DNA of 64,000 nucleotides from Chaetoceros tenuissimus (lineage: Eukaryota > Bacillariophyta > Thalassiosirophyceae > Chaetocerotales > Chaetocerotaceae). A program made the position numbers and the translations under genes. Below, in pieces: positions 1 through 64,000 of this stretch. Each line of letters begins with the position of its first letter. Position 1 is the first letter of the stretch. A model generated the notes under the pieces. That model had not been told where the DNA came from, ran no database searches, and saw nothing but the letters and a program-made list of their open reading frames with translations. The DNA is taken from assembly GCA_021927905.1 (NCBI GenBank), contig BLLK01000038.1, positions 2,046,001-2,110,000 on the forward strand, in the 5' to 3' direction.

Positions 1-1
1 A

Positions 2-1225
2 TTGTATAGTGTTCTTTTGACATTTTACTTCCTATGTAAAATCAAGTATAAAATGAGCAACGAGAAATTCCGAGAGAAATGCGAAAAGAGAGCGTATGCC
101 TTGATTTGGCTCTTTGTTGGACTCACAAGTCTAGCTGCACTGTTTACCGGAAGTATTAACCAAATGCCCACTGGAAGCGCGTGCCATGTTTCATCCATGC
201 CACTAGGATGTCGGGATAATCCTGATGTTGAGTGTGAGAGAGGTGGACAAACTGTTCTCGTATTCATATTTATATACATTATGAATTCAGTATTATCACT
301 TTTAGGTGTTGTGACACTATTGGCAATCATTTGTCGGCAAATTTTACATAGAGAATCCATTTCTCACGGAGGTCATGCTGAGAATACGAGCAAACGATGG
401 TGTCGATTTTGTAGACTCATCTCACGTGTATTCCACCGTCACGATGATGAAACTGACAATATGTACATGTCCAGAATGTATCTATCTCAAATGTTGATAC
501 AGGCTCTATTATATACATTTGTCTATGTCCTAACATTTCTTGGAACATGGATCTCGTCTGGCTTTCGAATGTTTGACAAGACACCACCAGTTTGGAACTT
601 GTATTTATTCAACTGGTGGTATGCATTCGGTGGAGCATTGAATATTCTTGTATTGACAAGGCCCAAAATTCGTGTCCTCCGTATCCAACATCCAGATTTG
701 AGTTGGTTTCAATCCTTTTGGTTAGTTTTGAAGGCAGGTGTTGATCTTCCAGATGAAGAAAAGATTGCAAAAGTTCAAAGTGAATGCAATTCTCCTATTG
801 CAATTGTAAAGACTGGTCCTTCTTCCAATATAAATGTAAACAGCTCGATAGGAAGTATCAGTCAACCGGGAGAAGATAACGAGCCCGATGCAGACGTTGA
901 TTACCTCTTTTGCTGTTGGGGGCTATGGTATACAAAGCTTGATTATACTGAAGATTTAATGCAGTATGCAAGTGAAGTTTCATCTTATCATGATGATGAA
1001 GATACAATGTCTGTATCTTCACAAAGACAACAAATGAATAGAGGAACAAGTTTAAGAAGCAATGCTTATAACATGTCACTGAAAAGTATCGTAGAAGAAG
1101 GAGTGAACTCTACAACTGGTTCAGTGGATGAACCAGAACATATTGTAGATCATCGTGACTACTCCTACTATCAGCTAACCAAAGAACTGAATAAATTGTA
1201 CATCATTGGTGCGAAGGCGTCATGA
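2..1225 (+). CDS. GPCR-like 7TM receptor, 5' end outside window
   Basis: The frame is open from base 2 and no start is visible, so this is the C-terminal two thirds of a seven-helix receptor whose gene continues to the left. A helix near YALIWLFVGLTSLAALF is followed by a Cys-rich outer loop (ACHV, PLGCRD, DVECERG), a long fifth helix (VFIFIYIMNSVLSLLGVV), a basic loop, a sixth helix and a seventh ending FGGALNILVLTRPK. The same loop cysteines and the G-A-x-N-x-x-x-x-TRPK ending recur in the receptors near 23.4 kb and 34.2 kb, so it belongs to the same family. The tail of about 180 residues is rich in Ser, Asp and Glu. Ligand and G protein coupling are unknown; GPCR-like is inferred from topology and loop cysteines, not from a named family match. 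Confidence 0.8.
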   Translation: MYSVLLTFYFLCKIKYKMSNEKFREKCEKRAYALIWLFVGLTSLAALFTGSINQMPTGSACHVSSMPLGCRDNPDVECERGGQTVLVFIFIYIMNSVLSLLGVVTLLAIICRQILHRESISHGGHAENTSKRWCRFCRLISRVFHRHDDETDNMYMSRMYLSQMLIQALLYTFVYVLTFLGTWISSGFRMFDKTPPVWNLYLFNWWYAFGGALNILVLTRPKIRVLRIQHPDLSWFQSFWLVLKAGVDLPDEEKIAKVQSECNSPIAIVKTGPSSNINVNSSIGSISQPGEDNEPDADVDYLFCCWGLWYTKLDYTEDLMQYASEVSSYHDDEDTMSVSSQRQQMNRGTSLRSNAYNMSLKSIVEEGVNSTTGSVDEPEHIVDHRDYSYYQLTKELNKLYIIGAKAS

Positions 1226-1308
1226 GTGTCGTATAGTAAAGTACTCAAAATAAAAATAATTTTTAAAATATTTTCTCTAAAAATATGCTTTTAGTTCCCA
1301 TTCATTGA

Positions 1309-1349
1309 GGCCATTTTTCACGGTTGCAAAAAGTAAAAGTGAAAAGTTG
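1309..1349 (+). repeat. Left TIR of Harbinger element
   Basis: 41 bp starting GGCCATTTTTCACGGTTGC. It pairs with 4812-4852 in reverse complement with a single mismatch. The preceding bases 1306-1308 (TGA) form the target duplication. Confidence 0.95.
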
Positions 1350-1645
1350 ATCTCTAGGCCATTTATAGGTCAGACATTCAGCAAAAGGATATTTCCATTC
1401 AATCACAATTAACCAAAATCCATTTGCCTATCACCGAATTTTTGACACCGTCTGGCCGTGGCTCCTCTACTTTTTGCATCGAAAGTAAAAGCAAAAAGTA
1501 GAGGCCAACTTTTGGTCAAAAAAGAGGTGCTCCAAAAAGTGAAAAGTTGAGCAGATGAGTCGTGTTTTGCATCCAAGGTGCACCTTTCACGTTTCACTTT
1601 CTATCAAAATTCTAAACATTTCTCAAATGTAGCATTATATACACC

Positions 1646-3139
1646 ATGTTAGTAGTGTCGAAGAATTATTTTCGTTTCCCCCGTTCAACTTTTGGACTTC
1701 AGCAGTGGCTTGAAGTAGATGATGACGACGTGGAGCTGAAGTTGCTTCGTGAACTTGTGAAGAAGAGGGTAACATCTCATCTCAAACGAAAGAAGAAGCG
1801 TCGAAGAAAGAAGGGGTCTTCGCTCAAGTTTTACGTGATCGACTTGGAAACTGGGAAGCCTCGCAGAGGGACATATCTTGATTCTCTATGGTGGTTGAAC
1901 TATGTTGTATTGAAAGACACACATCTGACTAAACCTATGAAAGATAGGTTTAGGAACCGCTTTCGAATTCCTTTTCACTGTTGGGAAGATCTTGTTGATG
2001 ACATGAAGAGTAATGATCTCTTTCGTCAATGGCATGATGGCACTAAGAGTGCGCACGGAAGATATTCTTCCCCTTTGGAATTACTATCTCTTGGCGGTTT
2101 GCGATATTTAGGAAGGAATTGCACCTTTGACGACTTAGAGGAACACACATTCATTTCTTTGTCTACTCACTATCGTTTTTTTGAGAAATTTATTGAGTAC
2201 GGATCAACTACATTATATGAGAAGTATGTTACATCACCTGCAGATAAGGAAGATTTTGCATCTGTAGGTCATGAATACAATCAAGCTGGGTTTCATGGTG
2301 CCATTGGGAGTATGGACGCAACTCACGTTATGATCAATGGCTGTAGATATGGTGCCCGCCGCTCTCATCTAGGCCATAAGTTAAACAAAACTGCAAGATC
2401 ATATAACATTGTAGTGAATCATAGGAGGCGTATTCTATCATCAACAATGGGGCATCCATCGACATGGAACGACAAGACAATTGTCCTGCACGATGACTTT
2501 ATAACCAAGATAAAAAGTGGTGAAATTGGAAATGACAAGGTCTTCTATTTACTAAGAAAAGATAAGGATGGAAATATATCTCGAGTGAAGTATATTGGTG
2601 TGTGGGTTATTGTGGATGGTGGCTATTTAAATTGGTCAGTAACTGTACCGCCGTTCCAGTGGTGTGATTTCCAATCACAACTGCGATGGTCGCAATGGCT
2701 GGAGTCATTGCGAAAGGATGTGGAGTGTACGTTTGGCATCATGAAAAAACGCTTTCGGTGTTTATCACATGGGATCGACGCTTTATCTGTTGAAAAGGCT
2801 GATAAAATTTGGAGGACTTGCTGTGCTATACATAATATGCTCCTCATTGAAGACGGGTATGATGACTTATGGGAAGAAGGCGAGCTTCCTTCCACAGAAT
2901 CAAATGCGTTTTCAATCATGAGATTGTTTGAACATAATGGTGAGAGTGAAGTCCATTGTGGTGATGAGGTTAGTACAACTTTTAACATGGATGAGGTCCC
3001 AATTTCGGAGGAGGTTGTGAGAATAGAAGAAATGAAATTGGATGATTTTCGTCAACGACTTGTCGAACATTTCCATATTCTATTCACAAGACGTGGGATT
3101 GTCTGGCCAAGAAATTCGAAACCACCAAGATCCGTGTAA
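1646..3139 (+). CDS. Harbinger-type DDE transposase
   Basis: 497 residues, uninterrupted. The DDE_4/PIF-Harbinger nuclease core is clear: D224 in GSMDATHV, D324 in VIVDGGY and E360 in VECTFGIMKKRF. The last two are 35 residues apart, the classic D35E spacing. C-terminal to the core is the family hallmark WRTCCAIHNMLL. The N-terminal region has a very basic patch (KRKKKRRRKK, about residues 48-57) that may act as a nuclear localisation or DNA-binding segment. The start chosen is the first ATG of the frame and follows the AT-rich subterminal region. In this superfamily the transposase works with a partner protein, here probably the convergent gene just downstream. Family assignment is firm; activity is inferred from intact residues and intact TIRs. 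Confidence 0.93.
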   Translation: MLVVSKNYFRFPRSTFGLQQWLEVDDDDVELKLLRELVKKRVTSHLKRKKKRRRKKGSSLKFYVIDLETGKPRRGTYLDSLWWLNYVVLKDTHLTKPMKDRFRNRFRIPFHCWEDLVDDMKSNDLFRQWHDGTKSAHGRYSSPLELLSLGGLRYLGRNCTFDDLEEHTFISLSTHYRFFEKFIEYGSTTLYEKYVTSPADKEDFASVGHEYNQAGFHGAIGSMDATHVMINGCRYGARRSHLGHKLNKTARSYNIVVNHRRRILSSTMGHPSTWNDKTIVLHDDFITKIKSGEIGNDKVFYLLRKDKDGNISRVKYIGVWVIVDGGYLNWSVTVPPFQWCDFQSQLRWSQWLESLRKDVECTFGIMKKRFRCLSHGIDALSVEKADKIWRTCCAIHNMLLIEDGYDDLWEEGELPSTESNAFSIMRLFEHNGESEVHCGDEVSTTFNMDEVPISEEVVRIEEMKLDDFRQRLVEHFHILFTRRGIVWPRNSKPPRSV

Positions 3140-3238
3140 AATGCAAAGTAAAGGCTGATCATTGCTTGTTCTAACTGTTATTTTAAATAAATGTTACCCC
3201 TCTTTACCCCATTACTATCAGTTATCCCTCATTACTGA

Positions 3239-4639
3239 TTACTTGGATCGTCCAGACGACTTTGGAGTTTCGTCATGTGCATCATTTTGACTACGGCTCT
3301 TTTTCGGAGTTCGAAGAGATTCAGAGTCAAATTCAATAAATGGTCTTCCTTTTTCTTTTTGGATTACACTCTCTGTAAAATTGTTCATATGTCCAATTGA
3401 ATTCTTCAAATTATCCGTTGCAGCAAAAAGTTCAGAATTCAACCGAAGATAGTCAGCCTTGAGTATATCAGCAGTTGCGTTGTCCTTCATTTCGTAAAAT
3501 TGTTTCATTTGTTCAAATTTGTCTTGCACTTGCTTTCGCAACTGTTCCACATAAGACTCATTTCCGGCTGTGCTATTTACCACAAGCATTGATTTCGTTT
3601 GCAGGTCCTTCTGCTGTGTCGACCGGGTGATCTTCTCTGCCAAGGACGAAAACGTACCAACTGAATCATCATCGTTAATAAACGACTGATCCTCCTTCTT
3701 CACTTTTGTACTTGAACCTTTAACATTTTTCCTTGAGACAGCATTTGAATCAATTGCTGCTGCATCATAGTGAAAGTAAGGTAAATATTGCTCTGTCACA
3801 CGAGTGAACTGACATACATACAAAACATATGCGCCCCACCCGTCAGGACGCCAAGATTCATCTCTTTCAGTAGCAGATACATAATCCTGCGGTGGTGCTA
3901 TATTCGCTTCCAAAACTGTAACTTCTGTAATGCTATCCCCTTCAGTCTCATCCCCTTCAGAACCATCACAGTCATTACGTGAATTCTTTTCGTATTCCTG
4001 TACCCTCCAAGCTTCATCCAGAATACTATTCAAACATTCCTCTGCATTCGTGCCAGATGGCAATTGATTGTTTTTTGTGAAATTCTTTTCATAAGCAAGG
4101 AATTTTTGCACACACTTCTCCAAGGACTTCATCATGTTCATCATTTGTGCGCCATGGAACATAGAGACACCACCATTGCTTTGTCTTCCACTTGCATTTT
4201 TGGAGCGTAAAGATAGCTGAACCTTTGTGTCACTTAGAAAGATTTTTTTATCTTCTCCAAGGATCACAGCTGTATTGAGGAACACTTTCTCCTTTGACTT
4301 GGAAATGCCATCTTTATCGTTCACTTGAGTTTTCTCAACACCGCCACAGCCTCTTGTGTAATCTTTTTCATCTTTACTCTCGATAAGATTAGAGTATTTA
4401 CCCTTGAGCTTGAAAAATTGGCTAATGTATGAAAGAGAGTCTTCTTTCTCTGGATCACCGTGATATAACTTCTCAAGTTTTGTTTGCACATCTGAACCAC
4501 TGGGAGCTCTGCTTGAAAGACTTCTAGAGGAATTCTTCGAAGGCTTCATTTGACGTTCACCTCCAGCCTTTATATGGCACCAAATCGGCACAAGCGCTAT
4601 CTGAGCAAGACTCTTCCTTTGTTGTTGTTTGAGAGACAT
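3239..4639 (-). CDS. Second protein of Harbinger element, unrecognised
   Basis: A 466-residue protein read towards the transposase gene, with the two stop codons 99 bases apart. Characterised Harbinger elements carry a Myb/SANT-type partner that helps nuclear import and end recognition. Here I cannot see the regularly spaced Trp residues of a Myb/SANT fold. The visible parts are a basic Ser-rich N-terminus, a Lys-rich middle, a segment around MFHGAQMMNMMKSLEKCVQKFL with helix-forming periodicity, and a predicted coiled coil near the C-terminus (VEQLRKQVQDKFEQMKQFYE). It could be a diverged partner with the same job or a lineage-specific accessory gene. Its position between the TIRs makes element ownership certain; its function is not known. 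Confidence 0.75.
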   Translation of the reverse strand: MSLKQQQRKSLAQIALVPIWCHIKAGGERQMKPSKNSSRSLSSRAPSGSDVQTKLEKLYHGDPEKEDSLSYISQFFKLKGKYSNLIESKDEKDYTRGCGGVEKTQVNDKDGISKSKEKVFLNTAVILGEDKKIFLSDTKVQLSLRSKNASGRQSNGGVSMFHGAQMMNMMKSLEKCVQKFLAYEKNFTKNNQLPSGTNAEECLNSILDEAWRVQEYEKNSRNDCDGSEGDETEGDSITEVTVLEANIAPPQDYVSATERDESWRPDGWGAYVLYVCQFTRVTEQYLPYFHYDAAAIDSNAVSRKNVKGSSTKVKKEDQSFINDDDSVGTFSSLAEKITRSTQQKDLQTKSMLVVNSTAGNESYVEQLRKQVQDKFEQMKQFYEMKDNATADILKADYLRLNSELFAATDNLKNSIGHMNNFTESVIQKEKGRPFIEFDSESLRTPKKSRSQNDAHDETPKSSGRSK

Positions 4640-4811
4640 CTATGAAAATAGTCTACAGAAGAAGTATTTCTATCTAAATATATTCATATGGTAGATAAAT
4701 TATTGTAGGATCGTGCGTTGGAATCATCGGAACTTTTCACTTTTTCTTTTTGCGCACCGTGAAAAACAAAGAAGTGAGTGGGACAAAAGTTGAAAATAAA
4801 AGGCCTAGACC

Positions 4812-4852
4812 CAACTTTTCACTTTTACTTTTCGCAACCGTGAAAAATGGCC
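4812..4852 (-). repeat. Right TIR of Harbinger element
   Basis: Reverse complement of 1309-1349 with one mismatch. It is followed by TGA at 4853-4855, the second copy of the target duplication. Confidence 0.95.
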
Positions 4853-5440
4853 TGAATTCTGCATGCACATTTTTGGAAATGAGAATTTGAAAATGCCGTC
4901 ACTATTAGATACGACTAAAGATGGGACTCAAAACATACCATCTAAAATGGGATCCGAAGGAAGAATGATTTTATTGTGCAAAAAAAGAGGAAAGGTATTT
5001 GCAGCAAGAGTTCAAAGTTGACCAAAAAAGTATATTTTATTTACATTCCAAAGAGTATCTGTCAACAACACTTGTATCTATTAGAACTCTGAGTGGAGAT
5101 AGGACCCGACTCAGAGAAGTAGAAAGCATCCAAAATTTAGATCAAAATAGCACGAAAGCGGCTGCGCGGAACGACCAAAAATGAGAGAAGAGAGCTTACA
5201 TGAACAAAGAGAGGAAGCACTCTTTATTCAAACCTCTTCACAGTCGAGAACTGCCTTGAGAAGAATCAAAAGAACATCTCAATCAAGTCAACGAAAGCAG
5301 GCTTAGCTAATACGTGTCTGTACTCTTGTACTTAGGGCAACTTATTCATTAGTCTCTGGTGTATACTAGCTAGACCAGTAACAGATTGACATATAATTTC
5401 ACCTTGTTTCGACATCTCTAGATATTCCTAAATCTCAATC
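4853..5440. other. Intergenic region upstream of RCC1-BTB gene
   Basis: 588 bases between the right end of the Harbinger element and the ATG of the RCC1-BTB gene. I see no convincing gene, repeat or RNA here. A 61-codon frame at 4999-5184 lacks any recognisable feature. The final part presumably holds the promoter and 5' UTR of the downstream gene. Confidence 0.5.
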
Positions 5441-7275
5441 ATGGATCACGACATGGCAGGACAACGATCGTCATCGGGAGGGAGTATGGCAGGCTGTGAC
5501 CTCAATGAATCCATTTATTCCCCTCAAAGAAAAGAAATCTCTCCTGTAGCTGTCAATGGTCCCATCGTATTCAGTTGGGGTCGAGGTAAGTCCAAATTAT
5601 AAGAGCTTCTAAGCAACGACAAACCCAAGACATATCACTTACATTTTTATAAGGGGAAGATGGACAATTGGGTCTCGGTGATAAATCTGATCAACATACA
5701 CCAACCTTCCTCGATGCACTGCGAGGAATACACGTTCAACAACTCGCCTGTGGTTCAGGACATACTTGCATTTTAACACAAGATGGTGAAGTGTACACAT
5801 GGGGTCGAGGCGATGATGGAAGACTCGGTCATGGTGACAGTGGCTGGAAGTTCGTACCACGTTTAGTCAATTCTCTCGTGGGACAAATTGTCACCCAAAT
5901 TACATGTGGAAGTTATCACACTGCCGCCGTTACGAATAATGGTGAATTGTATACGTGGGGCGGAGGTATGTATGGGAAATTAGGTCATGGGTCTGAAAGT
6001 GGCTGTTCGACACCGAGAAAAGTGGAAGGATTGAGTAGTACACATATTAAAGCGGTTGCTTGTGGAAGTCGACATACTGTTGCTGTATCTTCTACTGGTG
6101 CCTTGTATTCGTGGGGTGATAAAGAGAATGGTGTCGCTGGACATGAAAATACAGAAGGGCATCAGTTTACACCCAAAATTGTGGAGAAGCTCAAGAATAA
6201 AGTTGTTGTACAGCTCTCGGCTTGTGGATTTCATACAGGATGTATCACTCAAGATAAACAAGTTTATATTTGGGGAGAAGGAAAATTTGGGAGATTGGGT
6301 TTGGGTTCTGAACGGAATTGTCATACCCCGAGAATGATTGAGGATATGATTGGTACTGATCCGAAACAAATCTCATGTGGAGGTTTTCATACCGCTATTG
6401 TTTGTGAAGATGGAAAATTATATACTTTTGGAGGTGGGGAACATGGACAACTGGGACATGGTGATAAATTTAATAGAGTAGTTCCGACTCTTGTCGAAGC
6501 CTTGGCAACGGAACGAATCTCACAAATTACATGTGGTTGGAGTCATACTGTGGTACTGACACCCAAAGGTATCTGTAGTTTTGGTAATGGTGAGCATGGA
6601 AAACTTGGACATGGCGACACCAAGAAATTAAGTACCCCGAAATTGATTGAAAAGCTTAAAGGACATCGGGTCTTGAGTATTGCCTCCTACAATGAACATA
6701 CAGCTGCTTTAGTGGAGCCTTTGGACTCCATGATGGGGACTTCCACTGTACCTGTGACGCAAAGTTATGTACAAAGTATGAGAGATATGATTGATAATGA
6801 CGAATATTCAGATGTTTTATTTCGACTGGATGATGGAGTTGTTCATGCACATAAAATGATTTTATCGAATAGATGTGAATTCTTTGCAGCCATGTTTCGA
6901 TCAGGAATGAGAGAAACTATTGAAGGAGAAATCACATTGCCAAATGTTTCCAAAAAAGTATTTTTGGCATTGATGGAATATGTGTATACTGACTCAGTTG
7001 TTATGGAGGTAGATGTTGCTGTGGATCTTTTTAAATTGGCGGATATTTATGGACTCGAAAGGCTCACTACTATCTGTGTATCAGTTGTAAAACGCAATTT
7101 GAATACTCTCAATGCTACATCTATTCTTCAACATGCCACCGATGAAGCGTGTTTTACAATCAAAGATATTGCTATGGACTTTGTGATTACCAACTTTGAA
7201 CGTATTTCAAAGACAGATGGAATTCGTCTAGTCAGTCATGAATTATTGCTAGAGATTCTCGCAAAGCGACCATAA
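5441..7275 (+). CDS. RCC1 beta-propeller plus BTB domain protein
   Basis: Two exons: 5441-5585 and 5654-7275. The 68-base intron has a GTAAGT donor and a TATAAG acceptor; it splits a Gly codon and completes the first propeller blade, so the ATG at 5441 is well supported (588 residues). Seven RCC1 blades follow one another, each with a W/F-G-x-G-x-x-G-x-LG-x-G signature: VFSWGRG, VYTWGRG, LYTWGGG, LYSWGDK, VYIWGEG, LYTFGGG, ICSFGNG. After a linker a BTB/POZ domain begins at YSDVLFRLDDGVVHAHKMIL and runs to the C-terminus. Animal RCBTB1/2 share this architecture; BTB domains commonly dimerise and recruit cullin-3, and RCC1 propellers bind partners such as small GTPases or chromatin. A ubiquitin-ligase adaptor role is inference. 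Confidence 0.93.
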
Positions 7276-7428
7276 AATGTATCATTTTCTCTATTGTTTC
7301 GAGAAAATAGAATGTACCATCAACCATACTTCAAAAGTGCACAAAAATATTTCAGCAGTCTATTCCTTCTGCTAACCTCAGCATATGAAACGAATTAATT
7401 TGAAAAGTCTATTCAATTAAGTAGATAA

Positions 7429-8130
7429 TTAGGATGTAGACAATCTTGTAAGAGAAGTTTTCACCTTGTTATTGCGAAGTGAAGTTAAATTTTTGGAAGT
7501 GCCATTGTTTTCCTCATCATTGACATCCAATGCTTGATACTTCAACGTATTCCCAATGTCTTGCGAGATATCTTCTTGTGATCTTGCTCGCAAGTGGCCT
7601 GAATTTAATCTCAATTGCCCATTAGAATCTCCAAGATCACTTTCTTGTGATAGTCGAAGTCCCGAGCCACTACCATTGAATGCAGCCGAAAAGTCTATCC
7701 CCGAGAAGTTATCCAAAGTACTTCTTGTTGCTGCGCCTGCAGAAGCCGTACTTGTTTGTTCTAATACATCTAGTGAACCAGACATTACGGAAAGTTTCTT
7801 ATCTAGTATATTCTCTTCATCCTTTTCATCACTTTCGCGAAATTGCGCCGGTAGCCAGCAAGTCTTCATACTGAAATGGTCTGAATGCAAATGAATTATT
7901 GCCTTTTTCACATCGTGTTCAATCATGAGAGACATGTTGCCAATCACAGCCTCGTCACGTTCCAGTATGGATGATTTGAAAAAAACAATAATCAATGCTT
8001 CCGAAGTGGTAATGGATTCATCTGGTCGTTTCAAATCGACATTTTGAGTAACAAACAATATTAACCTGGATACTCTCAATGCCAGTAAGAGATGACGTCT
8101 CTTTAGGAAATTTATTTCAATCGAATTCAA
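7429..8130 (-). CDS. Hypothetical protein, start uncertain
   Basis: An open frame of 233 codons convergent with the RCC1-BTB gene. Nothing in it matches a family I know. The part between EALIIVFFKSSILERDEA and HSDHFSMKTCWLP looks like ordinary folded protein. The rest is low complexity, rich in Ser, Asp and Asn (SGSLDVLEQTSTASAG onwards), with a C-terminus containing several Arg-Ser sites. The frame has no ATG at its upstream end; an ATG nearby (at 8137) is in another frame and meets a stop after six codons. A missed intron, a frameshift or a decayed 5' end is therefore likely. Treat the coding call as tentative. Confidence 0.4.
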   Translation of the reverse strand: MNSIEINFLKRRHLLLALRVSRLILFVTQNVDLKRPDESITTSEALIIVFFKSSILERDEAVIGNMSLMIEHDVKKAIIHLHSDHFSMKTCWLPAQFRESDEKDEENILDKKLSVMSGSLDVLEQTSTASAGAATRSTLDNFSGIDFSAAFNGSGSGLRLSQESDLGDSNGQLRLNSGHLRARSQEDISQDIGNTLKYQALDVNDEENNGTSKNLTSLRNNKVKTSLTRLSTS

Positions 8131-8375
8131 ACGTCATTTTCATTCATAGGAAGTCCTTCGATGAACTCAAAAATATGCAATGTATGCATTGTACGATAGT
8201 ACGTAAAACGAACTGAAAAAATTCAATGAGCTAAAATTTCCTTAGTCCCCGAAAGAATGACTGTTTTTTGTATGTGGCTCGCCAAAACAATAGAAAAACG
8301 TTACAAAATCGTAAAAAAATCAACAACCTCATCTTCATAATTTCAATTCATGCAAATAAAAGATACACACTAAAA

Positions 8376-11300
8376 ATGAACTCCAAAGCACTCTACATTG
8401 CCCTATTAGCACTTTTGAAAGTCACAAATGGTAGAGCACATGTTCCTTTTGAAGGAAAACAAAGAAAAGGAACAAGAGGATTGACTGGAAAAAATCGTCA
8501 GTTAAAAAAAAACAAGTCTCAGAAGACCAAGAAAGCTAAGTCGAACAAAGCTTCACCAACTGCAGCAGTAAGTGAAAGAAACTATAAAAATAAATTTATA
8601 TTTTTAAACAGACATTGACTTCCTTGTTATAACACAGCCGACTAGCACTCCCACAGCAAGTCCAACTTCTTCGCCAACTGAAGCAGTGAGTTTTGACTTA
8701 TTGATAGATTGATAGATTCAAGTGTATGAAGATTGACTAGCTAACATGAAACTTCTTTTCCTTTCCTCATTTTCACAGCCGACAAGCAGTCCAACTGAGT
8801 CGCCGACTGAAGCAGTGAGTTTTGACTTATTGATAGATTGATAGATTCAAAGAGTCAAGTGTATGAAGACTGACTAGCTAACATGAAACTTCTTTTCCTT
8901 TCCTCATTTTCACAGCCGACAAGCAGTCCAACTGAGTCGCCAACTGAAGCAGTGAGTTTTGACTTATTGATAGATTGATAGATTCAAAGAGTCAAGTGTA
9001 TGAAGATTGACTAGCTAACATGAAACTTCTTTTCTTTTCCTCATTTTCACAGCCGACAAGCCCTCCAACTGAGTCGCCAACTGAAGCAGTGAGTTTTGAC
9101 TTATTGATAGATTGATAGATTCAAAGAGTCAAGTGTATGAAGATTGACTAGCTAACATGAAACTTCTTTTCCTTTCCTCATTTTCACAGCCGACAAGCAG
9201 TCCAACTGAGTCGCCAACTGAAGCAGTGAGTTTTGACTTATTGATAGATTGATAGATTCAAAGAGTCAAGTGTATGAAGATTGACTAGCTAACATGAAAC
9301 TTCTTTTCCTTTCCTCATTTTCACAGCCGACAAGCAGTCCAACTGAGTCGCCAACTGAAGCAGTGAGTTTTGACTTATTGATAGATTGATAGATTCAAAG
9401 AGTCAAGTGTATGAAGATTGACTAGCTAACATGTAACTTCTTTTCCTTTCCTCATTTTCACAGCCGACAAGCAGTCCAACTGAGTCGCCAACTGAAGCAG
9501 TGAGTTTTGACTTATTGATAGATTGATAGATTCAAAGAGTCAAGTGTATGAAGATTGACTAGCTAACATGTAACTTCTTTTCCTTTCCTCATTTTCACAG
9601 CCGACAACAGTCCAACTGAGTCGCCAACTGAAGCAGTGAGTTTTGACTTATTGATAGATTGATAGATTCAAAGAGTCAAGTGTATGAAGATTGACTAGCT
9701 AACATGAAACTTATTTTCCTTTGCTCATTTTCACAGCCGACAAGCCCTCCAACTGAGTCGCCAACTGAAGCAGTGAGTTTTGACGACTTATTGATAGATT
9801 GATAGATTCAAAGAGTCAAGTGTATGAAGATTGACTAACATGAAACTTATTTTCCTTTCCTCGTTTTCACAGCCGACAAGCCCTCAAACTGAGTCGCCAA
9901 CTGAAGCAGTGAGTTTTGACGACTTATTGATAGATTGATAGATTCAAAGAGTCAAGTGTATGAAGATTGACTAACATGAAACTTCTTTTCCTTTCCTCGT
10001 TTTCACAGCCGACAAGCCCTCCAACTGAGTCGCCAACTGAAGCAGTGAGTTTTGACTTATTGATAGATTGATAGATTCAAAGAGTCAAGTGTATGAAGAT
10101 TGACTAGCTAACATGAAACTTATTTTCCTTTGCTCATTTTCACAGCCGACAAGCCCTCCAACTGAGTCGCCAACTGAACTTGACTTATTGATTTTCCTTT
10201 CCTCATTTTCACAGCTGACAAGCAGTCCAACTGAGTCGCCAACTGAAGCAGTGAGTTTTGACTTATTTATAGATTGATAGATTGATAGATTCAAAGAGTC
10301 AAGTGTATGAAGATTGACTAGAGCTAACATGAAACTTCTTTTCTTTTCCTCATTTTCACAGCCGACAAGCAGTCCAACTGAGTCGCCAACTGAAGCAGTG
10401 AGTTTTGACTTATTGATAGATTGATAGATTCAAAGAGTCAAGTGTATGAAGATTGACTAGAGCTAACATGAAACTTCTTTTCCTTTCCTCATTTTCACAG
10501 CCGACAAGCAGTCCAACTGAGTCGCCAACTGAAGCAGTGAGTTTTGACTTATTGATAGATTGATAGATTCAAAGAGTCAAGTGTATGAAGATTGACTAGC
10601 TAACATGAAACTTCTTTTCCTTTCCTCATTTTCACAGCCGACAAACAGTCCAACAAACAGTTCCGCTTAGCCATCTGTTGTGTTTCCTGTTCGTTTTTAA
10701 TATTATGAAAAAAGAGACTCTTCGAGAGCAGATGAAGATAGTCTATCATCTTGAAGTATACAAACAAGAGAGGAAGATTGACTAACATGAAACTTCTTTT
10801 CCTTTCCTCGTTTTCACAGCCGACAAGCCCTCCAACTGAGTCGCCAACTGAAGCAGTGAGTTTTGACGACTTATTGATAGATTGATAGATTCAAGTGTAT
10901 GAAGATTGACTAACATGAAACTTATTTTCCTTTCCTCGTTTTCACAGCCGACAAGCAGTCCAACTCTTTCGCCAACTGAAGCAGTGAGTTTTGACTTATT
11001 GATAGATTGATAGATTGATAGATTCAAGTGTATGAAGATTGACTAGCTAACATGAAACTTCTTTTCCTTTCCTTGTTTTCACAGCCGACAAGCAATCCAA
11101 CTGAGTCGCCAACTGAAGCAGTGAGTTTTGACGACTTATTGATAGATTGATAGATTCAAAGAGTCAAGTGTATGAAGATTGACTAACATGAAACTTCTTT
11201 TCCTTTCCTCGTTTTCACAGCCGACAAGCCCTCCAACTCGTTCGCCAACTGAAGCAGTGAGTTTTGACGACTTATTGATAGATTGATAGATTCAAAGAGC

Positions 11301-11393
11301 CAAGTGTATGAAGATTGACTAGCTAACATGAAACTTCTTTTCCTTTCCTCATTTTCACAGCCGACTAACAGTCCAACAAACAGTTCCGCTTAG
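8376..11393 (+). CDS. Secreted Lys/PT-rich protein encoded by tandem micro-exons
   Basis: Exon 1 (8376-8567) encodes a signal peptide (MNSKALYIALLALLKVTNG) and a very basic stretch with two R-x-L sites (RGL, RQL) and many K-x-x-K pairs, ending ASPTAA. Exon 2 (8638-8685) encodes PT-rich sequence. Eighteen copies of a 36-nt micro-exon follow, nearly all reading PTSSPTESPTEA or close variants. Each is bounded by a TTTTCACAG acceptor and a GTGAGT donor and is phase 0 on both sides. The last exon ends NSPTNSSA-stop (11361-11393). Exons start at 8779, 8916, 9053, 9190, 9327, 9464, 9601, 9737, 9873, 10009, 10146 (fused with 10215), 10362, 10501, 10820, 10948, 11085 and 11221. Introns are 92-111 nt, mostly 101. 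The exon at 9601 has 35 nt, and a duplicated terminal exon lies at 10638, so the actual transcript structure is uncertain. PT-rich stalks occur in diatom wall and surface proteins; a wall or silica role is inference. Confidence 0.8.
8779..11360 (+). repeat. Tandem array of exon-intron units, period about 137 bp
   Basis: The repeating unit is a 36-nt exon plus a ~101-nt intron that starts GTGAGTTTTGACTTATTGAT and ends in a pyrimidine-rich tract and TTTTCACAG. Introns are almost identical between copies, differing by the number of GATTGATA blocks, an occasional GAC insertion after GTGAGTTTTGAC, and presence or absence of TAGC before TAACATG. Copies without TAGC carry GACTAAC, a good branch-point sequence. 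Retaining an intron would bring an early in-frame stop (TTG ATA GAT TGA). The near identity of non-coding parts points to recent unequal crossing-over or gene conversion. Confidence 0.95.
10638..10775 (+). repeat. Internal duplicate of the terminal exon and 3' UTR
   Basis: The segment starting with a terminal exon (10638-10670, stop TAG at 10668) and the following ~105 bases is nearly identical to 11361-11497. Immediately after it the sequence rejoins an intron tail (GAAGATTGACTAACATG) and the array resumes with four more micro-exons. This is the expected product of an unequal exchange that copied the 3' end of the gene into its own array. It offers a possible early 3' end. Confidence 0.85.
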
Positions 11394-12217
11394 CCATCTG
11401 TTGTGTTTCCTGTTCGTTTTTAATATTATGAAAAAAGAGACTCTTCGAGAGCAGATGAAGATAGTCGATCATCTTGAAGTAGACAAAGAAGTGAGGGTTG
11501 TTGATTTTTTTTTTGCGAAGTTTTGTTCGAAAATGTTTTTGCGTCGAAGTAGTTGGTTCGGTTCATCTGTTATCTAATCGGAGGAGGATGTGTCGACATG
11601 AGATGATTGTTTTGGTTCCCTCGAACTCTGCCATCATATGAAGAAAAAAATAAAGTAAATAAAGAGATGGACTAGATGAAATGTTGCTGTTTGATTCTAC
11701 TTCTCTATTGAACAATTAGGAATTAACTTCACAAAGAGAAAAATGAAGTGGTATGTTGTACGATAGCTACATTATTATATTATAATTGTTGGATAGCCAA
11801 TTAGGAGCTTCATTGCTTGTCGGTCACTCCATCTGCAAATGAGAAAAAACGACGAAATTTGGACTTGGGCAACAACTTACAAGTATCATTTCGGCGCAGT
11901 GGTTTTGTAGAAATTGAAGTTCAAGTGATTTAAAATACATGTATAGGCCAGCATACGGATTACTCCGCATAGCCAGTAGTACATTTCAACAACATGAACG
12001 AAAAATTGCTTGATCATACCATATCTTTTACATTTTTTTTTCTCTCTCTCTCTCTCTCTCTTCTTTGTCTTATTCTTTTCGCACATCACTGTGCATACTT
12101 ACTAAGTTACTTGTTCATTAGAAAGGAAATAATAATAAAAAGACAACAATAATAAAAAGGTATCATCATATCTTCCATGCTTCCATAGGAATATTACATA
12201 AGCATCTATTTCATATA
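11394..12217. other. 3' UTR and intergenic spacer
   Basis: 824 bases between the last micro-exon and the Rab geranylgeranyltransferase gene. The first ~100 bases match the internal 3' UTR copy near 10671-10775. The rest holds a pure (TC)n tract at 12041-12060 and AT-rich sequence. No credible gene was seen. Confidence 0.6.
12041..12060 (+). repeat. (TC)n microsatellite
   Basis: Ten uninterrupted TC dinucleotides preceded by a run of T. It lies about 160 bases upstream of the ATG at 12218, on the pyrimidine-rich side of that promoter region. Confidence 0.95.
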
Positions 12218-13414
12218 ATGCACGGACAAAAGAGAGCAGAGTACAAAGCACGTCTCCGAGATCCAGTCGTCTCCAAAAAACTTGAACAAAAGGCTCAGCA
12301 ATGGAACACTTTGACACAAACCCTGTTGCAAAAGAGAAAAACTAAACTTGAAATTACCTCCGAAGAAGAAACTCTACCAACAGAAAAAGTTGCTGAAACA
12401 TTGGCACTGACTGAAAAATTATTGACTGTCAATCCTGATCCCAGTTATTTATGGAATATACGTCGTGAACTACTACACGATACGGATAATCAAGAATTTC
12501 TAAAACAGGAACAAATCCTAACTCAGACAGCTCTGTCTAATAATCCCAAAGCATATGGAGCTTGGTTTCATCGAAAATGGTGTATTCAAAAATATTGTAA
12601 TGATGAAACTATAGAAAATGATAAAACTATCATGTTGCATGCAGAGTTAATTCTCTGTAGTGAGTTTTTAAGATTGGATGAACGTAATTTTCATTGTTGG
12701 AATTATAGACGGTTCATTGTCGGTGTATTGATGGAACTCTATGCTTGTAAAGATGGAATGTACAATGGTGAATGGATATGGAAACAAAATGCAGACATTA
12801 TCTTTGGAGCACAAATGCACTCTAGAAATAAACGTGAAGCAAGTGTAGATTATACAAACAATGTTGATATTCAAGAATTGATTGAGAGTGAGTGGAACTT
12901 TACTTTGGAAAAGATTGAACAGAACTTTTCAAATGGATCCGCATTTCATTATAGATCAAAGTTATTGCCAATCATGCTGAATTTAAAGACTTGTGATAAT
13001 GTTGATGTTTGGGAATGTAAAGTTGAATATTTGCAGCAGGAATTGGAATTGATACGGAATGCAGTCTTTACCGAACCAGATGATCAAACTGCATGGTGGT
13101 ATTTGAGATTCATCATTACTTGGGCTAACCCATGCAATCATAAAGATGAACAAGAAAACAAAGAGGCTATCGATATGTTCCATAAGACATTGTTTGAAGA
13201 ATGGAACACGATTCAAGAGCTTGCGGAAAGTGAAGAACATTGCAAATGGGCTTTACTTGGCTTACACATGATTTCATCGGAGATGTTGAAGCTTCAAGAT
13301 GCACATAGCTTTGAAGGGGATGTAGATTGGCATGATGTAAGCAATGATTACTTGGAAAGATTGAAGCAGTTGGATGTAGATCGACTTGCAAGATATGAGT
13401 CTATAAAGATGTGA
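12218..13414 (+). CDS. RABGGTA: Rab geranylgeranyltransferase (type II) alpha subunit
   Basis: 398 residues, single exon. The start is diagnostic: MHGQKRAEYKARLRDP resembles the conserved MHG-R-K start of RabGGTase alpha. Prenyltransferase-alpha helical repeats follow, recognisable by N-P-x-x-x-x-x-W-N-x-R (NPDPSYLWNIRREL), NPKAYGAWFHRKW and DERNFHCWNYRRF, and later DDQTAWWYLRF. With the beta subunit and Rab escort protein this enzyme attaches geranylgeranyl groups to C-terminal cysteines of Rab GTPases in the cytosol, enabling membrane traffic. Length fits the core alpha subunit without the Ig-like and leucine-rich domains found in the animal protein. A farnesyltransferase/GGTase-I alpha subunit is the alternative, but the N-terminus favours the Rab enzyme. 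Confidence 0.88.
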   Translation: MHGQKRAEYKARLRDPVVSKKLEQKAQQWNTLTQTLLQKRKTKLEITSEEETLPTEKVAETLALTEKLLTVNPDPSYLWNIRRELLHDTDNQEFLKQEQILTQTALSNNPKAYGAWFHRKWCIQKYCNDETIENDKTIMLHAELILCSEFLRLDERNFHCWNYRRFIVGVLMELYACKDGMYNGEWIWKQNADIIFGAQMHSRNKREASVDYTNNVDIQELIESEWNFTLEKIEQNFSNGSAFHYRSKLLPIMLNLKTCDNVDVWECKVEYLQQELELIRNAVFTEPDDQTAWWYLRFIITWANPCNHKDEQENKEAIDMFHKTLFEEWNTIQELAESEEHCKWALLGLHMISSEMLKLQDAHSFEGDVDWHDVSNDYLERLKQLDVDRLARYESIKM

Positions 13415-13526
13415 GTCTCGAAGAGAATTTACAAGAGTTACATTTGTAAAGTCTAGTTCATAGCATCAACAAGTAAAGAATTATTTTACAGAATAAAATG
13501 ACTAGTACTATCAGTAAAAAACTGTT

Positions 13527-14966
13527 TTATGCAGCAGCTGCATGTAATGGATACATATTTTTGTCCACGCATAACTGAGCAAGCATAATGCGTCGTCCGT
13601 TTGCTTGCTCGTAATTACCATTTCTAGTAAGAATAGCAATATTGGAAGAGTTGGCTATGTAAAAACGTACGAGAAAATCATCCTCGGGCATATTCAATAT
13701 AAGATCTTGGGCTTGCAAAAGAGTGTCAAGGGAATCTCTCAATTTTTGCTGAGAAGCATAAACAGTACTAAGTGTAGTCAAGAGAATGACTTTAGACTTC
13801 AAGGCCTCATATGATGTGATTGAAGAAGACGAAAGGTATTCTTGCAGAATACTTTCTGCCTCTACAAATCTTCCAAGGAAAGTATAGATATCAGTCACAA
13901 CAACAACTGCCTTGACGACGTTTACATCAGCATATCCCAATATTGGTACTGCGATAGCAAGAAAAGTTTGGTAATGATCTAAAACTTCTTCTTTATCTCC
14001 TTCTTGCCTGAGAGCCTGCAATGCTTGTCCCATATTGAAGTGGGCAATGCTGATATCTAAGTGATTCGCAGGCAAGGAGAGTAGCCTCAAATTTAGACAA
14101 ACTGTGTAGGATTCCAAAGATTGCTCAAAGTCATCCATGATGTAGTAAACCCTTCCAAGGTTGTTGAAAGCTGTGGCCATGTTAGCATTGAAAGTCAAAC
14201 TATCACCAAGATTATTATGATATCTACTGCATTCTTCATATAAAGTGATTGAAGCTTGGAGGTATTTGAGACATGCCTTTGCTTTCGCTTGTATCAGGAG
14301 ATTGTATTCTTCACCTTGATCAGTGATTTCTTTCTTGAGAACAGCTATTCCGATACAGTTCAGACAAGCAGCCATTATGTAGCTAGAATAGAATAGTGCT
14401 TCCTCATGCATTTCACTTTGGATAGAGCCCGTGTCAAGATCATTGCGAAGTGATTTGAGATGATCAAGAGATTGATGATAAAAGTGGCAACTTTTTCCAA
14501 AATTTAACTGTTGGAACTCCAAGTGTCCAAGATTCAGCTTAGCAATTGATGTTAGCAAATAGATAGTCACGGGTGGGATGTATTCGAGGCAACTAGTATT
14601 AAAATCGTTCAGTTGATCAAGAGCTTTGCAGAAACATTTCTTGGCTGAGTCAAGATCAGATTCGCGAGACTTGGAGAGACCTGTATTGAAAAGTGATGCT
14701 GCTTTGATGATCTTTTTCGAGCAATACTCCAGACTAAGAACTTTCAAGTGATCATATCTTTGTTCTCCTTGATTGAGCTGGATTTCAAGAAGATCCAAAT
14801 AGAGAGGCTCTGAAAAGACAAGGGCTCCTTCGTCAAAAATGTGGTTTGCATAATTGCTCCCAGCAGATCGAAACACTTTCTTCTTTGAATCATAGGAAGA
14901 TAACAAACTGCTAAACCTGATCATAGGTACACACGGATTGCGAGTACCTTCTGTTGGGAATGCCAT
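13527..14966 (-). CDS. TPR-repeat protein, paralogue 1
   Basis: 479 residues without introns. Several tetratricopeptide-like repeats are visible, for example SLFNTGLSKSRESDLDSAKKC, NMATAFNNLGRVYYIMDDFE and ISIAHFNMGQALQALRQEGD, then a last pair around LTTLSTVYASQQKLRDSLDT. The spacing resembles the kinesin-light-chain type of 42-residue TPRs. TPR solenoids bind other proteins; no catalytic domain is present, so only a scaffold role can be inferred. It is closely similar along its length to the gene at 18113-19363, and both lie on the same strand either side of a GPCR-like gene and a MITE, showing a local duplication. This copy is the longer one and ends with a normal tail (MYPLHAAAA). Confidence 0.8.
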   Translation of the reverse strand: MAFPTEGTRNPCVPMIRFSSLLSSYDSKKKVFRSAGSNYANHIFDEGALVFSEPLYLDLLEIQLNQGEQRYDHLKVLSLEYCSKKIIKAASLFNTGLSKSRESDLDSAKKCFCKALDQLNDFNTSCLEYIPPVTIYLLTSIAKLNLGHLEFQQLNFGKSCHFYHQSLDHLKSLRNDLDTGSIQSEMHEEALFYSSYIMAACLNCIGIAVLKKEITDQGEEYNLLIQAKAKACLKYLQASITLYEECSRYHNNLGDSLTFNANMATAFNNLGRVYYIMDDFEQSLESYTVCLNLRLLSLPANHLDISIAHFNMGQALQALRQEGDKEEVLDHYQTFLAIAVPILGYADVNVVKAVVVVTDIYTFLGRFVEAESILQEYLSSSSITSYEALKSKVILLTTLSTVYASQQKLRDSLDTLLQAQDLILNMPEDDFLVRFYIANSSNIAILTRNGNYEQANGRRIMLAQLCVDKNMYPLHAAAA

Positions 14967-15112
14967 TGTCTTTTTCAGTCTATTCTTTTTTATGTGTGAT
15001 TTTTTATCAATATTTCATTGGGTTACTCCCCCTTGTTCTGTTTTTTTTTCTTTTTTTTCAAGCGGTCCTGCATAAAGACATATTTTGTTCATGTCTTCAA
15101 GAAGTATTACTA

Positions 15113-15169
15113 GAGTCTCCGGGAAAGTGTATACTTCTTGAACTTTTTGGAAAAGTTTTGTAAGTTTTT
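15113..15169 (+). repeat. Left TIR of MITE
   Basis: 57 bp pairing with 15942-15998 in reverse complement with three mismatches; target duplication CTA directly precedes it. Confidence 0.9.
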
Positions 15170-15370
15170 TCCAAGAATGTCAAAAATCTGGAAAAAAGAA
15201 ATTAGAAAACAAGAATGTCAATACATAAAATAAACTCGGAATCTAAAAGTAAAGAGATCTGGTTATCTGCAACTTTGAATGTCCAAAGTATAGGCAACAG
15301 GCATTGTTGCCCGCGATAAATCGTCTAGTTGAATGTATCATCTGTAGGGGAACGGGGAAAGCTACATGCA

Positions 15371-15485
15371 AATTTTGGCACTTTTGGAAATTTTGGCACT
15401 TTTGGAAATTTTGGCAATTTTGGAACATTTTGGCAATTTTGGAACATTTTGGCAATTTTGGAACATTTTGGCAATTTTGGATATT
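15371..15485 (+). repeat. Minisatellite block 1 in MITE
   Basis: Two shorter units (TTTTGGCACTTTTGGAAA) then about four units of a 19-bp GGCAATTTTGGAACATTTT repeat. Confidence 0.9.
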
Positions 15486-15624
15486 TTTTTGTAAGAACAA
15501 TTTGTTGTTCTTTGGATTTGCAGATTTGGCGTAAAATATTGGCCCCCTCCGTAGTAAATACGTAATAAATACAACATAATTTCCGCGAAATCTGCAATTC
15601 AATATTAGAACAACAAAGTGTTCC

Positions 15625-15749
15625 TTTGGCAATTTTGGAACATTTTGGCAATTTTGGAACATTTTGGCAATTTTGGAACATTTTGGCAATTTTGGAACAT
15701 TTTGGCAATTTTGGACCATTTTGGCAATTTTGGAACATTTTGGAAATTC
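15625..15749 (+). repeat. Minisatellite block 2 in MITE
   Basis: About seven units of the same 19-bp repeat as block 1, in the same direction, with one unit carrying GGACC for GGAAC. The intervening segment may be an insertion into a once continuous array. Confidence 0.9.
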
Positions 15750-15941
15750 CTGAAAATTCTACATAACGAACATTGTAGCAGACAATGTGCCTTGTTTAAT
15801 GTTCATGCTACTTCAAACATTTTAAAAATAAAGCATGTTGTTGATTATGTTTCTTACAAAAGTAGCACTTTATTTACACAACAACAGTCTACTCTCAATA
15901 TTAATCTCATGAAAAATTGTATACGATTACATGAAAGTGGT

Positions 15942-15998
15942 AAAAACTTACAAAACTTTTCCGAAAAGTTCTAGAAGTGTACACTTTCCCGGAGACTC
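15942..15998 (-). repeat. Right TIR of MITE
   Basis: Reverse complement of 15113-15169 with three mismatches; CTA follows at 15999-16001. Confidence 0.9.
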
Positions 15999-16223
15999 CT
16001 ACTGTTTTAGTAACAAATGAAAGGATAATTTGAACTGAATACGCAATCAGTACTTATCAGTCCGGGGAAATACCTCAAAAGTTCCGGTCGATCGAGTCTT
16101 TTGGTACCTATTTAAAATATGGTAATACCTACGGTATTACGTACTTTCAAAAGATGTAAAAAGTGCATACATTTTTTAGACTTCTCATCATTCACATCAA
16201 TTGAGTGTTGAGTGATTTCGATT

Positions 16224-17852
16224 ATGGAAAAGAAAATAGCACAATCTATACAAAGTGTCCAATTCAAAATCCACCAAGCTTTTTATTTTCTAATCATGCC
16301 GGAAAGTATACTTCATTCTGATGAAGTTGTTAGAGAAACTCTGTGGGAGGGAGTCAACAGATACTTAGAAGGGAATAATATTTCTTCTTTCAATTTTTCT
16401 CCTTCTGCAGTTCTGATTGCTACGATAAGTGGATCGCTTTCTTGTGCATCCTCACTAGTCATCATCAGCATTATTATACGGTCCAAGAAGTCATCTCCCT
16501 ATCACCGGATCATGCTCATTTACAGTCTCTTTGATTTCGTGTTTTCACTGGCTATTGCTTTGACAACACTTCCCATGCCAAAGACAGTTGCAAATGAGAA
16601 TATATTGTATGAGTTTGGAGGTTCGTCATATGGAAATGAATCGACCTGTATCATACAGGGATTTACAATTCTTTTCTGTGTAGGCGGTCTTATGTTTTCT
16701 GCATCATTGCTTTACATATACTATTGCTGTTCAATAGTATTCAAAATGCCAAAGGAAGCTTTTGTCTCAAAAGTGGAGTGGCCATTTGTCCTATGTTCCC
16801 TCATTGTGATAGTGGCATATTCTTTAGTGACTCTGTTGATTTATCGAGACATGATCAATCCAAGTCCTTTAGCTCCTTGGTGCTCTTGGGACACATATCC
16901 ACATGGCTGTAATGATGATAGCGACAATGAACTCATTTGCATTAGAGGAAATAGTGAAGATCAGAAAGTACTACTTTTGATGTTGATTCCAGTTCTTTCT
17001 ATCTCTTTTTTGACATTAATAGTTACAATGACTATGATATTGAAGAGTTACTACAAAAATTTGAAGTTGCTTCACAAAGATCGAGAGAACATGCATCTAC
17101 ATAATGAAGAAGAAGAAGCACTTCAATCCAGCATTTCCAAAGAGGCAGCTACGACCTCAAAAAAGATAACATTGCAAGCCATGGCTTACATCACGTCATT
17201 TCTTTTGACTTGGGTTCCTCTTTTGCTCCGTTTCGGAATCAAGGACTCTGATAAACTTGAAGTTTTGAGACTCGTCTTTCAACCATGTCAAGGATTTTTT
17301 CATGTAGTCATATTTCTTTGGGACAAAATCGATTTAGTGCGTATGAATTACCCAGACTTGGATTTATCAACACTGACAATTCTGAGAATGGTCATGTTTA
17401 GTCCAAATGAAATTGAAGATGATAGACCTATATCAAATCTATTTGATGTTTTGCAAAACCCGTCGATTGAGTTAGAGAATTCTATATCAAATTTTTTTGA
17501 TGGTATGCTATTCGCCAGACCGAAGACTAAGCTGAAGAATTCTTCGGATTTTGGTTTTCGTATTTGCACCAACATCAAGATCTCTCAAGCAAGTATACCA
17601 GCGAAACAAGAATATGGCAGAAATATACAAGAACAACAAGATGAAAGTATTGATAGTTTATTCTTGAGTACGAATCTCAGCTTGGCAAGCATTCCAGAAG
17701 ATGGTGATTTTCCGTCTGGAATCAAGGACAATTCTGCATCTTTGGAAAATATTCAAGAAGATAAGATCTTTCAAGAAGAAGATGAAGAAGGTATCAAATC
17801 ACCAGCGGATGATAACACTCTAAATACACCTGTAACGGGACAGAAAGTTTAG
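16224..17852 (+). CDS. GPCR-like 7TM receptor
   Basis: About 542 residues from the first ATG (MEKKIAQS). Seven hydrophobic segments are visible: VLIATISGSLSCASSLVIIS (TM1), a family signature SPYHRIMLIYSLFDFVFSL (start of TM2), a third helix after the loop cysteine in STCIIQGF, a fourth (FVLCSLIVIVAYSLVTLLIY), an outer loop with WCSWDTYPHGC and ELICIRG cysteines, the fifth (LLLMLIPVLSISFLTLIV), then TM6 and TM7 ending in PCQGFFHVVIFLWDK. It shares the SPYHRIML and P-x-Q-G-x-F motifs with the three receptors after 49 kb. The cytoplasmic tail of about 170 residues is acidic and Ser-rich. It sits between two TPR paralogues. Ligand is unknown; a relation to cAMP-receptor-like GPCRs is possible but not shown. 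Confidence 0.82.
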   Translation: MEKKIAQSIQSVQFKIHQAFYFLIMPESILHSDEVVRETLWEGVNRYLEGNNISSFNFSPSAVLIATISGSLSCASSLVIISIIIRSKKSSPYHRIMLIYSLFDFVFSLAIALTTLPMPKTVANENILYEFGGSSYGNESTCIIQGFTILFCVGGLMFSASLLYIYYCCSIVFKMPKEAFVSKVEWPFVLCSLIVIVAYSLVTLLIYRDMINPSPLAPWCSWDTYPHGCNDDSDNELICIRGNSEDQKVLLLMLIPVLSISFLTLIVTMTMILKSYYKNLKLLHKDRENMHLHNEEEEALQSSISKEAATTSKKITLQAMAYITSFLLTWVPLLLRFGIKDSDKLEVLRLVFQPCQGFFHVVIFLWDKIDLVRMNYPDLDLSTLTILRMVMFSPNEIEDDRPISNLFDVLQNPSIELENSISNFFDGMLFARPKTKLKNSSDFGFRICTNIKISQASIPAKQEYGRNIQEQQDESIDSLFLSTNLSLASIPEDGDFPSGIKDNSASLENIQEDKIFQEEDEEGIKSPADDNTLNTPVTGQKV

Positions 17853-18112
17853 TTGAATCAAGAATGAATCAAAAAGCCAGTAGTCCACATGGTCGCTATT
17901 TCTTTTACGTGATAGAGAGATAGAGAGATAGATAGAGATTCAAAAGTAAGTGTCCATCATACGAGTTATATACAAAACTATAGAATACTATCTGAGATCA
18001 AAATCATTTCTTAGGTACAATGAGTTCTGAAGACAACTTCATTTGCCTCATTTGAAGTATTTGTTAAAGAGATGACGGTAGATTTGAACTAAGCCAAAAA
18101 TCTTGAGGAAAA

Positions 18113-19363
18113 TCATGGTATTGTCAACATAAGATCTTGTGCTTGCAATAGAGTTTCGAAAGACTCTTGAAGCTTTTGCTGAGAAGCATACACAGTACTA
18201 AGTGTAGTCAAGAGAATAGCTTTGGACTTCAAGGCATCGGGCAATGTGAATGAAGAAGATGAAAGGTATTCATGAAGAATACTTTCTGCCTCTAAAAATC
18301 TTCCAAGGAAAGTATAGATATCAGTCACAACAACAACTGCCTTGACAATGCTTTCATCTGCATATCCCAATGTTGGTGCTGCGATAGCAAGGAATGTGAG
18401 ATAATGATCTAAAACTTCTTCTTTATCTCCTTCTTGCCCTCTAGCCTGCAATGCTTGTCCCATGTTGAAGTAAGATACGCTAATATCTAAGTGATTCGCA
18501 GGCAAGGACAAGAGTCTCAGATTCAAACAAACTGTGTAGGATTCCAAACATTGCTCAAAGTCATCCATGATGTAGTAAACCCTTCCAAGGTTGTTGAAAG
18601 CTGTGGCCATGTTAGCATTGAAAGGCAAAGTATCACCGAAAGTCAAACTATCACCAAGATTACTATGATGTCTACTGCATTCTTCATATAAAGTGGTAGA
18701 AGCTTTGAGATATTTGAGGCAGCCTTCAGCTTTCGCTTGTATGAGATCGTATTCTGAACCTTGTTCGTCAGTGATTTCTTCTTGGAAAAGAGTTATTCCG
18801 ATACAGTTCAGACATGCGGCCATAATGTAGCTAGAATAGAAGAGAGCTTCCTGATGCATTTCACTTTGGATAGAGCCCGTGTCAAGATCACGGCGAATTG
18901 ATTTGAGATGATCAAGAGATTGATGATATGTTCGTGAACTCTCAACAAAATTTGACTGTTGGAACTCCACGTGCCCAAGATTGAGCAGAGCCATACATCT
19001 TAGCAAGGAGACAGACAAAGATACTTGATCTCTAATCGTACCGGGTGGGATGCATTCGAGGCAACTAATATTAAAATCGTGCAGTTGATCAAGAGCTTTG
19101 CAGAACCATTCCTTGGCTGAGATGAGATCAGATTCGCGAGACTTGGAGAGGCCTGTGTTGAAAAGGGATGCTGCTTTGAGAATTTTTTCTGAATACACTT
19201 CCAGGGGATATCTTTCTACTCTATTCATCTCCTGGATGATATCAAGAAGGTTCAGATGGATAGGGCATGAAAATGCAGACATTCCTTCATCAAAAATATT
19301 TTTGCCTTTGTACATTCGTATCGCCGGAATGAACCTGCGCCATACCTCCCTCCTAACACTCAT
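18113..19363 (-). CDS. TPR-repeat protein, paralogue 2, C-terminally truncated
   Basis: 416 residues, closely similar to the gene at 13527-14966 from the IFDEG motif onwards, with the same TPR segments (SLFNTGLSKSRESDL, NMATAFNNLGRVYYIMDDFE). It has a small insertion duplicating a gap near SLTFGDTLPFNANM. It stops at LMLTIP where paralogue 1 continues for roughly 55 residues, so the last TPR helix and tail are missing. The reading frame is otherwise intact, which suggests a shorter but possibly functional protein rather than an old pseudogene. It acts, if expressed, as a protein-binding scaffold (inference from TPR). Confidence 0.72.
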   Translation of the reverse strand: MSVRREVWRRFIPAIRMYKGKNIFDEGMSAFSCPIHLNLLDIIQEMNRVERYPLEVYSEKILKAASLFNTGLSKSRESDLISAKEWFCKALDQLHDFNISCLECIPPGTIRDQVSLSVSLLRCMALLNLGHVEFQQSNFVESSRTYHQSLDHLKSIRRDLDTGSIQSEMHQEALFYSSYIMAACLNCIGITLFQEEITDEQGSEYDLIQAKAEGCLKYLKASTTLYEECSRHHSNLGDSLTFGDTLPFNANMATAFNNLGRVYYIMDDFEQCLESYTVCLNLRLLSLPANHLDISVSYFNMGQALQARGQEGDKEEVLDHYLTFLAIAAPTLGYADESIVKAVVVVTDIYTFLGRFLEAESILHEYLSSSSFTLPDALKSKAILLTTLSTVYASQQKLQESFETLLQAQDLMLTIP

Positions 19364-20054
19364 CTATTCTTTTTGAGAACCTGCCCTTGGTTGTTCGATG
19401 TCGATATGAGAATAAGAATAAGAATTAAGAAGGTGCTGCTCGCTCCAATGTATTCCTTAGCAGGATGCAGCCGAAATCTGTCACTTTTATTGTGGAATTG
19501 GATTCGTTTTTTATCACTTTTGTTGAAACTGCATATTTGTTATCGCTAAACTTTCTTTCGACGAGGAAAGAGATCTTGATCATGCTGATGAAACTGAGAA
19601 AATATGAACCTACTAGATTAGAAGCAAATTCGGGTTAGGAATATTAAATATAATGACCTAAATTACTAGCTCAAAAGCTTTTTTTAAATTAATTTAAGTA
19701 TCTTCGAAATCAATATTCATTTATTCATATGACAAAAAGTCTTTCTTTTTAACCTCCCTTTTACACTTTCCTTGTACTAACTACTTTCAAGCCCGGTTGT
19801 TTTGCAGGAGTGATGTGCTATGAGAGCATTGTAGTGGGTTTCTTATGAGATGAGATAATATAGTTCTTTTCTCTTTTTCATGATTGTGCTATCTTCGAAA
19901 ACAACGACGTCTCAAGAAAACAATGACGTCTTATTTTACATACATGTATGTTCTGTACTAAGTACGTACGCGAAGTGGAAACAGAAAATTGAAAATACAG
20001 GGATGAATCTTTTTCGTTGTTCCTAATAGTAATCCACTTCTATTCCATACAACT
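19364..20054. other. Divergent intergenic region with a CRE-like site
   Basis: 691 bases between a minus-strand TPR gene and the plus-strand hydratase gene, so it should hold two promoters. Two ACGTC-containing sites lie close together (ACGACGTCTC near 19905-19914 and TGACGTCT near 19925-19932). The TGACGT core resembles the cAMP/CO2-responsive elements described in diatoms. Otherwise only AT-rich sequence and an AAGAAT run near 19410 were seen. Confidence 0.45.
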
Positions 20055-21095
20055 ATGAACCACCAAGAAAATGAAATCAATGGTCGTGCATATTATACAG
20101 CAAGAGATTTGATTCTCTACGCATTTGGAATCGGCTGCAGTCCAAAAGAAGATGTCAACGAATTGCGATATCTATACGAGCATGACAAAAAGATCTTTTC
20201 AGCCTTTCCAACGTTTCTCTTGTCACTTCCATTTCGAGCGAATACTATTCAAGAAACAAATATCTTGAGGGGCTTTGGGATGCCCGATTTTCCTCCGCCT
20301 CTGGTAGACTTGTCATCTCTTGTATCAAAATCTTTCAAAGCGGCACCTTTGATACATCTCGGACAGTCGTTTCGATTGCATCAACCGTTGCCTACATGTA
20401 CTGCAGAGAATGATTATCAGACTCCCATTGCTGTGGATATAAAGACACGTTTGATAGATTGTAAAAAGCATAAACTTGGTACAGTAATGATTACAGAGAC
20501 TAACTTTTATCATTGTCAAGAAAAAGAAAAGAAGATACATCTTGCAACGGCTCAAATGACTTCCTTGATTCCTGGACAAGATTTAGAAATAAAAAAGGGT
20601 GATAGAGGTTCCAAAATGAATGCGTCAGCACTGCATCCGATTTTAATTTCCAAGATGGATTTTCAAAAGACTGTCGCAACTGCATATAAATCGAAGCGAT
20701 ATGGGATAGATAATAATCAAGCTTTACTTTATAGATTGACGGGAGATTCTAATAAAATACATGTCGAAGGTGCACCGGGTCTCTTTCATACTACTCAGCC
20801 AATCTTACATGGTTTGTGTACATTGGGGTATGCAGTAAGAGCTATATTGTCCACCTATGGCAAAGATCGGTGGGAGTGTACCTATGTCAATTGCTTCTTC
20901 AAGAAACCTGTCTTTGTAGGTGATGAAATTGAAGTTAGAGTGTGGGAATTCGAGAAATATATTAATGGGGAAAAGATTATTCTATTTCAAGTGTACAATA
21001 CTCAAACTGGAAAGATTGTAGTTGATCAAGGCATCGTAGGTTTATCAGAGAATATGAAACTGAAACGGATGCCTATCGTAAAAGGAAAATTATAA
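20055..21095 (+). CDS. Enoyl-CoA hydratase 2 / MaoC-like double hot-dog protein
   Basis: 346 residues, single exon. The N-terminal half starts with the hydratase-2 hallmark Y-T-x-R-D-x-x-x-Y-A-x-G-I-G (YYTARDLILYAFGIGC). The C-terminal hot-dog carries the catalytic block YRLTGDSNKIH (active Asp and His) followed by PILHGLCTLGYAVR, the classical hydratase-2 signature. This is the domain found as the middle part of peroxisomal multifunctional enzyme 2 or as a stand-alone hydratase, which adds water to trans-2-enoyl-CoA to give (3R)-hydroxyacyl-CoA in fatty acid beta-oxidation. Here it is a stand-alone unit without dehydrogenase or SCP2 domains. The C-terminus is GKL, only a weak resemblance to a peroxisomal SKL signal, so location is uncertain. 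Confidence 0.9.
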   Translation: MNHQENEINGRAYYTARDLILYAFGIGCSPKEDVNELRYLYEHDKKIFSAFPTFLLSLPFRANTIQETNILRGFGMPDFPPPLVDLSSLVSKSFKAAPLIHLGQSFRLHQPLPTCTAENDYQTPIAVDIKTRLIDCKKHKLGTVMITETNFYHCQEKEKKIHLATAQMTSLIPGQDLEIKKGDRGSKMNASALHPILISKMDFQKTVATAYKSKRYGIDNNQALLYRLTGDSNKIHVEGAPGLFHTTQPILHGLCTLGYAVRAILSTYGKDRWECTYVNCFFKKPVFVGDEIEVRVWEFEKYINGEKIILFQVYNTQTGKIVVDQGIVGLSENMKLKRMPIVKGKL

Positions 21096-21186
21096 ACCGC
21101 ATTACGTATTGAATCTTGAAAATTGTGAACTGTTACGTATCGGTAGCTACTTTTTTTATTTCTAATTTTGTTTTCTGAAAGACGAT

Positions 21187-22893
21187 TTATTCATCATCCT
21201 CTGGTGGTCCAACGACCTTTGGAATATCCACTGGTTCATCTACCTTCTTCTTGGATGGCTTCTTTCTTGCACTTGTTTTAAAAGCTGGCTTGACCAAACT
21301 ATCCTCATACATTTTCAATTGCACTCTATAATTCTCCATTTCTGCATCAGTACACAAACATTCATCCAACTCTTTGGTAATTGCTTCTTCATCGATATTA
21401 GCTCCAATAAATACAATCTCCTGTCTACGATCTCCAAATTCATCCGATACGAAATCTTCCGTCAAGATACGATTCAATTCTTTTTCATTTTGACTAAATA
21501 CAATCTTGAGTTGATCTTTGGTAAGTTCCGCCCACCATTTGCCACTGGTACTCACACTAAAGTGTTTTCCAGCATGGGACCAGTACATTTTAGTATTGTG
21601 TCTCCAAATATCTTCCATTGGTCCATTCCAACTTGTAGGTGCCATCCAACAGAATCCTTTGGAACGAAGTAGTCCTTGGAATGGGGATGCTTCCTCTTGT
21701 TCTTCGTCTGATGATTTGGTAGGTGGATTGGTTAATTCTCCTAGATCCAATGTATCTACGACTGGTACTGGCCACATGTTTAACGCAACCAATAGTCTAG
21801 ATGGATTGAATGGACGATCGCGTTTGTATACGAAGTTTGTGATTCCTAGATTCTCAGTAGAGGTATTATGTGAGTGTGAATGGGAGTGAGTATGAGAGTG
21901 ACTTTCATCGGTGCATGCTGGATCATTGCATGTCTCAGCGGAATGATCTTCAGTACAGGTTGGATCTGCAGAATGGTCGTGACTATGAGAATGGTCCTCA
22001 GTACAATCTGGATCGTTACAAGCTTCATCATCCTTCTTCTTCTCATCTACATCCCGTTCAATCTTTCCAGCATCCAAGATTTGCTTCACAGAAATATCAC
22101 CAAATTTCGTTTCATAAAGAGTAGCCTTTTGATTCAAAATCTTTGCAAGAGAAGTTGCAACTTTAGTCTGCTCTTCACCAGCCAAATCAATTTTATTAAT
22201 CACCAAAACATCAGCCGATTCAATTTGCTCTGAAAGCAATTCTGGAACCTTTTTATCTGCTTCACAGTCAGCAGGATCGACCCACCCCTGTCTATCGCCA
22301 CTAGTATCCCAAGTCATCCAGTCCGTTCCAAAAGTATCTGCATCAACAAGAGTCACGACTTTATCCATGGTTGCATATTTCGTAGCAGGATGTTTGACCC
22401 AAGATGCATTCTCCCAATTATCACGCACAGCCTTGGGATCCGCTACACCACTCAATTCCACAACAATCGAGTCAAAATCCCTCTGAGTCCCATCTTCCGC
22501 AGTCATGAGTTGTTCAATGCTTGTCAAAAGTTCATCCGATAAAGAACAACATGCACAGCCATTTTGCAATTCAATAGTTCCTCCAGTAGAAGATACATCT
22601 GGATTGGCTAGTAGCTTGTTATCGATATTAATGGACGCAACGTCATTGACGACTATACCAATCTTTTGTCCTTGATTGTTCTTCAAGAGATTTTCAAGAG
22701 TTGTAGTTTTACCAGAACCTAGGAAGCCAGCTAGTAGAGTGATGGGTACCTTCTTTTCTTCTTCTTCTACTTGTTGAGTTGCATAAAGTGAAGAAGAATG
22801 TGTCGTTTTGGCTGGGAAAGTAAAGGCCTGTGATGACTCTAGGCCAAGAAATGCCAATGCTGCCAAGCTTAATATTCCTCGAGAGACAATCAT
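21187..22893 (-). CDS. Plastid-targeted CobW/COG0523 GTPase metallochaperone
   Basis: 568 residues. An N-terminal signal peptide ends in ESSQAF-TFPAKT, the diatom motif for import into the complex plastid. The G domain has Walker A GFLGSGKTT (residues 56-64), the CxCC metal site GCACC (C113, C115, C116) and the base-recognition motif NKIDLAGEE. A His/Cys/Asp-rich linker around residues 305-345 (repeats of HSHDHS, CNDPxCT, HSHTHSHS) probably binds metal. The CobW C-terminal domain follows, with the usual SKGFCWMA and HAGKHF segments. Family members use GTP to insert or deliver metals, notably Zn; the His-rich loop favours Zn or Co/Ni handling. The exact client in the plastid is unknown. Confidence 0.93.
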   Translation of the reverse strand: MIVSRGILSLAALAFLGLESSQAFTFPAKTTHSSSLYATQQVEEEEKKVPITLLAGFLGSGKTTTLENLLKNNQGQKIGIVVNDVASINIDNKLLANPDVSSTGGTIELQNGCACCSLSDELLTSIEQLMTAEDGTQRDFDSIVVELSGVADPKAVRDNWENASWVKHPATKYATMDKVVTLVDADTFGTDWMTWDTSGDRQGWVDPADCEADKKVPELLSEQIESADVLVINKIDLAGEEQTKVATSLAKILNQKATLYETKFGDISVKQILDAGKIERDVDEKKKDDEACNDPDCTEDHSHSHDHSADPTCTEDHSAETCNDPACTDESHSHTHSHSHSHNTSTENLGITNFVYKRDRPFNPSRLLVALNMWPVPVVDTLDLGELTNPPTKSSDEEQEEASPFQGLLRSKGFCWMAPTSWNGPMEDIWRHNTKMYWSHAGKHFSVSTSGKWWAELTKDQLKIVFSQNEKELNRILTEDFVSDEFGDRRQEIVFIGANIDEEAITKELDECLCTDAEMENYRVQLKMYEDSLVKPAFKTSARKKPSKKKVDEPVDIPKVVGPPEDDE

Positions 22894-23374
22894 AGCTTTT
22901 ATATTATGTTGAGTAGAATTAGGAAATAGACCTAGTCAGTTTGTAAAATGAGCAAATACAAAAAATATGTGACGAAGACAGAAAAGATGTGTGAGCCTCC
23001 AAGATTTTCCTTGAAGCCTGTGACGTCATTATTGCACTAATTAACCACATCGGGTGCTTGGGAGATGTATCTAAAAGTGGGAATGAAGACAACGAACAAT
23101 TGTCAAATCTATCCTATTTCAGATATATCCAGTCTTGTATTAATTTTCGAAGTACTGCATGCAGATCCAACCCTGTAGACATGGCCAGAGTGTGCATTGT
23201 TTCCTGCGTCGACATTCTCATGTTCTCATGTAGCATGTTCTAATATCACACACTTCTGTACTTTTATGGAACACCGCTGTGCTAGCTAGTTCATGACTGC
23301 ATCCTCCAAATAATAAACTATACTTCAAGCAATAGTAAACACTCACACCTTTATCCCCATATCAAGTAACTTTC
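22894..23374. other. Divergent promoter region, CobW gene and GPCR-like gene
   Basis: 481 bases separate the ATG of the minus-strand CobW gene from the ATG of the plus-strand receptor. A perfect TGACGTCA palindrome lies at 23021-23028. No gene, RNA or repeat was recognised. Confidence 0.5.
23021..23028. promoter_or_regulatory. CRE palindrome TGACGTCA
   Basis: A full 8-bp cAMP-response element, about 130 bases upstream of the CobW start and 350 upstream of the receptor start. bZIP factors bind this sequence, and TGACGT-type elements mediate CO2/cAMP responses in diatoms. Function here is inferred from sequence and place only. Confidence 0.5.
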
Positions 23375-24923
23375 ATGTCAGCAGGAGTTTTCAAAGCACA
23401 ACTGATTGCCAAGACGGTCACAGGGAGTATTTTCACTCCTATTCTCGGGGCTGATTGTATTCATGATTCTAGGTGCAAGCGATGGTCTTCAGTCTCCATA
23501 TAGTAGAATTATATTCTTTTTGGGTATCAGTGATATCATCTTTTCATTATCGGTGGTATTGGGTCCTCATCTTTTACCGAGAGATGCAGAAATTGGCATC
23601 TGGGCAAAGGGGGATGTATCCAGTTGCGATGCGGCAGGATTTCTTGTGCATGCGGGAATGGCGTTGAATCAATTATATACCTTGGCACTTTCCTATTACT
23701 TTTTGAAACGAGTCAAGGATAAAGTCAAGCCACCTGACTTTGCAAAGAAATACGAAAGACTGATGCATGCGGCTATCTGGATAGTTGCAATGGTTCCAAA
23801 CATAATTGCTCTTGTCCGAGAAGACTTTAATCCAGTTGAGACCGGAGATTTATGTGCCATGATTGACAACCCTATTGATTGTTCCTTGAAGGATGATGTG
23901 GAATGTATTCGTGGCGAGAGTGCAAACAGAGATGCAATCTTTCTTGCTGCGTCGATCTCTTTTGTAGTGTTCAATTTGATTATTTTTAACTTCACTAGGC
24001 TTACCAGTCATGTCTACAATGCAGAAAAGTTGATGCGGATGGAAAATGCCATGCAGAATAGAAGAGACTTGAATGACGATGCTATCAAGTATAGTTTCTG
24101 TAAAGAAATTACACAATACTTTTGTGGCTGCTGCTTTCGTGCGTCTAAAGAAAATGTAGAGCAAGAAGAGAATTCGCCAAACCAAACTCCTAAACATTCG
24201 CTCGCATTTGAATCCTTTATCCAGTCTAGTCTTTGGATTGCCATCTTCATCATTGTCTATGTTCCGTCAATCCTTGTTTTTGGATTGAAAGCAATTGGTG
24301 TGGCTCGTCCACCTTGGTTGCTGTGGGTAAGTTTTACCATGAAGAAATCTTTTACTCCCTTCAGTCACTTCACAATTACTAACTTGAATTGGTACCATCG
24401 AAAGGGACCAAGTATATTGACTCCTTTAGGCGGCGCACTCAATATTTTTGTATACACCAGGCCGAAAATCGAAAAAATGAAACGTGTGTTTCCAGAAATT
24501 GAAGATGCGCCTTATGTAGCGCTTTTCTTGATTGTGCTATTAAGTGGTGGTGAATGTCCAAAAGAAATTGATCTCCGTTCTACTCGACACCAAGAACCAG
24601 GTACTGATACCACAGGAAGGAAACCACCTCAAGAAAATCCAGACCAAGTTGAAAGTTTTATGGACGATGATTCTAGATATGAAAGAGTGATGCAGGAATT
24701 GCTTGGTGAAAGTATAATTAGCACTGACTCTTTTCTCAACTTTTTCTATGCTGAAAATCCAGTGAGTGCTCCAAAGGCTCGCGCTTCTCGACAATTTTCT
24801 ACCAACAATGAGGGTCTATCACTTGCTCCAGTTGATGAAGATAGCATCATGCATAATCATCATGGTTTGTCCTTGGCGCCGGAGGAAGATAGTCAAACTT
24901 GCTTTGATGAAAATGAAGCATAG
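23375..24923 (+). CDS. GPCR-like 7TM receptor with a frame slip in TM1
   Basis: The ATG at 23375 begins MSAGVFKAQLIAKTVTG, which matches the usual start of this family, but TM1 (FSLLFSGLIVFMILG) continues in the next frame. One base too many near 23420 (a GGG run) explains this; either the gene is broken there or the assembly is wrong. From 23420 on the protein is complete: SPYSRIIFFLGISDIIFSL (TM2), loop Cys in SSCDAAGF, outer loop with DLCAMID, DCSLKDDVECIRG, and TM7 GGALNIFVYTRPK. A 78-nt intron (24327-24404) has a GTAAGT donor, a TACTAAC-type branch point and an AAAG acceptor. It is a multiple of three without stops, so it can be mistaken for coding sequence; removing it aligns TM6-TM7 with the paralogues. 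The tail is acidic. Confidence 0.72.
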
Positions 24924-24990
24924 CTTTCAAACGAAAATGGGAAGTAAAGCTTCTTGTATTACGTAATACATTTTTTAATAAATAATGAAT

Positions 24991-26896
24991 CTATAGTTCT
25001 CTCTTCTTAATCAATAAGTGAAGTCCCTTCCGTGTGTGGATAGTTGCTCCACTTCTCATTCCTACTGGATGCTCAAGATTAAATGGCTCGTCCATAATAT
25101 CAACGCTTGTACTCTTGCTCTTGTCAAATTCGAAATCATATCTTCTCAATACCATTGCCAGAGTGACTGTTGCCTCGAGAGTTGCAAATTCATCTCCAAT
25201 ACACTTTCTAGCTCCTCCTCCAAACGGAAGGTATGCAAAGTCTGAAGCCAACTCATTTGGATAGAGTCTTCCCTCCCACTTTGCAGGGTCAAATCCTTCC
25301 CATTCTGGTACGTCTGGGTTAACATATTTTCTAGTGAAACGCTCTGGATCAAACTTTGTTGGTTCTGGCCAGAACTTTTCATCGCGATGAATATTATACA
25401 AGGCAAGGAACATGTCCATACCGCGAATGACTGTTGCTTCACGTCCAGCTCCCTTTGGTACCTTGTTCTCTTCACGACAACGACGAATCAAAAGAGGTGG
25501 TTGAGGATACAAACGAAGAGTCTCAGCTACAATCAGACGAATGTATTTCATCTCTTGAACATCTTCCAAAGTAGGAGTTCTATCACCAATGACTCTATCA
25601 ATCTCTTCCTGTGCCTTCTTCATGCATTCAGGGTTTCTCAACAATTCAAACAAGGACCAAGTCAATACTGCAGCAGTAGTTTCATGACCTGCGATCAACA
25701 TGGTCATCAAATCATCTCTCAATTGCTTATTATCAATATCTGCACCACGCATATCAACGAGGAATCTCAATAAACTAGGATCTTGGACATTTGCATAATC
25801 ACGCTTTTCCAATTCTTCAATGTCTTCCACTTGACGAGAACTCTTGGCTCTATTGATCAAATCATCCAAAACATCATTCAACAAATCCAAATCCTCATTG
25901 AAAGCTCTCAAACGAGGCACGAGTTGATTTGCAAATGGAAGATCCCAATATGGTGCTGGAGTCATGGATCTATGCTCTGCTTCGACAAGTGCTCTGTATA
26001 CCGCCTTTACAACAGGAGATTCCTTGGTTACAGAATCAAATTCATAGTTGAATACAGATTTTCCAATGATATCAAGAGCAACCGAACAGAATTTCTCTTC
26101 CATTTCTACTTTTGAATCTCCTTCTGCGATTTTATCAAGACTTGCAATCAATGGTACGTTGCAGTATCCAAAAAGTCCCACCATGTGATTAAGCCATGCT
26201 GAAAGTACAGTATCATAATAGCATGAGTAATTGTTTCCATAGGTACATGCTAAAATAAAAGTATCATTCTAGAATCTGGAACTCACCTTTATGAAACGCT
26301 GGAACGATTTGACGTCTTCTCACAGACCAAGTCTCAGGATCAGCAGGAATCAATCCTTTGCCCATAATAGGCTCCAAAATCTCCGCCAAAAGTCCCTTAT
26401 CATACATGGTATTCGCATCTCTCAAGATATGTTTAGCTTGTACAGGATCACTAATGACCAAGAAACTCTTTGGTCCAAAGCATAACTTATAAGGACTACC
26501 ATATTCATTATAGTATCTCTGCAAACCGATAAACTGTGTTCCATCTGCTATATCTGCAATATCTCCTTCTGCCAAAGGACATCCATCAAGAGATGGAAAC
26601 CCTCCATAAATTTGTTCAATGTTGGTACGTAATACATTTGCAGAATCGCCAAAGGTACAGTCCGTCCCTGGTTCACCTTTTTGCATGACATCAAGTTTCC
26701 ATACGTATTCCCACCACCATGGTAGTCCTTCAACTTCCTTTTCTGTCTTTTCATCTTCTACAGTTGCATATCTTGTAGTTGATGATTTGTAAATGTTTTT
26801 TGTGGAAAGTGAAGAAAAGGTTGGAGTGAATGCCTGTCCTACTGGCATGTAGGATAGAAGAGCAGTCACTGTGACTGCTGCTGATGAGATCTTCAT
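24991..26896 (-). CDS. Plastid CYP97-type cytochrome P450 (carotenoid hydroxylase-like)
   Basis: Two exons on the minus strand: 26287-26896 and 24991-26198, with an 88-nt intron (GTGAGT donor, TTTCAG acceptor) that joins F-H-K to A-W-L-N-H in frame; 605 residues in all. The N-terminus is a signal peptide ending in VGQAF-TPTF, a diatom plastid presequence. P450 landmarks are all present: I-helix AGHETTA, K-helix ETLR, FDPERF, and the haem-binding loop FGGGARKCIGDEFA. The segment GKGLIPADPETWSVRRRQIVPAFH is typical of the CYP97 clan, whose members hydroxylate carotene rings on the way to xanthophylls such as lutein or zeaxanthin. In diatoms CYP97-like enzymes are candidates for steps towards fucoxanthin. 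Substrate is inferred from the family. Confidence 0.93.
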
Positions 26897-27233
26897 TGTT
26901 TTGATTAATAAGTTTCAAGATAGAAACAAGAAAGAGATGAGAGATCCAATAAAGCCATCATTCATTCAAAGAAAAAGCTTTCTTGCCATCGCTTTATCTC
27001 TCAACCGATGACGCACAAGCATGTTGAAGATTCAGATACGATCGAAAGGAGAAGAAAAGGGAGAGAGATCTAATGTGGTTCATTTTGGCGCGCCAAAACG
27101 CACAAAGGTCTCCACTTGTAAAGCGAGAGCCGATCGTTTGCAAAGAAGAAACATCAACTTGTGCAACAAAACATAATATATCTCTCCATCGGATACTCTC
27201 TTATATCTACACTACTCCTACTATATACAAATC
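26897..27233. other. Divergent promoter region, CYP97 and EF-hand genes
   Basis: 337 bases between two oppositely transcribed genes. It contains a 16-bp perfect palindrome at 27083-27098 (listed separately) and TATATA-like sequence close to the EF-hand gene start (27176-27228). No gene seen. Confidence 0.5.
27083..27098. promoter_or_regulatory. E2F-like palindrome TTTTGGCGCGCCAAAA
   Basis: A perfect 16-bp palindrome that contains the E2F/DP consensus TTTSSCGC on both strands. It lies 136 bases upstream of the EF-hand gene ATG and about 190 upstream of the CYP97 ATG. E2F sites mark cell-cycle-controlled promoters in plants, animals and algae. That it works here is inference. Confidence 0.5.
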
Positions 27234-27824
27234 ATGAACTTATTCAAAAAGGCACTCTGCTTAGCACTCGTAGCTCAATCAGCTAGCGGACAGTACTACG
27301 ACGACCAAGCAAATTACGAAGACTATGCAGATGGCGCATACGGAGACGACAACCTCTACGCAAAATATGCAGAGAATCAAGCACAAAAAGATGTTGCACA
27401 GGGAGGATTCGGTATGGGCAAAGTAGTCGCATTCTGTGGAGCATCCTGGTTTCTAGGAGGAAAGATTCACTCCAAGCGTGCAGTCAAAAAAGCAACTTTG
27501 AAATTCAAAAAGGAGCAAAAAGAGTTGTATCTTCAATACTACAAGGATGTCATGGCTTTGCAGCAACAAAATGCCGAGTTACAGAATTACATTGATGCTA
27601 CTACCCTTCAGCAATTGGATGGGGAGTTTGCTCTTGCAGATACAAATGATGATAACAAGGTTTCAAGAGCAGAGTTTAATATGTATAAGCAGCAGTATCT
27701 GGCGAAGAATCCTGAAATGGCAAGTCAGTTCCCAAGATTTGAGGACTTTGATCCTGATTCCAATGGATTGATTAGTAAAGCGGAATACGATCAGTATTAC
27801 AGACGTCTCATGGCTCAAAGATAG
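27234..27824 (+). CDS. Secretory EF-hand calcium-binding protein
   Basis: 196 residues. Residues 1-19 form a signal peptide (MNLFKKALCLALVAQSASG). An acidic Tyr-rich stretch (YYDDQANYEDYADGAYGDD) follows, then a short hydrophobic segment (VVAFCGASWFLGG) that could be a weak membrane anchor, and a basic helical region. Two EF-hand loops close the protein: DTNDDNKVSRAE (136-147) and DPDSNGLISKAE (173-184), both with the acidic residues at positions 1, 3, 5 and 12 needed for calcium. It is probably a calcium sensor or buffer inside the secretory pathway or at the surface. No enzyme domain is present. It shares a divergent promoter with the CYP97 gene. Confidence 0.83.
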   Translation: MNLFKKALCLALVAQSASGQYYDDQANYEDYADGAYGDDNLYAKYAENQAQKDVAQGGFGMGKVVAFCGASWFLGGKIHSKRAVKKATLKFKKEQKELYLQYYKDVMALQQQNAELQNYIDATTLQQLDGEFALADTNDDNKVSRAEFNMYKQQYLAKNPEMASQFPRFEDFDPDSNGLISKAEYDQYYRRLMAQR

Positions 27825-28013
27825 AAATTTTAGTGTATGATGAAAGCTTGTAGGTTAGTTGAGTTGGCTTCTTGGGATACATTATATAAGTAAAAAGTCA
27901 AGTAATTTGCGAGTTTATATTGTTGTTTACTTTTGCAAGTTTGTTTATTGCTTGTTGGATAATTTCGTTGGTGAAAGCATTCTTTCAGTGATAAAGTCTA
28001 GAAGCAGATTAAT

Positions 28014-28691
28014 CTAGGATGCTTTTGCTAGAGCGAGAATCTGCTTAAATTGCCCATTCACATATTGAGATTCGATCCTGTCAATTCGTAAATTCAATGG
28101 AAGAATACATTCGTTGATCCTCGCCATAATTTCATTTCTATTCGCTGAGCTCTCAAACTTAAGAAAATGAAATATGTGTGATTCTCTTGCACAAAAGCCC
28201 TTACTTTCATATGTAATCGAAAAGTCAATTGAACCATCCGATGAAGTGAATCGACTAAGTGCCTTGCCGATGATATCTACTATAATCATTGTGGTTTTAT
28301 ACTGCTCACCTTGCTCTTTCTCTAGAGTACGATGTTTCTCGAGAAAAAGTCTGAGGGAGTTCCTAGATTCAGGGACATTGAGACTATCATTGCTCGAAAT
28401 CAATTTGAGGTCGTATTCAATGCCAAAGTACTCTAGCTCTGTACAAAGAGATTCGACACGTTCTCCTCTTGGAAGATTTACCTTTCCATCACGCATGTAG
28501 TCCAAGACATACCGGAATCTTTGTCCATCTCTCTCAATAAAGATTTGTTCTTGAGAGTTTTCCTTCCACTTGTTAGATACGATGCTAGCAAGCATACTGT
28601 CTGGGAAATTTTCGATAAGAGATCTAGAAACCTCGTAAGGAGTACCACCGACAACAAATTGAACGGTAGTAGATTTAGAGATTGTAAACAT
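28014..28691 (-). CDS. KCTD-like BTB (T1) domain protein, copy 1
   Basis: 225 residues from the ATG at 28691 (MFTISKSTTVQ). The N-terminal 100 residues are a BTB domain of the potassium-channel tetramerisation (T1/KCTD) type: VGGTPYEVSRSLIENFPDSM, then FIERDGQRFRYVLDYMRDG and the LPRG turn. No transmembrane segment follows, so it is a soluble KCTD-like protein, not a channel. The remaining residues are unrecognised and shared with copies 2 and 3. KCTD domains oligomerise and often serve as cullin-3 adaptors; that role is inference. The frame stays open 24 codons upstream of this ATG, but copy 3 starts at the equivalent place, supporting this start. Confidence 0.85.
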   Translation of the reverse strand: MFTISKSTTVQFVVGGTPYEVSRSLIENFPDSMLASIVSNKWKENSQEQIFIERDGQRFRYVLDYMRDGKVNLPRGERVESLCTELEYFGIEYDLKLISSNDSLNVPESRNSLRLFLEKHRTLEKEQGEQYKTTMIIVDIIGKALSRFTSSDGSIDFSITYESKGFCARESHIFHFLKFESSANRNEIMARINECILPLNLRIDRIESQYVNGQFKQILALAKAS

Positions 28692-28950
28692 GGCAACAGA
28701 ATTTACTAGGAATTTATGATAAGGAGAGAACTCTAGAAGTACATCTGCGTGGTTCAAAGGCAATCATTCAGTCAAAGCTAATCAATACGATGGATGTGAT
28801 TCGACTGATAGGATGGCTTGCGATCAATTGATGGTATTCAGTCCAAATTATTTACTTCGGAAATGTAATGAAACTGATTATGAAGTTTATTATAAGCATG
28901 TTTGCCCTTCTTATTGACATCTTTCTACTTCCCGCCTCAAATAGATCATT

Positions 28951-29694
28951 CTAGGATGCTGTACCTATGGTGAGAGTGTGCCTACGAGTAAATGTGGAAT
29001 CATTCTCCATGTTGGAATCAAACTCCATGCCGGATTCAGATTGATAGTCCATGCTGTAACGGACAATTTTTAAATTCAAGCCAAGAATGTTTTCGTTGAC
29101 CTTCAATACAATTTCATCTATTGCTCCGTTACCTACTCTCATTACTACGGAATCCTCATTATCAAAAAACTCCCTAACCATCTTACTCTCTGTGGTGTAA
29201 CAGTCTCTACCGTAATCAATTTTAAACTGGATGCGTTCATTCATTGCATTACCAAAATTTCTTATTGCACGATTGATGATATCGATAGTAACCAAAGTCT
29301 TAATGTAGCTCCTAGCTTGCGTTTGTTTCATAGTCTAAAAAGTTTTCTGGTAACCCCTGTAGGATTTAATGTACTCAGAGATGTTGAGATTGTCATTGCT
29401 CTTGATGGTTTTAGGCTCATATTCGACACCGAAGTACTCAAACTCTTTGTGAAGAGACTCGACACATTCTCCTCTTGGTAGAGTCACTTCTCCATCACGC
29501 ATGTAGTCCAAGACATAGCGGAATCGATGTCCATCTCTCTCAATGAAGATAAGCTCTTCAGAGGTTTCCTTCCATTTGTTAGATACGATACTGGAAAGCA
29601 TACTGTCTGGGAAGCTTTCGATAAGCGAGAGAGATACCTTATAAGGAGTGCCTCCGACATCAAGTTGAACGGTAGTAGATTTAGAGATGGTAGA
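28951..29694 (-). pseudogene. KCTD-like BTB gene, copy 2, inactivated
   Basis: Same BTB domain as copies 1 and 3 (VGGTPYKVSLSLIESFPDSM, FIERDGHRFRYVLDYMRDG). The position of the start codon in copies 1 and 3 (about 29692-29694) holds a non-start codon, and no ATG precedes the BTB core in this frame. Inside the C-terminal part the Glu codon of FETMK in copy 3 is a TAG stop (29332-29334). The frame is otherwise continuous across both halves. Two lesions in an otherwise well-kept sequence mean recent loss of function. A short product from the ATG at 29331 is possible but would lack the BTB domain. Confidence 0.8.
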
Positions 29695-30000
29695 AATAGT
29701 AAATGATAACAGTTTTTGACTTTTTGGAATTTATAATGAAGAAAGAACTCCAGAAGAAGATCTGAATGATTCAAAGGCAAATGTTCAGTCCAAGCTCGTC
29801 AATGCAATAGATTTCATGTGACTGAAAGGATAGGTTAAGATCAGATGATGATATTCATTCCAAATAATTCACTTTCGAAACCAAAACTACTTCGTACTGT
29901 AGTTATTGATGCTGGCATTTATATTTATCTTCTAAATCTTGTTAGTACTATGTTTTAGGATGCTTCTTTTTGCTATCCGGTCCATCGAAATAGAATTAGA

Positions 30001-30669
30001 TCATTTCGAAGCTTCTTTTACATTCATTGAAAGAGAGTGATAGTCTCTTACAAATTGGTGAGTGACAATCTTTAAGTTCAAGTCAAGAATACTTTCGTTG
30101 ATCCTCTCAAAAATTTCTTTTCTGTTACCATATCCTAGCTCTTTGCGTAGAAATTCATAAACCAGCTTATTCTCTGTAGAGTTACTATCATCACTGTATC
30201 GAACTTCAAACTCGATATTACATGAAGCGAATTTCTCTAATGCTTTGTTGATGATATCAATCGTGATCAAAGTCTCGATGTGGCTCATAGCTTGTGTATG
30301 TTTCATAGTCTCAAAATCTTCCAGGTAAGCTTTAAAGGTTCTAATAGATTCAGGGACATTGAGTCTATCATTACTCGAGATCAATTTGAGGTCGTATTCG
30401 ATGCCGAAGTAATCAAGCTCAGTACAAAGAGACTCGACGCATTCTCCTCTCGGTAGGTTTACCTTTCCATCACGCATGTAGTCCAAAACATAGCGGAATC
30501 TTTGTCCATCTCTCTCAATGAAGATCAGCTCTTCAGAGTTTTCCTTCCATTTGTCTGATACGACGCTACCAAGCATGCTGTCAGGAAAGCTATTGATAAG
30601 AGATCTAGAAACTTCGTAAGGAGTGCCTCCAATGTTTAGTTTCACTATAGTGCTGGAAGAGGAAGACAT
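30001..30669 (-). CDS. KCTD-like BTB (T1) domain protein, copy 3
   Basis: 222 residues, start MSSSSSTIVKLNIGGTPYEV. The BTB/T1 domain covers about residues 6-105 (SLINSFPDSMLGSVV, FIERDGQRFRYVLDYMRDG, NLPRGECVESL). The C-terminal half (FETMKHTQAMSHIETLITID and beyond) matches copies 1 and 2 and has no known fold that I recognise. The three copies are head-to-tail on the minus strand with spacers of about 260-310 bases, a clear tandem array. Like copy 1 it is probably a soluble oligomeric adaptor. Confidence 0.85.
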   Translation of the reverse strand: MSSSSSTIVKLNIGGTPYEVSRSLINSFPDSMLGSVVSDKWKENSEELIFIERDGQRFRYVLDYMRDGKVNLPRGECVESLCTELDYFGIEYDLKLISSNDRLNVPESIRTFKAYLEDFETMKHTQAMSHIETLITIDIINKALEKFASCNIEFEVRYSDDSNSTENKLVYEFLRKELGYGNRKEIFERINESILDLNLKIVTHQFVRDYHSLSMNVKEASK

Positions 30670-30949
30670 GGCAAAAGGTTGCAGTATCGTTCTTTATGAG
30701 GCAAATAGATGCGAACAAGTCTGGGTTACAATATTTTCCTTGTATTCAGTCGTAATTGATCAATTTCCAATTGCTGTCTTTCAACGTCAGTAGCCATCAA
30801 AAACGTCCTTTGATAAATAAAGGGTTTACAAAAAATAGTATTTGAATTTGCATTATGAATGACTTATATCTACACCCTTCAATAAGTTGTATGCTTTTGC
30901 CCAAGCATTTCCTTGTAGCCCATATACCACTCAATTTTAAGCGTCCTTT

Positions 30950-32597
30950 TCACGTATCCCAATCTATAGGTTCGATCGATAAGTACCTCTTATTGCAATC
31001 AAACATGCATTTATCCAGATATTGGATGCCGCTACCTTTCGATGAATAGCGACACTCAATAAGACATGCTAGTCCTGCATTCATTCTACCTCCTGTGATT
31101 CCTGTGCAATAATGTATTCCATCCGATGTAATGGCTGAAGGAATCGTACAATTTGAATCTAAGCATACGTGTCCAACCTTCTTGCAAATAGTTTTTCGCT
31201 TGTCGAAACATTCAGTCGTCGTATTTTTCATAATGAAATCTAATACTTGAGATTCTTCGATAAAGTCATTGTAGCTCGTGGCTGCATTCAGCTTTTGTTG
31301 AATCTTGTCTCGATGTTCTACTGATATCAAACCCACTTGAATGGAATTCTGTAAAAAGAGATGAATGCTGAATGCATACATATCCATGACCAATATTCGT
31401 TTGAACTTTCTTCGTCCATCTCGAAAGTACGATATTATATTCTCATTTGATTTATTGAAATCTTTTGCTAGTTCCCATATGTATGTATTCAATTCTTTCA
31501 CATCTGGTATATTCTTGAGATTGTTCATTACTGGAATAGTTTGCAAAACGACCGTTTCAGCATCAAATACATCAAATGACAATCGTATTGTTTCATTCAA
31601 GTTCTCTTTCATCAGTTGCCATTGTGAATCATACCTCCGAAGATCTATCCAGCCGGGCTAACACACATGCATATTCAAATCAGTACCTTGATAAGTATAT
31701 ATGTTGCTGAAATTATAGGACGAAGACACTTACCGATAGTGTATTAACAATAACATCAAAACCTTCTTCACGACATTTGTCTGCGTCCATATTTGGTAAA
31801 GCTAAACGAAGAGCAGTATTTGTAGAATTTAACTGCTGCCATATATCATGACAATCGTAGCTCTGCCTTTTCTCGTCTCTATCTAAGCTTTCTATATTGT
31901 CTCTCCATAGGTAATTCAATCTTCTCAATTCATGGACATCGTACGATGAGAAACCTCCACCCTGTGAATAGAATTGTCAATCAGTATTCTTTCCTTCTAT
32001 CTAGAAAATTATGAATGAAACTCAATAGATTTCCATACTTACCCGCAAAGGAGCCATCAGTTCCAAATCATCAACGTCATTTTCACAAGGTAGTCCATTC
32101 ACTCTCAGACCCGATATTCGTCCTCCCTGATGTGTAAGAGCAACATGCGTACTTTCATGTTCACCTCTCGCAAAACGAATCACATGTCTATCCTTTGGAC
32201 TAGAAGACTCTTGAAATATCTGAGACAATTGAACAGCTACCGAGTCTCCAACAAATAATATTCGTAAATTCGTTTCAACCAATGCGTTAAAGTCAAATAT
32301 TCCCTTTTTCTGTAATGATGTAGGCAGGACGTGATCATCTCCACATGGACCTACAAATCTTGCATAAATGTTTTGAATCTCATTTTTGACAAGCTTGTAG
32401 GTAAATAGTTTTTCTGTTCTTTCCCTATGCTTTCTTCTTTCTACATGCTTTGTTTTTTCAGCGACTACTTCAGTTCGAGCTTTCAATATTGCCAGATTTA
32501 TGGATGCTACGATGAAAACAAGAACAAAGCAAATGACCACTGCTAACAACGAATAATATGTTTTTCTTTTCTTGGGGCGGTGAAGTACTAGACTCAT
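30950..32597 (-). CDS. Golgi-type membrane protein, PC-esterase/SGNH-like
   Basis: Three exons on the minus strand, 32043-32597, 31734-31961 and 30950-31657, with introns of 81 and 76 nt (GTAAGT donors; TTCACAG and TGTTAG acceptors), all phase 0; 496 residues. A short basic cytoplasmic end is followed by one membrane anchor (LLAVVICFVLVFIVASINLAIL), giving type II topology. The luminal part has FVGDS (G117-D118-S119) after a beta strand and a late SDGIHYC (D440, H443). GDS plus D-x-x-H is the catalytic arrangement of PC-esterases, including plant TRICHOME BIREFRINGENCE-LIKE polysaccharide O-acetyltransferases. The late cysteines (about residues 410-480) suggest disulfides. A role in modifying secreted polysaccharide is plausible but only inferred from these motifs. 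Confidence 0.7.
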
Positions 32598-32983
32598 CGG
32601 AAAGTACTCATTGAAAAAGTTGTTGCGGATGCGTAGAATAGTAGTTATTATGTCAAGTCAAATAAAGTATCCAAAAGAAAAAGAACCGTTTTGTTTGCTG
32701 TGTTTGTTTTCCTTTCTCGTCTGTTCTCTGTTCTTCATGAATAAAATGAGAATTTTAAGCACGTATGAAGCTATTTGACTCTTATAATAAAGAAAGCTCT
32801 CGTTGTTGGTAGTAATAAGAGAACTATGCGTAATTAACAAAAACAGAGAAGAACCACGAGAACAAGAACACAAACGAAAAAAGAAAATCACAATTGAATT
32901 GAATGAACTCATTTCAGATCGAGTTTTGACCTACAGTCAAGGCAGCTCTCCGGACTACAACAATAAACACTGATCGCTTGAAT
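32598..32983. other. Divergent promoter region
   Basis: 386 bases between the minus-strand PC-esterase-like gene and the plus-strand TOM1-like gene. AT-rich, with A/T homopolymers; no gene, repeat or clear site recognised. Confidence 0.4.
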
Positions 32984-34054
32984 ATGGAGCCTGAACTAAA
33001 AGACTATGACGATCCAAAGGTACAAATAACGCTTTCACTGATGGACATGACCTTACTCATATCTTCAATGCTATATCTTTTCTGTCTAAATCTAGCTCGC
33101 AAAAGACTGAAAGCTCTTCAAGAAATAAATCCTACATTTGGACTCAAGAAACTTCTCGTCCTCTCTGTATCTGTCATTTCAGCTTTGAGAATCATGACCT
33201 TTTTAGGGGTGACATGTATGGACGTTGCCAATGTTCGTGCCCATTATTCACCTAGTCCATCCTCATTCATCTCTTCTCTTGTTGCTACCGATCATTATCA
33301 AAACTTTTACGACGCTTCCATGGCTGTACTATTTGATCTACCAAATACTATAGCGGTATCGACTTATGTTTTACTTACATTGGTATGGGCAGAATGTCTT
33401 GTCCAATCTAGAATACACACTGTTGACAATTACAAACTGAAGCAAAAGTTTTTACTAGGGTTCACGATTTTTAACTCATGTTTATACTCGGCACAGTTGA
33501 TTCTTTACACAGTACTCATATTCGATCCGCAATCAACAGAAGATGAAACGGTCAAGAACTTTTTATATGCTGCCATGACTTGTATCAATGCTATAGCTCT
33601 AATCTTGGTTGGATTCATTTATATTGCTTTGAATCTATACTTTTCGGGGTTTCCTTTTCGATCAGCGAGGCATGAAAAAGGTTTTCGAAAGATTTGTAAA
33701 GTATTGGCTATGTGGACTGCATCGAGATTGTCTTGGGCAATCGTTATGTTGGTAGTTTATATCAAGGGCATCGATTTGCTTCATTATTCGAGTCTCTTGA
33801 TGGCTTTTTTGTTTATAGTTTGTGAGATATTACCCATTGTAGCCATGTTGGACTATTCCTATCTTCATATGGTGGGTTTGGAACGGAATGAAAATATTGG
33901 AAATGCCAACCTAGTCCAAGAAGAATTTGACAGAGATGATAGATTAGATGCTGGGCACAATGACCAAAACGACTGGTTAGGTTTATTCAACGAGGATGAA
34001 GAAGACAATGAAAGCAGTCCTGAAACTAATGCTCTGAATGAGCCATTACTTTAA
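32984..34054 (+). CDS. TOM1/THH1-like seven-helix membrane protein
   Basis: 356 residues from the ATG at 32984. Seven hydrophobic segments are spread evenly: MDMTLLISSMLYLFCLNL, LLVLSVSVISALRIMTFL, LPNTIAVSTYVLLTLVWAEC, FLLGFTIFNSCLYSAQLIL, YAAMTCINAIALILVGFIYIA, LSWAIVMLVVYIKG and a last one ending VCEILPIVAMLDY. The layout, the DLPNxxxxSTYxLLxLxWAE motif and the C-E-x-x-P near the end recall the plant THH1/TOM1/TOM3 and animal GPR137 group, which sit in tonoplast or lysosomal membranes and bind small GTPases of the Arl/Rag type. This is different in pattern from the other 7TM receptors of the window. The tail is acidic. Family call is moderate, function inferred. Confidence 0.62.
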   Translation: MEPELKDYDDPKVQITLSLMDMTLLISSMLYLFCLNLARKRLKALQEINPTFGLKKLLVLSVSVISALRIMTFLGVTCMDVANVRAHYSPSPSSFISSLVATDHYQNFYDASMAVLFDLPNTIAVSTYVLLTLVWAECLVQSRIHTVDNYKLKQKFLLGFTIFNSCLYSAQLILYTVLIFDPQSTEDETVKNFLYAAMTCINAIALILVGFIYIALNLYFSGFPFRSARHEKGFRKICKVLAMWTASRLSWAIVMLVVYIKGIDLLHYSSLLMAFLFIVCEILPIVAMLDYSYLHMVGLERNENIGNANLVQEEFDRDDRLDAGHNDQNDWLGLFNEDEEDNESSPETNALNEPLL

Positions 34055-34208
34055 TCATATCAAATTATCTATTGTTTGAAATCTACAAAAGAATATACAT
34101 CTTATAAAAATTATTTGGGAGTAGGCAAAGAGAAAAATGCCTACTGAAAAAAGCTGCTCTTTAATTATGCACAAAATGGTAGCATGAGAGAAGATATGTC
34201 TTCAAAAA

Positions 34209-35858
34209 TCATTTCTCACTCGAAGAGACATCGACAGTGTGACAATCATTATCTGCTTCAATATCTTCATTATTGCTTTCAAGCCTTCCCAGCATATGAA
34301 CATTCTCACCACCCAAGTTTAGCCTTGGTTCGCAATCGTCGGTTTCATTTGTGAGTTGAGAAACCTGAAGAAATTGAAAAGGCTCCCTTTTATCAACATT
34401 ATGAACTGTAGTACGATCTGGTCCAGAAAAAGTCGAAACATTCATCCTCACTCCTAATTCAAATTCTCCACTCATCCTCTCTTCTATTTCATTATATTCG
34501 TCTTCCAAATTCGCAAAATTTTCATCCATCAAACTGTCCAAGACTTGACTAGGGTCACAGTTATGATAATAATATCCAAACGGTTCTCGACTACTTCCGT
34601 TTGGTTGCAGCTTATCAAAGGCTTGGTCAGGGTGGCAAACTTGATAATAAACTTTCCGACTTCTCTTTTCTTGTCGTAGCTGTTGCTCATCCTGTTGCTC
34701 ATCATCTTGCTGTAGCTGCTGATTCGTCGAGGATGAACTTTGTTCCATATTTGGCGCTTCACCGCCTGCCTTGAGGACCATACAAAAGGCTCGAAAACGA
34801 GAAATACTAGGATCCATGCGCCTGACATGTCGAACAGCTGGTCTTGTATAAATGAAAACATTAAAGGCACTATTCAGCGGGATAAAAGCTGAATAATAAA
34901 TTTGAAATACTGTCGGAAACTTTTCATGGGGAACTCCTGTAAAAATTAATACTGCCACTGCAATAGTAGCACTCTGGCAAATGAACCAACTAACAGTATA
35001 CATGATTGCTTGAGACATGGTCTCTCTCAGCAACTGCTTTCGTAGGTTGTATTTCAACAGTTGTTCTTGTGTATGATCAGCAGGTAGTTCACCATAGATT
35101 CTATCTTTATTCAAGACAGAGTGTACAAGTCGTATCATGCTATAGAGCATGACCACCACAGAAAATATTGTTACAAGTATTCGAAAATATGTAAAGTAAG
35201 GAATGTAGGCTTCGACTTTTGGATCGCATTCTCCGTATAACTCTGGCTGTTGATCGCATCCTGCAGGAGTATTCGCATTAGTACAGAATGTCCCTGTAGG
35301 ATAAGTGTTATATGTGTTTGCAGCAAAACTGAGACATGTATTAGCTATGCAAATGCATGCGATCATGATATGAATTTTCTTTTCAAATGTTCTCGTAAAT
35401 TGCTCATCAGTCATTCGCTTGGATATTTTACAATAATAAAAGTAACACAAAGAAGCATAGTACAGTAGACTTGTACTTGCTCCAACAGTGAAAAAAAGTC
35501 CGTTCACTTTACATGCAGCATTAGAGTCACTGACTCCCCAACGAGCTTGAGGATTCGTCTTTTGAGCCATGAACGGTCCAGTAACAAATGCCAGAGAGTA
35601 TAAAATATCGGAAACACTGATTAGAAATATGATGCGACGATAGGGACTCGTCTTCTTGTTCAATCTAGAAAATCTCCTGTTACTTTTCGATGCTGTAGTA
35701 TTCGTATTGCTCCTTTTTTTCTCAGACAAGAATGATTTGCTTGTGCTAGCAACGATAAGAAGAGAGGCTATGAAAGAAATAGAGGCACTAATGATCTGTG
35801 TTGATGCATTTGCTTGCCACTGCCCGACACTGAAGTCGTCACTGTTGACTTTCGACAT
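34209..35858 (-). CDS. GPCR-like 7TM receptor
   Basis: 549 residues, single exon, start MSKVNSDDFSVGQWQANAS with an N-glycosylation site. TM1 is IISASISFIASLLIVAST; after a basic loop TM2 begins SPYRRIIFLISVSDILYSL, the family signature. The loop cysteine before TM3 (NAACKVNGL), the outer-loop cysteines (TFCTN, AGCDQQ, GECDPK) and TM7 SAFNVFIYTRPAVRHVRR are all in place. The C-terminal tail (over 180 residues) is Gln- and Ser-rich and includes REPFGYYYHNCDPSQVLDSL, a segment shared with the relic at 45352-45726. The upstream region contains a duplicated block with TGACGTAA sites. The ligand is unknown. Confidence 0.83.
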   Translation of the reverse strand: MSKVNSDDFSVGQWQANASTQIISASISFIASLLIVASTSKSFLSEKKRSNTNTTASKSNRRFSRLNKKTSPYRRIIFLISVSDILYSLAFVTGPFMAQKTNPQARWGVSDSNAACKVNGLFFTVGASTSLLYYASLCYFYYCKISKRMTDEQFTRTFEKKIHIMIACICIANTCLSFAANTYNTYPTGTFCTNANTPAGCDQQPELYGECDPKVEAYIPYFTYFRILVTIFSVVVMLYSMIRLVHSVLNKDRIYGELPADHTQEQLLKYNLRKQLLRETMSQAIMYTVSWFICQSATIAVAVLIFTGVPHEKFPTVFQIYYSAFIPLNSAFNVFIYTRPAVRHVRRMDPSISRFRAFCMVLKAGGEAPNMEQSSSSTNQQLQQDDEQQDEQQLRQEKRSRKVYYQVCHPDQAFDKLQPNGSSREPFGYYYHNCDPSQVLDSLMDENFANLEDEYNEIEERMSGEFELGVRMNVSTFSGPDRTTVHNVDKREPFQFLQVSQLTNETDDCEPRLNLGGENVHMLGRLESNNEDIEADNDCHTVDVSSSEK

Positions 35859-36130
35859 GGCGGTGATAGATTGCCTTATTGTATTGAACTACGGAATAAG
35901 AATAGAAGAAAGTGACTGCTCCAACAATTATGTTGTATCTGTTGAAGCGAGTTGATAGTACAACAATAGTCAGAAGGATTTGTGTTGAAGTTTTTGAAGT
36001 GTAACACGTAGTACCACAAGTGTTGTGCTAGCATAGAAAAAACAGCCCCTACCACATGGCTTCCCTTCTCCCTTCTTTCTATATAATGTATGCAATTATC
36101 TAAATGTCCTGAATAAGATGAAAACGAGAA

Positions 36131-36138
36131 TGACGTAA
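36131..36138 (+). promoter_or_regulatory. CRE-like TGACGTAA, proximal copy
   Basis: bZIP-type TGACGTAA, about 270 bases upstream of the receptor start at 35858. The element and its flanks are repeated at 36595-36602, which supports selection or simple duplication. Regulatory use is inference. Confidence 0.35.
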
Positions 36139-36594
36139 TTTTGATTCTGAACTGCTTAGTTTTATTTTTGATGTTTTCAATCAATAGAAAAATGGTGTTT
36201 TATTTTGGGAAATTAACAAATGTTGCATAATTTATATTTTATTAATGATTAGAAATGAAGATACTAAATATATATTTGAATAGCTTTATTCCTTTTTCGA
36301 AGTTCAAGTTGAATTGGAAAATGTCCTCAATTTTCGTATGTAGAAACAATTACTTATTTATTGGACGTACCTCCACGTTAACGTAGGCAGGGCCAAATTT
36401 AACTTGAGAATTTTATTTTTAAAATATCAAATTCAAAATGAATTCCAACTTCTTTTGATGTTGGTTCAAATGGTTTGCTTGAACAATTTATTTTGTACGC
36501 ATGAATATGTAACCCTAACCCAAACGCTGCCTCCTTTCTTTCCTAAATAATGTATACAATTATCGAAACGTCTTGGAGAAGATGAAAACGAGAA

Positions 36595-36602
36595 TGACGT
36601 AA
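36595..36602 (+). promoter_or_regulatory. CRE-like TGACGTAA, distal copy
   Basis: Second copy of the element at 36131-36138, inside the duplicated block. Confidence 0.3.
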
Positions 36603-36769
36603 TTTTGAATCTGAACTGCTTAGTTTTATTTATTTTCGGTGTTAGCCATTCTAGTTAGACAAGTCAATGAAGATGATAATTAATGAATTAATGTATATTG
36701 AATAGCTTTATTTAAGTTAAAATTTAAATTGAAATATATCCTCAATTGCCACGTGTCAAAAATATTACT

Positions 36770-36802
36770 AAAATCTCGGAAGCTTTCTGAGTCGAGAAAT
36801 TA
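36770..36802 (+). repeat. Outer inverted repeat, left arm
   Basis: 33 bases beginning AAAATCTCGGAAGCTTTCTG, a perfect reverse complement of 44958-44990. The TTAA target of the 7.7-kb transposon overlaps its inner end. Without that insertion the arms would bound a ~560-bp segment, so this looks like a MITE-like element hit by the larger transposon. No outer target duplication was found. Confidence 0.75.
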
Positions 36803-36803
36803 A

Positions 36804-37079
36804 GACCTGATTTTTGTAACAGTGGAAGGAAGTAAGAAAAAGTAAGAAAAAAGTAAGAAAAAAAGTAAGAAAATTTGACCAAAAGTAAGAAAATCTGTAA
36901 GAAAACCGTAAGAAAAAAGTAAGAAAATCTCTGGTTTTATTTTATTTCACTAGGTATCACTGGACCCCCTCTTCATTTTGGGTGGCGCTCAACAAAAGGT
37001 TCGGAAGGGTTCGCGGAGTATCACAACATATCCACATCAAGTTCAAAATTTAAGGCAAAACAAGCATGGTAGCTGTTGT
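36804..37079 (+). repeat. Left long TIR of the TTAA transposon
   Basis: Outer ~120 bases carry about eight GTAAGAAA units (36830-36945), mirrored on the right side. A less conserved middle follows, then a well-kept inner part (about 37027-37079) that in reverse complement encodes the same LPCLFCLKF ending as the gene at 43574-44236. Confidence 0.88.
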
Positions 37080-37103
37080 TCACTGCCTTCACTAATAAAC
37101 ATC

Positions 37104-40100
37104 ATGGAGAATGTTGAGAAGGATGCGATGAAGAATGTTGATGATCCTAGTACCGATAAGGTTGAATTACAAGCGATGGAGAACGAGGGAGAACAAGAAA
37201 GGGGAATGAAGTCTCCTCCTAAGAATACAACACTGGATAAAAGCAAGAAGAATGAGAAGAAAGAGGATACACCTTTCTCTGTTGATAAAACCCATTCTGG
37301 AGAAAAAAGACGTCAAACCCCTTTTTCAATATTCTCAAGTGATAAGAAAGCAAAGTTAGATACGATATCCACCATAGAACCCCTTTCAATAATTGGAACT
37401 GAGAAGCGACAGAAAACAATAACAATAGAGACACCTCTTAGTGTTGAAGGAAACAATGAGAAAAATATTTCTAAAAAACTCTATTTCAATGAGTTGGAAA
37501 CTATTCAAGAGTGTCAACAGAACGAAGCGCCTACTTCAGTCTCTGCTCTACCAGCGTCTAGTGGGACTTATACCCCCATGACTCCTATGATTCAACGATC
37601 GCCAGTATATTCAACTCCTATGGTGAAAGAAGGAACTTTGAATACTAACATCATTCCCATGGATGTTCAAGCGGTTTCAATAATACGCTCACTTGGAGAT
37701 ATGGTAAAAAATGCAAGTGGAAAGGAGGCTGTACAGTTTCTTTCTTTGTACGTCGATGCTGGATTGACCAAGAAGGATGCAGAAGAAATGACTGGACGGA
37801 AGATCCATGGGAGGCTGTGGGCAAAGGCAAGACGTCACTGTAATTATCCTGGTCCAGGAAAGCAAGTTGTGGAAACATTTTGGAAAAATCATCGGAAACG
37901 GATTGGAGACGAACAACTAATTGAATTCATGGAATGGTTGAGGGCTGCAGACCTTATTCAAAATTTGTCGTATGGGCAGAAAGTAGTACAGTTTTCAAAT
38001 GGTCGACATGTGGCTATTGAGTCTGTCAAACGCACTGATCTCATACGAAATATTGTAAAAAAGTATTATGAATTTATGGAAAGTCGTGGAGAGGAGGAGA
38101 ACGCTATTGATGATGTCGATGACGATGATGACGATGAGATTCCAAATCTTGCAGAAAGATCACCAGAGGGTTATGATAGTGAAAGCGATGACGATGACGA
38201 TGAATTTGAGGCAGAAATAGACTTTGTAGGTGAGGATTTCCTTTTCGTTTTACCGTGACTTCATTATATATAAATTCTCACTTTTCTATTCCAAACCAGA
38301 TGACGATAGATGTTCCGCTACGTGTGCAAAGACAAGTCGAAGATGTCTTCTTCATCAGAACCACATTAACAAAGATGGTAGAAATAGTAGGCATAAATTT
38401 ACTCCAAGGCATATGCTTAGCCCATCTACTATAGAGAAGCTTCTGAAAACACTTACATCGGGAGGAATCAAGTCCAGGGCTGGATTGGATAACATTGATG
38501 TTGAGAAAGGGCATGAGAATTTCGAAGCTATGAAAAATCTCATTGATACAATGTGCACAATGCTTGGCGACGATAACAAAAAGAAAACTCTGAAAGAAAA
38601 AGTCGAGGGGATCGTCGTATTCCACAAAGTCCATTTTGAGCGACATCTGAAAGCAAAGTCGAACAGACACAGTTGCATGTGTCTACATTGTGGGTTCTAT
38701 TCCACGGATGACCCAATTCAATGTCCTACTGACCACTGCACTGTACCTTGTCAAGACTGTCAAGACAGTTTTGCAATCTTTGGAGAAATGACTAAACTTT
38801 TTGAAGAAGTGCAGGAACGCTTTGGAGATAATGAAAGTCAGCCATGGCTGCAAGACGACATATTGCTTTGGGGGAGTCAAATCAAGGACTTCTCTCAAAA
38901 CCTGAGGGATTATCGCGCTCACCTAGCCGATAAGGTTAGCGAAGCAAATTTCGACGACAAAGACAGAGATCTAGGAGAAGGTGAGGCTCTTGTAGTCATT
39001 GACTACAAAATGAAAGTTCTTCCGAGAAGCTTTCGTGAAAAAATGAAAGATTGGTATTCGAAAAGAGGAATTAGTATTCTCGGGGTCGAAATTCACATCA
39101 TTGTGAATGGAGAAAGGAAAGTGTTCTACCATTTCTTTATCTCAGATGATGTGAATCAAGATGCAGAAGCTGTCTTGTGCGCAAAGCACTTTCTTTATTC
39201 CAAGGTGCTTCCAAGATATGGGATCAAAACTGTGAAATTTCGATGTGATGGTGCTGGTTGCTTTTCTTCTCAAGAAGCAAAGTCTTCTATGAAGCTTTGG
39301 GACGATCTTGCTCGAAATGCAGCAGCTAATGATAATGTCTTCTGCTACGAGACTGCCTACAAAGTCATGGTTGCTGGTTGCGGAAAAACCGCACTTGATG
39401 GGATGTTTGGCATTATGACTATGCATCTCATTCGCCTAGTAAACTGTGGTAATTCATTTAACAATGCCGATGAATTGTTTCGACTCTTGGCTGCGTATCC
39501 TCTGCATCGATCTTACTATCACCGTTTCGAACCAGATCGAGAGTTACTTGTCTGGCCAAAAGCTTCAAAGGATCTGCATTTGAAACAATTTCACCATTTA
39601 AAATTAGATAGTAAGAATGGGGAGGTCATTGGAAAGATCCATAGTGATCTTTCCACTGATATAGTCTTCACTTTGGACAAAACCGATGGATTTGCTCGCA
39701 AAAAGTTCTCGATGTTGCAATATGATCATATCCCAATTTCAGAACAAAATGGTGAGTTCGTTGGACCAAGTATTTTTACTTTCGCGCCCTTCAGAGTCTC
39801 ACATACCCATACATGCAATAGCCACAAAAGACCCTTGTGTGCATGTCAAAGAAACTTCATTTCCTTATGATTCCTTGACAAAAGAACTGCTGAGTATGCT
39901 AACCAATGCTCCATCGAGAGATCCAAGGTCTATACAGGAGCGAATTTTAGAACAGACCAATGATCGAATCAACAAAAGCGAAGATTTGGTTAGTAAAAAA
40001 TGGGAAAAATATAAAGAAGAAATGAAAATGAGTGGGTATCTTTGTTGTCCTGAAACAGATGAAAAAACAATGAATAAATGCACTTGTATCTTCAAATCTG

Positions 40101-40171
40101 AAAAGGCTCTACAGAAACATATTGCTGAGAAAAGGCATGTATGTTGTAGACTAGTGAATTTGTTGAGGTAA
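37104..40171 (+). CDS. Transposase of the TTAA element, interrupted by LTR insertion
   Basis: Exons 37104-38229, 38300-39751 and 39795 onward. Introns are 70 nt (GTGAGG donor, AACCAG acceptor) and 43 nt (GTGAGT donor, CCTTCAG acceptor); both restore frame exactly. The Asp/Lys/Thr-rich N-terminus ends in an acidic run (DDDDDDE). The middle has a Cys/His cluster (CMCLHCGFYSTDD, CPTDHCTVPCQDCQD). The likely RNase-H-like nuclease core has three acidic blocks: VVIDYKMKVL, KFRCDGAGCFSSQEAK and GCGKTALDGMFGIM. A C2H2 finger (CTCIFKSEKALQKHIAEKRH) follows. The G-x-GKT-x-LDGxFG block is striking and also seen in many unassigned algal transposon proteins, as far as I recall. The coding region is cut at 40142 by the LTR remnant and continues at 40887, so this copy is not expected to make a full enzyme. 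Confidence 0.78.
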
Positions 40172-40319
40172 TTGCTACTAAGTAATTAGCGAAATAAATG
40201 AACTAGTTACACAGGTGAGATCAAGAGAGCAACGGAAATGCTGAATCTTGAGTAATCGGTAAATAGCTTGCCATGTATGCGGCTAGGTTGCTAGCCAGTT
40301 GGAGCTGGCGTTTATAACA
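40142..40319 (-). repeat. LTR (3' LTR in element orientation)
   Basis: 178 bp, TG...CA ends in element orientation (TGTTATAAACGCC start, CTACAACA end). Identical to 40704-40881. Confidence 0.93.
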
Positions 40320-40685
40320 CACCCTCGCTAGGCGCGTATGTGGAAGTTGTTTACGGATTGAAGGCCATTGCTGGTCAATCATTGCATTGATTCGTTGCAA
40401 ATATTTGTATCTCATCTTCTGGTGCACTGCTGGATGGTGATGTTTTGTAAAATAATCAGCTAAATTTTCTATACCCTTTCTCCAAATCAGTTTGAACTGC
40501 TTTTGTTGAATTCGATCTTCGAGCCAATGGTATCTCATGTCCCATGCTTTTGCTCGTTTTGGTTTCATAAGTTTTGTTAGGAGGCCATGAGAAGAAGCAT
40601 TGTCTGTGACTAAAGGTGTTCCATCGTCAGGTTGGGGGTGGTCTAAAAATTCAAGATCATTTCGCATTGGTACACCATTCTGCAT
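40221..40685 (-). pseudogene. Copia RNase H tail inside the LTR remnant
   Basis: The peptide contains the typical end of Copia pol: DMRYHWLEDRIQQKQFKLIW followed by an ENLADYFTKHHH block. This places the element in Ty1/Copia. It is only the last part of pol and runs into the LTR. It is a fossil piece of a reduced element, not a working gene. Confidence 0.85.
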
Positions 40686-40703
40686 TATTTTCGCAATTAC
40701 TTA

Positions 40704-40881
40704 TGTTGTAGACTAGTGAATTTGTTGAGGTAATTGCTACTAAGTAATTAGCGAAATAAATGAACTAGTTACACAGGTGAGATCAAGAGAGCAACGGAAA
40801 TGCTGAATCTTGAGTAATCGGTAAATAGCTTGCCATGTATGCGGCTAGGTTGCTAGCCAGTTGGAGCTGGCGTTTATAACA
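40704..40881 (-). repeat. LTR (5' LTR in element orientation)
   Basis: 178 bp, identical to 40142-40319; the target duplication ATGTA follows at 40882-40886. Confidence 0.93.
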
Positions 40882-40886
40882 ATGTA

Positions 40887-41690
40887 TACCCAACAGTTGA
40901 CTTGGAAACTAATCTTCACTTACTCCATCTTGAAGGAAAAATTGCTTTTTGCCTAGCAACAGGCACGATGACAAATCGATCCGAGATAGCTGATGAAAGT
41001 AAGTATAAAATTCGGGAAGGTGAAGAGATGAGTAGTCACGAAGAATGGTTTTCAAAGGGTTGTTACAATCCTAGTCGGGGGAGTAATTTCCAAGCTAGTG
41101 AGGCATTGTTGAAAGACTTGAAAACTTTATTTTTTGCAGGGTTTGAAACTGAGAACCGGGAGAAATCTGCTGCCAACAAGTATACCGCGGCTCAAGCATT
41201 AACGTATCTTGCAAATTTGAAGACGCAACATGGGAGACGCAAGTATAGTTGTGATCCACAAAATCTAAACGGTCCATTACCAACACAGGCATACATAAAG
41301 GGCTGGTTCAGTCGTAAGGCCAACGATCTTAAACAAGAAGCATTAGCCAGCAATGGAGATTTTACTCAATTAACCAAGTCAAAATTGAAAGAATTGATAA
41401 GGAAGAAATTTCAACTGGTCAAAGTCACAGAAAAGGCTGTTCTTATCCGGCTTCTACAAATCAGTTCTCGAATGCAAACAGATGAAGGCTTAGATTGCTC
41501 GGGAAAAACACTTGGTGAGATGAAAGAAGAGTGTGAAAACTTGGGTATTCCGACTGAAGGTAGGGATTCTTGGATTCATCTGCTAAATTTGGAATTTTCT
41601 CTTAATAAGCTTCAAGAGAATACAGAGTTGATGAATGTTGTTCGCGATACAAGGAGAGAGGAGTTGGTATGCGAAAGGGGGGATAACTAA
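40887..41690 (+). CDS. Distal part of the TTAA-element transposase gene
   Basis: An open frame beginning directly after the second target duplication of the LTR remnant, in the same frame as the exon that the remnant interrupts. It is therefore the C-terminal part of the transposase gene rather than a gene of its own; it has no ATG near its start. The protein has a region around NKYTAAQALTYLANLKTQ and a helix-rich part (LTKSKLKELIRKKFQLVKV, LDCSGKTLGEMKEECENLGI), which could be a small DNA-binding domain of SAP type (inference). It ends 41 bases before the convergent stop of the next gene. Confidence 0.65.
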   Translation, partial: YPTVDLETNLHLLHLEGKIAFCLATGTMTNRSEIADESKYKIREGEEMSSHEEWFSKGCYNPSRGSNFQASEALLKDLKTLFFAGFETENREKSAANKYTAAQALTYLANLKTQHGRRKYSCDPQNLNGPLPTQAYIKGWFSRKANDLKQEALASNGDFTQLTKSKLKELIRKKFQLVKVTEKAVLIRLLQISSRMQTDEGLDCSGKTLGEMKEECENLGIPTEGRDSWIHLLNLEFSLNKLQENTELMNVVRDTRREELVCERGDN

Positions 41691-41730
41691 TAAAAGTAAT
41701 TGTTGTTATGTTATTAGTTTCCCTTTTTTG

Positions 41731-43326
41731 TTAGTTTCCCTTCTTAAGTTTCTCACGTAGTTCTTTTTCCAATGTTTTTACTTGCTTTCTCCTTGGTTTG
41801 AATGGGTCTCCAATGTACTTCCAATACAGATCCTGCAACTTTTCATGTTTCTTTGGATCCGACCTTGCGCTATCAATCATTTGCTCAGTGAGTTCTTCAC
41901 TTTGAGCTGTACCTAAAGAGCTTTGAGCTGTAGATGCTGACCTCTTCCTGTTAGTAATGTACATCTTCGAATCTTCATCATGAAATGGGCAATAATACAT
42001 AGACTCGTAGCCATTCTTTGTTCCGCATGGTAAACAGAATGGAATTTTGCACTCTCTACACAGGTGATTGGTTGTTCGCGTTCTGCAAAAGGGACAAAGA
42101 GTACATTGGTAACGTTTATCCCTAACTTGCTTCCCTGCATCGTCCACATACTTTTCTGAGAAAGTGTTGAAGTCATCAGAGACTAGATCATTTGGAATTA
42201 CATTGGGTCCACCATCTCTAGCATCGTTAATAGTTACAGAAGGAGGAGAGGGTGCAGGAGAGCGCAAGTCTTCATCAACTTGGTTCTCTGAATGACTATC
42301 ACTTTGAGAGGCCTGTTCCGAACTACTACTAACTCGGGCAGAAATATCCAATTCACCTTCCGGCTCAAAAGGAAACTTTGCATCATCCAGGACTTTCTTT
42401 TGAAGAGCATTCAATTTAAGCTTCTCTTTGCGAATACAAGCTATAGCTTTCTCCAAGTTGGGTCCCTGTGATGCTGGTTCCTTGAAGGTCTTATTATTCT
42501 TAGTGTAGACACCGATTGCATATTGGAATGCTTCTTCAACAGAGATAAACCATGGAAAGTTCACTGCTTCAAGAAAAAGCATGTGTGTATCAGTGAGTTT
42601 TCCTTTCTTTTGCAACTCAATGACTCTGCCAATATCAACTTTCTTTCCAGCAGAAAGAACATCGTAGGGAGGTGATTCAAAACCATGAGCCTGAGCCAAT
42701 TCCATAAGACTCTCGCAAAACTTCTGAACAAAACTATCTATTGACTCTTCTTCGTTGCTACTTCCTGCATTGTTTGAACGAGAATCTTGAGTGCTTCTTG
42801 CGTTGCTTTCAGTTGCAAGATTGGTGCTAGTCGCCTCCTTCATTTTTGCCTTTCCTTTCTTTACACTTCCGGACTTTTTAATTTCTTCATAGAGTTGTGG
42901 ATTCGTTTCCATTTGTCCAAGAACTTCATCAAAGTTAGACAAGCCAGCTGCTTGAAGCGTTTTTGCACTACGGTATGCCTCACTGTGTTCCCCACGAATT
43001 TTAGCATTCCAAATTTGGTTCCCGACCCATTTTCCAACTTCGTACATTCTAGATTTTGTCTTGTCCTCTTTATTAGCAAATGGATACTGTTGGTCGGTTC
43101 GTATGTGCACTTTTGCTGTTTCCCAGTCTTTTCTTCCTTCTTCCTTCCATTCGTTCCTTTGCTTTTCAATAAGATGTTTGATTGCCCTAATGTAATTCCG
43201 AGATTTCATTTGCGGATTTCTCTTTCTCTTTTTGTCTTGTGGTTGCTGATCTACTTGATTCCCATCTTCTACACTCTCATCGAAACTTACTTCATGTGGA
43301 GCTGTACTATCATCGTTAGATGTCAT
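41731..43326 (-). CDS. Accessory zinc-finger protein of the TTAA transposon
   Basis: 531 residues, uninterrupted. The N-terminal half is acidic then basic (KKRKRNPQMKSRNYIRAIKH), with a helical region (GKWVGNQIWNAKIRGEHSEA). A low-complexity Ser/Asp linker follows. A C-terminal Cys-rich module starts QCTLCPFCRTRTTNHLCREC and continues IPFCLPCGTKNG, with spacing like the zinc finger at the end of piggyBac-type transposases (C-x2-C, T-T-x-x-x-C-x2-C, C-x2-C). That resemblance plus the TTAA target is suggestive, but no DDD nuclease core is present here. It lies between the transposase and the small acidic gene and probably helps end binding (inference). It shares a 247-base divergent promoter with the gene at 43574. 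Confidence 0.7.
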   Translation of the reverse strand: MTSNDDSTAPHEVSFDESVEDGNQVDQQPQDKKRKRNPQMKSRNYIRAIKHLIEKQRNEWKEEGRKDWETAKVHIRTDQQYPFANKEDKTKSRMYEVGKWVGNQIWNAKIRGEHSEAYRSAKTLQAAGLSNFDEVLGQMETNPQLYEEIKKSGSVKKGKAKMKEATSTNLATESNARSTQDSRSNNAGSSNEEESIDSFVQKFCESLMELAQAHGFESPPYDVLSAGKKVDIGRVIELQKKGKLTDTHMLFLEAVNFPWFISVEEAFQYAIGVYTKNNKTFKEPASQGPNLEKAIACIRKEKLKLNALQKKVLDDAKFPFEPEGELDISARVSSSSEQASQSDSHSENQVDEDLRSPAPSPPSVTINDARDGGPNVIPNDLVSDDFNTFSEKYVDDAGKQVRDKRYQCTLCPFCRTRTTNHLCRECKIPFCLPCGTKNGYESMYYCPFHDEDSKMYITNRKRSASTAQSSLGTAQSEELTEQMIDSARSDPKKHEKLQDLYWKYIGDPFKPRRKQVKTLEKELREKLKKGN

Positions 43327-43470
43327 GGCTTTCGTTATTCAAATTTGCTATAGATTTCCGTACAATCAATCATTCAATTACTTTAAGAGTAAATTCTATT
43401 TGTATTCTCCATTTCAATCAACAATACGTAGTTTCCATGTCACGTCACGTCAATCCAATCCAATTCAATC

Positions 43471-43515
43471 GAAATCTCCACGCTACGAATCTCCACGCTA
43501 CGAATCTCCACGCTA
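43471..43515 (+). repeat. 15-bp tandem repeat, three copies
   Basis: Three copies of TCTCCACGCTACGAA (the last diverging at its end) in the divergent promoter between the two accessory genes of the transposon. Confidence 0.85.
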
Positions 43516-43573
43516 TTGATTACTTCTATTCCAACACATTCCACAAAATAGACAGATAATAAAAGGTAATCAA

Positions 43574-44236
43574 ATGGAAAGATCATCTAGACCATCTAGA
43601 CGCCCTCGGCTACTCCGTATTACTCCATTCTATGTTGGTGAAATCGTAAGAGAAGACGATGGTCCACAATATCGTGAAGGAGAGATTGTTAGTATCCAAG
43701 CTGATGGACGGGTCAGGGTTAGATGGAATGATAGACAAGAGAGAACTTACCTTGAGGGAGATGTCCTTGACATGGTTCTGTATCAACACAACCATATCAA
43801 CAACTTTAACAGGGAGCAAGAAGAAGGTGCACAGGCACTCCTCAATCAAGAGGAAGAAGTAGGAGACGAGATACAAGAAGAAGTACCAGTAGAAGCACCA
43901 GCTGCTCACGAGGAAGAGGAAGTAGAAGCACCGGCTGCTCACGAGGAAGAGGTTCAAGTAGAAGCACCAGCTGCCGAAGAAGAAACACCTGTAAATGAAG
44001 ATGTAGAAGAAGAAAAGGAGGAAGAAGATAGTCTTGGTGGAGATTATCGTAGTGCAGCTAGTTCTTCAGATGAAGAGTCTGACGGAACAAATGAAGACCT
44101 TGCACCCAACGATACACCTGCTAGACCTACACTCGCCTCATCTACAGGTATCACCCCTGCTATGAGTAGGATGAGACTCAATGGTGATTGCGAATGTGGA
44201 CAACAGCTACCATGCTTGTTTTGCCTTAAATTTTGA
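43574..44236 (+). CDS. Small acidic Tudor/SH3-like protein of the TTAA transposon
   Basis: 220 residues. The first ~70 look like a small beta-barrel reader: YVGEIVREDDGPQYREGEIV followed by ADGRVRVRWNDRQERTYLE, in the style of Tudor, chromo-barrel or SH3-like folds. A long Glu-rich region with EAPAAHEEE repeats follows, and a C-terminal Cys motif CECGQQLPCLFCLKF. That last motif is encoded inside the right TIR, and the left TIR carries the same code in mirror image. Its job in transposition is unknown; a chromatin- or DNA-end-binding cofactor is plausible. No catalytic residues are visible. Confidence 0.68.
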   Translation: MERSSRPSRRPRLLRITPFYVGEIVREDDGPQYREGEIVSIQADGRVRVRWNDRQERTYLEGDVLDMVLYQHNHINNFNREQEEGAQALLNQEEEVGDEIQEEVPVEAPAAHEEEEVEAPAAHEEEVQVEAPAAEEETPVNEDVEEEKEEEDSLGGDYRSAASSSDEESDGTNEDLAPNDTPARPTLASSTGITPAMSRMRLNGDCECGQQLPCLFCLKF

Positions 44237-44459
44237 ACTTGATGTGGATGTTGATGTGTCGCGAGTACTCCCACCTTGAGGAAGTACAAGGGAGGGGGTC
44301 CAGTGATACATAGTGAAATAAAATAAAACCAGAGATTTTCTTACTTTTTTCTTACGGTTTTCTTACAGATTTTCTTACTTTTGGTCAAATTTTCTTACTT
44401 TTTTTCTTACTTTTTTCTTACTTTTTCTTACTTCCTTCCACTGTTACAAAAATCAGGTC
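44201..44459 (-). repeat. Right long TIR of the TTAA transposon
   Basis: Reverse complement of 36804-37079 with a diverged middle. The outer part holds mirrored TTTCTTAC units (44336-44432). The inner part overlaps the last codons of the gene at 43574-44236. Confidence 0.88.
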
Positions 44460-44463
44460 TTAA

Positions 44464-45351
44464 AAGCTTTTCGTAAGACGAGATCGTCACTTTTTCAAAT
44501 ATTTGGTGTTGAATTGCAACCATATTTCTTGCCACAAAATGAGTTGTCGATTCCAACAAGTTACATACTGTTCATTTAAATAGTTTTCGAAAGATCCGTG
44601 TATTTAGATGAATTGTAGATTGACTGTAAAATGACTTATTTGAGTGTATAGAAGACAATGGTCGATTCATGATTCGAAATTGGCTTCAGATTCACTCGAT
44701 TTCACAGACCAATGACGGAGATTGCGTCATTGTTGGTACAGTCTGTACGTACGATAAAGAATCAAAGAAAACATGGTTGAGAATGCTATTGCGATATCAA
44801 TATTATAATGATTCTATGGCTAAACTAATTACATATTCATTCAGACAAACACTTCAAGAATATATTTGTAACTTCTCAGAATCGACAACTCATTTTGTAG
44901 CGAGAAATATGGTTTCGATTAAACTGTGAGATAACCGAAGTAAGCTACTTTGGAGGCTAATTTCTCGACTCAGAAAGCTTCCGAGATTTTTTCGAGTACA
45001 GTTTTGAAACAAGCGTAAAAAGATCTTTTAGGAAGGTATTACTACTTTATTGTCAGTCGATTGGAGCCGAAATTAGCATTTTCACTTTGCAGCAAAAACT
45101 CACAAAAAATTTGTATTCTTACGTGACACCACTGTTAATCATTCTTATTCAGATGGACCATTCAAAGCATGATCCATAACAAAACCATCACTTATTCTTT
45201 CGGAGCTTTCACCAAAATCAACTCTCTCCTTCCCAAAGATTTCACTAGCTTTGTATTCAAAGTTGGCTTTATTCGTCACCTTGTCCAGAAAAAGCCGAAG
45301 CATTCATATTAATTCTCTCATCATCTTCTTTTATTTCTCCAGAAAGAATAT
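44464..45351. other. Spacer right of the TTAA transposon
   Basis: About 0.9 kb. The first ~530 bases up to 44990 would be the body of the MITE-like element whose left arm is 36770-36802. Beyond it the sequence up to 45351 contains degraded tail sequence of a GPCR-like gene (for example NASAFSGQG on the minus strand). An 86-codon frame at 44669-44929 has no recognisable feature. Confidence 0.45.
44958..44990 (-). repeat. Outer inverted repeat, right arm
   Basis: Perfect 33-base reverse complement of 36770-36802. Confidence 0.75.
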
Positions 45352-45726
45352 CTACACTCTCTCTTCCTTCAATTTTCGTCTTGGATGATAATAAGAATAA
45401 AAGTTTTCATTCACATCTTTACCAAACTCACTCACAAGACCATGACTTTTGCTGTTTGAATCAATATTAGCATCATTTGAAGTCTCTAGTCCAGACAATG
45501 CCGAAACATTCATTCTCTCTCCCAATTCCTCACTAATATCTTCCAAGTTTCTAATTAGTAATTCAGCATTCAATGTGTCCAACCCATAACCAGGATCACA
45601 ACTAGTATAGTAATATCCAAAAGGTTCTCGACTACTCTTGTCTGATCGTAGCGGCTGCGGCTGCTGGTTCGTCAAGGAAGGTCTTTGTTCCATATTCGGT
45701 GCATCACCGCCTGCTTGAAGTACCAT
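45352..45726 (-). pseudogene. Relic of a GPCR-like receptor tail
   Basis: The peptide MVLQAGGDAPNMEQRPSLTN and the later REPFGYYYTSCDPGYGLDTL, ERMNVSALSG closely match the cytoplasmic tail of the receptor at 34209-35858 (MVLKAGGEAPNMEQ, REPFGYYYHNCDPSQVLDSL, VRMNVSTFSG). None of the seven helices is present upstream, so it is a 3' fragment of a duplicated receptor gene. It lies on the same strand as that receptor, on the other side of the transposon. The frame is still open over 124 codons, pointing to a fairly recent duplication. Confidence 0.8.
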
Positions 45727-46486
45727 CGAACAGCTCTGACTGAAAATTGCTACTGTTGTGAACTTGAAGTAGAGGAAAGTAGCATATGTACATTGTAGTA
45801 GCAGTTCAATAGGCCATTTTTTGACTTAAACTTACATTTAAAATCGTAAATAGACACATAGTAAATGTCGTGAATATTATGCAGTCATTTTTGTACATAG
45901 TAACTTTCATTATCAAGTAAAAAATCTTGATGCATCCTGGAGTATAATCATCAACAGTGAAATTTCTATGATGGTGAAGATAGTGTTCACTTCCTTAAAA
46001 ATCATTACAGCTATAACATTCACGTTGATAGCCATACTTGCTAATCTCAGTTTCTTTTCTCTGCTTGCATTCGTTTCTCCCTGATTGACGTGTAGGAATT
46101 TTTATTTGTAAACGATATCGCTAAAATTTTAATTCCAAAAAGGAGCTTATAAGTTTTTTAAGGTACATAGTAAAGTCAACAAGTATAGTGAAGTGATGGT
46201 GATAAAGAATAAGTGGTGATAAAGAATAAGATTGTGAATTCCAATTTCTCGTTCAGATGCATGATTTGTACTGGCTGTATTGATAAGTAGAACTGAAGTA
46301 ATGCATATCTGTGTTTTATTGTAATTATGAACAATCAATATTGTGGTCTAGGAGTGCTCCAATATAAGCAATGGCAATACATATTATTACACTGATGAAT
46401 GTAAATGAGAAATGTGAGTATTGATTACTCAAATATGCTGCAAAAAAGAGTTATTGTTTACCTTATTTCTATTTCCGTTATCTACT
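45727..46486. other. Spacer between receptor relic and pirin gene
   Basis: 760 AT-rich bases. No receptor helices, gene or repeat recognised; short direct repeat AGTGGTGATAAAGAATAAG near 46195-46230. Confidence 0.4.
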
Positions 46487-47518
46487 TTAGAACAATCCAC
46501 GTTGATAATCCATCATTGCTTGTCTCAATTCCTTGTCCGTGTTCATTACAAAAGGTCCACGTGCAGCGATAGGCTCATCAATTGGTTCACCACTCAAAAT
46601 CAACAAGGACGTATTCTTTTGAGTAGCTTTGACCACCAATTTCGATCCAGCTCTGTCCATGATTGCTACATCTGCAAGATTTAGTTCTTTGCCTTGAACA
46701 GTGATTCCTCCCTTTTGTACAAATACCAAAGTAGTATGTCCCTCTACAAATTCCAATTCAAACTCTTTTGCTTTCGTAGCTAGACTAACAATCCATAGAT
46801 TTACTGGACTAAAGGTTTTTGCTGGACCCTTGACTCCACGGAATTCACCACTAATGATTTTAGCACTGGCTTCTTCCAAAGTGCATACATTCTCAGCATC
46901 TCCATCAGATTCGCCACTGACACTCACCAATGGAACAGAAGGAATATCCTTTGATAGAATTGGTTGGTAGCGTGGCTTCTTCATTTTGTACTTTTTAGGA
47001 AGGTTAACCCACAGCTGACACATTTCAAAGGTACCACCTGTCTTACTGAACTTAGTAGAATGAAACTCTTCATGAATGATTCCTTTCGCTGCAGTCATCC
47101 ATTGTACATCACCAGGACCAATGACACCCGAGTTTCCTTGTGAGTCTGCGTGTTCGACTTCTCCTTGGAATGCAATGGTGACTGTTTCAAATCCTCGATG
47201 TGGATGTTGTCCTACTCCTCTTCTTCTATTTGGATTCCTCTTTTCAGGTGGGAATTCTTTCGGTGCAGCGTAATCAAACATGAGAAAGGGGGAAAGCTCC
47301 TGTGTGAATGCTTTGTTGGCAAATACAGGATAGACATGGAAGCCATCGCCTACCCAATGTTGAGGAGGCTTTCTACAAATTTCCTTGATTGCCTTTTGAA
47401 CTGCTGTTTTACTAGTACTCATTTTTGGATCTGACGACGAAGAAGAAGAAGATGCAAGTGCTTGAACTGTGCTTGTTGCTAGAAGATGTACTAAACAGAT
47501 TAGTGATGCTAATTTCAT
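46487..47518 (-). CDS. Pirin family protein with signal peptide
   Basis: 343 residues. A hydrophobic N-terminus (MKLASLICLVHLLATSTVQA) looks like a signal peptide; a second ATG (MSTSKTAVQKA) could give a cytosolic form. The pirin cupin follows with its metal ligands: HPHRGFETVTIAFQGEVEHA and GDVQWMTAAKGIIHEE (three His and one Glu bind Fe). The C-terminal cupin contains EGHTTLVFVQKGGI and LLILSGEPIDEPIAARGPFV, as usual for the family, and ends in the conserved QAMMDYQRGLF. Pirins act as nuclear cofactors in animals, and several have quercetinase activity. Length fits the family. The role here is not predictable; secretory or plastid-periplastid location is suggested by the N-terminus. Confidence 0.92.
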   Translation of the reverse strand: MKLASLICLVHLLATSTVQALASSSSSSSDPKMSTSKTAVQKAIKEICRKPPQHWVGDGFHVYPVFANKAFTQELSPFLMFDYAAPKEFPPEKRNPNRRRGVGQHPHRGFETVTIAFQGEVEHADSQGNSGVIGPGDVQWMTAAKGIIHEEFHSTKFSKTGGTFEMCQLWVNLPKKYKMKKPRYQPILSKDIPSVPLVSVSGESDGDAENVCTLEEASAKIISGEFRGVKGPAKTFSPVNLWIVSLATKAKEFELEFVEGHTTLVFVQKGGITVQGKELNLADVAIMDRAGSKLVVKATQKNTSLLILSGEPIDEPIAARGPFVMNTDKELRQAMMDYQRGLF

Positions 47519-47954
47519 TCAGTTGCTCTAATGAGTAGAAAGACAAGAGTCTAGTGAAATCTACTTCAACTAATAAATAGTAATAGTTATGGTACCATGA
47601 ACCAGATATCTTTTGCATTACATGGTGCTGTTGCCCCGCCGTTGTGTTCTTTTTTCGAGGAGGAATGGAGGATTGACTCATCATCTTGTAATCTAAATTG
47701 GTAGAAACACGTTTGCATTACTCCGAAAATAAGATTGACATTTTCAGTACATTAGTACGTACAAATAAATATATAAACAAAACGGTCAAAAAGTACAACG
47801 AGAAACAAACTGAAACAAACAACGAAGGAGGCTAATACGTAGCTCGACGATAAGGCAAACCAATACGAATATCTAGTCAATCAAGCAAACGAATACCTAT
47901 CATATTGATCTACCTCACTCCAACCAGCAGCATAATTCGAAAATATTCGAAGCT
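47519..47954. other. Divergent promoter region, pirin and PDZ-like genes
   Basis: 436 bases with starts on both sides. AT-rich with ATTAGTACGTAC near 47750. No gene seen. Confidence 0.4.
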
Positions 47955-48782
47955 ATGTGTGATACAGACGATAATTTTGTCAAAAGATGGGCTTCAATGG
48001 AAAACATAAGCAGTAATTCTTTTCTAGACCGTATGGGGGAGCTTGAAATTAAAAGAATTCATCACTTGGTTGAAATGCCCGATCATGAAACCAAGTCTTT
48101 TGAAGCATACATGAGCCATGACAAATTCATGCATTTTCAAAAATCTTTATCGGATCTACGAGCATCAGATCAAAACATTCAATGCCAAAAGTCATTTTCT
48201 ATTCATTATGATATGAACAAGTATAACGTCACCTGGAGGAATATAGTCCCATCATTGAGTAATTTTATTAGAGACAAGGAAAATAATTCTGCTTATAACG
48301 TTGAAACAGAAAGTGCTGAAAAATATACAGACGCAGATGAAATAGTTTTGGATCCACTCAAGAAAACCAATGCTTTAGCTTTACTACACTTTCAAAAAGA
48401 ACGAAAGAGGGAGCCTACATTGTATCGATCCTGTTCCATAGTTTTACGTCATGTCGAATTCTTTTACATGTTTTTCGACGGTCCAAAGTATAATCTGTCC
48501 TTCTATCCATTTTTCGGTAGAGTCATTGTCATCAAGAATAGTAATGAAGGCAAAGACTCGCCTCGTTTAGGTGATGTTGTGGTTGGAGTGAACAATCATG
48601 TTCCTGATTTTCCGGTCAACATGAATGATTTAAAAGGAAAGCTTTCCTTGGCTATTGACAATAAACGTAAAAAGGCTCGAATAGTTTTTGCACGGGATCC
48701 AGTACTCTCGTTCTTGATCGAAGAATGGGTAATGAAAGGTCATATACTTTCTTCGAACCCCAACAAAAGAAAGAGAAGTTGA
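47955..48782 (+). CDS. Hypothetical protein with PDZ-like C-terminal domain
   Basis: 275 residues, single exon. The N-terminal 140 residues match nothing I recognise. The C-terminal part, from YNLSFYPFFGRVIVIKN to KKARIVFARDP, has the pattern of a PDZ domain: a strand with a G-R, a loop with PRLGDVVVGVNNHV (compare G-D-x-I-x-x-V-N), a helix-forming DLKGKLSLAI and a closing strand. PDZ domains bind C-terminal peptides and assemble signalling complexes. A Lys/Arg-rich end (NPNKRKRS) could be a nuclear signal. A related decayed PDZ segment lies near 51.7-51.9 kb. Fold assignment is an inference by eye. Confidence 0.55.
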   Translation: MCDTDDNFVKRWASMENISSNSFLDRMGELEIKRIHHLVEMPDHETKSFEAYMSHDKFMHFQKSLSDLRASDQNIQCQKSFSIHYDMNKYNVTWRNIVPSLSNFIRDKENNSAYNVETESAEKYTDADEIVLDPLKKTNALALLHFQKERKREPTLYRSCSIVLRHVEFFYMFFDGPKYNLSFYPFFGRVIVIKNSNEGKDSPRLGDVVVGVNNHVPDFPVNMNDLKGKLSLAIDNKRKKARIVFARDPVLSFLIEEWVMKGHILSSNPNKRKRS

Positions 48783-49310
48783 TTGATGTATGTTTCTGTA
48801 AAGATATTCTTCTAAAATATGAAAAAAGTGTGAGATTAGATATTGAATGAAAAAAAAGAGATACCAAGAATACTGATGCAACCAGGGAAGCATTATGAAT
48901 AAAATAAGTATTTTAATTTATTCTTATTTCAAGAGAAGGAGATTAGAAAAAAGAAAGAGCATCAACTCTTTCAGAAAGGCTTTGTTTTGAGAGTTCGAAT
49001 GTTTCCGACAATGACAAAGGCCAACCAAAGTCACACTAAGTCACCGGTCACGGTTGCTGCTTCCAATGTTTTTCATGCTCACTCTTCTAATAAAAGCCGC
49101 TCAGTAAATACGTATAGTACCGTACACACAAGTTGAAGTACGAGTAAAAGCAAAAGCCCACGAAAGTAGCCGTTACATACACACAACAGAATATTACATT
49201 TTCAAATTACAGAAATCTACTAGTCTAAATATACAACCGAACCTTCTGCTTTCTTCTATTCGTAATCTTGAGTTGCTTCAACAAGCTGCAGTAGATTTTA
49301 TATCAACAAT
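48783..49310. other. Upstream region of receptor copy A
   Basis: 528 bases. The last ~170 bases (from about 49140) share long blocks with the upstream regions of receptor copies B and C, for example CACACAACAGAATATTA and TTCAAATTACAGAAATCTA. The promoter was thus duplicated with the gene. Nothing else recognised. Confidence 0.6.
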
Positions 49311-50798
49311 ATGCGCAAATATGCAAACAAAACTGTAGCGGCTCGATACAGTGCAGACTACTTCTACTACTCAGAAGAAGCTGCTGTTATGGCGATCACT
49401 TCAGGATCACTGTCAACATTGTCGTCGTTGTTGATTATTCTAATTATTCTACGATCCAGGACCAAACTTACATCATCCTATCATCGCATCATGCTCTTCA
49501 TGAGTATTTCAGATATATTTGCATCAGTACCCATTACTCTTGCGACACTGCCGATGCCGTCAGATGTAATATATCCATTCTCTACCTTAGCAATGGGAAA
49601 TATGAAAACCTGCTCTGCGCAAGCATTCTTTATTATACTCGGTCAAGTATGTGCAGTACTCTCAAATGTAATATTGAATTTATATTATCTTTTGAAATTC
49701 CGTTACAACAAAAGCGACGATTTTATCAAAAAGAAATTAGAGCCAGTAGGATACACACTATCTGTTATTATTGGGCTTACCAGTGCAGCTGTCGCTTTAG
49801 CGTTCAATATGCTGAACCCAACTCCATATGTGCCGTTTTGTTTCGCAGGATCATATCCATTTGACTGTCTGATGGATGACGAGGTGGAATGTATTGCGGG
49901 GAAAGTATCGCAAAAGGAAGAAACAATCTTCAAGATTATTTATTTGAGTATGATTGGGTGTGCCTTCTTCGCTGTTCTTATATCAATGGTATTAGTTATT
50001 TTGTCTGTTCTCAAAACTAGGAGTGACTCGAAAAAAAGGAAAGAAGAAATGCAGAGAAATGAAAGTAATGCAGTCAACGATGTCCTTGTACCAGAAAGAA
50101 GTAACCTAGCCAATGCTCTTGAATTAGAACAAGACAGGAATTTGGAAAATACCAATTCTGTGATGAAAGTTGCTTTGATGTACATTGGGGCATACCTTTT
50201 AACTTGGATATGGTCAATCATCGCTGTTGCCGCAGGCTCATTTAGTGAGTGGGAAAGTATCTGGGTCGTTCTAGACAGAGCAAAGTCAATATTCAATCCA
50301 GCGCAAGGGCTCTTCAATTTGCTAATTTTTGTGTACAATAAAGTGCATATTCTACGTAAAGGGTCATCTGAGACCACGTCATTTTACAAAGCATTGAAAA
50401 TAGTTATTACCAAACCAAAGGAAGTACCTGAGTTTCTTATACCAAGCCTAGATATGATTGACTTGGATATCCGCACAAAAAGAGAAGAGAGAAAGGAGCT
50501 TGAGCGAATCCACGAAATGATTGATCAAGATATTGCTGAGGATCAACGTATCCATGATGAAATGATTGAGCAAGATCAAGATCTCTCTTTTCCAAATTCA
50601 TCTCTAGGTGAGCTTATAAGCATTGACACACCATCTATTCAAATGTCAGCTGCAGTTTCTTCGAATGGATTTCAGGAAAGGGCATTGGACAAAGATGTCT
50701 CCCTATCAGAGGGTCTATCTATCGAAAGCTCAAAATATAAGCTCCATGGCCTTTATAGGAATTCATCCTCATCTTTGAGTCACGATAGAATAGCATAA
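49311..50798 (+). CDS. GPCR-like receptor, triplicated family, copy A
   Basis: 495 residues. The outer N-terminus has an N-K-T glycosylation site and DYFYYSEEAAV. TM1 is ITSGSLSTLSSLLIILIIL, TM2 begins SSYHRIMLFMSISDIFASV with the following TLPMP, TM3 follows the Cys in MKTCSAQAFF, and TM4-TM5 surround loop cysteines (VPFCFAGSYPFDCL, VECIAGK). TM6 is MYIGAYLLTWIWSIIAV and TM7 NPAQGLFNLLIFVYNK. The Ser/Asp-rich tail contains repeated HEMI-DQD and DEMIEQDQD segments. Copies B and C are almost identical from TM1 to TM5, with most differences in the N-terminus, third inner loop and tail. A decayed Ser-rich gene follows tail to tail. Ligand is unknown. Confidence 0.85.
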   Translation: MRKYANKTVAARYSADYFYYSEEAAVMAITSGSLSTLSSLLIILIILRSRTKLTSSYHRIMLFMSISDIFASVPITLATLPMPSDVIYPFSTLAMGNMKTCSAQAFFIILGQVCAVLSNVILNLYYLLKFRYNKSDDFIKKKLEPVGYTLSVIIGLTSAAVALAFNMLNPTPYVPFCFAGSYPFDCLMDDEVECIAGKVSQKEETIFKIIYLSMIGCAFFAVLISMVLVILSVLKTRSDSKKRKEEMQRNESNAVNDVLVPERSNLANALELEQDRNLENTNSVMKVALMYIGAYLLTWIWSIIAVAAGSFSEWESIWVVLDRAKSIFNPAQGLFNLLIFVYNKVHILRKGSSETTSFYKALKIVITKPKEVPEFLIPSLDMIDLDIRTKREERKELERIHEMIDQDIAEDQRIHDEMIEQDQDLSFPNSSLGELISIDTPSIQMSAAVSSNGFQERALDKDVSLSEGLSIESSKYKLHGLYRNSSSSLSHDRIA

Positions 50799-50897
50799 AT
50801 GATTCATCTAATTACAAGAGATCTTTAATTAAAAGTTTATCTCACATTTTCTCATGTATAATCATCTCCACGCTTAATGGTACTCTCAAGTCTTACT

Positions 50898-51387
50898 TCA
50901 GCTCAAGGACTCATCGTCAAAGAGCGCTTGACAGGAACAGTGACTGTTTTAGGAATAGAAATAGTGGTAAGATACTTGGCAATATCAATACTTTGTTCAA
51001 AAGTCTCTAAACCAATAGGATACGAGGCACCATCGATATTCTTTTCAAATACTTCTAAACCAATATCATCTTTCCCAGTAATGCTTCTTTCATTTTTATT
51101 CTCATTGTCGATGCTACTACCGCTATCATTATCTTGACTCTCTTCATCTTCTTTTAAAAGCAAGTATAAATTTTGAAGCTGACGGTCAATTTCAATATTG
51201 GAATGTCCAAGAATACTTGCGCCTGCAATCATGATATTCACAGCATTTTCACTTTTTCCCTGTTCTGATTGTTTTTGGTCGAAGGCAAATAATACAACTC
51301 TTTGGAAGGAGAATCACTCAAGCCTAAGCTGCTATCATTTATTCCGATGCTAATTAAATCGCTTGAGCTTGAGCTACTATCACTCAT
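50898..51387 (-). pseudogene. Ser-rich acidic protein gene, copy A, decayed
   Basis: Lies tail to tail with receptor copy A as copies B and C do with theirs. From ATG at 51387 it encodes MSDSSSSSSDLISIGINDSS and SKELYYLPSTK, then changes frame near 51250. The rest (ILGHSNIEIDRQLQNLYLLL, DDIGLEVFEKNIDGASYP) is in a second frame. The last codons shift again because bases seen in copies B and C are missing, giving SLTMSP instead of the usual DDESLS ending. Most of the N-terminal half present in copy C is absent. This is an inactive remnant of the family. Confidence 0.8.
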
Positions 51388-51389
51388 CC

Positions 51390-51948
51390 CGAACAGCACC
51401 TTTGTGACTAGGCCCCAATTTTTGTCTTGGACACGGGAACGTAAAATGATCTATTTTGATATAGTAAACATTGAATGTAAGAACAAGAACAAGGATACAT
51501 GATCCCAGAAAGCAAGTAAATTTATGATAGTCGTCCTTACCTGTCATTCCAAATCCATAATATTTCTCACAAAGGTTAATAGAGACTCTTTCTTTGATGT
51601 CAATGTTTATTGATGAGGTCAAATCAGTATCTTGACATGTGCTTGTCTCTTGAGGTGATGACTTGGAGTTACTAGAGAGTGCTTCTTGTTCTCTACTGTG
51701 TCTTACAGTACCAGAACAAAAGTCTTCTTTTCGTCATTGTTATTTTGTATCAAGGCCAAAACCTCCCCTAAACTTTTCCATTTACTGTTTTTATGCCCAT
51801 TGATGATTACGGATAAAATAATATCGCGAGGTTTGGCAATTTCTGCAAACTGTGAATCAGGTTGAACCTCAGTTACAACCAACATATCTGCAAACTTATT
51901 TCACACTAATTCCCAGGCTAGCTTTCTCAATATTTAAGGTAGTCATTT
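51390..51948 (-). pseudogene. Decayed gene with PDZ-like segment
   Basis: A PDZ-like stretch on the minus strand, LNIEKASLGISVK followed by ADMLVVTEVQPDSQFAEIAK and RDIILSVIINGHKN, is split between frames near 51895 by one base. A further one-base slip lies near 51705, after which HSREQEALSSNSKSSPQETS and LCEKYYGFGMTGK continue. A GTAAGG donor-like site follows the last peptide. No intact start exists. It may have been the end of the gene next to it (51943-54022) or a separate PDZ gene; I cannot decide. Confidence 0.5.
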
Positions 51949-54022
51949 CAGCGCACACTGTTGCCAGATTTCCACATCCACGAGCACAGAGTGATACTCA
52001 TGGTCTTCACAAAGACCTTCGTTACTGATGGCGTAATTGCGACATTGGACTCCATCCCCTTCGTAAATACACTTTCCAAACTTACAGCTTTTACAAAGCC
52101 CTTCATTACTGAAGGCGAAATTGCCGCATTGGACTCTATCGTCGACTCCATCATCTTCATGGCCATCACACTTTCCAAAATTATGGCGATCACAAAAACC
52201 TTTACTACTTCTGGCGTCATTTTTGCATTGTACTCCATCGTCTTCATGGCCCTCACACTTTCCAAACTTGCAGTTTCCGCAAAGACCATCACTATAACGA
52301 CCATAATTGCCGCATTGATATCCGTTGTCTTCATTACCACTACAATACTCAAGCATGCAGCTTGCACAAAGACCATCACTATAATGAGAATAATTGTCAC
52401 ATTGAAAGTTGTTGCCTTCATTACCATTGCAATATCCAAACTTGCAGCTCATGCAAATACCATCACTATAACGAGCATAATTGCCGCATTGGAAGTTGTT
52501 GCCTTCATTACCTCTACAATATCCAAACTTACAGCTTGCACAAAGACCTTTACTTACACACATATTCGGACAAGGCATCTGCGATCCATTTTTGTCAATC
52601 AATTTTATACATCTTTCGAAAGGATAAACGTACTTGAAGTATATGGTGAAACTTGAACTGATTTCATTTGTGATATACTGTCCTGAAATAGGTTGATTTG
52701 ATCTTTCCCTATTCATTTGCTCAATACACTTTGAAATGATGGCTAATTTGCTAGGGTCGTCTTTCATTAGATAGTAATCACAGAACTCGGCAGTGCGAGC
52801 CTCTGGGTATGCAAATCCTTTAAGTTCTCAAGGATATTCTTCTATGCTTCATGGCCGTTTCCTCATTCTTCAATTCTTCAAGAACTTGAATAACGTCGAG
52901 GTCTGAAGATGTAGCATGCAACACAATACAGGTAAGGAACAGACATTCGAAATTTTCCTCCATCAGAACTAGCCCTTTTTATGAAGAAGATGGGACAAGT
53001 GGAATTGATTATCATGTAGAACACTATTTGAGAAGTAGTTACCAATGAATTCAAAAGGGCCCATTCCTCCACCAAAAACTCTTCGTCCTGTGTGAGTAGA
53101 GAAAATGATTAAAGCTAGAACCATGTAGGAGTCCGCTAAATACCGACACACGGCTGGATACACATATTCTTGAGTTTTCCTGCAACAGTGGCTGATGGTA
53201 TCAAGTGTTGAATTGAGAACTTCGATCTTTTCCACGGATTCTTTGAACTCTGGTTTGTCAAAGAAAGGTTGCAATTTTCTAATCAATATTGCGATTTGTT
53301 TCAGGTAATCAAGAAAGTTTGGGTCTCCAATGTCATATGCGCAAAAGTTCAAAACGAGTATGCCAACATCTTCTCCAAAGTAAGCAATAAACTGAGTAAG
53401 CATGTCCCATGTTTTCATTGCTCCTGGTCCTGTGTAATTAGCAATGAATGGAACCACTTTGCTCATTCCATCGATATTGCAATTGAAGGAATTGGGTATG
53501 AATCCACCGCACTCTTGCATTGTTCGATTCAAGCCATCAATAGTACCTTGATCTTTGAGTAGGTCTTTATTTTCGGAACATTGCCATGATTCACATATCG
53601 GTTCGAATAAGCCATCGATGTTTTTTTTGTTAGATCATCCATAGATTCTCCTAGATGTTTGTTGCTTGCACTATTGTTGTAAAGATGTAAGAATTTGTCT
53701 ATTAGTTCGTGTAGCTTGATGGCATCAAGCATTTCTTGTTGTAGAAAGGTACCAGGGAAATGATCATGTGCGTGAACAAGATCCTGAACAATCACCGGAT
53801 GGATGATCCGTTTCCTCCACTTGTTGAGCAACTGGTATTGGTTTCAAAGGGTTAGATTCTACAGACTCTTGCAGAGTAGGAGGAGTAGGAGTAATTGTTA
53901 TCGGCTAAGGTATATAGAATGTGAGGAATGAAAAGTAAATTTCATTTCAAAAAGAAGAAAAAGGCTCTACTTACTGGCACAAGAACTCCAGGCTTTACCA
54001 ACCTTGCCATTTCCTGCTCCAT
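51943..54022 (-). pseudogene. Broken gene ending in Cys-rich tandem repeats
   Basis: A start exon (53975-54022, MEQEMARLVKPGVLVP) with a GTAAGT donor and a CTTAG acceptor at 53904 opens the gene. The coding signal then moves between frames: near 53830, near 53625 at a run of eight T (A on the coding strand), near 52970 and near 52805. Readable parts include FLQQEMLDAIKLHELIDKF, MSKVVPFIANYTGPGAMKTW and YVYPAVCRYLADSYMVLALI. The last part, 51943-52767, is one long open frame with six ~34-residue repeats of the type GLCASCKFGYCxGNEGNN-x-QCGNYARYSD. Such Cys patterns suggest metal-binding or disulfide knuckles. Four single-base slips in one gene mean either decay or local assembly errors; the homopolymer site makes the second worth testing. 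Confidence 0.6.
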
Positions 54023-54492
54023 ACTATTTTGCAAGACCAAAATTTTCGCTTGTATTGATCAGATTATATCTAGCTTTGATTGATCCGTATTTTCTTTGCC
54101 ACCATTTGATGAATAAAAAACAATTTTTTTAAAAGTTTTGTGAGTATAATTTTTATAGGACATTTGCTATACTTATTTAGCTATTTGACAGATTTTGAGG
54201 GATTTTGCTTCGTGAGAGGTTCCGCAGCAGCGTCTGCCGCCGTTCAGCAAGACCATCTTCATCATTTTATCCCTATAGGGTCAGCAAATGGGGACTCAGT
54301 ACCTGATTTGTGATGTCGACCCTCACTCAAGACCACAACAAAAGTCAATAAAAGACTTGCAGACAACAGAATATTAATATTACATGTTCAAATTGTAGAA
54401 ATCTTCAACTCTAAATAACTTGCCCTTCTATTTCCTTCTACATATATTCATAAATTGCTTCCACGGCAGCAATAGATTTCATTTTCATCAAT
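54023..54492. other. Upstream region of receptor copy B
   Basis: 470 bases. From about 54360 it resembles the upstream regions of copies A and C (ACAACAGAATATTA and later). Bases 54215-54260 are unusually GC-rich for this window (CCGCAGCAGCGTCTGCCGCC), cause unknown. Confidence 0.5.
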
Positions 54493-55899
54493 ATGCGCGA
54501 ATCTCCAAAAATTTGGCTAGAGAACAATGCAAACAATACAGTTCAACACAGTGTAGACTACTTCTACTACTCAGAAGAAGCTGCTGTTATGACTATCACT
54601 TCAGGATCACTGTCAACATTGTCGTCGTTGTTGATTATTCTAATTATTCTACGATCCAGGACCAAACTTTCATCATCCTATCATCGCATCATGCTCTTCA
54701 TGAGTATTTCAGATATATTTGCATCAGTACCCATTACTCTTGCGACACTGCCGATGCCATCAGATGTAATATATCCATTCGCTACCTTAGCAATGGGAAA
54801 TATGAAAACCTGCTCTGCGCAAGCATTCTTTATTATACTTGGTCAAGTATGTGCAGTACTCTCAAATGTGATATTGAATTTATATTATCTTTTGAAATTC
54901 CGTTACAACAAAAGCGACGATTTTATCAAAAAGAAGTTAGAGCCAGTAGGATACACACTATCTGCTATTATTGGGCTTACCAGTGCAGCTGTCGCTTTAG
55001 CGTTCAATATGCTGAACCCAACTCCATATGTGCCGTTTTGTTTCGCAGGATCATATCCATTTGACTGTCTGATGGATGACGAGGTAGAATGTATTGCGGG
55101 GAAAGTATCGCAAAAGGAAGAAACAATCTTCAAGATTATTTATTTCAGTAGTATTGGGTGTGCCTTCTTCGCTGTTCTTATATCTATGGTATTAGTTATT
55201 TTGTCTGTTTTCAAAACTAGGAGTGACTCGAGAAAAAGGAAAGAAGAAATGCAGAGAAATGAAAGTAATGCAGTCAACGATGTCCTTGTACCAGAAACAA
55301 GTAACCTAGCCAATGCTCTTGAATTAGAACAAGACAGGAATTTGGAAAATACCAATTCTGTGATGAAAGTTGCTTTGATGTACATTGGGGCATACCTTTT
55401 AACTTGGATATGGTCAATCATAGCTGTTGCTGCTGGTTCATTTAGCGACTGGGGAAATATCTGGTATATTCTTGATAGAGCCAAGTCGATATTCAATCCA
55501 GCGCAAGGGCTCTTCAATTTGCTAATTTTTGTGTACAATAAAGTGCATATTCTACGAAAAGGATCAACTGAGGCAATGTCATTTTGCGAAGCATTGAAAA
55601 TAGTCATTACCAAACCAGAGGAAGTACCTGAGTTTCTTATATCAAGCTTAGATATGATTGACTTGGATATCTGCACGATAAGACAAGAGAGAAAGGAGCT
55701 TGAGCGCATCCACGAAATGATTGATCGAGATATTGCTGAGGATCAACGTATCCATGATGAAATGATTGAGCAAGATCAAGATCTCTCTTTTCCAAATTCA
55801 ACTCCCTCTGAATTTATAAGTATTGACACACCATCCATCCAGTCAGGTGCAGTTTCTCCACATTTATCCTCATTCTCGAGTCAAGATAGAGTAGCATAA
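54493..55899 (+). CDS. GPCR-like receptor, triplicated family, copy B
   Basis: 468 residues starting MRESPKIWLENNANNTVQH, with an N-N-T glycosylation site in the outer N-terminus. From DYFYYSEEAAV through TM5 it is nearly identical to copies A and C (for example SSYHRIMLFMSISDIFASV and VPFCFAGSYPFDCL). TM6 MYIGAYLLTWIWSIIAV equals copy A, while the region after it (SDWGNIWYILDRAKSIF) is its own. The tail is shorter: it has the HEMIDRD and DEMIEQDQD segments, then ends SSFSSQDRVA. The neighbour on the minus strand is Ser-rich copy B, with stops 96 bases apart. Confidence 0.85.
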   Translation: MRESPKIWLENNANNTVQHSVDYFYYSEEAAVMTITSGSLSTLSSLLIILIILRSRTKLSSSYHRIMLFMSISDIFASVPITLATLPMPSDVIYPFATLAMGNMKTCSAQAFFIILGQVCAVLSNVILNLYYLLKFRYNKSDDFIKKKLEPVGYTLSAIIGLTSAAVALAFNMLNPTPYVPFCFAGSYPFDCLMDDEVECIAGKVSQKEETIFKIIYFSSIGCAFFAVLISMVLVILSVFKTRSDSRKRKEEMQRNESNAVNDVLVPETSNLANALELEQDRNLENTNSVMKVALMYIGAYLLTWIWSIIAVAAGSFSDWGNIWYILDRAKSIFNPAQGLFNLLIFVYNKVHILRKGSTEAMSFCEALKIVITKPEEVPEFLISSLDMIDLDICTIRQERKELERIHEMIDRDIAEDQRIHDEMIEQDQDLSFPNSTPSEFISIDTPSIQSGAVSPHLSSFSSQDRVA

Positions 55900-55995
55900 A
55901 ATGACCAATCTAATTTTAAAGATCTTACGTTCAGTTATATGTGCATCGTCTCATGGATAATCGTCGCATTGTTAATGATACTCTCAAGTCTTACT

Positions 55996-56880
55996 TCAGC
56001 TTAAGGACTCATCATCAAATTCCATCATCAAAGTTCGCTTGACAGGGACAGTGACTGTTTTAGGAATAGAAATAATGATAGGATACGAGGCACCATCGAT
56101 ATTCTTTTCAAATACTTCTAAACCAATATCATCTTTCCCACTGATACTCATTTCATCTCTATCCTCATTGTCGATGCTACTACCACTCTCATTATCTTGA
56201 CTCTCTTCATCTTCTTTTAAAAGCAAGTATAAATTTTGAAGCTGAATATTAGAATGTCCAAGAATCATTGTGAGTGCAATGATGAGGTTAACCTCATTTT
56301 GACGCTCTTCATTCTCAAATTGCTTCAATAGTTGTTTGGTCGAAGATAAATGGTACAACTCCTTTGATGGAGCAAAAGAGCTGGATTCGCTCGAGCTTGA
56401 GCTACTGTCACTTGACATACTTGAATCGCTTGAGCTAGAACTAGTATCACTTGACAAACTGGATCCACTCGAGCTTGAGCTACTATCACCTGACATACTA
56501 TCATTTTCGCTGCTACTTGAGTAAGAGCAAAAGGTACCAATACCCTTGAAACCACCAATGTCAAGATCCAACTTCTTAATTGGATCGGAACTAGGCATAG
56601 TGCTTGATCCAGAATTCTTGTCGACATCAAAAAAATTAAATGGATCCGCATTGAAGGAATGAAGAGAGAACCAATCCTTCAATTTATTCTTCTTTTCCCC
56701 CTTTATTGTACCAAACAATCCTTCCTCCATCACGGTATGCCATTCTACTTCTTGATCATGTCTCTCGATAAGCTTAGTAATTAATTCCGATACTGAATTT
56801 GCAAATTCCATTTCTTCTTGAATGAGAGTACATTGTCTTTGAATGTGAGGACAGTGTTGTTCTTTTTGAAAAGAAGACAA
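55996..56880 (-). CDS. Ser-rich acidic protein, copy B, 5' end damaged
   Basis: About 290 codons of the same family as 59014-60660. Shared parts: QCTLIQEEMEF, VSELITKLIE, APSKELYHLSSTKQLLKQFE, LQNLYLLLKEDEESQDNESG and the C-terminus DDIGLEVFEKNIDGASYP to FDDESLS. The central block is Ser-rich (GDSSSSSSGSSLSSDTSSSS). The frame has no ATG at its start; sequence upstream (to about 56950) still matches copy C but one base out of frame, and the repeat-bearing N-terminus of copy C is missing. The first usable ATG is at 56811 (MEFANSVSELITKL). It may make a shortened protein or be an early pseudogene. No known domain; acidic Ser clusters would suit casein-kinase-2 phosphorylation (inference). Confidence 0.6.
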   Translation of the reverse strand: MSSFQKEQHCPHIQRQCTLIQEEMEFANSVSELITKLIERHDQEVEWHTVMEEGLFGTIKGEKKNKLKDWFSLHSFNADPFNFFDVDKNSGSSTMPSSDPIKKLDLDIGGFKGIGTFCSYSSSSENDSMSGDSSSSSSGSSLSSDTSSSSSDSSMSSDSSSSSSESSSFAPSKELYHLSSTKQLLKQFENEERQNEVNLIIALTMILGHSNIQLQNLYLLLKEDEESQDNESGSSIDNEDRDEMSISGKDDIGLEVFEKNIDGASYPIIISIPKTVTVPVKRTLMMEFDDESLS

Positions 56881-56949
56881 GGAAAGATTTCAACCCATTC
56901 TGCGATTCTCGAAACAATGTTTGGATAGTATGACTCACGTTTAAACCTA

Positions 56950-57377
56950 ACCGTACTCAATTCTACATATAATATGTATCTACATATAATATGTATCAAA
57001 ATGTGCACTAAAAGAAATTATGATTACACCTATCTCAGGTATCTTTCAATCAATGGTGTCAATTCGATTATTCTCAATGACGTACTAATCTGTCCATTAT
57101 CTGTGTATGAGCAGTGGGATTTAAACGCTTAAGACCACTCTAAAACCACTCATTCATTTACACAAAAAAAGCAAATGTCAATAATGTACGTACGTACACA
57201 AGATGAAGTACAGTCAGTTAAAGCAAAAGCCACGAAAGTATACGTAGCCGTCACATACACACAACAGAATATTATATTTTCAAATTACAGAAATCTAAAT
57301 ATAACCGACCCTTCTACTTTCTTCTACTCATAATCTTGAGTTACTTCAACAGCTGCAGTAGATTTTATGTCAACAAA
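56950..57377. other. Upstream region of receptor copy C
   Basis: About 430 bases. A short direct repeat of ACATATAATATGTATC near 56964-56997. From about 57180 it closely matches the region upstream of copy A (GTACGTACACAAGATGAAGT, CACACAACAGAATATTA), so promoter and gene were copied together. Confidence 0.6.
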
Positions 57378-58922
57378 ATGCGCGAATCTTCAAAAAATTG
57401 GCTAGAGAATAATGCAAACAATACAGGTCAACATAGTCAAGACTACTTCTACTACTCAGAAGAAGCTGCTGTTATGACTATCACTTCAGGATCACTGTCA
57501 ACAATGTCGTCGTTGTTGATTATTCTAATTATTCTACGATCCAGGACCAAACTTACATCGTCCTATCATCGCATCATGCTTTTCATGAGTATTTCAGATA
57601 TATTTGCATCAGTACCCATTACTCTTGCGACACTGCCGATGCCGTCGGATGTATTATATCCATTCGCTACCTTAGCAATGGGAAATATGAAAACCTGCTC
57701 AGCGCAAGCATTCTTTATTATACTTGGTCAAGTATGTGCAGTACTCTCAAATGTGATATTGAATTTATATTATCTTTTGAAATTCCGTTACAACAAAAGC
57801 GACGATTTTATCAAAAAGAAGTTAGAGCCAGTAGGATACACACTATCTGTTATTATTGGGCTTACCAGTGCAGCTGTCGCTTTAGCGTTCAATATGCTGA
57901 ACCCAACTCCATATGTGCCGTTTTGTTTCGCAGGATCATATCCATTTGACTGTCTGATGGATGACGAGGTGGAATGTATTGCGGGGAGAGTATCGCAAAA
58001 GGAAGAAACAATCTTCAAGATTATTTATTTGAGTATCATTGGGTGTGCTTTCTTTGCTGTTCTCATATCAATGGTATTGGTGATTTTGTCTGTTTTCAAA
58101 ACTAGGAGAGACTCGAGAAAAAGGAAAGAAGAAATGCAGAGAAAAGGAAGAAATGCAGGTACCGCTTCTTCGGAGAGACAATATTACGATGATGTCATAA
58201 CACCAGAAACAAGTAACCCAGCCAATGCTCTCGAATTGGGCGAAGACAGGAATTTGGAAAATACCAATTCTGTGATGAAAGTTGCTTTGATGTATATTAT
58301 GGCTTTCTTTTTAACTTGGATATGGTCAATCATCGCTGTTGCCGCTGGTTCATTTAGTAATTGGGGAAATATATTATGGATTGTTCTAGACAGAGCCAAG
58401 CCGATATTCAATCCAGCGCAAGGACTTTTCAATTTATTTATTTTTGTATACAACAAAGTGCATATTCTACGAAAAGGATCAACTGAGGCAATGTCATTTT
58501 GCGAAGCATTGAAAATAGTTATTACCAAACCAAAGGAAGTACCTGAGTTTCTGATACCAAGCTTAGATATGGTTGACTTGGATATCCGCACGAAAAGACA
58601 AGAGAGAAAGGACCTTGAGCGTAGCCACGAAATGATTGAGCGAGATATGGCCGAAGATCAACGTATCAATGATGAAATGATTGAGCAAGATCAGGATCTC
58701 TCTTTTCCAAATTCATCTTCCTCTGAATTTATAAGCATTGATACACCATCCATTCAAATGTCAGCTGCAGTTTCTTCGTATGGATTTGAGGAAAGGGCAT
58801 TGGACAAAGATGTCTTTCTATCGGAGGATCTATCCATAGAAAGCTCAAAACATATGCCATATTACCTCCAAAAGAATTCATCCTCATCTTTGAGCGAGTC
58901 AGAATATAGTAGCTTAAAATGA
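57378..58922 (+). CDS. GPCR-like receptor, triplicated family, copy C
   Basis: 514 residues starting MRESSKNWLENNANNTGQH. TM1 to TM5 are nearly identical to copies A and B. It differs in the third inner loop, which has an insertion (KGRNAGTASSERQYYDDVIT), in TM6 (MYIMAFFLTWIWSIIAV) and after it (LWIVLDRAKPIFNPAQGLFN). The tail carries HEMIERD and NDEMIEQDQD, then ISIDTPSIQMSAAVSS as in copy A. Mixing of A-like and B-like tail features (STEAMSFCEALK as in B, ISIDTPSIQMSAAVSS as in A) suggests gene conversion between copies. Its minus-strand partner is the complete Ser-rich gene, 91 bases away at the stops. Confidence 0.86.
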   Translation: MRESSKNWLENNANNTGQHSQDYFYYSEEAAVMTITSGSLSTMSSLLIILIILRSRTKLTSSYHRIMLFMSISDIFASVPITLATLPMPSDVLYPFATLAMGNMKTCSAQAFFIILGQVCAVLSNVILNLYYLLKFRYNKSDDFIKKKLEPVGYTLSVIIGLTSAAVALAFNMLNPTPYVPFCFAGSYPFDCLMDDEVECIAGRVSQKEETIFKIIYLSIIGCAFFAVLISMVLVILSVFKTRRDSRKRKEEMQRKGRNAGTASSERQYYDDVITPETSNPANALELGEDRNLENTNSVMKVALMYIMAFFLTWIWSIIAVAAGSFSNWGNILWIVLDRAKPIFNPAQGLFNLFIFVYNKVHILRKGSTEAMSFCEALKIVITKPKEVPEFLIPSLDMVDLDIRTKRQERKDLERSHEMIERDMAEDQRINDEMIEQDQDLSFPNSSSSEFISIDTPSIQMSAAVSSYGFEERALDKDVFLSEDLSIESSKHMPYYLQKNSSSSLSESEYSSLK

Positions 58923-59013
58923 TCAATCTAATTATAAAGATCTTACGTTCAGTTATGTCTACATCGTCTCATGGATAATCGTCTCATTGTTAATGGTACT
59001 CTCAAGTCTTAAT

Positions 59014-60660
59014 TCAGCTTAAGGACTCATCGTCAAATTCCATCACCAAAGAGCGCTTGACAGGGGCAGTGATTGTTTTAGGAATTGAAATAGATGTAGG
59101 ATACGAGGCACCATCGATATTCTTTTCAAATACTTCTAGACCAATATAATCGCTCCCACTGATACTCATTTCATCTTTATCCTCACTGTCGACGCTACTA
59201 CCACTCTCACTATCTTGACTCTCTTCATCTTCTTCCACAAGCAAGTTCAAGTTTTGAAGGTGATTATCAATTTCAACATGTGCATGGACAAGAAGCATGG
59301 TAAGAGCAGTAATGATGTTGACATCATTTTCACGTTCTTCCTCCTCAAATTGCTTCAATAGTTGTTTGGTCGAAGGTAAATAGTATAACTCCTTGGAGGG
59401 AGCAAACCGGTTGGATTCGCTCGAGCGTGATGAGTTACTGTCGTCACTAGAATCACTCGAGCTTGAGCTACTACTTGACATCATACAATCATTGTCGCTG
59501 CTACATGTGTCAGAGCAAAATTTTTTAAATGGAGCACAACCAGATAAAAAGCATGAGTCAGAAGTCTTCTTGTCAACACCAAGGAAGTTAAGTAGATCCT
59601 CATCGAAGGAATGTAGATAGAACAAATCCTTCAACTTTTTCTTCCTTTCCCCATTCATCATATCCAACATTCCTTCCTCCATCAAGATATGCCATTCCTT
59701 TTGTTGATCATATCCCTCGATAAGTTTGGTAATCAACTCTGATACTAAATTTCCAAATTCCATTTCCTCTTGAATTAGAGCACAATAAGTTTGAATATAT
59801 TGACAATCATGTTCGTTTGAAAAAGAAACCAGGAATGATTTCAATTCATTCTGAGATTCTTGAAATAAAGTTTGGATAGTATCAACGAATTGGCGAATAC
59901 TATCTATATGAGTATTTGATGCAGTTCCTTTCATTTTACTTGTCGTGTCCAAAGAATCACTTGAGCTTGAGTTACTATCTCTCAATCCAATACTGAGGAT
60001 AGAGTCACTTGAGCTTGAGTTACTATCTCTCAATCCAATACTGATGATAGAATCACTTGAGCTTGAGTTACTATCTCTCAATCCAATACTGATGATAGAA
60101 TCACTTGAGCTTGAGTTACTATCTCTCAACCCAAGACTGATGATAGAGCTACTTGAGCCTGAGTTACTATCTCTCAACCCAAGACTGATGATAGAGCTAC
60201 TTGAGCTTGAGTTACTATCTCGCAACCCAAGACTGATGATAGAGCTACTTGAGCTTGAGTTACTATCTCGCAACCCAAGACTGATGATAGAATCACTTGA
60301 GCTTGAGTTACTATCTCTCAACCCAAGACTGAGGATAGAATCACTTGAGCTTGAGTTACTATCTCGCAACCCAATACTGAGGATAGAGCTACTTGAGCTT
60401 GAGTTACTATCTCTCAATCCAATACTGAGGATAGAGCTACTTGAGCTTGAGTTACTATCTCTCAACCCAAGACTGATGATAGAGCTACTTGAGCTTGAGT
60501 TACTATCTCGCAACCCAATACTGAGGATAGAGCTACTTGAGCTTGAGTTACTATCTCGCAACCCAAGACTGATGATAGAGCTACTTGAGCTTGAGTTACT
60601 ATCTCGCTTTCCAACACTGAGGATAGAATCACTTGAGCTTGAGTTACTATCACTAAACAT
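59014..60660 (-). CDS. Ser-rich acidic repeat protein, copy C (complete)
   Basis: 548 residues, the only intact member of the trio. Residues 1 to about 240 are 15 units of a 16-residue repeat RDSNSSSSSSIISLGL, with S/D and I/L variants. A helical region follows (DSIRQFVDTIQTLFQESQNE, YCALIQEEMEFGNLVSELIT), then a short acidic Ser block, APSKELYYLPSTKQLLKQFE, LLVEEDEESQDSESGSS and the C-terminus DDIGLEVFEKNIDGASYP to FDDESLS. No signal peptide or membrane segment, so probably intracellular. I do not recognise the family. Position as the convergent partner of a receptor in all three duplications suggests co-duplication and perhaps a linked function, but linkage alone does not prove it. Confidence 0.8.
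   Translation of the reverse strand: MFSDSNSSSSDSILSVGKRDSNSSSSSSIISLGLRDSNSSSSSSILSIGLRDSNSSSSSSIISLGLRDSNSSSSSSILSIGLRDSNSSSSSSILSIGLRDSNSSSSDSILSLGLRDSNSSSSDSIISLGLRDSNSSSSSSIISLGLRDSNSSSSSSIISLGLRDSNSGSSSSIISLGLRDSNSSSSDSIISIGLRDSNSSSSDSIISIGLRDSNSSSSDSILSIGLRDSNSSSSDSLDTTSKMKGTASNTHIDSIRQFVDTIQTLFQESQNELKSFLVSFSNEHDCQYIQTYCALIQEEMEFGNLVSELITKLIEGYDQQKEWHILMEEGMLDMMNGERKKKLKDLFYLHSFDEDLLNFLGVDKKTSDSCFLSGCAPFKKFCSDTCSSDNDCMMSSSSSSSSDSSDDSNSSRSSESNRFAPSKELYYLPSTKQLLKQFEEEERENDVNIITALTMLLVHAHVEIDNHLQNLNLLVEEDEESQDSESGSSVDSEDKDEMSISGSDYIGLEVFEKNIDGASYPTSISIPKTITAPVKRSLVMEFDDESLS
59950..60660 (-). repeat. 48-bp coding tandem repeat, 15 units
   Basis: Units such as GAGCTACTTGAGCTTGAGTT followed by ACTATCTCGCAACCCAAGAC on the plus strand repeat every 48 bases without frame loss. 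They encode the 16-residue Ser-rich repeat of the gene above. Copies B and A lack the array or keep only a trace, so it expanded in copy C or was lost in the others. Confidence 0.93.
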
Positions 60661-61152
60661 TATGATTGTAAGAGTAATATCAATAGTATTACCGGATGTA
60701 TCTGCCTCTTGGCTGTCTTGTCTTTTTTGATATCATATGATGAGTGTTTGTTTCAACAATCGCTGCTTTCCAACGAACAAGATTTGAATTCAAAAAGTTG
60801 GCGGACTCATAGGCATTCTCGTATCGCATTACCTTTGACTGACTACACTCCAATGTACCATACTCTCTCTTTCAGAGTAAAAGGCAACCAAAATTTCATT
60901 TCACAGGCAAATACTCCTCTCATTTTGAATCAACAGAATGCAATTCCATTATTTTCGCAAGAGAAGCTCATTCTTACTGTCAATTCAATCGTGTCTGAGT
61001 CGTCACTGCTACAGATCAATCAGGAAGCATCCTTTACGAGTAACCTTACTTGATATGTTATTGAAACACAACACATCTCGAGTCTGCATTTCTCTTGCAT
61101 AAATAATTCAAATCAAGAAGCACCAAATATATAAAAGAAACACAACTAAAAA
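60661..61152. other. Divergent promoter region
   Basis: 492 bases between the start of the Ser-rich gene (minus) and the beta-propeller gene (plus). A 114-codon frame on the plus strand at 60709-61053 has no recognisable feature and no family resemblance; I do not call it a gene. Confidence 0.45.
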
Positions 61153-63950
61153 ATGATGAAAGAAGGAGATAACAACTCTCTTCCAAGTGATGAAGCCGAA
61201 GCATTACAGGATACAGAAGCTCAAGAACTTTCCATTGAAATGAGTTTTGAAGACACTTCTCCTCCTCCCGTCTCTAAGGAACTTGCCTCCCTCGTCAATC
61301 AGTCCAATGATCAAGATACACCCGTACCTCCTTCCAATGTGAAAAAGGCTGGTGCTGTGGTACTCTTTGTCGCATGTTTTGCAGCACTCTTTGGAGGATT
61401 GGCAACACTCGACTCCAACAAGTCTACCTCGTCTGCTTCGACTGATCCGGACTTTGTATTTCCAGGAACACTCAATACCAACCGTTTAAACTATATTTCA
61501 GCAGAATCTCTAGCGCCGTATGAGGATTGTGTTGACCTTCAAGAAGATTTACAAGAAGCGATTGAATTATTGGGAAATATTACGATTGATCAATTGGCCT
61601 ATCGTCATTATCATTCGTGGATATCTATATTGTGCAGAGGAGGAGGAGATGATTGTTACGAACAGTATGATGACTTTTTAATTACGGAATTTAAATTTGA
61701 ACCGGGTGTGATTATGGAATCGGCTTCGGAATTTGCCTTTTCCGATCCATCTCCGGATGCTGCTTCAGATTCTTCTGCTTCCGATGCGGCTCCAGCTGAT
61801 ACAGAAACTACAGAGACGGACTTTGGAACCAATAATCAAGTTCAAGGAGTAGATGAAGCAGATCTTGTCAAATCAGATGGAGACTATATTTATGCAGCGT
61901 ATGGCAATCAAGTTAAAATTTGGAGAAAGGATGGGAATCATACCCTTGTCAAACCCATTATTATTCCAGAAGAAGACGATGATGGTATTGGGATTTGTGA
62001 TGCTAAAAAGGGGCCTTATTACCCATATTATCCAAAGCCAGAAGTTATTGCCTTTGCACAAGATACTACTTTGCCTGATAATTCTACACAAGAAGAAGAA
62101 GTGGAATACTGTTATGATCGGGCTCATAGCTACTGGTATGCCTGGTGGTATGATCCTACCCCCATCAAGATTCAAGGTCTCATGCTTCATCAAGATCGAC
62201 TTGTAGTCATTGCTTCGTCCGATTATACCCTCAAGGCGAATGGACAAGATGCTCAAAAGTACTTGGCAAATGATAAACAGACTCGTGTTTTCATTTATGA
62301 CATTTCTAAAAATGTAGATGGAGTCCCTAATATGGATCTTGTATTGAGAAAAGATTTACAAGGAAAGTTTCAAACTGGTAGATCTATTGAAGAAGCGGGG
62401 CATATTGTTACTCATTCCAATGTTGCTTTGGAGCCTATGTTGCGTAGAACTCTTCATCCATTGGGGGATAACAAGGATATCCTTTATGGTTTGAATGAGA
62501 CAGAGTATCGCGAGGCTGCATATCAAGTCTTGATGGATAACGTGGAAGACATTGCATATGGTTTGACTCTAGAGCTTGCGTACTTGTTTGGTGTAGATGA
62601 GACAGATTGTACCAAGCTTTCCAAAGTTGCTCTCATGCTCAAGCAGGCGGAAGGAAACACTGATGTGCTACCTACCTTTACTACAAGTTCCATCCTGAAA
62701 AAGTTGACAGCTGTGCATTCGTTTGATATCTTACAAGCTCCAACTGTTGAAGAGAATGCTACTCCACATCTAGGGACGAGTTCCTCTGCAATCTTCTTCT
62801 CTGCTCCATCCTACACGAACAATGTCTATGCATCCACTACCAAGATTGTGGTTGCTGGAGACACTTATGTCCAAAACGCGACCACAGGTGATTACGACGA
62901 GCATACTATCTTGCTAGTGTACGATCTTGACGGTACTACTTCTACTCCAATCTCTATTGGAGATGTTCCAGGATCACTTTTGAATCAGTTTAGCATGGAT
63001 CATGCCCTAGTAGATGGAGTAGATTACCTCAGAGTTGCCACAACCTCATGGGGGAAATGGGGATGGATAGAAGAGGAAGAGAGATGGGGACAAACAGTCT
63101 TGTCAGAGAGTCAGGTATCTGTGTTGAAAATGGATACTGCAAATGGTGTTATGGAAATTGTTGGACAACAAAAGGAGATTGGACTCGGAGAACGTATCTT
63201 TGCTTGTAGATTCTATGGAGACAAGGCCTATGTTGTAACATTCCGTCAAATTGATCCATTCTACACTTTAAATATGGTAAGTATGCCCTTGTCTATTTTG
63301 AATAAACCTTGATTTCTCTTACAATCACTCACACTCTCTCACCATTCCCTTAGACCGATCCAACAAACCCTTTCATTGCAGGAGAGCTCAAGATTCCAGG
63401 ATTTTCCAATTACCTCCATCCAGTTACTGATAACCTCATTCTTTCCATCGGTCGTGCAGCAACTGACGAAGGGAGACAACTTGGCCTCAAGATTGAACTT
63501 TTCAACGTGACTAATTTCACACATCCAGAGTCTGTGAATGTATTTATTGAAGATGATGATTCTGCTGGAAGCGATGCACAATTCGATCATAGGGCATTTC
63601 GTTACCTCACCGAGTCGCAGTTATTGATTGTTCCTTTGAATGTCAACGCATACTGTGGATGGAAAGATTCTTTCGACGGATTTGTAGTATACGACGTTGA
63701 TTGGACCAAAGACTTTAGTAAAAAGTTCAACATTTCACACATTGATGGATATGACTTGTGTGGATGTTGGAGTGAATATACTTTGTCTCCAAGAAGTTTG
63801 GTATTCGAGGGTGATGTCATGACTCTTAAGGGCCATAGTGTGAAGAGCACTGATTTGGATGATGGAGAAGAGTATTGGTCTTTTGAGGTCGATGATGGTT
63901 TGAGTAAGGATGACTGCAATTATTGGTATCCTATGCCAATGGTATTTTAA
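61153..63950 (+). CDS. Membrane-anchored beta-propeller domain protein
   Basis: Two exons, 61153-63276 and 63354-63950, with a 77-nt intron (GTAAGT donor, CCTTAG acceptor); 906 residues. An acidic N-terminus is followed by one membrane segment (AGAVVLFVACFAALFGGLA, about residues 66-84), giving a type II protein. A short low-complexity Ser/Ala/Asp stretch precedes the signature TNNQVQGVDEADLVKSDGDY, which marks the family of secreted C-terminal beta-propeller proteins (Pfam Beta_propel, COG4880) known from bacteria and archaea. Blade-like strands follow to the end (ILLVYDLDGT, DYLRVATTSW, YVVTFRQIDP, LKIPGFSNYLHP, YWSFEV). The function of the family is unknown; the propeller probably faces the lumen or outside. 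A prokaryotic origin by transfer is possible, but it has an intron here. Confidence 0.85.
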
Positions 63951-64000
63951 TTCAGATTACATTAAAGAAACAAAAGAGAAACAGAATATTGCAGAACAAA

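What the first reader, a model, noticed from the sequence alone, without database searches (positions are those of the whole stretch)
8376..11393. A gene built from tandem micro-exons, each duplicated with its own intron
Eighteen near-identical 36-nt exons, all phase 0, each with a nearly identical ~101-nt intron, encode a 12-residue PT repeat. Because the unit is exon plus intron, repeat number can change by unequal crossing-over between introns, and any set of exons can be skipped without frame loss. Retained introns stop quickly. This could make a large family of length variants from one locus, a splice-tuned molecular ruler for a secreted Lys/PT-rich protein.
Basis: partly seen in the sequence, partly recalled or inferred. 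Interest (0 to 1): 0.88.

Follow-up and report, generated by a model that had tools for sequence, protein, structure and literature searches.

The report
Repeat-protein gene of tandem exon–intron units
A gene that probably belongs to a photosynthetic alga has grown by copying one tiny exon together with its intron about eighteen times, which should let the length of a secreted, possibly cell-wall, protein change easily; genes built this way are known elsewhere, and no RNA data yet show that cells choose among the exons.

Summary
The array is real: of 18 units, 16 have an exact 36-nt exon (PTSSPTESPTEA type) between TTTTCACAG and GTGAGT, with introns of 92-111 nt. It is less tidy than described. 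One unit (u7) has 35 nt. One (u11) lost its donor and fuses in frame with u12. A second copy of the stop-bearing last exon (T1) lies before the last four units. With every unit included the frame shifts and stops at 214 aa; the PT frame to the usual stop needs u7 skipped (257 or 305 aa). Splicing is well supported by sequence: donor, CTAAC and acceptor are invariant in the 18 introns that have a donor. Exons differ more than introns, though not significantly in every subset, and some outer units are the most diverged, as in other tandem exon–intron genes. The protein would have a signal-peptide-like start, two RXL sites, a lysine cluster and Pfam PT repeats, resembling diatom silaffin-like proteins. 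Best reading: a spliced secreted gene expanded by unequal exchange, with length varying mainly between alleles. Splice-tuned length is possible but untested. New member of a known kind (SOWgp, SmPoMuc, spider silk, Cryptococcus CNN00420, Tetrahymena LRR arrays).

The parts
8376..8567 (+). exon 1: start codon, signal-peptide-like hydrophobic N-terminus, RGL and RQL sites, Lys cluster; 192 nt, phase 0, GTAAGT donor
8568..8637 (+). intron 1, GTAAGT...AACACAG; no BLAST hit to the array introns
8638..8685 (+). exon 2, 48 nt, PTSTPTASPTSSPTEA; most diverged unit; followed by the first array-type intron (93 nt, 8686-8778)
8779..9600 (+). units u1-u6: six 36-nt exons, each followed by a 101-nt intron
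9601..9736 (+). unit u7: exon of 35 nt (9601-9635), one base short, shifts the frame if included; intron intact (101 nt)
9737..10145 (+). units u8-u10: three 36-nt exons with introns of 100, 100 and 101 nt
10146..10250 (+). composite exon u11+u12: donor of u11 missing, what is left of its intron reads through in frame (LDLLIFLSSFSQ)
10251..10361 (+). intron after u12, 111 nt, the longest
10362..10637 (+). units u13-u14: 36-nt exons with introns of 103 and 101 nt
10638..10773 (+). T1: internal copy of the terminal exon (PTNSPTNSSA, TAG at 10668-10670) and part of the 3' untranslated stretch, 96.3% identical to 11361-11496; no AATAAA in it
10782..10819 (+). 3' part of an array intron (38 nt, 97.4% identical to the end of the u1 intron) behind T1, with acceptor but no array-type donor
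10820..11360 (+). units u15-u18: four 36-nt exons downstream of the internal stop exon; introns 92, 101, 100 and 104 nt
11361..11393 (+). T2: terminal coding exon PTNSPTNSSA and stop; AATAAA at 11649 and 11658 downstream

Best explanation
This is a spliced gene for a secreted, disordered PT-repeat protein, most likely of a diatom or a related photosynthetic protist. One 36-nt phase-0 exon and its ~101-nt intron were duplicated together many times (shown by the sequence pattern). Each unit brings its own donor, CTAAC motif and acceptor, so a new copy can be spliced at once and adds 12 residues in frame; copy-number change by unequal exchange is therefore tolerated and alters protein length directly (inferred). 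The predicted protein has a signal-peptide-like start, RXL sites, a short Lys-rich basic segment and a long acidic Pro/Thr/Ser/Glu tail, an architecture resembling diatom silaffin-like proteins that carry PT repeats; the tail probably acts as a modified spacer at the cell wall (inferred). Length varies mainly between alleles and strains (inferred). Defects such as u7 and T1 are passed over by skipping, or make part of the output non-productive (inferred).
For: GTGAGT, CTAAC at -34 and TTTTCACAG invariant in the 18 introns that have a donor, although intron length runs from 92 to 111 nt. Without splicing after exon 2 the frame ends 8 codons on. A GTGAGT...CAG intron of 88 nt (26199-26286) is supported by an uninterrupted P450 reading across it in the same window. 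Over 15 contiguous units exon differences go with those of the upstream and downstream intron (Mantel r 0.37 and 0.44, p 0.017 and 0.014). Block repeats: identical introns at u3/u4/u14, u5/u6, u7/u10 and u9/u17. The duplicated 3' end T1 shows that a larger segment was copied. Exon 2, u16 and u18 are the units most different from the rest. The spliced reading matches Pfam PT at 71.9 bits, cut-off 26.2. Exon 1 combines a hydrophobic start, RXL and a pentalysine-type cluster, together in 1 of 111 ATG ORFs of 60 aa or more in the window (criteria chosen after reading exon 1). The P450 is closest to chloroplast LUTEIN DEFICIENT 5 (1.3e-95, against about 1e-42 for the best bacterial-type P450), which suggests a photosynthetic host.
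Against: The full-inclusion transcript is out of frame after u7 and stops at 214 aa, so the allele as assembled may be partly broken or mis-assembled. T1 puts a stop before u15-u18. Exons are not better conserved than introns (pi 0.075 against 0.021), so purifying selection on the coding sequence is not shown. Exon and downstream intron do not covary significantly over all 18 units (r 0.18, p 0.15). The edge effect is uneven: u1 and u17 are near average and u8, u9, u12 and u15 inside the array are above it. The species was not identified and no relative was found in collections that hold viruses and prokaryotes. No RNA evidence.
Confidence: 0.6

Rival explanations
1. Splice-tuned ruler: the cell makes a ladder of protein lengths from one allele by variable exon inclusion, possibly regulated.
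For: 16 exons are symmetric and interchangeable. The 35-nt u7, the two acceptors 69 nt apart at u11/u12 and the two stop exons T1/T2 require or allow some choice; leaving out u7 is needed for the PT frame.
Against: No transcript data. Splice signals of all units are equal, so nothing marks some exons as optional. The one two-unit stretch folded (8916-9189) is no more stable than shuffles (z 1.17; 173 of 200 shuffles fold at least as well).
Confidence: 0.15
2. A decaying or allele-specific broken copy: a minisatellite-like array in a gene that no longer makes a useful full-length product in this allele.
For: Frameshift in u7, lost donor in u11, internal stop exon T1; exons vary at least as much as introns.
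Against: 18 GTGAGT donors and their acceptors are intact. The T of each PT pair never changes and the P changes in two units (u12, u9), while most variation falls at residues 4 and 7. Leaving out one exon gives an open frame to the stop.
Confidence: 0.17
3. Partly an assembly or base-calling artefact: unit count, the u7 deletion or the place of T1 is wrong because such similar repeats are hard to assemble.
For: Many units are alike (10 exon types and 13 intron types among 18 units). Reads and coverage are not available.
Against: Units carry distinguishing variants arranged in blocks. The u7 deletion is not in a homopolymer.
Confidence: 0.08

Closest known systems
Coccidioides SOWgp
   Same: Repeated exons and their introns nearly identical; repeat number polymorphic; centre of the array more conserved than the edges; unequal crossing-over (as told in PMC2576457, discussion part 1 of 2; the SOWgp paper itself was not seen)
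   Different: A fungal wall glycoprotein; homology to the present protein was not tested. Copy-number polymorphism is reported there, unknown here.
Cryptococcus neoformans CNN00420
   Same: A ~107-nt repeat holding a full intron and exon ends, multiplied so that strains differ in the number of intron-bearing repeats; splicing backed by ESTs (PMC2395259, section 10, and passages)
   Different: Six introns in all; the present array has 18 units with 36-nt exons.
Schistosoma SmPoMuc and modular spider silk genes
   Same: Exon with flanking intron as the tandem unit; in silk genes introns are more homogenised than exons (PMC2576457)
   Different: SmPoMuc units are about 1 kb (passages); its authors found no centre-edge gradient and favour gene conversion. 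The silk papers listed were not opened.
Tetrahymena 90-bp-exon LRR arrays
   Same: Protist genes with tandem arrays of exons of one exact length and one intron phase; unequal crossing-over proposed (PMC6564038, passages)
   Different: Thousands of genes, phase 2 introns, LRR proteins; here one gene, phase 0, disordered PT repeat.
Silaffin-like proteins of the diatom Thalassiosira pseudonana
   Same: Signal peptide, RXL sites, pentalysine clusters and PT repeats each occur in that group (PMC5501833, passages; PMC9650480, passages; PMC4557024, passages)
   Different: The strict KXXK criterion (X = S or G) is not met; no silicon response or location known; host not confirmed as a diatom.

Membership tests
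Tandem exon-intron repeat genes (SOWgp / CNN00420 / silk type) | Repeated exons with nearly identical introns in one gene | tested here: met
   17 u-type units with a donor: exon pi 0.058, intron pi 0.025
Tandem exon-intron repeat genes (SOWgp / CNN00420 / silk type) | Introns more homogeneous than exons | tested here: inconclusive
   p 0.004 for all 18, 0.002 for 16 distinct units, 0.035 without exon 2, 0.10 for u1-u14 only and 0.10 without e2, u16, u18
Tandem exon-intron repeat genes (SOWgp / CNN00420 / silk type) | Edge units more diverged than central ones | tested here: inconclusive
   p 0.054 (two units each side), 0.013 (e2, u18), 0.006 (e2, u1, u16-u18), sets chosen after seeing the distances
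Tandem exon-intron repeat genes (SOWgp / CNN00420 / silk type) | Splicing shown by transcripts; copy number differs between individuals | not testable with these tools
   no RNA, no second allele or strain; no genome held
Silaffin-like proteins | N-terminal ER signal peptide | tested here: inconclusive
   best 9-residue Kyte-Doolittle mean 2.87; 28 of 111 window ORFs pass the same loose test of 2.0; SignalP not available
Silaffin-like proteins | Repeated KXXK with X = S or G | tested here: not met
   0 strict motifs in exon 1; 6 KXXK with any X
Silaffin-like proteins | Pentalysine cluster (five non-consecutive Lys in 12-14 residues) and RXL site | tested here: met
   KKNKSQKTKKAK and overlapping stretches; RGL at 34, RQL at 41. 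Both together in 2 of 111 window ORFs
Silaffin-like proteins | Silicon-responsive expression, location in biosilica | not testable with these tools
   no expression or location data
PT disordered repeat (Pfam PF04886) | Score above the curated cut-off | tested here: met
   71.9 bits against 26.2 for the spliced 257-aa reading; exon 1 alone has no match and the composite exon alone 17 bits, below the cut-off
Introner elements | Same intron sequence in unrelated genes | tested here: not met
   BLAST of the u1 intron against the 64-kb window: beyond the array only short weak hits, best 35 nt at 80%, E 0.005. The rest of the genome was not available
[quoted passage not shown]
   array introns 92-111 nt; the feature is from the start of the abstract of PMC10526429 in the listing

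The most novel reading that the evidence does not exclude
From one allele the alga makes a graded ladder of secreted wall-protein lengths: interchangeable 36-nt exons are included in varying number, T1 and T2 give the same C-terminus at two different lengths, and u7 acts as a frame switch that, when included (and the u11/u12 exon left out), turns the acidic PT tail into a long basic HRQALQLSRQLK repeat that itself carries RQL sites (343 aa in one such reading).
Probability: 0.08. Interest if true: 0.75.

Novelty: new member of a known kind. Interest (0 to 1): 0.42.

Why it matters
It is a compact natural example of how a gene can change protein length without breaking: the copied unit carries its own intron, so each added or lost copy can be spliced cleanly and adds or removes 12 residues. 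With 18 copies, exons of only 36 nt and diagnostic variants in many units, it would be a convenient test of how a spliceosome pairs many nearly identical sites in a row, and of whether the length of a secreted protein differs between strains. If the protein is a silaffin-like wall component, array length could be compared directly with wall structure.

Tried and rejected
Introner or transposed intron: not supported within the window; the one array intron used as query (u1) has only weak short hits outside the array. Unspliced minisatellite: reading on from exon 2 without splicing stops after 8 codons, while splice signals are invariant. Structured pre-mRNA guiding exon choice: one two-unit stretch does not fold better than shuffles. 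Relatives: an intron pattern in viral contigs, an exon pattern in genome contigs and the exon 1 protein in viral contigs gave none (in one search, 28 stretches matched a pattern and none was confirmed). These collections hold viruses and prokaryotes, so the misses say little. Coding constraint from indel counts: one 1-nt exon indel plus the u11 deletion against several intron indels; no formal test made, no conclusion drawn. The first unit alignment started exon 2 three bases late; corrected. Intron scan: 40 candidates, 3 passed the open-frame filter; I cite two (31658-31733 and 31962-32042) and set aside the third (21326-21555), which lies inside the CobW ORF; the scan, which demands a CTRAY motif, did not list the P450 intron seen. 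CTAAC as a branch-point motif is recalled knowledge. Oomycete-type RXLR signal (recalled motif): exon 1 has RQLK, not RXLR, and the window has a chloroplast-type P450. Tandem duplication of AGGT as the origin of the introns (PMC3443670, passages) was considered; nothing here tests it. Paper searches for a diatom example: 'micro-exon, tandem, diatom' gave 0 papers. Searches (20 of 114 listed; 12 of 48; 8 of 8; 12 of 46) showed none that I recognised as one from titles and abstract starts; of these I opened passages only, in PMC5501833, PMC9650480, PMC4557024 and PMC6564038.

Full report
What is there. The window holds a 3-kb array with a unit of about 137 nt. Reading from the ATG at 8376, exon 1 (8376-8567) ends at a GTAAGT donor, and exon 2 (8638-8685, 48 nt) ends at GTGAGT. 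It is followed by 18 repeat units. Of these 18, 16 have an exact 36-nt exon between TTTTCACAG and GTGAGT; u7 has 35 nt; u11 has lost its donor, so that u11 and u12 form one open 105-nt exon. A terminal exon PTNSPTNSSA-stop ends the gene at 11393 (T2), and a second copy (T1, stop at 10668-10670) lies before the last four units. 136 nt starting with T1 are 96.3% identical to the gene end. T1 lacks the AATAAA present at 11649 and 11658.

Is it spliced? The 18 introns with a donor (exon 2 and 17 units; u11 and the stretch behind T1 have none and were left out) begin GTGAGT, have CTAAC at the same distance (-34) and end TTTTCACAG, with no AG between, although their length runs from 92 to 111 nt. 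Because the units are recent copies, invariance alone is weaker evidence than it looks; but the length changes leave CTAAC in place. Without splicing after exon 2, translation stops eight codons on; with intron 1 kept it stops 16 codons after exon 1. The same window has a P450 gene whose reading is restored by removing an 88-nt GTGAGT...CAG intron (26199-26286), and two further introns with GTAAGT donors are suggested by open frames at 31658-31733 and 31962-32042 (2 of the 3 that passed out of 40 candidates). Splicing is therefore well supported by sequence; no RNA was seen.

What the transcript would make (eight readings). With every unit included and T1 as end, u7 shifts the frame and the reading stops in the composite exon after 214 residues; with u7 and the second acceptor at u12 it stops after 200. 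Without u7, the reading stays open to T1 (257 aa, or 234 aa with the second acceptor), or, if T1 is passed over, to T2 (305 aa). With u7 kept and the composite exon left out, the shifted frame stays open: no stop in the T1 stretch given, and 343 aa through u15-u18 into T2, with a basic HRQALQLSRQLK-type repeat. The remaining two readings are the unspliced ones above. So free skipping holds for the 16 exact exons, not for all.

How it grew. Among 18 units (exon 2 and 17 others) there are 10 exon types and 13 intron types, with identical introns at u3/u4/u14, u5/u6, u7/u10 and u9/u17. Exon and flanking introns covary over the 15 contiguous units (r 0.37 upstream, 0.44 downstream, p 0.017 and 0.014), but over all 18 with the downstream intron r is 0.18, p 0.15. 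Units close together are more alike (r 0.25, p 0.016). Mean difference from the other units is greatest for exon 2 (10.8), u16 (10.2) and u18 (8.4), but u1 (5.9) and u17 (6.5) at the edges are not unusual, and u15, u9, u8 and u12 are at 7.1-7.8; p for an edge effect is 0.006 to 0.054 according to the set, sets chosen after seeing the data. Exons vary more than introns: 0.075 against 0.021 for all 18 (p 0.003-0.004), 0.057 against 0.022 without exon 2 (p 0.035), but p is 0.10 for u1-u14 and 0.10 without e2, u16 and u18. Exon changes fall mainly at codons 4 and 7; codon 3 differs only in exon 2; codon 1 differs in exon 2 (silent) and u12 (P to L), codon 5 in u9 (P to Q), codon 9 in u1 (silent); the other codons are unchanged apart from the u7 deletion. 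This fits unequal exchange with flexible spacer residues; selection is not proven.

What the protein looks like. Exon 1 codes for a hydrophobic start, RGL and RQL, and a lysine cluster KKNKSQKTKKAKSNK. The spliced 257-aa reading matches Pfam PT disordered repeat at 71.9 bits, cut-off 26.2. The PT part is acidic (calculated pI 4.05), the 21 residues after RQL basic (pI 10.85). In T. pseudonana a screen by signal peptide and KXXK motifs gave 10 new proteins, of which eight had pentalysine clusters and all had RXL sites; 14 of the silaffin-like and KXXK proteins, TPSIL1 among them, also had PT repeats (PMC5501833, passages). The present protein meets the RXL, pentalysine and PT features but not the strict KXXK one, and its signal peptide was judged by hydropathy only; so I say that it resembles that group and do not file it there. 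That the host is photosynthetic is suggested by the P450 match to LUTEIN DEFICIENT 5; that it is a diatom is inference.

Comparison with what is known. Exon-plus-intron tandem arrays are a known kind: SOWgp, SmPoMuc and modular silk genes (PMC2576457, passages and discussion part 1 of 2), CNN00420 of Cryptococcus with a 107-nt repeat whose number differs between strains (PMC2395259, passages and section 10), and 90-bp-exon LRR arrays of Tetrahymena (PMC6564038, passages). What seems less usual here is the combination: exons of only 36 nt, 18 units, a repeated stop exon and a silaffin-like N-terminus. In my searches (titles and abstract starts of the listed papers) I recognised no diatom example, which is weak evidence of absence.

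Verdict. The splice-tuned ruler is possible and untested. I give 0.6 to the allele-length reading, 0.15 to a regulated ladder, 0.17 to a partly broken allele and 0.08 to assembly error.

Noticed in passing
window 36800-36971 and 44292-44463: 172-nt inverted repeats, 99% complementary, 7320 nt apart: ends of a probable 7.7-kb DNA transposon. ORFs 36978-38258 and 41731-43326, 38230-39870 and 39686-40171 inside have no Pfam match; of six inner ORFs scanned in PHROGs one had a weak hit (E 0.006).
   Followed up: partly
window 55996-56880 and 59014-60660, minus strand: Two nearby Ser-rich ORFs with similar C-termini (by eye); the second carries 48-bp tandem repeats (14.6 copies) coding RDSNSSSSSSIISLGL-type units.
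   Followed up: partly
window 1646-3139, plus strand: ORF with Plant_tran and DDE_Tnp_4 transposase matches.
   Followed up: no
window 15370-15748: Two 19-bp minisatellites (ATTTTGGCAATTTTGGAAC type) overlapping minus-strand ORFs 15243-15719 and 15325-15738.
   Followed up: no
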